A stretch of 35,406 bases of DNA from a virus: positions 1-35,406 of the IMG/VR virus record IMGVR_UViG_3300010157_002680; one strand, given 5' to 3'. The notes under the pieces are model-generated. The model was not told where the DNA came from. It made no database searches and saw only the letters and a program-made list of their open reading frames with translations. A program made the position numbers and the translations under genes. Of this stretch, positions 1-35,406 are shown piece after piece. Within the stretch, counting starts at the first letter, position 1. Each line of letters starts with the position of its first letter.

Positions 1-1
1 G

Positions 2-106
2 TCCTTAAATACTTGTAAAACAATAAACGCAGAAAAAACATCTCGTCAAGAAATCGGTGCATCTATCATCAACATGGCTTTCGAGTCAGTTGCTGTAGCA
101 GCGTAA
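2..106 (+). CDS. 3' end of an unrecognised phage gene (5' end outside window), likely intron-interrupted
   Basis: An open frame enters from the left edge and ends at TAA 104-106. Its last residues read TSRQEIGASIINMAFES and then VAVAA, a well-formed protein-like sequence, so I take it as coding although it is short. I do not recognise the family. A group I intron follows immediately. If the 5' splice site is after T104 and the intron's terminal G is 535, the message continues with a serine codon (T104 + CG), then NPVISSRR, and stops at TAA 562-564, inside the stem of the following terminator. If the splice site is at T116, the protein ends at VAVAA and the intron lies just after the stop. The sequence alone does not settle this. 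Confidence 0.6.
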   Translation, partial: SLNTCKTINAEKTSRQEIGASIINMAFESVAVAA

Positions 107-535
107 TCTTCAGGTTGGTGACTGACCTTGGAACAGAATAGTTACAAAAGAGCAGTAATGCGCACACTCTTACTTTCTTGGTAAATATAGAGTCTAATAA
201 AATCAAACCAAGTGGTGGATCTGCTGTATTTAACCAATACAGTCCCAAATCCTCCTGCTTCTGAGTAGAACAGAGTAGCTAAGCGTGTGAGACGTTGGTG
301 TTACGTTTCCATATCAAGACACGGGTTTGGTAATTCGGACCTCTCATTTAGGAATAGATGAGTAATAAAATGGGTGAATTCGGTGAACGGTATATGACAG
401 CCCAACGCCGAGCCAAGCTAGGAGTACACTCCTAGAAGGTGTAGAGACTACCTGAGCAATATAGTTTGCTTAATAACAGGAATAAGCGCCCATCAACCAG
501 AACGGTTGAAGACATAGTCCAAACATTTAATGTTG
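105..535 (+). ncRNA. Group I self-splicing intron, no internal endonuclease ORF
   Basis: The conserved catalytic core is present in order. P3 pairs ATGGGTG (about 370-376) with CGCCCAT (about 487-493). P4 pairs TTCGGTG (379-385) with CGCCGAG (405-411), within the typical P and Q elements GGTGAATTCGGTGAA and CGAGCCAAGC. A perfect P6-type hairpin, CTAGGAG/CTCCTAG, lies at about 418-435. P7 pairs GACTA after GTAGA (about 446-450) with TAGTC in GACATAGTCC (about 511-520). P8 is TCAACC/GGTTGA (about 493-509), and an AACAT/ATGTT hairpin follows as P9. The intron is about 430 nt and carries no reading frame of note. The boundaries are the weak point. A canonical P1 with a U-G wobble (AGGTT 112-116 with GACCT 124-128) would put the 5' splice at 116. 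Reading-frame continuity favours T104. The 3' end is probably G535 or G537. Confidence 0.92.
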
Positions 536-557
536 CGAATCCCGTCATCTCCTCTAG

Positions 558-586
558 AAGGTAATCAGTAATGGTTACCTTTTTTT
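558..586 (+). terminator. Rho-independent terminator overlapping a stop codon
   Basis: AAGGTAATC (558-566) pairs with GGTTACCTT (573-581, one T-G wobble) around the loop AGTAAT, followed by a run of T to 586. The possible second-exon stop codon TAA 562-564 lies in the 5' arm. Confidence 0.85.
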
Positions 587-588
587 GT

Positions 589-605
589 ACTATTTATCTT
601 AAATA
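589..605 (+). promoter_or_regulatory. Class II (probably late) promoter motif for the holin-like gene
   Basis: ACTATTTATCTTAAATA begins 25 bases before the ATG at 614, directly after the terminator. The same motif at the same distance precedes the genes at 5032, 8623, 20678, 24012 and 25210. It lacks the GTTG/TAtmTTTA elements of class I. Confidence 0.6.
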
Positions 606-613
606 GACTTACT

Positions 614-826
614 ATGAACAAAATAAAATTCGGATGGTTCTACTACTGGAAACCAACACCAAAGGGAATACGCCGTACTGCAGATGCTTTACTAGCAGGT
701 GCGATGACGGTATCAACTATCAGCTTTGCTAGTGATTATAAAAATATTGCTATAGGAGTATTGATTGTAGCTGGACTGGCTAAGTTTTTATCTAACTTCT
801 TTGCCGAGGATGTACCTACGGTTTAA
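614..826 (+). CDS. Small holin-like membrane protein
   Basis: This 70-residue protein has a polar, aromatic start (KFGWFYYWKPTPKGIRR) followed by two hydrophobic stretches, about residues 23-41 (TADALLAGAMTVSTISFA region) and 46-62 (IAIGVLIVAGLAKFL). It ends in a short acidic tail. Size, two-segment topology and a private late-type promoter right after a terminator fit a phage holin or another small inner-membrane protein. No endolysin was recognised beside it. Holins have no diagnostic motif, so the function is inferred from shape. A terminator follows at 856. Confidence 0.7.
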   Translation: MNKIKFGWFYYWKPTPKGIRRTADALLAGAMTVSTISFASDYKNIAIGVLIVAGLAKFLSNFFAEDVPTV

Positions 827-855
827 AGAAATTCTCCCTGCACTGTAAATTAATT

Positions 856-881
856 TCCCCTTTCTTACAAGGGGATTTTTT
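856..881 (+). terminator. Rho-independent terminator
   Basis: TCCCCTT (856-862) pairs with AAGGGGA (869-875) around the loop TCTTAC, followed by TTTTTT. It closes the single-gene unit of the holin-like gene. Confidence 0.88.
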
Positions 882-891
882 ATGTCTAATA

Positions 892-924
892 GTTGCTAGT
901 CTGTAAGTTATAACTTATCTTTAT
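892..924 (+). promoter_or_regulatory. Class I Bacteroidota-type promoter
   Basis: GTTG at 892, a 20-base spacer, then TATCTTTAT at 916. The ATG of the zinc-ribbon gene is 27 bases after the start of the -7 box. The sequence after GTTG (CTAGTCTG) is shared with promoters at 22770, 32287, 34312 and 34493. Confidence 0.85.
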
Positions 925-942
925 TATATAAACAAAATAAAT

Positions 943-1179
943 ATGCAACAACAATCCCCTAAACTAAACGTATCTCTAAACAAGACCGTTGCCTTTGAAT
1001 GTGACGAATGTCAGAACCAAGTATTCATTCAAGGAGTCCTACTAAGAAAAGCCTCTAAGTTTCTAACCGGTACCACCCAAGATGCTGTAGTACCAATTCC
1101 AATCTTTGCTTGTTCTAAATGCGGACATGTCAATCAAGAATTTATCCCCAAAGAACTACAAACCCCTACCGAAGCCTAA
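943..1179 (+). CDS. Small zinc-ribbon protein
   Basis: This 78-residue protein has two CxxC knuckles, Cys20/Cys23 (CDEC) and Cys57/Cys60 (CSKC), separated by 33 residues. The second is followed by GHVNQEF. This is the layout of a structural zinc ribbon. Small proteins of this kind occur near virion genes in T4-like phages, but I cannot assign a precise role. It has its own class I promoter and is followed after 8 bases by the membrane-anchored gene at 1188, so the two are probably co-transcribed. Confidence 0.75.
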   Translation: MQQQSPKLNVSLNKTVAFECDECQNQVFIQGVLLRKASKFLTGTTQDAVVPIPIFACSKCGHVNQEFIPKELQTPTEA

Positions 1180-1187
1180 AATCATAT

Positions 1188-1466
1188 ATGCTAACAGTTA
1201 TAATCATACTTTCAATCGTAACATTATTCTCGCTATGTTACAGTATTGCATTGAGTTTTCAAGTACAGAATCTAACCAAGGTACTAAACCTATTAGACAA
1301 AGAACAGCATACTCAGAATACCGATATCATTAACTTGATCAAATATGCTAATGAATCTTCTGAAGTAATTACCTCTCATGCCAAAGTTATAGATTACCTG
1401 GTAAAAGATTCTCCAGGGGTGGAAGTTTTCACTCAATACTATACTCATATAAAAGGTGAAGCTTAG
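1188..1466 (+). CDS. Membrane-anchored small protein, N-terminal transmembrane helix
   Basis: A 92-residue protein starting at ATG 1188 (MLTVIIILSIVTLFSLC). The frame is open further upstream, to 1119, but that part overlaps the preceding zinc-ribbon gene in another frame and does not look coding. Residues 2-24 are strongly hydrophobic. The rest is polar and probably helical (LTKVLNLLDKEQHTQNTD), ending around KGEA. One N-terminal anchor plus a helical ectodomain is the shape of an Rz-type spanin, which would suit the nearby holin-like gene. Other anchored phage proteins look the same, so this is only a possibility. Confidence 0.65.
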   Translation: MLTVIIILSIVTLFSLCYSIALSFQVQNLTKVLNLLDKEQHTQNTDIINLIKYANESSEVITSHAKVIDYLVKDSPGVEVFTQYYTHIKGEA

Positions 1467-1473
1467 AAAAAAA

Positions 1474-1506
1474 GTTGGCTATATGAAGAACAGTCCTTAT
1501 CTTTAG
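1474..1506 (+). promoter_or_regulatory. Class I promoter
   Basis: GTTG at 1474, a 20-base spacer, TATCTTTAG at 1498. The first ATG at the usual 27-32 base distance is that of the 18-codon ORF at 1530. The larger gene at 1594 starts 96 bases after the box. Confidence 0.88.
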
Positions 1507-1529
1507 TTATAGAATATAAACAAATAGTT

Positions 1530-1586
1530 ATGGAAATAGACTATCAAGCAATAGAAAAATTAATCGCATCAGTATTTAAAAAATAA
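1530..1586 (+). CDS. 18-residue micro-ORF leading the paralogue operon
   Basis: The frame encodes MEIDYQAIEKLIASVFKK. Its ATG lies 32 bases from the start of the -7 box, matching the spacing at the other class I genes (27-32 bases in most), and the context GTTATG is the commonest gene start here. It ends 7 bases before the next start at 1594. It could be a short amphipathic-helix peptide or a leader that couples translation to the next gene. There is no family evidence. Confidence 0.45.
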   Translation: MEIDYQAIEKLIASVFKK

Positions 1587-1593
1587 AAACGTT

Positions 1594-2421
1594 ATGAATA
1601 CATTAACAGGCAATTTAGTTGGAAAGAGATTTTACCATTATACTAATAAGAAGCAAGTCTACACTGTTACTAAAGTAGAAGAAGATATAGTATACCTGAA
1701 AGGAGATTTTGGGACTACTAATTATCCTTTAGATCAAGTACATCAATTCTTTAGAGAAGGTACATGGATACTATTTGAATCTGAAAGAAGAAAAGAATCA
1801 TTAATAGAAAAAGCTAGACGATTATACCCAGTAGGTACTAAATTCAGATGTTTACATGATTGTAATGGAGGTCCAATTGCTTCTTTAGATGAAATTAGAT
1901 TAAACGAGAACATCATTAGATGGTATGGAGGAGAAAAAGGATGCGGATGTATTTACGATGAAGGCAAATGGGCAGAAATAATCCCTGAAGAAATTAAAAC
2001 ACCAAATATGCCAACAGCACAATTAACACAACAATCAATCTCAAGAAACAATCTAAAAGCAATCCACAGTCGCGTATGTAGTAAGTGGCAGGCTAAAATC
2101 GAAGACAAGTTAAAAGAGAATATCTTCGATGAATCTATTTTTGTACCGAACGATTTGCTTATTGAAGCATTTGAAGAAGCAGATTCAGACCAAACTAAGT
2201 TACTACTAAAGTATTTCTATCAACCCGTAGAATCAAAAGAGGTTACTATGAAGGAGTGGATTGAAGATGTAAGTTTATTTATCAAAAGCTGTAAAGAATT
2301 AATTGATGTAAGAGAGGGTGGAAAATATGGCGGTAAAGCATTTTACTTAACATCTGATTTTAAGTGGGAAATCAAAGCAGATGAGTACGGTGTTCAATGT
2401 TTAATCCCAACTAAAAACTAA
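1594..2421 (+). CDS. Modular paralogue 1 (SH3-like repeats + VCSKWQ domain)
   Basis: A 275-residue protein related to the products at 22834 and 26005. Residues about 1-55 and 70-130 look like small beta-barrel repeats. The second contains KARRLYPVGTKFRC and ends EGKWAEI, which matches the gene at 22834 (QAQRLYPIGTKFRT, EGKWGEI). Residues about 151-212 form a conserved helical domain (KAIHSRVCSKWQ, IEDKL, AFEEADSDQTKLLLKYF). The C-terminal 60 residues differ in each copy. Met139 (base 2008) is an in-frame ATG at the joint between the two halves, so a shorter C-terminal product is possible. No enzyme motif is visible and the function is unknown. Confidence 0.85.
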   Translation: MNTLTGNLVGKRFYHYTNKKQVYTVTKVEEDIVYLKGDFGTTNYPLDQVHQFFREGTWILFESERRKESLIEKARRLYPVGTKFRCLHDCNGGPIASLDEIRLNENIIRWYGGEKGCGCIYDEGKWAEIIPEEIKTPNMPTAQLTQQSISRNNLKAIHSRVCSKWQAKIEDKLKENIFDESIFVPNDLLIEAFEEADSDQTKLLLKYFYQPVESKEVTMKEWIEDVSLFIKSCKELIDVREGGKYGGKAFYLTSDFKWEIKADEYGVQCLIPTKN

Positions 2422-2424
2422 TTT

Positions 2425-2694
2425 ATGCCAAGATTTGATGTAAACGAAGATATAGACCTAGATGTAGATGAGTTCTTAAGTGCCTGTGATTCAGGGGATA
2501 TTAAAGAACTAATAGAAGCTTTAATAGAAAACGGAGACCTGGAAATGAAACATTTTGCAGATCGTTCTAGAATGTCTGCCGGTGAGCAAATATTTGAAGA
2601 ACACCTATCAAGTATATCTGGTAGATGGAATCAACTAACCCAGGAGGAAGAAGAAACAATTCTAAAAATAGGGGCAAGGTTCAGATACCTCTAG
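2425..2694 (+). CDS. Small acidic protein of unknown function
   Basis: An 89-residue, strongly acidic, mostly helical protein (DVNEDIDLDVDEFL at the start, QEEEETILKIGARF near the end). It starts 3 bases after the preceding stop and is probably in the same operon. I do not recognise a family. Confidence 0.7.
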   Translation: MPRFDVNEDIDLDVDEFLSACDSGDIKELIEALIENGDLEMKHFADRSRMSAGEQIFEEHLSSISGRWNQLTQEEEETILKIGARFRYL

Positions 2695-2716
2695 CCCCTC
2701 TCATCAAACCATTATA

Positions 2717-3001
2717 ATGGATAACAACTATATAGAAAAACCAAAAGACCCTATTACAACGTCGGTGATGGAGGATCTAAAATCGAGAGCAGATAGAGGG
2801 CTACTTAAGTACGGTACAACATTAGGTGATAACAATCATCAGAATATGTTACAGCATGCCTATGAAGAAGCCCTCGATCTGGCTCAATACCTTAAAAAGG
2901 AAATCACGACCCTAAACACAATCCAAGACCTGGTTACAAAAACACCTAACGATAGAGAATTAGGAGACATTATAAGACGACTGTATGGCCAAAAAAACTA
3001 A
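2717..3001 (+). CDS. Small helical protein, possibly MazG-like
   Basis: A 94-residue protein whose central part (RADRGLLKYGTTL, then LQHAYEEALDLAQYLKK) resembles helical phage proteins of the MazG/DUF550-type nucleotide pyrophosphohydrolase group, where acidic residues on paired helices bind metal. Only one candidate acidic motif (EEALD) is clear and the protein is short, so catalytic activity is not established. Its last 17 bases overlap the start of the nuclease gene at 2985, indicating translational coupling. Confidence 0.7.
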   Translation: MDNNYIEKPKDPITTSVMEDLKSRADRGLLKYGTTLGDNNHQNMLQHAYEEALDLAQYLKKEITTLNTIQDLVTKTPNDRELGDIIRRLYGQKN

Positions 3002-3932
3002 CCGAATCAAGATACCAAAGGTAGAAGTAGATTATAGATTCCAGAAGACTGTATCTTATAGCCAATACTCTGCCTACCGTCACTGTCCTCATCAGTGGTC
3101 TTTGAACTATATTAAGAAGAAGCAGGATTTCAAACCTTCCATTCACACTACCTTTGGTACTGCAATTCATGAAACGTTACAGGAATATCTTAAGACGATG
3201 TTTGAAGAATCTGGAGCAGCAGCCGATAGAATCGATATAGAAGATTTCTTTAAGGAGAGATTTAGAGAGGTGTACAAGAAAGCAGTCAAAGATTGTAAGG
3301 GTGTACACTTCTCCACTCCTGAAGAACTAGTAGAATTCTATCAAGACGGTATAACTATCTTAAACTGGTTTAGAAAGAGGAGAAGCAGTTATTTTACCAA
3401 ACGTGATACAGAACTAATAGGAATAGAGATCCCCGTTATTTTAAAGGCTAATACAGGGATAGATAATGTTTTCTTTAGAGGCCATATCGATTTCGTACTC
3501 TACGATAGTATCCTGGATAGATATACAATCTACGACATTAAAACCTCTACCAAAGGCTGGTCAGATTTTGAGAAGAAGGATCAAACCAAGCTAAACCAAA
3601 TCATACTATACAAGAAGTTCTTCTCCGAACTAACCGGTGTACCGGAAGAGAAGATTCATGTTGAATTTTTTATCGTAAAGAGAAAGGTATTCGAATCAGC
3701 AGAATTTCCAATACCAAGGATACAACAATTCCGACCAGCAAACGGTAAGATCAAACTCAGACAAGCTTACGAAGATTTTATCGCCTTCATCAACGAAGTC
3801 TTCACACCAGACGGTAAGTATAAGACCGATAGGGAGTATGAAGCTAAACCTGGACCGCTCTGCAATTTTTGTAGCTTCAACCATACAGAATTCTGTGATA
3901 AAGGTCCGGTAGCAGTTAAAAAAGAATCATAA
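2985..3932 (+). CDS. PD-(D/E)XK nuclease, RecB/Cas4-like, probable Fe-S cluster
   Basis: A 315-residue protein with the order of motifs seen in RecB/AddB/Cas4-type exonucleases: SYSQYSAYRHCP (residues 24-35), FGTAIHE with His62, GHIDFVLYD with Asp169, and YDIKTS with Asp184 and Lys186. Cys34 combines with a C-terminal group Cys293-x2-Cys296-x7-Cys304, the four-cysteine pattern that holds a 4Fe-4S cluster in AddB and Cas4. It probably degrades or resects DNA ends during phage replication, recombination or host-DNA breakdown. No cas1/cas2 or CRISPR array lies nearby, so a CRISPR role is unlikely. Confidence 0.88.
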   Translation: MAKKTNRIKIPKVEVDYRFQKTVSYSQYSAYRHCPHQWSLNYIKKKQDFKPSIHTTFGTAIHETLQEYLKTMFEESGAAADRIDIEDFFKERFREVYKKAVKDCKGVHFSTPEELVEFYQDGITILNWFRKRRSSYFTKRDTELIGIEIPVILKANTGIDNVFFRGHIDFVLYDSILDRYTIYDIKTSTKGWSDFEKKDQTKLNQIILYKKFFSELTGVPEEKIHVEFFIVKRKVFESAEFPIPRIQQFRPANGKIKLRQAYEDFIAFINEVFTPDGKYKTDREYEAKPGPLCNFCSFNHTEFCDKGPVAVKKES

Positions 3933-3967
3933 TTTTATTTAAGAAAGTAGGCTGTTTAGGTGTACAT

Positions 3968-3987
3968 CTATATATTTATAAATATAG
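3968..3987 (+). promoter_or_regulatory. Palindromic AT-rich promoter-like element
   Basis: CTATATATTTATAAATATAG is nearly a perfect palindrome, 35 bases before the ATG at 4003. It contains both TATTTATA and its reverse complement TATAAATA, the T4-type late box. It may be a diverged class II promoter or an operator for the DNA-binding protein it precedes. Confidence 0.4.
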
Positions 3988-4002
3988 ATAATACATTTAA
4001 CA

Positions 4003-4194
4003 ATGAAAGAACAACAACTAACCTCGGTAAAAGTCAATACACAGCTATTTGACGATTTTAAGGTAGCTTGTGTAAGAACAAAGCTATCTCTACAAAAGCT
4101 AACCGATAGGTCGATGTACTTGTATGTCACAGATCCTGAATTCAGGTCTATGATCAACAATACTTTGAATACCTACTACACCGGTAGCATTTAA
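4003..4194 (+). CDS. Ribbon-helix-helix-like small DNA-binding protein
   Basis: A 63-residue protein opening with a short beta-strand pattern (LTSVKVNTQLFDDFKVAC), followed by helices (LSLQKLTDRSMYLYVTD, EFRSMINNTL). Alternating residues in the strand, then two helices, are the signature of Arc/MetJ-type ribbon-helix-helix proteins. A palindrome just upstream (3968-3987) is a natural candidate operator, so self-regulation is plausible. The assignment rests on shape. Confidence 0.65.
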   Translation: MKEQQLTSVKVNTQLFDDFKVACVRTKLSLQKLTDRSMYLYVTDPEFRSMINNTLNTYYTGSI

Positions 4195-4205
4195 AACCAG
4201 TAAGA

Positions 4206-4925
4206 ATGAAACTATTAGATATCCTACTAGAAACCTATAAGGAAGAGTATTTCTTAAATCTTGAGGAAGGTTTGATTAAATCTACTTCAATAGGGCAGAC
4301 CGTATCCTTGCTTAAGAAGCAAATCCCTAACTGGGATTTTACTTATGAAAAAGGGGGTAAAAGTATAACTGTGGAGGTTTTAGCTGTAGGGGATGTCTAT
4401 TCTCTAGAAGATCTAAATAAGTTAAACACTCTACTCAATAGTCTAGGATGGTTTATTTCGTACATGTTTATACAGGGAGTAGGTCTAAATATTCGAGATA
4501 GGTATGATGAAAAGATACTTAGACATGCTTTTCAGAACAAAGCTACCGAAGAGATTAGTTTGGTATGTGAAGCAAAGTTTGATCAAAAAGTAAATAAGAT
4601 TCCAGATTTTTTATACCACATTGCTCCACTAAAGAACTGGGAGAAAATACATAGTATAGGACTAGTACCTAAATCGAGATCTAAAAGATCCTATCATCCT
4701 GAAAGAGTTTACTTGGGTAAAGATGAAAAACATACAATAGACCTGGCTAGTAAGTTCTACCAGGTTACAGGTACTAAAGAATGGGTACTGTTAAAAATAG
4801 ATACAAGTATGGTACCCGGTGATTATTTAAGGTTATACTACGACCCTAATTTTAAACACGGTTATTATACTTTAAATAACATACCCCCTCAAGCAGTAGA
4901 GAAAATACAAACTATAAATTTATAA
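4206..4925 (+). CDS. Putative ADP-ribosyltransferase-fold protein
   Basis: A 239-residue protein. The C-terminal half has LYHIAPLKNWEKI (residues 136-148), GLVPKSRSKRSYHPERVYLG (152-171), and later LLKIDT and HGYYTLNNIPPQAVEKI. The spacing HxxP..N...I...GL.P, a second conserved His, then a YY/YTL element before the last strand, is what I associate with the KptA/DarT/ART superfamily. The N-terminal half (MKLLDILLETYKEEYF) has no recognised domain. Phage ARTs can modify host proteins or nucleic acids and some are virion-carried, but no target is visible here. It begins 11 bases after the RHH-like gene and is probably co-transcribed. Confidence 0.55.
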   Translation: MKLLDILLETYKEEYFLNLEEGLIKSTSIGQTVSLLKKQIPNWDFTYEKGGKSITVEVLAVGDVYSLEDLNKLNTLLNSLGWFISYMFIQGVGLNIRDRYDEKILRHAFQNKATEEISLVCEAKFDQKVNKIPDFLYHIAPLKNWEKIHSIGLVPKSRSKRSYHPERVYLGKDEKHTIDLASKFYQVTGTKEWVLLKIDTSMVPGDYLRLYYDPNFKHGYYTLNNIPPQAVEKIQTINL

Positions 4926-4931
4926 AGTTAT

Positions 4932-5000
4932 ATGAAAGCAGGGTACATACCTCAACAACAACGTAAGAAGATCTTACTACGAAAACACCGGTATGCATAG
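4932..5000 (+). pseudogene. 22-codon fragment resembling the start of the glycosyltransferase at 5816
   Basis: The frame encodes MKAGYIPQQQRKKILLRKH plus three residues. The GT4 gene at 5816 begins MKEGYIEPHLRKKVLLLSDD. Both are preceded by TTATATG. The two starts flank the homing endonuclease gene at 5032. The simplest reading is that the endonuclease entered at the 5' end of the glycosyltransferase gene and brought a substitute start, leaving this original start as a stub. It could also be a genuine tiny basic peptide. Confidence 0.5.
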
Positions 5001-5007
5001 AGTTTAG

Positions 5008-5024
5008 ACTATTTATAATAAAGA
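5008..5024 (+). promoter_or_regulatory. Class II promoter motif for the homing endonuclease
   Basis: ACTATTTATAATAAAGA begins 24 bases before ATG 5032. The first nine bases are identical to the motif at 589 and 20652. Confidence 0.5.
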
Positions 5025-5031
5025 GACTATT

Positions 5032-5835
5032 ATGGTACCTGAATTCAAATGTAAAGTATGTGGTGATGTTATTAAGAATAACTCTGCTATAAAGATTGCA
5101 CATCTAAAGAAACATAACTTATCCGTAGACGACTATAACAAAGTGTACTTAAAGCAAATTTGCGAATGTGGATGTGGTCAAGAGACTAAGTACAGTTACG
5201 CTACTCGAAAGTACCTTAGGTTTATAAAAGGCCATAAAGATACCTGGAATAAAGGGCTGACTAAAAGTACAGATAGGAGATTAGCAAATGCAAAATCTGG
5301 CGGATGGAATAAAGGGCTAACTGTTGAGACGAGCCTTATACTTCAACAAGCTCACAACGCTAGAAATTATACAATAAGCTTAAAGACACCTGAGCACTGG
5401 ACTGTTATGAGGCTTAAACAAGCAGAGACCTTACTACAGAAGTACGGTAGTTCGAACGTAAATGATCTAGAGAGCGGGTATAAATTCAGAGACTTCGTAT
5501 TACCCTCTGGTAACACTGTTAAAATTCAAGGGTACGAAGGTTTAGGTATACTGTACTTGTTAGAACAGGGGTATAAAGAGCAAGACCTTATTACAAGTAG
5601 AAAGGTACTACCTAAATTTAAATATAACGAAACAAAGGTTTATACTCCTGATTTATTAGTAGCTTCTCATAAGCTAATTGTAGAGGTAAAGAGTACCTGG
5701 ACAGATTTAAACTTTAAAAATAAGACAGAAAAGATAGAAGCGGTGTTGGAAAGCGGGTATGATTACCTTATATTAACATTTGACGGCTATCATAAACTAC
5801 ATAAAAAACAATTATATGAAAGAAGGTTACATTGA
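5032..5835 (+). CDS. Homing endonuclease-like protein, PD-(D/E)XK with NUMOD-type repeats
   Basis: A 267-residue protein. An N-terminal zinc finger region (Cys7/Cys10, then Cys44/46/48 in ICECGCGQ) is followed by two WNKGLT repeats (72-77 and 92-97), typical of NUMOD3 DNA-contacting modules of homing endonucleases. The C-terminal part has YTPDLLV with Asp207 and LIVEVKST with Glu218-x-Lys220, a PD-(D/E)XK catalytic triad, with Glu169 a possible extra ligand. It has its own class II promoter. Its last 20 bases overlap the GT4 gene at 5816 in another frame, supporting insertion into that gene's 5' end. It is probably a free-standing mobile endonuclease; Vsr-type relatives are the alternative. 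Confidence 0.8.
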   Translation: MVPEFKCKVCGDVIKNNSAIKIAHLKKHNLSVDDYNKVYLKQICECGCGQETKYSYATRKYLRFIKGHKDTWNKGLTKSTDRRLANAKSGGWNKGLTVETSLILQQAHNARNYTISLKTPEHWTVMRLKQAETLLQKYGSSNVNDLESGYKFRDFVLPSGNTVKIQGYEGLGILYLLEQGYKEQDLITSRKVLPKFKYNETKVYTPDLLVASHKLIVEVKSTWTDLNFKNKTEKIEAVLESGYDYLILTFDGYHKLHKKQLYERRLH

Positions 5836-7258
5836 ACCACACCTTAGAAAGAAGGTATTACTGTTAAGTGACGATATTCGGATGAGCAGCGGAATTGCTA
5901 CCATGGCAAGAGAGATCGTGGTCGGAACCTCACACCGATTTAATTGGGTTAATCTAGGAGCGGGCATTAATCACCCCGAGCATGGTAAGAGACTAGATCT
6001 CTCCCTAGACACTAATGGTCATAACGACATCGAAGATTCTTCAATCATCATGTATCCACACAATGGGTATGGTTCTCCAGAAGTTATCCGTCAATTGATA
6101 GATATAGAGAAACCAGATGCTATTATGTTCTTCACCGATCCAAGATACTGGATATGGTTGTTTCAGATGGAGAATGAGATTAGAAGAAAGATCCCGATGA
6201 TCTATCTAAACATCTGGGATGATCTACCAGCACCTCTCTATAATGAACCCTACTATGAATCTTGTGATGCTTTGATGGCGATCTCAAAACAGACCCTAAA
6301 CATTAATAAGCTAGTCCTAGGACCTAAACAAGAGGGTAAGGTATTGAGGTATATACCGCACGGTATTAATCCAAAACACTTCTATCCTATCGATAAGACA
6401 GATAAGGAACAAAACGATCGGTTTACAGCCTTCAAAAAGACTGTATTCGGAGAGAAGGATTACGAGTATGTAGTATTTTATAATGCAAGAAACATACGTA
6501 GGAAATCTACCTCCGATCTAATATTAGCTTATAGACAGTTTTGTGAAAAGATTGGTGAGGAGAAGGCCAAGAAATGTGTCCTACTACTACACACCCAACC
6601 GGTAGACGAGAACGGAACCGATCTACTTGCAGTCAAAGACCTATTATGTGATCCAGAACTTTGTAACGTTGTAATAACCGATAAGGTGTACGGGGTACAG
6701 GAGATGAATTACCTATACAATCTAGCTGATGTTACTGCTTTGATATCTTCGAATGAAGGATGGGGATTATCTCTAACCGAATCTCTAATCACAGGTACTA
6801 TGATCATCGGTAACGTAACCGGTGGTATGCAAGATCAGATGAGGTTTGAAGATGAGGAGGGTAATTGGATAGACTTCGACGAAAACTTTTGTTCCAATCA
6901 CTTCGGTACTTATAAGAAGTGTGGTGAGTGGGCGGTACCGGTCTTCCCTTCAAATCTATCACTAGTAGGTTCGGTACCTACACCTTATATTTTCGATGAT
7001 AGATGTGATTTTAGAGAGGTAGCTCAAGCAATAGAACAAGTGTACAACCTACCTAAAAGCATTAGAGAATCAAAGGGAATGAAAGGGAGAGAATGGGTTA
7101 TATCCTCTGAAGCCAAGATGACCTCACCTCATATGTGTGAGAATGTTATTGAGACTATAGAAGAGACATTTACAACGTTTAAACCTCGTCCTAGCTTCCA
7201 ATTCATAGAAGTAAAAGATATACCTAAAAAACAAATCAGACACAAACTAACTTACTAA
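5816..7258 (+). CDS. GT4-type glycosyltransferase (GT-B fold)
   Basis: A 480-residue protein. The N-terminal domain holds LLSDDIRMSSGIATMAREI, the glycine-rich acceptor loop of GT-B enzymes. The C-terminal domain has PHGINPKHFYPI, FYNARNIRRKS and NEGWGLSLTESL, in which Glu304 and Glu312 form the E-x7-E nucleotide-sugar motif of retaining GT4 enzymes. I chose ATG 5816 rather than the in-frame ATG at 5780 because its context (TTATATG) matches neighbours and the stub at 4932 shares exactly this start. It heads the glycan island. Donor and acceptor cannot be read from sequence. Confidence 0.88.
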   Translation: MKEGYIEPHLRKKVLLLSDDIRMSSGIATMAREIVVGTSHRFNWVNLGAGINHPEHGKRLDLSLDTNGHNDIEDSSIIMYPHNGYGSPEVIRQLIDIEKPDAIMFFTDPRYWIWLFQMENEIRRKIPMIYLNIWDDLPAPLYNEPYYESCDALMAISKQTLNINKLVLGPKQEGKVLRYIPHGINPKHFYPIDKTDKEQNDRFTAFKKTVFGEKDYEYVVFYNARNIRRKSTSDLILAYRQFCEKIGEEKAKKCVLLLHTQPVDENGTDLLAVKDLLCDPELCNVVITDKVYGVQEMNYLYNLADVTALISSNEGWGLSLTESLITGTMIIGNVTGGMQDQMRFEDEEGNWIDFDENFCSNHFGTYKKCGEWAVPVFPSNLSLVGSVPTPYIFDDRCDFREVAQAIEQVYNLPKSIRESKGMKGREWVISSEAKMTSPHMCENVIETIEETFTTFKPRPSFQFIEVKDIPKKQIRHKLTY

Positions 7259-7267
7259 TACATCGTT

Positions 7268-8575
7268 ATGAACAAACCGTTATGCGTTATATCAGCCTGC
7301 CCAGATACTTATTCTGGGTATGGTGCACGTAGTAGAGATTTCATCAAAGCACTCTACACATTAAAGAAAGAGGAATGGGAGATTAAGATACTATCTCAGA
7401 GATGGGGAGCGACTCCATGGAATTTTATAGAAAAGAATAAAGAGGAATGGGGATGGATGCAACCTCTAATCCTACAAGGTAACCAATTACCTAAACAGCC
7501 CGAGTATTGGATACAGATTACTGTACCTAATGAATTCCAACCCGTAGGTAAGACCTTTAATCTAGGCCTGACAGCAGGTATTGAGACTACGATCTGTGAC
7601 CCATCATGGGTGGAGGGTATCAATAGAATGAATCTAACCCTAGTATCTTCTAAGCATGCCCAAAAAGTATTTCAAGAAGCTAACTTTACAATCCAGGACC
7701 AGAACGGCCAGCCTATAAAGCAGGTTAAGTTAGAGAAACCGGTTGAAGTATTGTTTGAAGGATTAGACGTAACAAAATATTTCTATCAAGAAAAGTTGGA
7801 AAAGACAGAATTAGTCCGTACATTAGATAATATAAAAGAGGATTTCTGCTTTCTATTCGTAGGACATTGGATGCAAGGAGAGATTGGTCATGATAGAAAG
7901 AATGTAGGGTATATGATTAAATCATTCTTGGAAGCATATAAGAATAAGAAATCTAGACCAGCACTGATATTAAAGACCTCACAAGCAGGTGCTTCGATAA
8001 TGGACCGAGATGAGATACTAAGAAAGATAGACATCATCAGGAAGTCTATCAAAGGTGATCTACCTTCAATCTACGTACTACATGGAGAGGTGGATGATAA
8101 GGATATGAATGATTTATATAATCATCCAAAGGTAAGAGCGATGGTATCTATTACAAAAGGAGAGGGATACGGAAGACCATTATTAGAATTTACACAATCT
8201 AAGAAATTGGTCATCGCTTCAGGGTGGTCTGGTCAGCTGGATTTCCTTGATCCGCAATTTAGCTTTTTATTGCCTGGCCAGCTACACCCACTACATCCTT
8301 CTTCTGTAGTACCGAATATGTTGATTAAGGAGTCGAGTTGGTTCCAAGTCGATGACATAGCACTAAAAGGAATGTGGAAGACGGTATTTGATGATTATAA
8401 GAAGTTTGAGACCTCAGGTAAAAGACAGGCACACAAAGCCAAGACTGAATTCTCTTTAGAGGCTATGACCGAAGTATTGGGTAAGATCATAGAAGAGAAG
8501 TTTACTAAACCTGTAGTATTAAAACTCCCAACGCTTAAACGTATTGAACTACCGAAATTAACTCCTGTAAAATAA
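7268..8575 (+). CDS. GT4-type glycosyltransferase
   Basis: A 435-residue protein beginning CVISACPDTYSGYGARSRDF, a GT-B N-terminal glycine loop. The C-terminal half contains FLFVGHWMQGEIGHDRKN (195-212) and KGEGYGRPLLEF with Glu299 and Glu307 as E-x7-E, then IASGWSGQLDFL. It follows the first GT4 gene after 9 bases and is likely co-transcribed and functionally paired. It is not a recent duplicate, because outside the motifs the two proteins differ widely. The acceptor is unknown. Confidence 0.87.
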   Translation: MNKPLCVISACPDTYSGYGARSRDFIKALYTLKKEEWEIKILSQRWGATPWNFIEKNKEEWGWMQPLILQGNQLPKQPEYWIQITVPNEFQPVGKTFNLGLTAGIETTICDPSWVEGINRMNLTLVSSKHAQKVFQEANFTIQDQNGQPIKQVKLEKPVEVLFEGLDVTKYFYQEKLEKTELVRTLDNIKEDFCFLFVGHWMQGEIGHDRKNVGYMIKSFLEAYKNKKSRPALILKTSQAGASIMDRDEILRKIDIIRKSIKGDLPSIYVLHGEVDDKDMNDLYNHPKVRAMVSITKGEGYGRPLLEFTQSKKLVIASGWSGQLDFLDPQFSFLLPGQLHPLHPSSVVPNMLIKESSWFQVDDIALKGMWKTVFDDYKKFETSGKRQAHKAKTEFSLEAMTEVLGKIIEEKFTKPVVLKLPTLKRIELPKLTPVK

Positions 8576-8596
8576 CCTATTTCTTTTAAAGTAGGC

Positions 8597-8613
8597 CTAT
8601 TTATTAATATATA
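8597..8613 (+). promoter_or_regulatory. Class II promoter motif for the GIY-YIG gene
   Basis: CCTATTTATTAATATAT begins 26 bases before ATG 8623. It shares TATTTATTAATATA with the motif at 25183. Confidence 0.5.
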
Positions 8614-8622
8614 AAAAGGCTT

Positions 8623-9375
8623 ATGAGAAAATACTACGTTTATACTTTAGAGGATAAAGATAACAAGGTATTCTACGTAGGGAAAGGATCTAAAACAGAA
8701 TCCTACGATAGAATTGAATACCACTTAAAGTACTGGTTTCACAATAAGAATCGAAAACTGACAAACAAAATACGTAAACTCAAGGAAGACTATACTGCAG
8801 TTATTGTATTTGAATCAGAATTTGAAGAAGAGTGTCTATGCAAAGAGGTAGAGTTAATAACATATTACGGTATAGAGAACCTATGTAATCTAACAGGTGG
8901 AGGAGAAGGAGTGTCGGGGTATAGACATACGTTAGAATCGAGAGTAAAAATGAGCTTAAAAGTTAATAAGGATATTTCTATAAAAAACTTAAAAAAAGCT
9001 TGTGAAGTGAATACCGGTAGGAGAAAAGCAGATAAGTTTAATATAGTGGAACTCTATAAAACTAAATCTATTTACGAGATAAAAAGATTAACAGGTCTAG
9101 ACTTTACAACTATTAAAAACTATCTAATAGAGAAAGACGAGTACGTTAAAAATAAGAACAGAAAGCAAGAATCAAATAAGACTAGAAATGCAAAGAGCAA
9201 AAGTCAAAAATTACGTAACCGTAGAACAGTCTACCAGTTTAGTCTAGAAGGAGATTTACAGCAAAGTTGGAGATGTGCTTTAGAGGCTGTAACAGTATAC
9301 GGTGTATGTATTTATGATGCGCTACGTGGAAAACAGAAAACAGCATATAACTACCGTTGGAGTTACGAAAAATAA
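8623..9375 (+). CDS. GIY-YIG homing endonuclease
   Basis: A 250-residue protein opening with YYVYTLEDKDNKVFYVGKG, the YVY...YVG pair that defines GIY-YIG nucleases, followed by RIEYHLKYW. Downstream come a NUMOD3-like segment (TLESRVKMSLKV), an HTH-like segment (SIYEIKRLTGLDFTTIKNYL) and a C-terminal NUMOD1-like module (VYQFSLEGDLQQSWRCALEA, YNYRWS). This matches free-standing or intron-encoded phage homing endonucleases such as the Seg and I-TevI types. It sits between two genes of the glycan island with its own promoter motif, so it is probably a mobile insertion. Confidence 0.9.
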   Translation: MRKYYVYTLEDKDNKVFYVGKGSKTESYDRIEYHLKYWFHNKNRKLTNKIRKLKEDYTAVIVFESEFEEECLCKEVELITYYGIENLCNLTGGGEGVSGYRHTLESRVKMSLKVNKDISIKNLKKACEVNTGRRKADKFNIVELYKTKSIYEIKRLTGLDFTTIKNYLIEKDEYVKNKNRKQESNKTRNAKSKSQKLRNRRTVYQFSLEGDLQQSWRCALEAVTVYGVCIYDALRGKQKTAYNYRWSYEK

Positions 9376-9398
9376 ACCGTATATTATAATAAATTAAC

Positions 9399-9863
9399 AT
9401 GGAAAAAGATACATTAATATTATGTCCAAAATGCCAGGGGGATGCTTGCTATAAGTCCCCCCTTAACGAAACCTTATTCAGTTACTACTGTTTTAGCTGT
9501 GGGTATTCAACCACTGATGCTCAGACTGTAGACGAATTTGAAATAGAGGCTTACGAAGAGACTCTACCGGAGTTATACAAAGACATTAAACATATCGATG
9601 AAGAGGGGAGGATCTGGTACCCCAACACAATCAACCTACCTGAGAAGGGTACAGTCTTTTTAGGCATCAATCTTAAAACAGGATTAGTGGAGTGGTGCGG
9701 TATACAGGTTAGGAAACTAACCACAGAAGAAAAGAAACAACTAGCCAATAAAGGTATCAAGTTTAAATCAGATGCTTCGACGATGAAGTTCTTCGGTAAA
9801 GATTTCATAGAAGCTCTAGGCTATATTGGATTTTTTGACGTACAAGAACCTAAAAAGAAGTAA
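9399..9863 (+). CDS. Zinc-ribbon protein of unknown function
   Basis: A 154-residue protein with an N-terminal zinc ribbon, Cys9/Cys12 (CPKC) and Cys31/Cys34 (CFSCGY), as in transcription-factor and primase-like ribbons. The rest (GRIWYPNTINLPEKGTVFLG, VEWCGIQVRKLTTEEKKQL, DASTMKFFGKDF) is a compact alpha/beta domain that I recognise only as a phage-type hypothetical protein. It lies between the GIY-YIG gene and the GT2 gene, 3 bases from the latter. Confidence 0.75.
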   Translation: MEKDTLILCPKCQGDACYKSPLNETLFSYYCFSCGYSTTDAQTVDEFEIEAYEETLPELYKDIKHIDEEGRIWYPNTINLPEKGTVFLGINLKTGLVEWCGIQVRKLTTEEKKQLANKGIKFKSDASTMKFFGKDFIEALGYIGFFDVQEPKKK

Positions 9864-9866
9864 TCT

Positions 9867-10505
9867 ATGCCATCAATCAGTTATGCAATTACGGCCTGTA
9901 ATGAACATCAAGAACTAGAACGTCTACTAGATCAATTAGATAATAATATTCGAGATATAGATGAAGTAGTAGTTCAATTAGATAATACTGCTACCGAAGA
10001 AGTAAAAGAGGTAGCGGTTAAATACAACGTAGGTAGTAGGTATGAATACCATAGAATATTTTTTGGACTAAATGGAGACTTTGCTACATTTAAAAACAAT
10101 CTAAAGAATCATTGTACAAGGGATTATATCTTTTTCATAGATGCTGATGAGTATTTAGGAGAAGACTTACTAGGGAATCTTCCTGAGATCTTAGACCTTA
10201 ATCCTAACCACGATGTGTTCTTAATACCAAGAATCAATACAGTAGAAGGTATAACTCATGAACATATCAAGAAATGGGGATGGAATCTAAACGATAAAAA
10301 CTGGATCAACTATCCAGACTATCAAACCAGGTTATGTAAGAATAGAAAAGATATTCAATGGTACGGTAGGGTGCATGAGAGATTACAATCTACTGAACTA
10401 TTATTAGGAGAAGCATTACCTACATATCATGGATTGGATTTAATTCATCCGAAGACAATTCAAAGACAAGAAAAACAAAACGCATTCTATGATAACATAC
10501 AGTAA
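9867..10505 (+). CDS. GT2-family glycosyltransferase
   Basis: A 212-residue GT-A protein with ISYAITACNEHQELERLL at the N terminus and the metal-binding Asp92-Ala-Asp94 motif in FFIDADEYLGED. It is short for the family but complete in the catalytic half, with a conserved aromatic region (WYGRVHERL) near the end. It probably transfers a single sugar using a metal-bound nucleotide sugar. Its end overlaps the next gene by 17 bases, indicating coupling to the fucosyltransferase-like gene. Confidence 0.85.
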   Translation: MPSISYAITACNEHQELERLLDQLDNNIRDIDEVVVQLDNTATEEVKEVAVKYNVGSRYEYHRIFFGLNGDFATFKNNLKNHCTRDYIFFIDADEYLGEDLLGNLPEILDLNPNHDVFLIPRINTVEGITHEHIKKWGWNLNDKNWINYPDYQTRLCKNRKDIQWYGRVHERLQSTELLLGEALPTYHGLDLIHPKTIQRQEKQNAFYDNIQ

Positions 10506-11307
10506 AATAGGACACTTTGGTAGACTGGGTAACCAGTTATTTCAATTTGCATCTACGATAGGTATTGCTAGAAAGTTAGGATATGAAGTAGCTTTTCCAA
10601 AAAATAATACCATACACGCTGTAACAGAACATTTTCAGGATGGAGTAACGAGAGATGTTGTATTTGATATCCCAGCTGTATTTAACGTACCTGAGAGTTT
10701 GCTATACGAAACTTTTACACCAAAGTACCTTACATCAGAGAGATTTTTTCATTTTGATAATACCTTATTTGGAATTTCTGAGAATACGGACTTGGCTGGG
10801 TATATGCAGTCTGAAAAGTATTTTAAGCATTGTGAAGAAGAGTTAAGGTCAATCTTAACATTTAAAGAAGCTATACAGCAAGTAGCAGTAGAGTTATTTC
10901 CTAAGGTAGATCACCCTACAGTATCCATTCATGTAAGGAGAGGAGACTATGTTAATCAACAACAATTTCATCCGGTATGCTCTTTAGAATACTATCAAGA
11001 AGCATTAAATATTTTTACAGACCAGAATTATACTTTCATTGTTTTTTCAGATGATATAGAATACTGTAGAGAAATATTTGGAAGTTCGGATAATTTACTG
11101 TATATTGATAATAGAGATCCTTACATAGATCTATGTCTAATGTCTATGTGCGGTAATAACATAATAGCAAATAGCAGCTTTAGCTGGTGGGGAGCCTGGT
11201 TAAATAAAAATAAACAAAAGAAAGTAGTTGCTCCAAAGCACTGGTTTGGATCAGCTTATTCACATAACACTTCAGACCTATACTGTGCTGATTGGATACA
11301 AATTTAA
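10489..11307 (+). CDS. GT11 alpha-1,2-fucosyltransferase-like protein
   Basis: A 272-residue protein with the full GT11 motif set: GRLGNQLFQF (residues 11-20), SIHVRRGDYV (146-155), FIVFSDDIEYCREIF, and NSSFSWWGAWLN near the C terminus. In this family the HxRRGDY motif binds GDP-fucose, and the enzymes add fucose in alpha-1,2 linkage to galactose. No GDP-fucose synthesis genes (gmd, fcl) are seen in the window, so the donor would come from the host or from elsewhere in the genome. Confidence 0.9.
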   Translation: MITYSKIGHFGRLGNQLFQFASTIGIARKLGYEVAFPKNNTIHAVTEHFQDGVTRDVVFDIPAVFNVPESLLYETFTPKYLTSERFFHFDNTLFGISENTDLAGYMQSEKYFKHCEEELRSILTFKEAIQQVAVELFPKVDHPTVSIHVRRGDYVNQQQFHPVCSLEYYQEALNIFTDQNYTFIVFSDDIEYCREIFGSSDNLLYIDNRDPYIDLCLMSMCGNNIIANSSFSWWGAWLNKNKQKKVVAPKHWFGSAYSHNTSDLYCADWIQI

Positions 11308-11332
11308 AAATTGTAAATATAAAATATTAAGA

Positions 11333-12457
11333 ATGGATACTAAATACGACTACTTAATTGTAGGAGCAGGTTTATACGGATTAATTAATGCCCGTATCCT
11401 TACTGATAACGGATATAAGTGTTTGGTTTTAGATAAACGAAACCATATCGGAGGTAACTGTTACACAGAAGATGTTGAAGGTATAAAAGTTCATAAATAT
11501 GGACCGCATATTTTCCATACAGACAAAAAAGAAGTTTGGGAATATATTAACAGGTATACATCTATAAATCATTTTTCATGTAGACCTAAGTTAAGGTATG
11601 GGAACGCAATTTATTCATTTCCGATCAACTTATTAACGCTTCACCAGGTTTACGGAGTTCTTTCTCCAGAAGAAGCAAGATTGAAGATAGAAGAAGTAAC
11701 CGCTCCGTATAAAAAACTGTACCCAGATCCTAAAAATGCCTACGAATGGGGAATGCAGTTAGTAGGTCCAGAGCTATATGAGATATTCTATGAAGGATAC
11801 CTAAAAAAACAATGGGGGAAAGACCCTAAAGATATTCCAGCAGGAGTACTTAAGAGACAAGTCTTTAGGTTACTGTTTGAGGATAGTTACTATAATCACC
11901 CGTATCAAGGCATACCTGATTATGATCTACTGTTCAGTAATCTTGTAAAGGGTATTGAAGTAAAATTAGAGGTAGATTATTTAGCAAGTCGAGAATATTA
12001 TAATTCTATAGCAAAGAATATTATATATACCGGACCCATAGATCAATTCTATGACTACAGATACGGGCCTTTAGAATATAGGTCTCTAATCTTTAAAGAA
12101 GAACGATTAGAAATTCCAGACTACCAAGGAACGTTTATGATGAGCTATCCAGAAGGTAAGTATGATTTTACTAGAATAATAGAGCATAAACATTTTACAT
12201 TTGGAACTCAACCTTTTACTGTTATAACTAAAGAATACCCTGATAACTGGTCGATAGGTAAGGAAAGTTACTATCCGGTAAACGATGAAAGAAATCAAGA
12301 GGTATACGAACAGTATGCTGAGTTAGCTAAGGAAGAAAGTAATATTCTTTTTGGAGGAAGAATGGGGAGTTATAAATACCTTAATATGGATGAAACAATC
12401 GATCTAGCTTTAAAATGTGCTTTAGATATAGTAACTCGTAATTTTACAAAACTGTAA
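11333..12457 (+). CDS. glf: UDP-galactopyranose mutase
   Basis: A 374-residue FAD protein, the normal length for the family. It has the nucleotide-binding start YDYLIVGAGLYGLINA (residues 5-20), DKRNHIGGNCYTE, the GPHIFHTDKKEVWEY segment, YEGYLKKQWG, and the arginine-rich RYGPLEYRSL. It converts UDP-Galp to UDP-Galf, supplying galactofuranose for surface glycans. The start at 11333 gives the expected N terminus; upstream in-frame codons run into the preceding gene. Its presence suggests that one of the neighbouring transferases uses UDP-Galf. Confidence 0.93.
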   Translation: MDTKYDYLIVGAGLYGLINARILTDNGYKCLVLDKRNHIGGNCYTEDVEGIKVHKYGPHIFHTDKKEVWEYINRYTSINHFSCRPKLRYGNAIYSFPINLLTLHQVYGVLSPEEARLKIEEVTAPYKKLYPDPKNAYEWGMQLVGPELYEIFYEGYLKKQWGKDPKDIPAGVLKRQVFRLLFEDSYYNHPYQGIPDYDLLFSNLVKGIEVKLEVDYLASREYYNSIAKNIIYTGPIDQFYDYRYGPLEYRSLIFKEERLEIPDYQGTFMMSYPEGKYDFTRIIEHKHFTFGTQPFTVITKEYPDNWSIGKESYYPVNDERNQEVYEQYAELAKEESNILFGGRMGSYKYLNMDETIDLALKCALDIVTRNFTKL

Positions 12458-12464
12458 TACTGTC

Positions 12465-13046
12465 ATGCATACTAAAGAACTTGTAGTTTCTCATTTTGAA
12501 AAAAACCTAGATTGGTTACAGGATATAACTCCTGAATGTAAAGTTATAGTCTACGATAAGAATGAGAAAGATTCAGACTTTATAAAATTACCAAATATTG
12601 GTAGAGAGCCTCATACCTATCTTTATCACATAGTAGAACATTATAATTCGTTATGCGACTGGACTATATTTAGTCAGGATAATAACCAAGACCATGTTAA
12701 AGACTGGCCGTTTATAATTAATCAAAGTCAAGATTTCTGGAAAGTAAAAGCTGCAATATGTGTAGAAGGTGCATACTATTTTTGTGACTACGGCATATAT
12801 GAAGAACGTGGAGATACAGGAGGAGGCTACCCAATGGGTGATATATGGAGAGCTATATTTAATACACCATTTCCTGGTGCAGTTACTTTCGCACCGGCCT
12901 GTAATTTTATAGTATCTAAAGATATAATATTGACGAGACCGTTAAGCTTCTACTCTAAATTAAAGCTAATCCTAGAGCAAGTACCTTTAGCACCTTGGGT
13001 TTTTGAAAGATATTTTGGTTACATATTTGATCCTAACATAAATTAA
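12465..13046 (+). CDS. DUF3431-like protein
   Basis: A 193-residue protein with VVSHFEKNLDWL at the start, VIVYDKNEKD, LPNIGREPHTYLYHIVEHYN and DWTIFSQDNNQDH. The order VVSxxxExLxWL, VYxKxx, LPNxGREAHTYLxHI is what I know from the DUF3431 family, whose members often sit in polysaccharide clusters and may be glycosyltransferase-like. No catalytic role is established. It starts 7 bases after glf and belongs to the same run of genes. Confidence 0.75.
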   Translation: MHTKELVVSHFEKNLDWLQDITPECKVIVYDKNEKDSDFIKLPNIGREPHTYLYHIVEHYNSLCDWTIFSQDNNQDHVKDWPFIINQSQDFWKVKAAICVEGAYYFCDYGIYEERGDTGGGYPMGDIWRAIFNTPFPGAVTFAPACNFIVSKDIILTRPLSFYSKLKLILEQVPLAPWVFERYFGYIFDPNIN

Positions 13047-13052
13047 TAACAT

Positions 13053-13940
13053 ATGAAGTATAACAAAGCATTAGTTTTCGGTGCAGCAGGAATGCTCGGA
13101 ACAACACTTAAAGAATTAGCAGATAGTACTAAATTTATTCTTACCGATAAAGATACAGGTACAGGTTTAGAATTTTGTGATATTCGAGATTTATCAGCAA
13201 CAACAGAAATTGTAGAGAAATACAATCCAGACATCATTCTCAACTTTGCTGCTATAGTCGATCTTGAATACAGTGAATTAGAAAAAGACGATTGTTACCT
13301 AACTAATACCATAGCAGCTATACACCTATTTAACTTAGCTAAGGATAAGAACGTACCCTACGTATTCATAAGTACAGCAGGGATATTCGGTAATGACCAA
13401 GAATTTTTCACAGAGGAAGATACTCCTACTCCGTTAAGTGTATATGGAAAGAGTAAGTATTACACTGAACAACTTCTTCAAAATCAGGGGTACGAGAAGT
13501 ACTGGATTTTTAGAGCAGGATGGATGATGGGCGGTGGCCCTGATGTCGATAAAAAGTTTGTTAATAAGATTATAAAACAAATTAAATCAGGTAAGACAGA
13601 ACTAAATGTAGTAGATGATAAATTAGGAGTCCCTACTTACACTAAAGACTTTGCAGGATCTATACTTAGACATATAGAAGAAGATTTGCCTTTTGGTCTA
13701 TATAATATGGTCAGTCAAGGAGAAGCAAGTAGATATGATACAGCAGTAGAAATAAATAATTACCTAGGACTAGGTTTAAAAATAAATAAAGTAGACAGTG
13801 ACTTTTTCAAAGCAGAATACTTTGCACAAAGACCTTTTTCTGAAAAACTAATCAATAAAAAACTAAACGGTCTAGATCGAAATTATATGAGAGACTGGAA
13901 AGTATGTTTACATGAATACTTAGATAAATTTTACCGATAA
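13053..13940 (+). CDS. NAD(P)-dependent sugar reductase, RmlD-like
   Basis: A 295-residue short-chain dehydrogenase/reductase of the extended type. GAAGMLG (10-16) is the cofactor-binding loop. DIRD, NFAAIVD and the catalytic Tyr131-x3-Lys135 (YGKSK) follow, with LGVPTYTKDFA near the end typical of dTDP-4-dehydrorhamnose reductase. The likely reaction is reduction of a 4-keto-nucleotide sugar. No rmlA, rmlB or rmlC homologue is in the window, so the substrate would be host-made or the enzyme acts on another keto sugar. Confidence 0.85.
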   Translation: MKYNKALVFGAAGMLGTTLKELADSTKFILTDKDTGTGLEFCDIRDLSATTEIVEKYNPDIILNFAAIVDLEYSELEKDDCYLTNTIAAIHLFNLAKDKNVPYVFISTAGIFGNDQEFFTEEDTPTPLSVYGKSKYYTEQLLQNQGYEKYWIFRAGWMMGGGPDVDKKFVNKIIKQIKSGKTELNVVDDKLGVPTYTKDFAGSILRHIEEDLPFGLYNMVSQGEASRYDTAVEINNYLGLGLKINKVDSDFFKAEYFAQRPFSEKLINKKLNGLDRNYMRDWKVCLHEYLDKFYR

Positions 13941-13941
13941 T

Positions 13942-15294
13942 ATGAAGCAACCATTTTTTAGTATATGTATTCCTGTCTGGGAAGCAAAGGGAAAAGGAGT
14001 TGATTACTTAGAGTATAATCTAACCTCTATTAAAAATCAAGTTTGTACAGATTTTGAAGTTGTTATATCTGACCACAGTGTCGATAATGTTATAGAAGAG
14101 TATGTAAAGAGGTGGCGCGATCTTCTAACTATCACATATGTTAAATGTGAAGCAGGACGCGGTAGGATAGCACCAAATGTTAACACTGCTATTCAGAATG
14201 CAAAAGGAAAATACATTAAGTTTCTTTACCAGGATGACTTCTTTTTTAATGAAAGCTCACTTCAGACTATTAAAGATTATCTGACAGAGACTAAAGATGT
14301 TAGTTGGGCTGTAACAGGCTGTACACACACCGCAGATATGGAAACTATCTACGATACCATGACTCCTAGATATAACAGTAATATTCACTTAGGGTATAAT
14401 ACAATCAGCTCACCCTCAGTACTGGTAATTTTAAATAGAAAAGATAATTTACTATTTGATGAATCTCTAAAATTTCTAGATGATGTAGAATATTACAAAC
14501 GTAACTACATTAAATACGGTCCTCCTCATATAATTAATACTACTTGTGTGGTTAATAGAGAAGGCGGTGTTAGAGCTACTTCTATGTTAACTAATGAGAT
14601 TAGACAGCAGGAGGTAGAGAAAATTAAAACTAAATATTCGCAGAAGATAGAATTACCTAATGTTACTCTTGTATGTGTTACTAGTGTGGATGTACCTAAA
14701 GCTTTACAAGCACTTAAGTACTCCTGTAAAGGAATTAACTTTAGCAGTACTAAGTTGATTACATCCTGCGATGTTGTAGACGAGGAAGTTGAAATTATTA
14801 AATGTAGGCCTTTAGATTATGAACAGTACAGTTACTTTATTCTTTACGAACTCTGGCAACATATCACTACAGACTACGCATTGATAATACAGGAAGATGG
14901 TTACGTTGTCAATCCTTCTGAATGGACAGATGCATTTCTAGATTACGACTATATCGGTGCTCCATGGCCTTTACCTACAGACAGCTTTTCTTTTCGGGAC
15001 AGGTCTGGAGTGGTTCATAGAGTAGGTAACGGAGGATTTACTTTACGGTCAAAAAAAGTTCTTGAACTACCCTCTAAATTAGGTTTAGAGTGGAAATCTT
15101 TTCATGGCTATTACAACGAAGATGGATTTATCTGTGTAAATTACCGTCATATTTTTGATGAACATAACTGTAAAATAGCACCTCTGCACATAGCTAGCTA
15201 CTTCAGCCATGAAACAAATCTACCGGAAACTCAAGGCATAACTCCATTCGGATTTCATGGAAGAGCTAATCCATATTACAAGACACTCAATTAA
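13942..15294 (+). CDS. Two-domain protein: GT2 glycosyltransferase fused to DUF5672
   Basis: A 450-residue protein. Residues 1 to about 230 are a GT2 domain (FSICIPVWEAKGKGVDYLEY, FEVVISDHSVDN, KFLYQDDFFF with paired Asp). Residues about 240-445 match the DUF5672 pattern (LVCVTSVDVPKALQALKYS, DYALIIQEDGYVVNPSEW, FLDYDYIGAPWP, VGNGGFTLRSKKVLE, NEDGFICV). DUF5672 is itself glycosyltransferase-like, so one chain may carry two transfer activities. It follows the RmlD-like gene by 1 base. Confidence 0.82.
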   Translation: MKQPFFSICIPVWEAKGKGVDYLEYNLTSIKNQVCTDFEVVISDHSVDNVIEEYVKRWRDLLTITYVKCEAGRGRIAPNVNTAIQNAKGKYIKFLYQDDFFFNESSLQTIKDYLTETKDVSWAVTGCTHTADMETIYDTMTPRYNSNIHLGYNTISSPSVLVILNRKDNLLFDESLKFLDDVEYYKRNYIKYGPPHIINTTCVVNREGGVRATSMLTNEIRQQEVEKIKTKYSQKIELPNVTLVCVTSVDVPKALQALKYSCKGINFSSTKLITSCDVVDEEVEIIKCRPLDYEQYSYFILYELWQHITTDYALIIQEDGYVVNPSEWTDAFLDYDYIGAPWPLPTDSFSFRDRSGVVHRVGNGGFTLRSKKVLELPSKLGLEWKSFHGYYNEDGFICVNYRHIFDEHNCKIAPLHIASYFSHETNLPETQGITPFGFHGRANPYYKTLN

Positions 15295-15312
15295 TATAAA
15301 TTAAATTAAGAT

Positions 15313-15927
15313 ATGATTTTAGATTTACAAAGACTAGTACAGAGGTACAGTATGAATATTAAAGGCGTAGTACATGTTGGCGCTCATTACGGAGAAGAAA
15401 ATGAAGCTTATGATAAATTAAATATTCAAAATAGAATATTTTTTGAACCTGCAAGTCGAAATTACTCTAAACTTCAACAAGTATTAAACGGTTCTTACCT
15501 GGCCTACAATGCAGCACTAGGAAATAGTAATACAGAGATAGAAATGTATATAGAAACAGTTAATAATGGCGCATCTAACTCAATATTAAAACCTGTAGGA
15601 CATTTACAGCAATACCCCTGGATTACTTTTCCTGAGAAAGAAACTGTTAAGATGTACAGATTAGATGATATTGAATTCCAGGAAGATAACTATAACTTTA
15701 TTAACATGGATGTACAAGGATATGAACTTGAAGTTCTTAAAGGAAGTGCAAAGTTCTTACATAAGGTTGATTATGTTATGACAGAAATTAACAGAGCGGA
15801 GGTTTATGAGAACTGTGCTAAAATAGACGAACTGGTAGATTTTCTTTCTCCTTATGGATTTAAGTTAGTAGAACAAGATTGGGGAGGAGATACTTGGGGA
15901 GATGGATTTTTCATTAAAAATAATTAA
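15313..15927 (+). CDS. FkbM-family methyltransferase
   Basis: A 204-residue protein with VVHVGAHYGEENEAY (SAM-binding loop), FFEPASRNYSKLQQ, AALGNSNTEIEMY, VKMYRLDDIEF and FINMDVQGYELEVLKGS, the standard FkbM order. FkbM enzymes O-methylate sugars and other small molecules. Here it most likely caps or decorates the glycan made by the adjacent transferases. Confidence 0.88.
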   Translation: MILDLQRLVQRYSMNIKGVVHVGAHYGEENEAYDKLNIQNRIFFEPASRNYSKLQQVLNGSYLAYNAALGNSNTEIEMYIETVNNGASNSILKPVGHLQQYPWITFPEKETVKMYRLDDIEFQEDNYNFINMDVQGYELEVLKGSAKFLHKVDYVMTEINRAEVYENCAKIDELVDFLSPYGFKLVEQDWGGDTWGDGFFIKNN

Positions 15928-15929
15928 TT

Positions 15930-16844
15930 ATGATAGTTACAGAGATGTACAAAGGGCAGGGATTTGGAAATCAACTTTTTTGTTATATAACAACTCGATG
16001 CATAGCTCTTGATAATGGCTATGCCTTCGGTCTCATAACACCTGAGAATATCGCGAATAATATACACTCCTCTCACGGACCCTACTTTATGAATCTAGAT
16101 TTAGGAGCTCCGGTTGATCGCTTAACTCTAACTAGTGCGTATACGGAAAAAGAAGTTAGAATGTTACTACCTCAAAATCCAAACGGGCATGATGAATTTA
16201 TCGGATGCGATATCAGATTATTTGATCCTAAGTTAAGGGAAGTGCCGGATGGATGTAAGGTAGATGGATTAATGCAATCAGAAGATTACTTCTACCATAG
16301 AAAGCAAGAGATAAACCAGTGGTTAAGTATTAAACCGGAATATGATTGTTATGATTTTAGCAATAATGATATATGCGTCCTTCATATGAGATACTATGGT
16401 AATGATGTGAATGTACAACTTCCTCGAGATTACTGGGTACGAGCTATATACCATATGTTATCTATCAATCCAAATATGTCCTTTCTAGTTATTAGTAACG
16501 ATACAGAATATGCAAAGAGCTTACTTCCTGAATTGGCAGAGAACGTTGTTAATTTTGATATGGCAAAAGATTACTCTATAATAAAGAATGCAAAGTACCT
16601 AATTTTAGGTAATTCTAGCTTTCCATTTTTTGCAGCTTGGACTAATCAAGTATCTAATCTAACAATAGCTCCTAAGTACTGGGCTAGATATAATATCTCA
16701 GACGGGTATTGGTCTCTTGGATGTAACCTCTATAGAGATTTTTACTACATGGATAGAGAAGGGAATTTGCAAAGCTACGATGAATGCTTACGTGAATTTC
16801 AAATTTACAGAAGAAAAAAATTAGACTCTTACTATAAAAACTAA
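15930..16844 (+). CDS. GT11-like glycosyltransferase (diverged)
   Basis: A 304-residue protein with GQGFGNQLFCYITTRCIAL near the start, VDGLMQSEDYFYH, CVLHMRYYGNDV in the position of the GT11 HxRxGD motif, and ILGNSSFPFFAAWTNQ. The motif order is that of the fucosyltransferase at 10489, but the HVRRGDY motif is altered to HMRYYGND, so donor preference may differ. It begins 2 bases after the FkbM gene. Confidence 0.8.
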   Translation: MIVTEMYKGQGFGNQLFCYITTRCIALDNGYAFGLITPENIANNIHSSHGPYFMNLDLGAPVDRLTLTSAYTEKEVRMLLPQNPNGHDEFIGCDIRLFDPKLREVPDGCKVDGLMQSEDYFYHRKQEINQWLSIKPEYDCYDFSNNDICVLHMRYYGNDVNVQLPRDYWVRAIYHMLSINPNMSFLVISNDTEYAKSLLPELAENVVNFDMAKDYSIIKNAKYLILGNSSFPFFAAWTNQVSNLTIAPKYWARYNISDGYWSLGCNLYRDFYYMDREGNLQSYDECLREFQIYRRKKLDSYYKN

Positions 16845-16853
16845 ACTTAATTT

Positions 16854-17705
16854 ATGCAGATAATAGATGCTTTTTTATTTTTCAATGAATTAGAATTACT
16901 TGATATACGACTTAATATTTTAGATAGTAAGGTAGATAAGTTTGTATTGGTGGAATCGACCGTCACACATACCGGTCAGCCGAAAAAATTATTTTATGCA
17001 GAAAATAAACATCTGTTTGAAAAGTTTAACCATAAGATAGTACATTATATTGATGATACCACACCTAACTCTTTTGAAGAAGCAGCGCTAAGGTTTACAA
17101 CCGAGATAGATCCTTTAAAGAAAGATATCATCTTACACGCAGTTACAACTTCTAACACAGGACATCAAGTTCAATGGCTTAGAGAATTCTACCAACATGA
17201 AAGTATTAGAATAGGATTAAGTAAAGTTCCTGATATACAAGATAATGACCTTATATTTAATTCGGACTTAGATGAAATTTGGAATCCAGAAAGAGATTAT
17301 CCTCTTGATGATTACGAGATTTTTAAACTACAGCAATACGTTTATACCGGATTTTTAAATATAAGAAGTGAAGAACAATGGTACGGTACCTACTACTCAA
17401 AGTACAAGAACCTAAAGAATGCATGTTTAAACCATTTAGATACGGTGACTAAAACAGATCATATCTTTTTAGATAACGGAGGATGGCATTTCACATTTCA
17501 AGGAGGAATTGATAGAGTAAAGACTAAGATAGAGAATTACGGTCACCAAGAATATAATACCCAGGAAGTCAAAAGTCTTATTGACCTAAGGTTACAATCT
17601 GGGTTAGATGTACTAGGACGTCCGTTTAGATGTCAAATTGATACGGAAAATCTACCGAAGTACTTAATAGATAATCGAGAATTATATAAACAATTTTTTA
17701 AATGA
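16854..17705 (+). CDS. GT17-family glycosyltransferase
   Basis: A 283-residue protein with IIDAFLFFNELELLDIRLNI (residues 3-22), FVLVESTVTHTGQPK (30-44), HQVQWLREFYQHESIRIGL, and LIFNSDLDEIWNP as the metal-binding region, ending with GGWHFTFQGG. This is the pattern of GT17 enzymes, named after eukaryotic N-acetylglucosaminyltransferase III and common in bacterial and phage glycan clusters. The sugar is unknown. It overlaps the next gene by 4 bases. Confidence 0.85.
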   Translation: MQIIDAFLFFNELELLDIRLNILDSKVDKFVLVESTVTHTGQPKKLFYAENKHLFEKFNHKIVHYIDDTTPNSFEEAALRFTTEIDPLKKDIILHAVTTSNTGHQVQWLREFYQHESIRIGLSKVPDIQDNDLIFNSDLDEIWNPERDYPLDDYEIFKLQQYVYTGFLNIRSEEQWYGTYYSKYKNLKNACLNHLDTVTKTDHIFLDNGGWHFTFQGGIDRVKTKIENYGHQEYNTQEVKSLIDLRLQSGLDVLGRPFRCQIDTENLPKYLIDNRELYKQFFK

Positions 17706-18841
17706 TAACTTTTTGCATACCCAGTAAAAATAATCTAAGGTACTTAAAAACCTGTATCCCTTCTATACAGACTAATTCGTTTTATAAAAATGATATAGTA
17801 GTATTTGTAGACCAAGATAATGACGGGACAGAAGAATGGTTAAAAGCTAACAACATTACGTATATCTTAAATCAAGAACAGGAATGTAGAGGAATAGGTT
17901 ATGCTTATGATACTATGTTTAGAGCCTCTAAAACAGACCTAGTAGTAGCATTTCATGCCGATATGATCTTAGGGCCGGATGCTGATAAGTATCTCATACA
18001 AGAACACAGAAGAGGATCTGTAGTATGTGCTACAAGAATCGAACCTCCTCTACATCCACCAGGTCCAGAGAAGATCGTAAAAGACTTTGGAATGTGGCCA
18101 GAAGATATTAAGTGGGAGGAATTCAATTCCTTTGTAAAATTAGAGTCAAAAGCTAACGAAGGTAGATTAGGGAAGACTTCTTTTGCCCCGTGGTTGATTG
18201 ATAGGAGAGATCATTTAGGTCATGACCCTATATTTCTATCTGTATTTGAAGATGCAGATCTATTTCGTAGATTTGTATTAGCAGGATATGAAATGATACA
18301 ATCCTGGAGTAGTATGGTGTATCACCTCACCTGTAGAGGGGGTCAATTTGCAGGAGCAGAAAAGTTAGAAGATTTCCAAAAGAAAGATGAAAAGTGGCAA
18401 TATAACAATCAAGTCTCTATGATGGAGTATATTAGAAAATGGGGAGGTACTTTTAAAGAAGCAGGACCTTGTGAACCTAAGCCAAATAAAAAGTATAGTG
18501 TAGGTTTAGAAGTGAAGGGTATAAGATGCTCACAGGTATTAAATTATGAACCATTCTTTGATCAAATAAGTATTGAAGAAAATCCAACACATTATATAGC
18601 AAGAGTACAACCTATATCCACTTTTTCAATTAAAGATAAATTTGTAACAGAGGTAACATCCGATATTAAAATAAAATATGAATATAATGTTGATACCTTC
18701 CAGGAATTTACTTATATTATAAGTAACCTAGAGGACATTTTAGAAGAAGCAGAATCAAATTCATCTTATGAAATAGGTCCTGTTATTCTAGAGATAAGTA
18801 ATAAAGAAGTAATTACTCCAAAGCTAAACCTATTTCAATGA
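17702..18841 (+). CDS. GT2-type glycosyltransferase, tandem copy A
   Basis: A 379-residue protein with ITFCIPSKNNLRYLKTCIPS, the metal motif in VVAFHADMILGPDADKYL, then VCATRIEPPLHPPGPEKIV and the acceptor region DPIFLSVFEDADLFRRFVLA. The C-terminal third is a separate, less conserved region. It is clearly homologous to the next gene: HADMILGP, RIEPPLHP, EKIVKDFG, FAPW, VYHLTCRG and RKWG all recur. Gene junctions on both sides are 4-base ATGA overlaps. Confidence 0.87.
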   Translation: MITFCIPSKNNLRYLKTCIPSIQTNSFYKNDIVVFVDQDNDGTEEWLKANNITYILNQEQECRGIGYAYDTMFRASKTDLVVAFHADMILGPDADKYLIQEHRRGSVVCATRIEPPLHPPGPEKIVKDFGMWPEDIKWEEFNSFVKLESKANEGRLGKTSFAPWLIDRRDHLGHDPIFLSVFEDADLFRRFVLAGYEMIQSWSSMVYHLTCRGGQFAGAEKLEDFQKKDEKWQYNNQVSMMEYIRKWGGTFKEAGPCEPKPNKKYSVGLEVKGIRCSQVLNYEPFFDQISIEENPTHYIARVQPISTFSIKDKFVTEVTSDIKIKYEYNVDTFQEFTYIISNLEDILEEAESNSSYEIGPVILEISNKEVITPKLNLFQ

Positions 18842-20013
18842 TATCATTTATAATACCGAGTTATAACAACATTAACCATCTTAAGAACGTCTACACTTCA
18901 ATAAAAAAACATGCCTCTGAAGCTGAAATTGTTTTATTAGACGATGCGTCCACAGACGGTACTTGGGAGTGGATGCAGCAAATTGCTAAATCAGATGACA
19001 AGGTTCTACACTTGAGATGGAGTACTCGAGTAGGTCATACTATCTTATACGATATTGGAATCAGAGAAGCTACTAACGATATAGTTGGTATCTTACATGC
19101 CGATATGATTCTAGGACCTAACTATATTCAGAATACGGTTAAACATCTAAAACCGGGTACGGTTGTTTGTGGTACAAGAATTGAACCTCCTTTACACCCT
19201 GAAGGTAAAGAGAAGATCGTAAAAGATTTCGGTCAAGACTTCGATACTCTGAATATAGAGATGTTTGAAGAGTATGTAGACACAGTTGCTGGTTACGAAA
19301 AAGATAAAACAACTAAGGGAATGTTTGCTCCCTGGATACTTTACAAAGAAGATTTTCAAGCTATAGGAGGACATGATCCTTTGTTTGCTCCATTCCCGTA
19401 TGAGGACTCAGATATCTTTCAGAGATGGATATTAGCCGGATATGAATTAGTCCAGAGCAGAGATGCATTTGTCTATCACCTAACCTGTAGAGGTCATAGA
19501 TGGAACGATCAAGTGGGTAAAGATGACGATTACTTTAAAGTAGTATCTGCTAAAGCAGGTAGAAATTATTTACGCAAATGGGGCAGTTGGATTAAGAACG
19601 ACGATTACCAATATCCGATTATACCTTCTAAGTACGATATCGGCTTTGTGGTTAAGAACTGTAACCAACACTTATTAGAAGTACTTGAACCTTGGTGTTC
19701 AACAATTTATGTAGATTGTGATTCTAAAGATTACATAAGTAAGGAACAGCCCAATACAAAATTCAACCTAAAGGAACGTATTAGACCGTACGGTAATGAG
19801 AAGCAGAACTATATCTTGATTAATTTTGATGCTATGTCCTTGACTAACAATTCGTTTACTATTTTACAGCAGTTATCAGACATACTAAAAGAATCAGGAG
19901 AGGTTGGAGAATTCAAATTAGATATCTTTAGAGTAACAGTTAATAATTTGGAGACTTACGAAAAAGAACTTATCAAATTAGACTCACCTTACTATACTAA
20001 TCAGCTACTTTAA
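18838..20013 (+). CDS. GT2-type glycosyltransferase, tandem copy B
   Basis: A 391-residue paralogue of the preceding product. It starts ISFIIPSYNNINHLKNVYTS, has LLDDASTDGTWEW (the first aspartate motif of GT2), GILHADMILGPNYI, RIEPPLHPEGKEKIVKDFGQ, PFPYEDSDIFQRWILAGYEL and VYHLTCRGHRWND. It keeps the DDAS motif that copy A has replaced by FVDQDNDGTEEW. A tandem duplication with divergence probably gave two transferases of different specificity. Confidence 0.87.
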   Translation: MISFIIPSYNNINHLKNVYTSIKKHASEAEIVLLDDASTDGTWEWMQQIAKSDDKVLHLRWSTRVGHTILYDIGIREATNDIVGILHADMILGPNYIQNTVKHLKPGTVVCGTRIEPPLHPEGKEKIVKDFGQDFDTLNIEMFEEYVDTVAGYEKDKTTKGMFAPWILYKEDFQAIGGHDPLFAPFPYEDSDIFQRWILAGYELVQSRDAFVYHLTCRGHRWNDQVGKDDDYFKVVSAKAGRNYLRKWGSWIKNDDYQYPIIPSKYDIGFVVKNCNQHLLEVLEPWCSTIYVDCDSKDYISKEQPNTKFNLKERIRPYGNEKQNYILINFDAMSLTNNSFTILQQLSDILKESGEVGEFKLDIFRVTVNNLETYEKELIKLDSPYYTNQLL

Positions 20014-20016
20014 ACT

Positions 20017-20631
20017 ATGCATATACATTTTATATGGTTAGGAGGTGAAATTCCTATTAAGTATGTACCTAACATTAAAACCTGTCAACAACTAAATCCA
20101 CACTACCAAATTATGTGTTGGTTAGATAAGGATGTAGAGATGATGTTTGAAAAATACGGAGTGAAAGATCTAGCGGATACAATATCTTTTATCAGCAAGT
20201 GTAACTTGGCTAAGTATGTTATTCTAGCAGAATACGGAGGTATTATATCAGATCTGGATATCAAATGGAAGAAATCATTTACACAGATTCAACTAGATAC
20301 TAACTTCCCTGCAGTAGATTTGGTAGTGACATACCCTGCTGTTAAGGAGTTCTATATTCAAGGAAGAGAGGTACTTTTGTTTGACGATCCCTTTATGATA
20401 AGTAAGCCAAATCTATTTAAAGACTGTATTAACTTTCGAACGAAAAGATCTAACTTAAGGGTAGACTTAGAGACCGGTAAACAACATAAGGTAGAGCCTA
20501 TAGGACCTTTCCTGCTAACAGAATGGATCTATGCAGAACAAATAAAAGTAGGCTACTTCAGCCAAGTAGGGTACTTGGACGGTAACGGTTACTACGGTAA
20601 CCATGAGCAATTTGGACTATGGAAAAATTAA
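20017..20631 (+). CDS. GT32-like glycosyltransferase (DXD sugar-binding)
   Basis: A 204-residue protein with IHFIWLGGEIPIKYVPNIKT at the start, ISKCNLAKYVILAEYGGII, and Asp79-Leu-Asp81 in SDLDIKW, the DXD motif of the OCH1/capsular-transferase group. It lacks a long C-terminal extension but ends with a plausible conserved EPIGPFLLTEW segment. It is the last gene of the glycan island, 3 bases after the previous stop. Confidence 0.85.
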   Translation: MHIHFIWLGGEIPIKYVPNIKTCQQLNPHYQIMCWLDKDVEMMFEKYGVKDLADTISFISKCNLAKYVILAEYGGIISDLDIKWKKSFTQIQLDTNFPAVDLVVTYPAVKEFYIQGREVLLFDDPFMISKPNLFKDCINFRTKRSNLRVDLETGKQHKVEPIGPFLLTEWIYAEQIKVGYFSQVGYLDGNGYYGNHEQFGLWKN

Positions 20632-20651
20632 AGATCCCTCTACACTTTTAA

Positions 20652-20668
20652 ACTATTTATATTAAATA
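20652..20668 (+). promoter_or_regulatory. Class II promoter motif
   Basis: ACTATTTATATTAAATA begins 26 bases before ATG 20678 and separates the glycan island from the following run of unknown genes. It is the clearest match to the class II consensus. Confidence 0.65.
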
Positions 20669-20677
20669 AACCATATT

Positions 20678-20995
20678 ATGCCAACAATCATACCTAAACC
20701 ACAATACGTTGTTACTCTAGAAGGAGAGCAGTTTGGTGTTGTGTTCGATACAAACATTAATGAAACCAAGAGAGGCATTAAGATAAGATTTGTACCTCAG
20801 AATCAAAACATAGACATTAGACAGTTATCTGAGATTGCAAATAAGATCGCTGTTATATTACAGAAGAAGTTTGCCGACTACAGCATACAGATCGATAGAG
20901 ATACTCAGGTTAGAAACCCTATGATCATAGGCTTTATCATACCTCTAGTCTCTATATCAGATTTCATCATGAAGAAAGTAATTCAAGGAGCTTAA
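20678..20995 (+). CDS. Hypothetical phage protein
   Basis: A 105-residue alpha/beta protein (PQYVVTLEGEQFGVVFDT, IRQLSEIANKIAVILQKKF). It is the first gene of a closely spaced set extending to 22764 (gaps of about 20 bases or overlaps), transcribed from the class II motif. Position suggests a virion-assembly role, but no family is recognised. Confidence 0.75.
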   Translation: MPTIIPKPQYVVTLEGEQFGVVFDTNINETKRGIKIRFVPQNQNIDIRQLSEIANKIAVILQKKFADYSIQIDRDTQVRNPMIIGFIIPLVSISDFIMKKVIQGA

Positions 20996-21015
20996 TCAAA
21001 ATCAATCAATAGTCT

Positions 21016-21354
21016 ATGTCAACAAAGAAGCAAAAGAAAGAAGTTAGAAAGATATTGAATATCAGTATAGAGCCTCTAGAGAGTACACCGGTGGATAGGA
21101 TCTTGGAAGCACCTGATCTAGCCAGGATCGTCTATCAAGAAGCTCACCTAGCTATTCAAGATGCAATCAAGTCTAGGAAGAAGACAGCTACCCTGGTAGA
21201 AATAAATGGCAGTAATCATTTTATAGAGATAGAAAGAAAGGATTGGCCTAATGCACTCGATCAATGCATACAATACTTCTCCATAAAAGAAGACTTTGAA
21301 TTATGTATACAGCTACAGGAGATGAAGTCCAAACTAGAACCTCAATTAGTTTAA
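21016..21354 (+). CDS. Hypothetical phage protein
   Basis: A 112-residue, largely helical and charged protein (KKQKKEVRKILNI, IVYQEAHLAIQDAIKSRKK, DLEL-type leucine-rich end). It is the second gene of the set starting at 20678. No motif is recognised. Confidence 0.75.
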   Translation: MSTKKQKKEVRKILNISIEPLESTPVDRILEAPDLARIVYQEAHLAIQDAIKSRKKTATLVEINGSNHFIEIERKDWPNALDQCIQYFSIKEDFELCIQLQEMKSKLEPQLV

Positions 21355-21375
21355 CCCCAAATTACAATACAAGTT

Positions 21376-21786
21376 ATGTCTCAAGACCCTTACCAAAATA
21401 TACGACAAGCCATCGACCATCTACTCAACATAAAGTCAACAGTTAAGAGAAAGAAGCAAACCAAACAGATCCAGACTAGAGATTTGTTTGTGAGTGTCAT
21501 TACTAGCTTACAAATGATGACTACTAGGTCTACTTTATTGTTTGCTGATCTAAGATTAGATTTTGGAACCTACGAAGAACCTTTCTATGAAATCATTGAT
21601 GCTTTATTCTTGATGAAGTTTGGAAGAGAGGCATGTGAGTTAGTAAATTTCTATCTATGGGAGAGGGAGAATAGTGACGGTACTATCAACTATCCTCTAG
21701 ACGAGAACAACAATCCAATCCCTCTAGACAATGCTCAGGATTTATGGAACCTTTTATTAAAAGTAAACCCGAAGATAGATGAGTGA
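21376..21786 (+). CDS. Hypothetical phage protein
   Basis: A 136-residue protein with a basic segment (KSTVKRKKQTKQIQTRD), then a mostly helical region with FYEIIDALFLMKFGREACEL and VNFYLWERENSDG. It overlaps the next gene by 8 bases, indicating coupling. I do not recognise it. Confidence 0.75.
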   Translation: MSQDPYQNIRQAIDHLLNIKSTVKRKKQTKQIQTRDLFVSVITSLQMMTTRSTLLFADLRLDFGTYEEPFYEIIDALFLMKFGREACELVNFYLWERENSDGTINYPLDENNNPIPLDNAQDLWNLLLKVNPKIDE

Positions 21787-22450
21787 GGAAGTAGATAATG
21801 TTAAACACTACGGTCGACCCTCTAAGCTATTAACCGAACAACAGATCCGTCAGGCGATGAAGTTCACCAAGAGTAATCGAGCGGCGGCACGTTACCTAAA
21901 CGTATCCTATCCCACTTATCGGTTATATGCTAAACAGTACTGGGACCCGGTACAGAAGGCAAGTCTATTTGAGATACATAAAAATAGGACCGGTAAAGGT
22001 ATTCCTAAATTTCAATATGAAGCTAACGAACCTATCTTGGAGAAGTTACTAAGAAGAGGTATAAGTACGGAGAGTTATTCGATAGAGAAGCTAAAGAATA
22101 GATTGTTACACGAAGGTCTATTAATACCAGAATGTGGTGTATGTGGATTTTGTGAGACTAGGGTATTGGATTTTAAGATACCGCTAATCCTGGCCTTTAA
22201 AGATGGTAATAGACATAATTGGGAGTTGGAGAATATACACCTACTATGCTACAATCATTACTTTTTACATGTTGGTGATATCTTCTCACCCCGTCAAATT
22301 AATTACCTCGAAGATGCAGGAGCAACCATACAACAACCCAATCAAACGGCTTGGGAATTAGATGACTTCTACGAAGAACATTTCCGTCAATTAGGTCTAC
22401 TATCTAAAGAAGAAGACAATCCAGCAGCCAAATTCATTGACCGATTATAG
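21779..22450 (+). CDS. HTH protein with HNH-like zinc domain
   Basis: A 223-residue protein. Residues about 20-52 are a Fis-type helix-turn-helix (SNRAAARYLNVSYPTYRLYA), preceded by GRPSKL. Residues 119-164 resemble an HNH domain held by zinc: Cys119/Cys122, then AFKDGNRHNWELENIHLLC with Asp142, His146, Asn152 and Cys157, and His160/His164. The first histidine of a classic DHxxG motif is not obvious (FKDGN replaces it), so nuclease activity is uncertain. It could be a DNA-packaging or regulatory protein or a degenerate homing endonuclease. Confidence 0.65.
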   Translation: MSEEVDNVKHYGRPSKLLTEQQIRQAMKFTKSNRAAARYLNVSYPTYRLYAKQYWDPVQKASLFEIHKNRTGKGIPKFQYEANEPILEKLLRRGISTESYSIEKLKNRLLHEGLLIPECGVCGFCETRVLDFKIPLILAFKDGNRHNWELENIHLLCYNHYFLHVGDIFSPRQINYLEDAGATIQQPNQTAWELDDFYEEHFRQLGLLSKEEDNPAAKFIDRL

Positions 22451-22458
22451 TAATAGCG

Positions 22459-22764
22459 ATGAAATTTAATCCCAAGTACCTAAATAAGATATCAGAACAG
22501 ATCCTAAAATCTCAAACCCAGGCTCAGGCCCTAAAGAAGCTAGGCCAAAAAGGAGACTGGAGACATCAACACCAACTCCTACTCCAGAAGGTAGAAGAGG
22601 AGACAATATTTTGGGGAAGTAAACACACCCCACACTCCGAAGTTAGATTAAAGGACTTAAAGAAGGATGAGCTATTTCTTAAAAAGTTAACCCGACTCAC
22701 TGCACTACAATCAGAAGACCAGGAGAGATTAAAGCTGCTAGTAAAAAAATACAATCTTTTTTAA
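22459..22764 (+). CDS. Hypothetical basic phage protein
   Basis: A 101-residue, lysine-rich, helical protein (LNKISEQILKSQTQAQALKK, RLKDLKKDELFLKKLTRL). It ends 5 bases before the next class I promoter and is the last gene of the set from 20678. No family is recognised. Confidence 0.7.
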   Translation: MKFNPKYLNKISEQILKSQTQAQALKKLGQKGDWRHQHQLLLQKVEEETIFWGSKHTPHSEVRLKDLKKDELFLKKLTRLTALQSEDQERLKLLVKKYNLF

Positions 22765-22769
22765 AAAAA

Positions 22770-22802
22770 GTTGCTAGTCTGAAAATGTCTTCATATCTTT
22801 AG
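22770..22802 (+). promoter_or_regulatory. Class I promoter
   Basis: GTTG at 22770 in AAAGTTGCTAGTCTGAAAA, a 20-base spacer, TATCTTTAG at 22794. The ATG of paralogue 2 follows 40 bases after the box start. Confidence 0.9.
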
Positions 22803-22833
22803 TATATAATATTAAAACATAATAAATACAGTT

Positions 22834-23664
22834 ATGAAAAAAGAAAAACTACTCGCAGGTACAAAAGTAAGAATTACAGGTAATTCAAACGCACATGGAT
22901 TTAAAATAGGTGACATTGTAACAATCAAAGAGGAGTATGCTGGTCCATTTTGTGGATTTGGTTATTATGCATATCGTTGTGATGAATACATTGTAAGAGA
23001 CTACGACATGGAAGTAGTTGAAGAAGAAACACTACTAGAACAAGCCCAACGCCTATACCCGATAGGAACTAAATTCAGAACCTCCAAAACAGGAGTGTTA
23101 CGAACTGTAGCTTCTACTATTACAGTATATACTAAATCTCCATTAATACTTGCTTGTGAAACAGAAGAATCTTATAGATTGGCTGAAGTTTATACAGAAG
23201 GCAAATGGGGAGAAATAATTACAGAAACAGAAACAAAAACAGATACAGTTATGTCAACAACACAAACCGCCACAAGGGCACAGTTAAAGTCAATCCACAG
23301 TAAAGTATGTAGTAAATGGCAGAGTCAAATCGAAGAGACAATCAAGTTAGATATGTTTGCTGATTCATTCGAAATACCTAATGGATTAATCACCCAAGCA
23401 TTCGATGAAGCAGATAAAGAACAAACAGCATTGTTGCTAGAGATTTTTACCAAACCAGATAATGGTTATGTTACATTAGCGACAGGAGATTTTGAAGCAA
23501 ATGTATTTGAAACTAATAAGATAGTAATAGGTCTGGGTGCTGTACCGAAACAATTCAGAGGTAAATCAATTATATTTGATTCAAGTAAATATGAAGCAAT
23601 TATTATGCCTAATCCACAAAAGGCTTCGGATAGAGATACAATGATTGTATTTAAGCATAAATAG
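22834..23664 (+). CDS. Modular paralogue 2 (SH3-like repeats + VCSKWQ domain)
   Basis: A 276-residue protein related to those at 1594 and 26005. Residues 1-60 form a KOW/SH3-like repeat (AGTKVRITGNSNAHGFKIGD). Residues about 70-130 repeat the pattern of paralogue 1 (QAQRLYPIGTKFRT ... EGKWGEII). Residues about 148-208 are the shared helical domain (KSIHSKVCSKWQSQIEETIK, AFDEADKEQTALLLEIF). Met140 (base 23251) is in frame and preceded by CAGTT, the same context as real gene starts, at the junction of the two halves. A class I promoter precedes it and a terminator follows. The function is unknown. Confidence 0.86.
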   Translation: MKKEKLLAGTKVRITGNSNAHGFKIGDIVTIKEEYAGPFCGFGYYAYRCDEYIVRDYDMEVVEEETLLEQAQRLYPIGTKFRTSKTGVLRTVASTITVYTKSPLILACETEESYRLAEVYTEGKWGEIITETETKTDTVMSTTQTATRAQLKSIHSKVCSKWQSQIEETIKLDMFADSFEIPNGLITQAFDEADKEQTALLLEIFTKPDNGYVTLATGDFEANVFETNKIVIGLGAVPKQFRGKSIIFDSSKYEAIIMPNPQKASDRDTMIVFKHK

Positions 23665-23692
23665 TCTCCCCTTCTCCAATAGAAAAAAAGAT

Positions 23693-23724
23693 AAAGGATC
23701 AGTTGGAAAATTGGTCCTTTTTTC
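23693..23724 (+). terminator. Terminator hairpin enclosing a -33 box
   Basis: AAAGGATCA (23693-23701) pairs with TGGTCCTTT (23712-23720, one T-G wobble), followed by T residues. The 10-base loop contains GTTG, the -33 box of the next promoter. Confidence 0.85.
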
Positions 23725-23734
23725 TTATCTTTAG
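23702..23734 (+). promoter_or_regulatory. Class I promoter nested in terminator
   Basis: GTTG at 23702 lies in the terminator loop. After 20 bases comes TATCTTTAG at 23726. The ATG at 23755 is 29 bases from the box start. Confidence 0.82.
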
Positions 23735-23754
23735 TAAAATAAAAGTTATACACC

Positions 23755-23970
23755 ATGGCAACACATCAATGTAAAGTTTGTGGAACAGTAATCCACCCAA
23801 AGAGAGTAGCATTAGGATATCCAGATACCTGTGTCAATCATTCCTCAACCGAAAGGTATTCAGGTTTGATTATAGCAGATGCTAAGGCAACTAACTCTCT
23901 ACAGATCATACGAGATAGTTCAACGGCAAAGCATCTCCAGCATTTAAGTAGAACAAGAGGAAGGTGTTAA
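23755..23970 (+). CDS. Small zinc-finger-like protein
   Basis: A 71-residue protein with CKVCGTVIHPKRVALGYPDT at residues 6-25 and a following CVNHSS, giving a Cys/Cys...Cys/His zinc site. The pattern recalls the DksA/TraR-type small zinc fingers common in phages, but the fold is not certain. The remainder is basic and helical (STAKHLQHLSRTRGRC). It has a private class I promoter. Confidence 0.7.
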   Translation: MATHQCKVCGTVIHPKRVALGYPDTCVNHSSTERYSGLIIADAKATNSLQIIRDSSTAKHLQHLSRTRGRC

Positions 23971-23981
23971 TCAAAAGGTGA

Positions 23982-23998
23982 GATATTTATATTAAATA
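23982..23998 (+). promoter_or_regulatory. Class II promoter motif for the tail-fibre-like gene
   Basis: GATATTTATATTAAATA begins 30 bases before ATG 24012. From TATTTATATTAAATA on it is identical to the motif at 20652. Confidence 0.6.
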
Positions 23999-24011
23999 AG
24001 CTCACCATATT

Positions 24012-25112
24012 ATGCCTGCTACTTCACTTACTTTGAGACTCCAAAAAGGATCTCCACTAACATATACAGAACTAGATAACAATTTCCTATACTTAACCGG
24101 ATCTATTTCATCCTCTCTAAATACAGCTATCTCAGGTTCAGTAAATAGGGTAGCTGTATTTTCATCTGCAAACAAGATTACCGGGAGTAGTATACTAACT
24201 GATGATGGTACTAACTTACTCACTACCGGAGGCATAGGGGTAAATACAGGTACAGCAAACAAAGGAATAGATGTATACAGTACAGGTATACAGTCTCTAG
24301 TAGAAGATGGAAGTACGAGTACGAGTGCGGTGTATGCCTTTAATCTAAAATCTGCAGATGGCAGTGCAGCTTTAAATGCTAATGCTGCCAACAATACTGC
24401 TATCTACGCCCAAACAACAACCGGTACAGCTATCCAAGCAGTAGGGCCGGTTCAAATCACAGGCTCTTTAGTAGCATCTGGTTCTACTTATACTTTTAAA
24501 GGTACTGCTACAGTATCTGGTTCTTTAGCAGCATCCGGTTCTACCCATACCTTAACTTCGACTACTACTAACCTAACCTCAACTGCTCTATATCTAAACT
24601 CCAATCACATAACTGCTTCCGGGCAAACATCTGGAGATATAGATCTTACAATCACACCCGGTGGTGCTGGTTCAGCTATCATAAACCTAAAAGCAAATAC
24701 AGGCGGTACTTCTATCTTAAATGCAACCGGGAATAACAACACCCTTTCTATCAAGACTAACTCTATAGAGAGAATTAATATCGACGGCAATGGTACGACA
24801 GCTATCACAGGTTCACTATCTGTAACAGGTTCAAATACCTTAATAGGTACTAAGACAATAACGGGTAGTGTATTCATAAGTGGATCTAAGACCATCATTG
24901 GTACTAATACTATAACCGGAAGTCTAAATGTATCAGGTTCTACACACACTATTAAAGGTGCAACCACATTATCAGGTTCAGTAATACTAAGCATACCTAG
25001 CGGTTTATCCATAAACACTGTTACGAGTTCAGTTAACACCAATACTAACACCGGAATACAGGTAGATGTCAACGGTGTACGTTACTATATACCTTTATGG
25101 ACTTTTAACTAA
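24012..25112 (+). CDS. Repetitive tail-fibre-like structural protein
   Basis: A 366-residue protein starting SLTLRLQKGSPLTYTELDNN, a sequence style seen at the N terminus of phage virion fibre and head-decoration proteins. The rest is rich in Gly, Ser and Thr with a recurring unit around SGS/TGS at 10-17 residue spacing (ITGSLVASGS, VSGSLAASGS, ITGSLSVTGS, ITGSLNVSGS), the pattern of a beta-solenoid or trimeric fibre shaft. No lysine/cysteine-based catalytic motif is visible. It has its own class II promoter and a strong terminator, so it is a single-gene late unit. It may bind the host surface. Confidence 0.8.
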   Translation: MPATSLTLRLQKGSPLTYTELDNNFLYLTGSISSSLNTAISGSVNRVAVFSSANKITGSSILTDDGTNLLTTGGIGVNTGTANKGIDVYSTGIQSLVEDGSTSTSAVYAFNLKSADGSAALNANAANNTAIYAQTTTGTAIQAVGPVQITGSLVASGSTYTFKGTATVSGSLAASGSTHTLTSTTTNLTSTALYLNSNHITASGQTSGDIDLTITPGGAGSAIINLKANTGGTSILNATGNNNTLSIKTNSIERINIDGNGTTAITGSLSVTGSNTLIGTKTITGSVFISGSKTIIGTNTITGSLNVSGSTHTIKGATTLSGSVILSIPSGLSINTVTSSVNTNTNTGIQVDVNGVRYYIPLWTFN

Positions 25113-25149
25113 TACAAGCAATCTAACAGCCCAATATTAATAAACAAAG

Positions 25150-25177
25150 AACCTCTTTTAACCAAGAGGTTTTTTTA
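25150..25177 (+). terminator. Rho-independent terminator
   Basis: AACCTCTT (25150-25157) pairs with AAGAGGTT (25164-25171) around TTAACC, then seven T residues. Confidence 0.93.
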
Positions 25178-25182
25178 TTTAC

Positions 25183-25199
25183 ACTATTTATTAATATAC
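25183..25199 (+). promoter_or_regulatory. Class II promoter motif
   Basis: ACTATTTATTAATATAC begins 27 bases before ATG 25210, directly after the terminator. Confidence 0.55.
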
Positions 25200-25209
25200 C
25201 TCTTCTCTT

Positions 25210-25680
25210 ATGCTTGATTTAACAGTAAAGGACTTAACCCAACAGCAGTTACAGGAATTAATCAATAACATATTTGAATGGATTAAAAAAGAGGTACCTG
25301 ATACCTCCTATCAAAACAATCTAAACTTCACCAAGAAGTACACAACTTGGAAGTCATATTCTAATCCAGACACTCTACAAGTAAAATGGGCCTATAAAAC
25401 TAAATCTCTATGGAGACAGGGAGACTTTTATGGCTTGATGGATTATACCTCCAATACAATCTTATTATACTGCAAGTCTAGCTATACCATGAAAGAGGTC
25501 CTGGGGACACTACTACATGAATACTGCCACTCTCAACAACCCCGTCAATTATACCACTACCTAAAAGTAGACTATTGGAATCATCCAATGGAGAGACAGG
25601 CCGATGAATTTGCTGACCTATACCTAAAAAAATATTCTGAACTGCAGGGTTGGAAGTTTGAGGAAGAGTCCGTATCTTAA
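25210..25680 (+). CDS. HEXXH zinc metallopeptidase-like protein
   Basis: A 156-residue protein with HEYCH (residues 103-107), a HEXXH zinc site, and a downstream acidic helix MERQADEFADLYL with Glu128 or Glu133 as the likely third ligand, as in gluzincin peptidases. No signal peptide is visible. Phage proteins of this shape are found near tail genes and in host-takeover regions, so it may process a virion protein or a host target. The thioredoxin gene follows after 19 bases. Confidence 0.72.
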   Translation: MLDLTVKDLTQQQLQELINNIFEWIKKEVPDTSYQNNLNFTKKYTTWKSYSNPDTLQVKWAYKTKSLWRQGDFYGLMDYTSNTILLYCKSSYTMKEVLGTLLHEYCHSQQPRQLYHYLKVDYWNHPMERQADEFADLYLKKYSELQGWKFEEESVS

Positions 25681-25699
25681 TAGAAACAAACAATCTATT

Positions 25700-25948
25700 A
25701 TGAAGCAAGTCTTATACTTCTCCACCCCCACCTGTGCACCATGTCGAATGTTCTATCCTACAGTCGAGGAGGTTTGTAAACAAACCGGAACATCGTTAAC
25801 CAAGATAGATGCTAGCCAAGATACTGATCTAGTTACTCAGCACCAGGTTACTTCCGTACCCACCGTTGTAATTATCCAAAATGGAAGCATCATCCTAAAG
25901 AATGTAGGTATAATGCCAAAGCCAAAACTTTTATCATTTTTAAAATAA
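25700..25948 (+). CDS. Thioredoxin-like protein
   Basis: An 82-residue protein with LYFSTPTCAPCRMFYP carrying the redox pair Cys12/Cys15 (CAPC), then VTSVPTVVIIQNG with the cis-proline typical of the fold. ATG 25700 is chosen over the in-frame upstream ATG at 25658 because the latter overlaps the peptidase gene and adds a tail foreign to thioredoxins. Phage thioredoxins can support ribonucleotide reductase or a DNA polymerase; neither partner is in the window. Confidence 0.87.
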   Translation: MKQVLYFSTPTCAPCRMFYPTVEEVCKQTGTSLTKIDASQDTDLVTQHQVTSVPTVVIIQNGSIILKNVGIMPKPKLLSFLK

Positions 25949-25952
25949 AAAA

Positions 25953-25985
25953 GTTGGCCGTTCTAATAAACATTCTTATCTTTAG
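25953..25985 (+). promoter_or_regulatory. Class I promoter
   Basis: GTTG at 25953, a 20-base spacer, TATCTTTAG at 25977; ATG 26005 is 28 bases from the box start. Confidence 0.9.
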
Positions 25986-26004
25986 TTAAATAAATAAAAA
26001 CGTT

Positions 26005-27141
26005 ATGAGTACAAAATTAATAGTAGGTAACAAGTACGTACCGCATCAAAAAACAGCATACGGTATAGGTTTAGAAAGCTCTGGTGTATGGAAATATGCA
26101 CAGAAAATTAAACAACCCTACTTGTATTATTTAGGAACTAATAGTGAGGGTTATAATCGTTTCTCCACTAGTATGGATTCATCTGCTGATTACTTTAACC
26201 CAGAAGACGTTACACCGTATGACGATACAGCAACTACTGTAAAATTAAGAAAAGGTAATGTAGTGTCAGCAATTAAACTACCAGTTACATCCGTATGCGG
26301 AACATCATTTACTTACGATGTTGGTAGGAAGATTAAATCAGTAAAAGGTGAAACATTCCAATTAGAAGGAGACACAAATTTATGGTTCTACTTAAAGGAT
26401 TTTAGAAGAGCAGATGCTAGGGGTTTTGAAACAACCGAGACATCAACACCACAGTATGAAGTAGGTGATACAGTAAGATTGGTAAGTGAAAGACCGGGTT
26501 TATGGAACAGTGAAGGTCTAATGGACCATTTTTTAGGTAAAGAAGTAGTAATTACATCTATTAGTACTGCTAGAAGAACGTTCGAATTTGATGGAAGTGA
26601 AGATTGGATATTTAGATTAAGTAATATCGAAAAATTAGTAAACAATAAAACAAATACAAATATAGTTATGACAAAGTACACAGTTACAAGAAAGCAATTA
26701 AGTGAAATACACCCACAAGTATGCAGTAAATGGCAGAGTATAATCGAAGAAACGATTAAATCAGATATATTTGCCGATAGTTTTGAAGTTGCTCATCCTG
26801 CAGTATCTAAAGCATTTGAAGAAGCTGATTCATCACAGACTAAGATGCTAAGTAAATATTTCCCAACCTTTAAACGTTCTTCAGCAATTAGGGAAGCTGT
26901 TGAAAAGATTGGTAAGACAATTTATATCGGTTATAAAGTAGTTATTGATGAAGAAAAAAGTAGAATATTCATACCATTACCAAATGCTAATAGCGAATGG
27001 TCATTAGCAGCATTCGACTACGTTATAGCATTTATAAAAGCATATCCAAAATCATACCCAGTACATAATGTTGGTAAGGATAAAGCTCCATCAGGACTCT
27101 TAGGCGGTAATAGCTGTCTAGTAATCCAATTTGATATATAG
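26005..27141 (+). CDS. Modular paralogue 3 (longer)
   Basis: A 378-residue protein, the largest of the three related products. The N-terminal 215 residues contain small beta-rich repeats, including VGDTVRLVSERPGLWNSEG and FRLSNIEKL, different from those of the other two copies. Residues about 228-290 are the shared domain (KQLSEIHPQVCSKWQSIIEE, AFEEADSSQTKMLSKYF). Met222 (base 26668) is in frame, preceded by TATAGTT, and begins MTKYTVTRKQ right at the module joint. The C-terminal region is unique. A strong hairpin follows the stop. Confidence 0.85.
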   Translation: MSTKLIVGNKYVPHQKTAYGIGLESSGVWKYAQKIKQPYLYYLGTNSEGYNRFSTSMDSSADYFNPEDVTPYDDTATTVKLRKGNVVSAIKLPVTSVCGTSFTYDVGRKIKSVKGETFQLEGDTNLWFYLKDFRRADARGFETTETSTPQYEVGDTVRLVSERPGLWNSEGLMDHFLGKEVVITSISTARRTFEFDGSEDWIFRLSNIEKLVNNKTNTNIVMTKYTVTRKQLSEIHPQVCSKWQSIIEETIKSDIFADSFEVAHPAVSKAFEEADSSQTKMLSKYFPTFKRSSAIREAVEKIGKTIYIGYKVVIDEEKSRIFIPLPNANSEWSLAAFDYVIAFIKAYPKSYPVHNVGKDKAPSGLLGGNSCLVIQFDI

Positions 27142-27148
27142 GTTAGAG

Positions 27149-27186
27149 TAGGAAGGGAGACGGGTTTGAATATCTTCTCCCTTTCC
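27149..27186 (+). terminator. Long hairpin after paralogue 3
   Basis: GGAAGGGAGA (27151-27160) pairs with TCTCCC-TTTCC (27176-27186, one bulged T). There is no T-run beyond a few bases, so it may be a terminator or an RNA-stabilising 3' structure. Confidence 0.55.
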
Positions 27187-27214
27187 TTCTATATTCAATC
27201 AAAGCCAACCAAGC

Positions 27215-27487
27215 ATGAACTACAAGTATACAAGTAAAGAACAAGATGGTGAACTAACTCAAATACATTCCTACAACCTAGACGGCATACAGGTAGTTGA
27301 ACTAGACTATACCACGGCTGGAGAGATAGAAATGGAGCGAATCAAGGCCGAGTATCATTCAACCAAGGAACGTAAACTCAAGAAGAAGCTAAGAGAGGAC
27401 TATGAAGAATTAGTATCTAGGATGAATAAGGAATGGAACACCAAGACAAAGAAACCTATAGAGGTGTGGGAGAAGAGGTTAAAATAA
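27215..27487 (+). CDS. Small charged protein of unknown function
   Basis: A 90-residue protein, strongly charged and probably coiled in its second half (MERIKAEYHSTKERKLKKKL, EDYEELVSRMNKEW). The first part (YKYTSKEQDGELTQIHSYN) is beta-like. No motif or family is recognised. No clear promoter of either class lies in front of it, so it may be read through from paralogue 3. Confidence 0.65.
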   Translation: MNYKYTSKEQDGELTQIHSYNLDGIQVVELDYTTAGEIEMERIKAEYHSTKERKLKKKLREDYEELVSRMNKEWNTKTKKPIEVWEKRLK

Positions 27488-27565
27488 TTCTCCTTCACCT
27501 TATTACTACTACTAGTATAGACTAGGGAGATGAAAGGCTTATAATTAGACAGCTATAAAAATAAA

Positions 27566-27598
27566 GTTGTTTGTTTGTAGATTAGTTCATATCTTTAA
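27566..27598 (+). promoter_or_regulatory. Class I promoter for the RNA-repair genes
   Basis: GTTG at 27566, a 20-base spacer, TATCTTTAA at 27590. The first gene starts at GTG 27626. Confidence 0.85.
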
Positions 27599-27625
27599 TA
27601 GGAACAATAAAACTAAATATAGACT

Positions 27626-28282
27626 GTGTTAACAATACAATTAAATAAGGACCAAAAAATATTCTTTACCTCCGACACACACTACGGGCACAAAAACATA
27701 TGTAGAGGTGTGAGTAATTGGACGGGAGGATTGGATAAGACTAGAGACTTTAGGACTATAGACCAAATGAATGCTGCTATAATAAACGGTATTAATCAAA
27801 CAGTAGGTCAAGATGATATCTTAGTACACTTAGGTGATTGGTCGTTTGGTGGCTTTGAATCTATCCAAGAATTCAGAGACAGGATAATATGTAAGAACAT
27901 CTACCTTATATTAGGTAATCACGATCACCATATTGAAAACAATAGAGGTAACTGTCAGGATTTATTCAAAGGAGTATACCAATACACAAGACTAGAAGTA
28001 GTGAGGCCTATAAACAGTAGGATTGTAGAGAAGTTTAATTTTGTATTGAGCCACTTTCCAATCTGTAGCTGGCATGATATGAACAAAGGTAACTATCATT
28101 TATTCGGACACGTTCATCTACCTCAGGATAAGAAAATAATGCCAGGCAAATCAATGGACGTAGGCATGGATGGTAATAATTTAATACCCTACGAACTAAG
28201 AGAGGTAGTATCGATACTAAAAGATAGACCAAATAAGACATCAGTAATCCCACAAGATCACCACGAAACAGAAGTAAGATGA
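27626..28282 (+). CDS. Calcineurin-like metallophosphoesterase
   Basis: A 218-residue protein with all metal-binding blocks of the family: FFTSDTHYGH with Asp17 and His19, VHLGDW with Asp71, LGNHDHH with Asn98/His99, SHFP with His143, and FGHVH with His162/His164. The start is GTG 27626; no ATG is available at the conserved N terminus. It overlaps the P-loop kinase gene by 4 bases (ATGA). In bacterial Pnkp this type of phosphatase removes 3' or 2',3'-cyclic phosphates from RNA ends, and the neighbours suggest that role here. Other substrates are possible. Confidence 0.9.
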   Translation: MLTIQLNKDQKIFFTSDTHYGHKNICRGVSNWTGGLDKTRDFRTIDQMNAAIINGINQTVGQDDILVHLGDWSFGGFESIQEFRDRIICKNIYLILGNHDHHIENNRGNCQDLFKGVYQYTRLEVVRPINSRIVEKFNFVLSHFPICSWHDMNKGNYHLFGHVHLPQDKKIMPGKSMDVGMDGNNLIPYELREVVSILKDRPNKTSVIPQDHHETEVR

Positions 28283-28692
28283 ATAAAGTATTGTTTATAG
28301 TAAGAGGCTTACCGGGGTCAGGTAAGTCAACATTTGCAAACCACATATGGAACAGTTATGCAATATGTGAAGCAGATAAATATTTCTACGATAGAGAAGG
28401 TAACTACAACTTCGATGTAACAAAACTACACCAAGCACATAAATGGTGCCAGGAGCAAGTAGAGATCCTTATGAAGGATAATCAAATCAATCCTCAATAC
28501 TATCCGGAAATAGTAGTATCCAATACCTCGACTATGGTAAAAGAAATGCAGCCCTATCTAGATCTAGCTCAACAATATGGCTACAGAGTAGTATCGTTGA
28601 TAGTAGAGAATAGACATGGTTCTAAAAATGTACACGACTGCCCAGAAGAGACTATTGAGAGAATGAGAGATAGATTTGAAATTTCTTTATAA
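28279..28692 (+). CDS. P-loop kinase, polynucleotide-kinase-like (AAA_33 type)
   Basis: A 137-residue protein with Walker A GLPGSGKST (residues 10-18, Lys16), CEADKYFYD in the position of the catalytic Asp, VVSNTSTMVKEMQPYL, and a C-terminal lid region with NRHGSKNVHDCPEETIERM. This is the N4BP2/T4 Pnkp 5'-kinase fold. A role phosphorylating RNA 5'-OH ends fits its overlap with the phosphatase gene and the RNA ligase two genes on. Confidence 0.85.
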   Translation: MNKVLFIVRGLPGSGKSTFANHIWNSYAICEADKYFYDREGNYNFDVTKLHQAHKWCQEQVEILMKDNQINPQYYPEIVVSNTSTMVKEMQPYLDLAQQYGYRVVSLIVENRHGSKNVHDCPEETIERMRDRFEISL

Positions 28693-28697
28693 ATAAA

Positions 28698-28730
28698 GTT
28701 GTTTGGTCAAAATAAAATTCTTATCTTTAG
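28698..28730 (+). promoter_or_regulatory. Class I promoter
   Basis: GTTG at 28698, a 20-base spacer, TATCTTTAG at 28722. It fixes the next gene start at 28751 (29 bases), because an in-frame ATG at 28703 would precede the transcription start. Confidence 0.88.
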
Positions 28731-28750
28731 TATATACTAAAATAAACACA

Positions 28751-29326
28751 ATGAAAAATATATTTGTCCTTCCTACTAATGGAGAAAGTAGATTGTATAA
28801 ATCTATTAACGGTATGTTTTATTGGCAAACCAAACCTGTAATAGATTTAGATATAAGAGGTAAAAACTATCATATATACATTACTAATAATGAAGATATG
28901 AAATATGGAGATTGGGTATATCATTGTGCTTCAAATAAACTGTTTAAGTATGATGGACGAGGGCTTTGTGTGGAAGTTGAAAAAATCATCCTAACAACAG
29001 ACCAAGACTTAATCAAAGATGGTGTACAAGCTATTGATGATGATTTCTTAGAATGGTTTGTTAAGAATCCAAGTTGTGAGATTGTTGAAGTTGAAAGAGG
29101 TTATTTAGGAATGGGTGGTTTTGTAAAATCAAATGAACCAATATCTAAGGATAAAATAGAATATAAAATCATCATTCCAAAAGAAGAATCTAAACAAGAA
29201 AAAATGTATAGTGAGCAAGAAGTTAAAGACTTAATCGAAGATTGGACAAAGATGGCAAGTGGATTAAATCAAAACTTCCCATTAGATAAATTTAATATTT
29301 GGTTTGAACAATTTAAAAAGAAATAA
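28751..29326 (+). CDS. Bacteroidota-phage-type hypothetical protein
   Basis: A 191-residue protein. The part around residues 93-117 (DDFLEWFVKNPSCEIVEVER) is a sequence I have seen in many flavobacterial phage and genome hypotheticals, without a known function. The C terminus (YSEQEVKDLIEDWTKMA, FNIWFEQFKKK) is helical. The start at 28751 follows from the promoter position. It shares an operon with the RNA ligase, 5 bases downstream. Confidence 0.8.
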   Translation: MKNIFVLPTNGESRLYKSINGMFYWQTKPVIDLDIRGKNYHIYITNNEDMKYGDWVYHCASNKLFKYDGRGLCVEVEKIILTTDQDLIKDGVQAIDDDFLEWFVKNPSCEIVEVERGYLGMGGFVKSNEPISKDKIEYKIIIPKEESKQEKMYSEQEVKDLIEDWTKMASGLNQNFPLDKFNIWFEQFKKK

Positions 29327-29331
29327 AACTT

Positions 29332-30462
29332 ATGGAAAATGTAAATAGCGTTTGTTATGTAGCAAGGATAAACGAAATGAAAGCAATCGAAGGAGCAGAC
29401 AATATCGAACAAGCTATCATAGGTGGTTGGAATTGTATTATACAAAAGAACCAATACACCGAAGGTGGTTTAGTAGTAGTAGCCACTACGGATGCTGTCA
29501 TACCTCAAGAACTATCAGATGCAATGAACGTAACCAGTTATCTACGTAAAGGTGGACGTGTACGTACAGTTAAGTTGAGAGGAGTATATAGTGAATGTTT
29601 GATCATACCTCTATCATATCTATCAGGTAGACTGACTATGGGTGACTTAGATGTTAGAGAAGGCCAGGACATGATGGAAAAACTTGGTATTATTAAATAC
29701 GAACCACCTGCTAAGATTATTCAACTGGCATCAGGACGTAAGATCAAATATACAGACAATCCAAACTTTGGTATTTACTATAAGTTTCCTAACCTAAAGA
29801 ACGTTCAAGGAATGTTTACAGAGGAGGATGAAGTAGAGATTACAAGAAAGATACATGGCACGAATGCTAGGTATGGAATTGTAAAGAAGGCTAAGATATC
29901 GATTTGGGATAGGATTAGAAAGCTATTTGGTAGTAAGTGGGTGGATTATGAATTCGTTGTTGGGTCACATAATGTAGAGAAGGGTTCAGACTCGCAAGGC
30001 TACTACGATACCAATGTATGGTATGATATTGAGAAGAAGTATGACATCAAGAAGAAACTATGGGAATATATTAAAGATTGTGAAGATATTGGAGAGGGAA
30101 TTATCCTATACGGAGAAATATATGGGGCAGGTATTCAAAAGGGATACGATTATGGATTAAAGGATATTCAATTTGTGGTATTTGATATAAAGGATGATGG
30201 TGAGTATATGAGCCCGGTTATAGCTAGACTAACAACACAACGATTATTTAAACTACCCTATGTTGAAGTATTACATTATGGTAATTGGTCTCAAGAGATC
30301 CAAGACAAATACACCTTCAATAATTTCATACCTGGAACCAAGACACCGGAAGAAGGTATAGTAATCAAGCACTATACAGGCAGAAGGCAAAAAGTAGCTA
30401 AAGTAATTAATCCAGAATATTTAATTGCCTCAGAGAAGCATGATTATGGTGATAGCCATTAA
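29332..30462 (+). CDS. RNA ligase, DraRnl (Rnl5) type
   Basis: A 376-residue protein. Residues 1 to about 150 form an N-terminal OB-like domain (ARINEMKAIEGADNIEQAII), as in the Deinococcus DraRnl family. The nucleotidyltransferase core follows: motif I RKIHGTNARYG with Lys173, the residue that takes AMP; ILYGEIYGAG with Glu262; FVVFDI (281-286); motif IV EGIVIK (341-346); and motif V lysines near KVAKVIN. DraRnl-type enzymes seal 3'-OH/5'-phosphate nicks in RNA. Together with the phosphatase and kinase this gives the three steps of RNA repair, for example of tRNAs cut by host anticodon nucleases. Confidence 0.9.
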   Translation: MENVNSVCYVARINEMKAIEGADNIEQAIIGGWNCIIQKNQYTEGGLVVVATTDAVIPQELSDAMNVTSYLRKGGRVRTVKLRGVYSECLIIPLSYLSGRLTMGDLDVREGQDMMEKLGIIKYEPPAKIIQLASGRKIKYTDNPNFGIYYKFPNLKNVQGMFTEEDEVEITRKIHGTNARYGIVKKAKISIWDRIRKLFGSKWVDYEFVVGSHNVEKGSDSQGYYDTNVWYDIEKKYDIKKKLWEYIKDCEDIGEGIILYGEIYGAGIQKGYDYGLKDIQFVVFDIKDDGEYMSPVIARLTTQRLFKLPYVEVLHYGNWSQEIQDKYTFNNFIPGTKTPEEGIVIKHYTGRRQKVAKVINPEYLIASEKHDYGDSH

Positions 30463-30478
30463 AAGTAAATAAGTAACA

Positions 30479-30706
30479 ATGACACCAAAAGAAAAAGCAG
30501 AAGAATTAGTAAAATGGTTTTTAAATGAAGGATTACATAAATATGGTAGATATCAATCTTCTGATGTAGAAGATTTAATAGGAGCAAAATTTAGTGCTAC
30601 TAAAGTAGTAGATGAAATATTAAACCATCATTCACAAGAGCAGGGTTTATATAGGATTGATACCTACTATTGGCAAGAAGTAAAACGAGAAATAAATACT
30701 ATATGA
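30479..30706 (+). CDS. Small Bacteroidota-phage-type hypothetical protein
   Basis: A 75-residue protein starting MTPKEKAEELVKWFL and ending YYWQEVKREINTI. This N-terminal/C-terminal combination is frequent in short hypothetical proteins of flavobacterial phages and prophages; its function is unknown. It follows the ligase gene by 16 bases and overlaps the next short gene by 4 bases. Confidence 0.8.
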   Translation: MTPKEKAEELVKWFLNEGLHKYGRYQSSDVEDLIGAKFSATKVVDEILNHHSQEQGLYRIDTYYWQEVKREINTI

Positions 30707-30819
30707 TACAATTTATATCCTCGATAATGATAGGGATGCCGCTATGGTTGATTGCTATTGAATTAAGAGATATAAGAAAGAGACTTAGAGGAGTGGAGAA
30801 GGAAGGAGATAGTGTATAA
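30703..30819 (+). CDS. Small single-pass membrane protein
   Basis: A 38-residue ORF starting at the ATGA overlap with the preceding gene. Residues 2-19 (IQFISSIMIGMPLWLIAI) are hydrophobic and would span the membrane; the rest is highly charged (RDIRKRLRGVEKEGD). The overlap geometry and clear topology support translation despite the small size. The function is unknown. Confidence 0.6.
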   Translation: MIQFISSIMIGMPLWLIAIELRDIRKRLRGVEKEGDSV

Positions 30820-31093
30820 AAAAAGTAGGAAGTAGAAAATATAGAAACGGGGAAAGAGAGGAGAGATAAGGAAAAACACTAATAGGTAGGAATGGAGAGT
30901 GAAGATGTATAGAAAAAAAGGGGGAACGTTTATAAATAAAGAACCTGGTACCGAGGCTAGCCTGTCTCAGACGTCCAACTTCCATAGGAAATTTAGAAAA
31001 TATATACAGTTCCCTACCCTACATTAGACAATTTCTACCCTTTACCTGCCTTTATTAGACAAAAGGAAAAAAGAGTTAAAACCCAAAAAAAGA
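30820..31093 (+). other. Noncoding purine-rich stretch with repeats
   Basis: No convincing gene. The left half is almost pure A/G on this strand. It contains the palindrome AGGCTAGCCT (about 30954-30963) and two copies of ATTAGACAA about 30 bases apart near 31023 and 31054. A 40-codon frame at 30905-31027 exists but has no promoter or recognisable content. The stretch ends in the first AAAAAAGAGTT repeats. It may be regulatory, an origin-type region, or a scar of gene loss. Confidence 0.4.
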
Positions 31094-31126
31094 GTTGGCG
31101 ACTTGAAAATAAGCCCCTATATTTAG
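31094..31126 (+). promoter_or_regulatory. Class I promoter without a gene at the usual distance
   Basis: GTTG at 31094, a 20-base spacer, TATATTTAG at 31118. No ATG-started frame lies 27-40 bases downstream. A second promoter follows at 31191, so this is the outer of a tandem pair. Confidence 0.8.
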
Positions 31127-31190
31127 GTATATTAATTAATTAGGGAGGGAAATAAAATAAAAAAACTATTTTAAATTAATTAAAAAAAGA

Positions 31191-31223
31191 GTTGGAAAGT
31201 CGAAAAAGAGTTCATATATTTAG
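31191..31223 (+). promoter_or_regulatory. Class I promoter
   Basis: GTTG at 31191, a 20-base spacer, TATATTTAG at 31215. The ATG at 31245 is 30 bases from the box start, and the leader GTATAATCAAAAATAAACA is shared by the next several genes. Confidence 0.9.
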
Positions 31224-31244
31224 GTATAATCAAAAATAAACAAT

Positions 31245-31526
31245 ATGATGAAGGAAAATTTAAAAAATGCAATTTCAGTTTGGAGTTTAGAAAATGTAAA
31301 AGCCGGCCCGGATGTATTTGGGGAGGTTGTAATTGAGGAATTTGTAGAGGGTAATATTCCAGAAAATAAAGGAATTAAAGTCCCTAACGGTTATTTTAAT
31401 AATAGGATGGAGGATTCGTTAATTGCAATGAGGGAGGATTTAGAATTAGGGAAAATTAATTTAGATCAGGCGGTTGAAGTAACGATTGCGATTATAACCG
31501 ACCCAGCTAATTATAGCGGGAAGTAA
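31245..31526 (+). CDS. Small acidic protein, early-type gene
   Basis: A 93-residue acidic protein (GEVVIEEFVEGNIPENKG, MEDSLIAMREDLELGK, AVEVTIAIITDPANYSGK). No motif is recognised. A private class I promoter and standard leader mark it as one of the early-type right-end genes. Its nucleotide sequence uses many GGG/GAGG runs and looks compositionally different from the glycan island. Confidence 0.75.
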   Translation: MMKENLKNAISVWSLENVKAGPDVFGEVVIEEFVEGNIPENKGIKVPNGYFNNRMEDSLIAMREDLELGKINLDQAVEVTIAIITDPANYSGK

Positions 31527-31548
31527 AAAAAGAGTTGAAAAAAGAGTT

Positions 31549-31576
31549 AGGAGATTAGTTGCTAGTCTCCTTTCTT
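31549..31576 (+). terminator. Hairpin with -33 box in its loop
   Basis: AGGAGATTAG (31549-31558) pairs with CTAGTCTCCT (31562-31571, one T-G wobble) around TTG, followed by a T-rich tail. The first G of the -33 box is the last stem base and TTG is the loop. Confidence 0.75.
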
Positions 31577-31590
31577 TTCCTTATCTTTAT
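31558..31590 (+). promoter_or_regulatory. Class I promoter nested in hairpin
   Basis: GTTG at 31558, a 20-base spacer, TATCTTTAT at 31582; the ATG at 31609 is 27 bases from the box start. Confidence 0.85.
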
Positions 31591-31608
31591 AAAAATAAAA
31601 AACAAGTT

Positions 31609-31881
31609 ATGAAATTTCAAAGACATTACAAATCAGAGGATGGTACGAGTTCGATATGGCATTTTGATACCGAGCATTCGGAATACAATCCAATAATGGT
31701 AGAAGAGTTGGAGGGAGGTGAATTACCAAGAAGTACTATCCAGATTGAAAAAAGAGTTGTGACCAAAGAAAGAGTTATGAGTCCTAAAAAGAGTTTACCT
31801 AAGACCAAACAAAAGTATCTCAATCCTAAAACAGGTAAGGAGGTTGGTTATGTGAGGGCTAAGAATCTAGGCCTGATCTAA
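31609..31881 (+). CDS. Small basic protein, early-type gene
   Basis: A 90-residue protein with an acidic middle (MVEELEGGELPR) and a basic C-terminal half (VVTKERVMSPKKSLPKTKQK, GKEVGYVRAKNLGLI) that could bind nucleic acid. Three copies of the AAAAAAGAGTT-type repeat lie within the coding region and encode K-R-V, K-E-R-V and K-K-S-L. No family is recognised. Confidence 0.72.
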   Translation: MKFQRHYKSEDGTSSIWHFDTEHSEYNPIMVEELEGGELPRSTIQIEKRVVTKERVMSPKKSLPKTKQKYLNPKTGKEVGYVRAKNLGLI

Positions 31882-32286
31882 TTCTATTGCTAGCCCTTTC
31901 ATAGCCTGGGGAGATTAAATGCTCTATGTGTAGGCTATACCTTTGTACAAAAAAGAGTTTAGCTAAGGGAGATGAAAGGGTCTAGTAAAAAGAGTTTATT
32001 TCTAAAAAAAGAGTTAGGCACCTTTAAAAAAAGAGTTAAAAAAGAGTTGGAGGTGCCTATTTATAATAGTACAAAAGAAGAATAGAGGTTAAGCCGGACA
32101 GGTGCCGTATACGAAACTTTATAACCAAACCCTCACACTGTTGTTCTTGGAGTACAAAAAAGAGTTCAATCTACAATCAAAATTATTCAAAGAGACTTAG
32201 CAGTAGGTCTCTATCGCTATGTTCGTAAGTCTCTACTACCTATAAAAGGGTTTAAAGAAAGAGTTTAATACCTTTCTAAAGAAAGA
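31882..32286 (+). other. Noncoding stretch with nested inverted repeats
   Basis: No gene of convincing length. Inverted repeats seen: CCCTTTCAT (31894-31902) with ATGAAAGGG (31972-31980); ATAGCCT (31901-31907) with AGGCTAT (31932-31938); TAGGCACCT (32015-32023) with AGGTGCCTA (32051-32059), enclosing two AAAAAAGAGTT copies; and AGAGACTTA (32191-32199) with TAAGTCTCT (32226-32234). Such density suggests one or more structured RNAs. No tRNA was recognised and no class I promoter lies directly in front of it. Confidence 0.5.
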
Positions 32287-32319
32287 GTTGCTAGTCTGAA
32301 TACTAGTTCATACATTTAG
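32287..32319 (+). promoter_or_regulatory. Class I promoter
   Basis: GTTG at 32287 in GTTGCTAGTCTGAA, a 20-base spacer, TACATTTAG at 32311; the ATG at 32341 is 30 bases from the box start. The leader contains an AAAAAAGAGTT copy in place of the usual AAATAAACA. Confidence 0.88.
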
Positions 32320-32340
32320 GTATAATCAAAAAAGAGTTAT

Positions 32341-32496
32341 ATGCGAGTAGAAGCTTCCCTAATCACTTCCCTTCAAAGAAAGGTTTCCAGACAGATCGAA
32401 TTGGAGACAGGTCAAAGAGTTTCCAGGCACAGAGTTCATAGGAATAGGAAGGCCTATGATAGGAGGAGGGATAAAAAAGTTTCACTACCCTACTAA
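32341..32496 (+). CDS. 51-residue highly basic protein
   Basis: The product starts MRVEASLITSLQRKVSRQIE and continues with an arginine-rich region (RVSRHRVHRNRKAYDRRRDK), then ends KKVSLPY. The exact promoter spacing and the stop just before the next promoter make this a real gene despite its size. The basic character suggests binding to nucleic acid. No family is recognised. Confidence 0.7.
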   Translation: MRVEASLITSLQRKVSRQIELETGQRVSRHRVHRNRKAYDRRRDKKVSLPY

Positions 32497-32501
32497 ATAA
32501 A

Positions 32502-32534
32502 GTTGGTAGTCTGAAATAATTAATCTATATTTAG
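32502..32534 (+). promoter_or_regulatory. Class I promoter
   Basis: GTTG at 32502 in GTTGGTAGTCTGAA, a 20-base spacer, TATATTTAG at 32526; the ATG at 32557 is 31 bases from the box start. Confidence 0.9.
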
Positions 32535-32556
32535 GTATAATCAAAAACAAATTAAT

Positions 32557-32754
32557 ATGATAACTTCATTTGAAACCAACCAAGTTCGATTACATCTAGC
32601 CAAAGAATATCCTTATGCCTGTCAATGCTTTGGAGAGGAATTTGTCAATCAAGAGACTCTACCCTACCTAACAGTATCGAATTGGTTCCAGCGTTACTTC
32701 CCCTCTCCTACAGGCTATAATCTATTCAAACAATTAGAATATAGTTTAAAATAA
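32557..32754 (+). CDS. Small early-type protein
   Basis: A 65-residue protein rich in aromatic residues (YPYACQCFGEEFVNQ, VSNWFQRYFPSPTGYNLF). Two cysteines (CQC) are close together but no full zinc site is visible. It has a private promoter and the next promoter starts 3 bases after its stop. The function is unknown. Confidence 0.75.
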   Translation: MITSFETNQVRLHLAKEYPYACQCFGEEFVNQETLPYLTVSNWFQRYFPSPTGYNLFKQLEYSLK

Positions 32755-32756
32755 AA

Positions 32757-32789
32757 GTTGGTAGTCTAAAATTAAAAGCCTATATTTAG
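32757..32789 (+). promoter_or_regulatory. Class I promoter
   Basis: GTTG at 32757, a 20-base spacer, TATATTTAG at 32781; the ATG at 32811 is 30 bases from the box start. Confidence 0.9.
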
Positions 32790-32810
32790 GTCTAATCAAA
32801 AATAAACAAT

Positions 32811-33089
32811 ATGACAAAAAAATTATTTGCCTTTATCGATGGTAGCGAAATTGAAGCTTATGCTAAGATGGGATTTGGAATTGAGAAAGATAGTGCAGAC
32901 GATTATGTTGCTGAAATGGATTTATCAGCCTATGACAATTTAGCTGTCTATGCTGCATTAGAGGATTGTTTGCTGCATAATGATGTTAGATTATCTGTAA
33001 CTTTAGATTATGATGGTTTGTTGATGTTTGATGAGGAGGCTTTAGACTTTATGGCTGAGGCTGCTTCAAAAGCTCCTCTAGCAATTTAA
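32811..33089 (+). CDS. Small acidic early-type protein
   Basis: A 92-residue, strongly acidic protein (FIDGSEIEAYAKMGFGIEKD, YVAEMDLSAYDNLAVYAALE, LLMFDEEALDFMAEAASK). Compact acidic phage proteins of this size sometimes mimic DNA or bind host enzymes; that is only a suggestion here. It has a private class I promoter. Confidence 0.75.
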   Translation: MTKKLFAFIDGSEIEAYAKMGFGIEKDSADDYVAEMDLSAYDNLAVYAALEDCLLHNDVRLSVTLDYDGLLMFDEEALDFMAEAASKAPLAI

Positions 33090-33102
33090 TTAAAAAAAAG
33101 TT

Positions 33103-33130
33103 TAGGGAGTAGTTGGAATATTGCTCCCTA
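33103..33130 (+). terminator. Hairpin spanning the -33 box
   Basis: TAGGGAGTAGT (33103-33113) pairs with ATTGCTCCCTA (33120-33130, with T-G and G-T wobbles). The -33 GTTG begins at 33112, at the loop end of the stem. No T-run follows, so termination strength is doubtful. Confidence 0.55.
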
Positions 33131-33144
33131 TTGCTTATCTTTAG
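33112..33144 (+). promoter_or_regulatory. Class I promoter nested in hairpin
   Basis: GTTG at 33112, a 20-base spacer, TATCTTTAG at 33136; the ATG at 33167 is 31 bases from the box start. Confidence 0.87.
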
Positions 33145-33166
33145 GTACAATCAAAAAATAACAAAT

Positions 33167-33646
33167 ATGAACAAAATTAACTTCGCAAATCAAATCCAAG
33201 TAGCATTATTCAAAAATGAATTATCAGGTCAAATCTCAGATGGTATGTGGGAGAATGCTAGACCATTCGATCATTGGAAGGTATGGTGTAGAGCAGAAGT
33301 AGGCATTGATCCTTCAAATGTAGGAGTTAACTTTTATGCTCAGAAAAATAATTACAATTTTACTTCCCCAGATTTATTATCGATAATAGGAGATAGGATG
33401 TTGAATATTGCTAATATGACTGAGAATGGTACTAGTTTAAAAGATTCAGGAGACTTTAATGATTTTGGATACAAATGGGCTTCTGAATTAGAAGGAGAAT
33501 ATTGGAAAGAAAAATGTGCTAGGTTTATGGAGGTATTTGGTTCAGAGGAGGGTTATAAAACTGCTTGCAAAGGTTCGTATGATATGAAGAAGTTGAAAAA
33601 GGAATTAGGTGAAATGAAAGCAATTATTAGAACTTTTGCAAAATAA
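33167..33646 (+). CDS. Early-type hypothetical protein
   Basis: A 159-residue protein (MNKINFANQIQVALFKNELS, DGMWENARPFDHWKVWCRAE, MTENGTSLKDSGDFNDFGYK, KKLKKELGEMKAIIRTFAK). An upstream in-frame ATG at 33113 lies inside the promoter and is rejected. The protein looks like a compact soluble domain with conserved Trp and Gly, seen in hypothetical phage proteins; I cannot name a function. Confidence 0.8.
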   Translation: MNKINFANQIQVALFKNELSGQISDGMWENARPFDHWKVWCRAEVGIDPSNVGVNFYAQKNNYNFTSPDLLSIIGDRMLNIANMTENGTSLKDSGDFNDFGYKWASELEGEYWKEKCARFMEVFGSEEGYKTACKGSYDMKKLKKELGEMKAIIRTFAK

Positions 33647-33647
33647 A

Positions 33648-33680
33648 GTTGGTAGTCTGAATCCAATATCCTATATTTAG
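33648..33680 (+). promoter_or_regulatory. Class I promoter
   Basis: GTTG at 33648 in GTTGGTAGTCTGAA, a 20-base spacer, TATATTTAG at 33672; the ATG at 33703 is 31 bases from the box start. Confidence 0.9.
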
Positions 33681-33702
33681 GTATAATCAAAAAATAAACA
33701 AT

Positions 33703-33981
33703 ATGTCAAAAGTAACAGTTACGTCTGAATTAAGAAAGGTTTTAAAAAGTTTAAATTTAGGAACAGGTAGGCGTGTATTCTCAGATAGCCGTAAACCAAA
33801 AGGTCAAAAAGCTGCCGGAGTTAAGTTTTGTGGATTACAGGTTACTGATTCGCAAAAAGCAGCCGTGGTTACCGAAATGGAAAAAAGAGGTTTTAAATTC
33901 CATTATGCTAGGTCCAATAACGGAGGAATAATATATCCTACTCGTTTCTATACAAGGTTTTGCTTTAGCAAAATAAATTAA
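33703..33981 (+). CDS. Small basic early-type protein
   Basis: A 92-residue basic protein (VTSELRKVLKSLNLGTGRRV, SRKPKGQKAAGVKFCGLQVT, MEKRGFKFHYARSNNGGIIY). The high lysine/arginine content suggests nucleic-acid binding. No motif is recognised. It has a private promoter. Confidence 0.77.
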   Translation: MSKVTVTSELRKVLKSLNLGTGRRVFSDSRKPKGQKAAGVKFCGLQVTDSQKAAVVTEMEKRGFKFHYARSNNGGIIYPTRFYTRFCFSKIN

Positions 33982-33998
33982 AAAAAGTTTACAAAATA

Positions 33999-34031
33999 GT
34001 TGGCCCTTCGGGGCCTTTTACTTATCTTTAG
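33999..34031 (+). promoter_or_regulatory. Class I promoter with a UUCG hairpin in its spacer
   Basis: GTTG at 33999, a 20-base spacer, TATCTTTAG at 34023; the ATG at 34054 is 31 bases from the box start. GGCCC (34002-34006) and GGGCC (34011-34015) pair around TTCG, followed by TTTT, a small terminator-like hairpin lying between the two promoter boxes. Confidence 0.85.
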
Positions 34032-34053
34032 GTACAATCAAAAATTAAAACAT

Positions 34054-34305
34054 ATGCTATTAAAGTGCACAAAAAATTTAGTATTAGGCGGTCAGTTAGT
34101 TATTATGAAACATGACATTATTGAAATTCTAGATTCTGATTTAGTAGAATCGCCTGGAAAGGAACCGGTACGTTGGTTTGATTGCTTAGTTAAGGTAAGT
34201 AGTATGTGTGAAGAGATGGAATTTAGTATGGATATTTTCCGATTAGCAGAGCATTTTGAATACCTAGAAATAAAAAGTAAGCATACGACTTTAAAAAATG
34301 TTTAA
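34054..34305 (+). CDS. Early-type hypothetical protein
   Basis: An 83-residue protein (LLKCTKNLVLGGQLVIMKHD, LVESPGKEPVRWFDCLVKVS, SMCEEMEFSMDIFRLAEHFE). The start at 34054 is fixed by the promoter; a longer in-frame reading from TTG 34000 would translate the promoter itself. No family is recognised. Confidence 0.75.
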   Translation: MLLKCTKNLVLGGQLVIMKHDIIEILDSDLVESPGKEPVRWFDCLVKVSSMCEEMEFSMDIFRLAEHFEYLEIKSKHTTLKNV

Positions 34306-34311
34306 AATAAA

Positions 34312-34344
34312 GTTGCTAGTCTGAAATAAAGTTCATACATTTAG
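34312..34344 (+). promoter_or_regulatory. Class I promoter
   Basis: GTTG at 34312 in GTTGCTAGTCTGAA, a 20-base spacer, TACATTTAG at 34336; the ATG at 34366 is 30 bases from the box start. Confidence 0.9.
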
Positions 34345-34365
34345 GTATAATCAAAAATAAAAGAT

Positions 34366-34473
34366 ATGATAACATCAAATTGTTGCGGAGCGGTTGCAGA
34401 GGTTACTACAGAAGACATTGGAATATGTCCTAAGTGTTATGAACATTGTGTATTTGAAAGTGATGAAGAGTAG
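34366..34473 (+). CDS. 35-residue zinc-knuckle protein
   Basis: The product begins MITSNCCGAVAEV and contains GICPKCYEHC. Cys5/6-type residues (CC at 6-7) and CPKC (21-24) with Cys28 give a minimal treble-clef or ribbon-like zinc site. The ATG is at the standard distance from its own promoter. The acidic tail ends ESDEE. It probably binds a protein or RNA partner; the target is unknown. Confidence 0.75.
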   Translation: MITSNCCGAVAEVTTEDIGICPKCYEHCVFESDEE

Positions 34474-34492
34474 AAAATTATTTTAAAATAAA

Positions 34493-34525
34493 GTTGCTAG
34501 TCTGAAACATTTAACCTATATTTAG
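34493..34525 (+). promoter_or_regulatory. Class I promoter
   Basis: GTTG at 34493 in GTTGCTAGTCTGAA, a 20-base spacer, TATATTTAG at 34517; the ATG at 34547 is 30 bases from the box start. Confidence 0.9.
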
Positions 34526-34546
34526 GTACAATCAAAAAATTACAAC

Positions 34547-35406
34547 ATGACTTACACACAAAAGTATTACGCTACTAAAAAAGCAAAAGATCTAGGATTA
34601 ACTCTTGAAGAGTATCTAGTAAGAAAATCAGGCCAGGTTATAGAGCCTAAAGTACCTCAAGTTATAGACTTCGGTAAGGTAGTAAAGTTGGATCATATTA
34701 ATATAAACTCCAACATGTTAAAAATAAATAAAACGGGGTTGGTATTGGATACTATCTTCTCATACGAGGGAGGTGTTCCAGTAGGTACTAATATAATGGC
34801 TACAGGAGATCCTGGGGTTGGTAAAACGACTGTATTGTTACATACCTTGGCTAGTTTACAGTTAAAGAATCCTAACTTGAAATGTTTGTTTGTTTGTGCG
34901 GAGATGTCAAAGATTCAAATGTTTAAGTATACTCAAAGGTTTCCAATTTTTGGTAACTTGGAGACTATCTTTACTTCTGATTTCATGAATTATAACTCTA
35001 AGGAAGTTATAGAGCAGTTGTTTAAAAAGGGATATGACTATATCCTAATCGATAGTATAGTTGAGGTATTAGAATCGGTTAAGGAGGATGCTAGTATGTC
35101 TCAGAGTCAGGCAGAGAAGTGGTTGGTTGATTTATGCGTTGAGCATAATGAAGCTAATAACGAATTAGGAAAGTATACTTCATTCCTATTAATCCAACAA
35201 GTAACTAAAGCGGGAGTGTTTGTAGGTTCAAATAAGATTAAGCATATCACGGATGCGCATATGGAATTAAAGAGAGAAGGGGAGAGAGAGGGAGGAGGAA
35301 CTTATATTATGTTCTCAAAAAATAGAAATGGTCAAGCAGGTATTAAATTTACCTACCAACTAAATAATCAGGATATTCATTATGGAACTTTGGTTGAAGA
35401 GAAGGA
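34547..35406 (+). CDS. RadA/RecA-like ATPase (3' end outside window)
   Basis: 286 codons are visible, with no stop before the window edge. After a 70-residue N-terminal region comes a RecA-type core: Walker A GDPGVGKTT (87-95, Lys93), LFVCAEMSK, Walker B YILIDS, SFLLIQQVTKAG, and FSKNRNG, which corresponds to the KNRFG motif of RadA/Sms. No N-terminal zinc finger of cellular RadA is seen. Phage proteins of this type (Sak4/RadA/DnaB-like) act in recombination or as replicative helicase loaders. It has its own class I promoter with the early-type leader. Confidence 0.87.
   Translation, partial: MTYTQKYYATKKAKDLGLTLEEYLVRKSGQVIEPKVPQVIDFGKVVKLDHININSNMLKINKTGLVLDTIFSYEGGVPVGTNIMATGDPGVGKTTVLLHTLASLQLKNPNLKCLFVCAEMSKIQMFKYTQRFPIFGNLETIFTSDFMNYNSKEVIEQLFKKGYDYILIDSIVEVLESVKEDASMSQSQAEKWLVDLCVEHNEANNELGKYTSFLLIQQVTKAGVFVGSNKIKHITDAHMELKREGEREGGGTYIMFSKNRNGQAGIKFTYQLNNQDIHYGTLVEEK

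Follow-up and report, generated by a model that had tools for sequence, protein, structure and literature searches.

A conserved phage cassette of metallophosphoesterase, P-loop kinase and DraRnl-type RNA ligase genes, probably for tRNA repair

The tRNA repair system of bacteriophage T4 joins Pnkp, a 5'-kinase/3'-phosphatase, to RNA ligase 1. Bacterial Pnkp unites a P-loop kinase, a calcineurin-like phosphatase and a ligase on one polypeptide. We analysed a 35,406-base virus record from a Bacteroidota phage (the window), which carries separate genes for a metallophosphoesterase (MPE), a P-loop kinase (KIN) and a DraRnl/NgrRnl-type RNA ligase (LIG), and an ORF outside known families (UNK). As in the T4 system, the phage itself would encode the healing of 3' ends, the phosphorylation of 5' ends and an ATP-dependent sealing step. 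Unlike in T4, the putative phosphatase is a separate, calcineurin-like protein and not a HAD enzyme, and the ligase is of the DraRnl type and not Rnl1. The predicted set of activities equals that of bacterial Pnkp and of the Pnkp1-Rnl-Hen1 system (PMC4411300), but the phage spreads it over three ORFs, its ligase belongs to another family than theirs, its MPE probably to another subfamily, and no Hen1 was identified here.

The ligase shares its family, and its combination of an OB domain with a nucleotidyltransferase domain, with DraRnl (DRB0094) of Deinococcus radiodurans and NgrRnl of Naegleria. The D. radiodurans kinase/phosphatase DRB0098 carries an HD phosphatase domain (PMC1997131), whereas in the phage the ligase gene is accompanied by an MPE and by a kinase that stands alone.

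Vibrio phages Ceto and PS17B-2, Pseudomonas phage K5 and Escherichia phage FV3 each have an RNA ligase in a cluster with homologues of KIN (tblastn identity 45-50%) and of MPE (29-37%), which are mostly named 'ATPase' and 'phosphoesterase'. The clustered ligase of these phages is annotated as RNA ligase 1, unlike that of the window; Pseudomonas phages of the K5 type have an additional DraRnl-like ligase elsewhere in the genome. The putative healing pair with an Rnl1 ligase is already present in genome sequences of phages of Vibrio, Pseudomonas and E. coli, so the remark of an earlier, sequence-only reading that the combination is not known as a described set went too far. It also has to be set against the jumbo-phage part of PMC7824862, in which ATP-grasp RNA ligases are described as partners of kinases and of phosphatases, the latter usually of the HAD type and calcineurin-like in a few cases, and cREC is linked to ligases. 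The conserved three-gene cassette, the exchange of its ligase and its place behind tRNA arrays go beyond that part of the account. A search of the open-access literature found no paper on an MPE-KIN-DraRnl cassette and nothing specific about phage-encoded DraRnl or N4BP2-like kinases.

Gene layout and enzyme families

As shown in Table 1, four ORFs of the ORF listing, all on the + strand, fill positions 27626-30462. The start of KIN overlaps the end of MPE by 4 bp. MPE starts with GTG in the window and with ATG in its nearest relative. For UNK, ATG 28751 is the most likely start and not the listed TTG 28703, because the latter falls within a promoter-like element. No tRNA gene was found in a search of all 35,406 bases of the window. 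The ORFs and the MPE, kinase and RNA ligase identities given by the sequence-only reading agree with the ORF list and with Pfam and PHROGs, and the family matches described below support its view that RNA-repair genes of matching function, three in number and separate from each other, lie here and that the ligase is of the DraRnl/Rnl5 type.

Table 1. Coordinates of genes and promoter-like elements at the repair locus of the window.
Feature	Position	Strand	Basis or remark
Promoter-like element GTTG-N20-TATCTTTA	27566..27597	+	28 bp upstream of MPE
MPE, calcineurin-like metallophosphoesterase, aq_1665 type by structure model, 218 aa	27626..28282	+	PF00149, phrog_547, motifs, model
KIN, small AAA_33 P-loop kinase, 137 aa	28279..28692	+	PF13671, phrog_2071, phrog_505
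Second promoter-like element, between KIN and UNK	28698..28729	+	Identical motif and spacing
UNK, embedded gene of a variable phage family	28751..29326	+	Outside Pfam and PHROG families
LIG, DraRnl/NgrRnl-type (Rnl5) ATP-dependent RNA ligase, N-terminal OB domain, 376 aa	29332..30462	+	PF21189 and PF09414, TIGR02306
75-aa ORF directly 3' of LIG	30479..30706	+	phrog_21441 (2.5e-8), family of unknown function

MPE matched the Pfam family Metallophos (1.3e-6) and the PHROG phosphoesterase family (1.2e-43). The calcineurin-like metal-site motifs DxH, GD, GNH(D), H and GHxH are all present; among 28 aligned sequences H19, G70-D71, G97-N98-H99, H143 and G161-H162-x-H164 were invariant and D17 nearly so. 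The structure model of MPE had a pLDDT of 87. Its best fold match among those listed was Aquifex aq_1665 (1xm7) with a Z score of 17.3, well above the next, LpxH (11.8), and no Pnkp-type phosphatase was among the structural matches listed. The model therefore places MPE with the aq_1665 type and not demonstrably with the Pnkp type, and the earlier label 'Pnkp-type' is without support. This nearest solved relative is itself a protein without assigned function. We infer that MPE would act in 3'-end healing, on 2',3'-cyclic phosphate or 3'-phosphate ends.

KIN matched the Pfam family AAA_33 (2.9e-11) and, in PHROGs, ATPase (3.2e-44), the families being phrog_2071 and phrog_505, polynucleotide kinase. 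Profile matches were also obtained with T4 Pnkp, to whose kinase domain KIN is distantly similar (5.4e-5), with Pnkp1 (0.0011) and with the 171-aa chain 4gp7 (0.0047), which was deposited as 'Metallophosphoesterase' and probably represents the Clostridium Pnkp kinase domain. The sequence pattern is, we presume, reminiscent of the N4BP2 family. The P-loop GxxGxGKS/T is present with G13, G15 and K16 invariant. D33 is also invariant and aligns with the first D of the T4 DDY motif, the general-base aspartate (T4 D35); where T4 Pnkp has D85, KIN has an invariant asparagine, N82. KIN is a predicted 5'-OH polynucleotide kinase. Both KIN, at 2-107 (3.8e-5), and MPE, at 198-260 (0.0034), weakly matched phrog_8238, a 737-position phage 'RNA ligase' family, and such matches to separate parts are the pattern that would be expected of a fused enzyme.

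LIG matched PHA02142 OB-fold PF21189 at residues 10-94 (4.7e-15), RNA_ligase PF09414 at 166-359 (1.2e-16) and the PHROG RNA ligase family (9.7e-58). This is the Rnl5 architecture, with an OB-type domain at the N terminus and a nucleotidyltransferase domain behind it. The match to TIGR02306 (RNA_lig_DRB0094) covered residues 11-364 with 88.3 bits, under the curated equivalog cut-off of 151.15, so LIG is a relative of that family and not a curated equivalog. Its nearest solved relative is NgrRnl (1.1e-22), whose profile match covers the N-terminal domain and a second stretch within the catalytic domain. The KxxG lysine, GEI, EGxVxK and the final K of nucleotidyltransferases are all found in LIG, and K173-x-H175-G176, G261-E262-I263, E341-G342-x-V344-x-K346 and K357 were invariant among 24 sequences. 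PF09511, which marks the Rnl1 family of T4-type tRNA repair, was not among the matches of LIG. The cellular relatives amounted to one Bacteroidetes MAG contig (L229). To our knowledge, the biological substrates of DraRnl-type ligases are poorly established.

At the DNA level the region had a single match in phage records, which covers 321 bp of MPE and lies in Flavobacterium phage immuto.

Conservation of the cassette and exchange of its ligase

Loci of relatives were fetched with each protein separately and then annotated for the remaining proteins. When MPE was used for sampling, KIN was nearby in 60 of 80 loci, often overlapping MPE. All three enzyme genes were held by 29 distinct loci; they lay on one strand in every one of these and in the order MPE-KIN-LIG in 23, in several cases with gaps of just 0-6 bp. 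MPE-KIN-LIG is a genuine conserved cassette. The gene order proposed earlier was thus kept for these three genes and not for four, as UNK is not retained along with them.

We also examined 47 large virus records chosen by MPE. KIN was present in 40 and a ligase in 38. The ligase was of the Rnl1 type in 25 records and of the DraRnl type in 13, never both, and five of the 25 Rnl1-type records hold a further, stronger, unclassified PF09414 ligase. The two ligase types are exchanged while MPE and KIN persist. RtcB as an alternative ligase was found in 0 of the 47 records. All seven records without KIN had neither ligase type, and in the two with KIN and no ligase KIN was less than 4 kb from the contig end. 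The coupling of KIN and ligase in these MPE-sampled records (38/2/0/7 for both, KIN alone, ligase alone and neither; Fisher p 5.7e-7) held after clustering of MPE at 80% identity (13/0/0/3, p 0.0018), a crude correction for relatedness on records many of which are fragments. It is not absolute, since among LIG-sampled records 13 of 37, mostly short, had no KIN, and several of at least 35 kb had LIG without KIN, such as G009 with 197 kb.

Gene placement was compared with chance in records 60 kb or longer. MPE was within 3 kb of a single-copy KIN in 24 of 30, where random placement predicts 1.6, and KIN was within 3 kb of the ligase in 20 of 29, where 1.5 were expected. The clustering is therefore not due to chance.

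A sister contig (UViG_3300011114_000920; L090/L137/L138), known from a single metagenome assembly, gives a closer comparison. Its MPE is intact and 97% identical to that of the window, with 17 synonymous and 8 nonsynonymous differences (pN/pS 0.11). A deletion bounded by short direct matches has left 10 codons of the kinase, and LIG is deleted together with most of the 75-aa ORF, the 3' end of which is left as a scar (L090). In this assembly the sister lineage appears to have lost kinase and ligase and retained MPE. Such a loss fits a partnership of KIN and LIG and warns that MPE may have a further role.

The repair pair could accordingly consist of KIN and LIG only, with MPE a neighbour that has a job of its own, for example as a nuclease or as a hydrolase of a defence signal such as a cyclic nucleotide, while other enzymes heal the 3' end. 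MPE relatives occur in 1355 phage records and KIN relatives in 615, MPE of phage immuto lies behind tRNA genes with no kinase annotated nearby, and MPE is found alone in the seven KIN-less records noted above and is conserved in the sister contig. Because it stands alone there and its differences in the sister contig are mostly synonymous, MPE may have a role outside repair. Against a neighbour without a part in repair stand the presence of KIN beside or overlapping MPE in most MPE-sampled loci and the short distance between MPE and single-copy KIN in the large records. Loci with KIN and LIG and without MPE can also carry other candidate phosphoesterases: in two (L022 and L027) a different Metallophos protein is located between KIN and LIG, and in a third (L035) LIG has a cREC cyclic-phosphate domain nearby, as if the 3'-healing slot had been refilled. 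We regard a pair of KIN and LIG alone as unlikely, though it is the alternative that deserves most weight.

Association with tRNA genes and proposed function

The loci with MPE, KIN and LIG had 4.36 tRNA/tmRNA genes per 10 kb, compared with 0.61 in loci chosen by UNK. At least five tRNA genes were found at 11 of the 29 three-gene clusters versus 1 of 63 control clusters (p 6e-6). In one relative (L004), a tmRNA gene and 25 tRNA genes lie upstream of the cassette, and the last tRNA gene ends 18 bp before MPE, which is followed by KIN and LIG; three further loci (L001, L002 and L005) have a tRNA array of similar layout. The role around tRNA suggested by the sequence-only reading is supported by these arrays adjoining the cassette in relatives. 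They are the strongest pointer to the substrate and hint at it by association, not as proof. Since the relatives keep the three genes in order, often behind tRNA genes of their own, the cassette probably serves tRNA repair in a known manner, though with enzymes that are less commonly chosen for it.

We put the probability at about 0.8 that the locus is a phage RNA-repair cassette whose separate enzymes heal and seal cut tRNA-like RNA. A host or rival RNase would leave a 2',3'-cyclic phosphate (or 3'-phosphate) and a 5'-OH at the cut. MPE would take off the 3' phosphate group to give a 3'-OH, and KIN would phosphorylate the 5'-OH using ATP. LIG would then self-adenylylate, activate the 5'-phosphate and seal the strand. 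The likely substrates would be tRNAs, the phage's own and those of the host, and possibly tmRNA. Several of the observations above weigh against this reading: MPE stands alone in some records and its nearest solved relative has no assigned function, LIG is found without KIN in several records, KIN has asparagine in place of T4 D85, LIG falls under the TIGR02306 cut-off, and the window is devoid of tRNA genes. Phage tRNAs are described as a means to evade anticodon nucleases, and T4 repair is cited in that context (PMC10264068). It is plausible that the cassette counters such nucleases.

A second alternative is that the set repairs or processes nicks in DNA or RNA/DNA, for example at phage DNA ends, and not tRNA-like RNA. 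DNA is a substrate for many polynucleotide kinases and for many enzymes of the MPE fold, and duplex nicks are sealed by DraRnl-type ligases. A kinase operon of D. radiodurans is linked to DNA repair (PMC1997131). LIG, however, matches RNA ligase families and is swapped for Rnl1-type RNA ligases in relatives, and the cassette loci adjoin tRNA arrays. On this evidence a DNA-directed role seems improbable.

Within the reading as tRNA repair, a more specific model is conceivable. The locus would be a modular one for tRNA maintenance, in which the MPE-KIN pair takes either an Rnl1-type or a DraRnl-type ligase and is co-transcribed with a near-complete set of phage tRNAs and tmRNA, and the choice of ligase would match the site of the cut, Rnl1 for loops and DraRnl for stem nicks or other base-paired RNA. 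We offer this model tentatively and would not yet bet on it. If true, the phage would both provide and mend its own translation RNAs.

A DraRnl-type ligase that replaces Rnl1 beside the same healing enzymes and tRNA arrays gives a genetic and biochemical route to the substrate of this ligase type, and the cassette also offers a way to learn which host RNA-cleaving defences are countered. The recurrent MPE-KIN pair gives a testable function to proteins that hundreds of phage genomes list as 'phosphoesterase' and 'ATPase'.

Promoter-like elements and UNK

The motif GTTG-N20-TA[TC]NTTTA occurs in 18 copies on the + strand of the window, all of 32 nt, compared with 0.3 expected per shuffle and one copy on the reverse strand. 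It resembles the Bacteroidetes -33/-7 promoter TTTG/TANNTTTG (PMC6847099), with A replacing the consensus G. As copies stand before MPE and between KIN and UNK, two transcription units are predicted, one with MPE and KIN and the other, driven by the second promoter, with UNK, LIG and the 75-aa ORF. The latter three genes may also be reached by read-through.

UNK matched no Pfam or PHROG family, and no UNK protein was found in phage records. Its structure model was of low confidence (pTM 0.49) and no fold match to it was found. Among 79 loci sampled with UNK, KIN was present in one and MPE in three, including the sister contig, and LIG was missing from all. UNK relatives are multi-copy, with as many as four copies per 12-kb locus, and without linkage to MPE, KIN or LIG. 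Although UNK sits between KIN and LIG in the window and has relatives within a few kb of repair genes at three loci (L010, L012 and L034), its earlier candidacy as a fourth component of the repair set is rejected as very improbable, because it is unlinked and multi-copy, has a promoter-like element of its own, is absent from between KIN and LIG in relatives' loci where these two adjoin, and is strongly divergent in the sister contig between flanks of about 93-96% nucleotide identity.

Promoter-like element and polysaccharide genes

The window contains 18 copies of the promoter-like element GTTG-N20-TA[TC]NTTTA, spanning positions 892-34524 and all 32 nt in length. Its -7-like part ends in A, unlike the published Bacteroidetes consensus, which has G there. 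A motif scan of the window found no copy within 1505-22770. This element-free stretch of a virus record also includes a long run of polysaccharide genes (Table).

Table. Coordinates of features in the window and in related loci
Feature	Location	Description
Polysaccharide genes, long run	window 5032-20631	several glycosyltransferases (family 11 among them), UDP-galactopyranose mutase, RmlD, FkbM methyltransferase
ORF between kinase and ligase genes	window 28751-29326	relatives in L066, L067, L048, L072, L073
Kinase copies with in-frame stop (TAG, TAA)	G006:C1:41925-42308 (L006); G054:C1:35148-35555 (L172)	
DUF4326 protein (Pfam confirmation for L022 only, of the two)	L022 6506-6847; L027 3914-4228	between kinase and ligase genes, adjoining another metallophosphoesterase; clade without the window's metallophosphoesterase
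tRNA, anticodon tta	L040 3635-3712	ARAGORN prediction

Variation among the repair genes and their neighbours

The ORF between the kinase and ligase genes belongs to a family with a conserved core, KIILTTDQDLIKDGVQAIDDEFLEWFVKNPSCE, and variable flanks, present in at most four copies per 12 kb. The two stop-bearing copies of the P-loop kinase gene may reflect gene decay, error or recoding. A relative of the RNA ligase with 65% identity was found on a 254-kb contig from an uncultured Bacteroidetes MAG (L229); this may be either a prophage or a phage contig binned with a host.

tRNA and tmRNA genes

Five of the related phage loci (L001, L004, L011, L012 and L013) have arrays of about 20-25 tRNAs each close to the repair genes; among the array genes is one for a tmRNA, whose tag peptide is predicted. 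The tRNA with anticodon tta predicted in another related locus, L040, would read TAA and is possibly a suppressor tRNA. The same phage has a relative of the ORF between the kinase and ligase genes.
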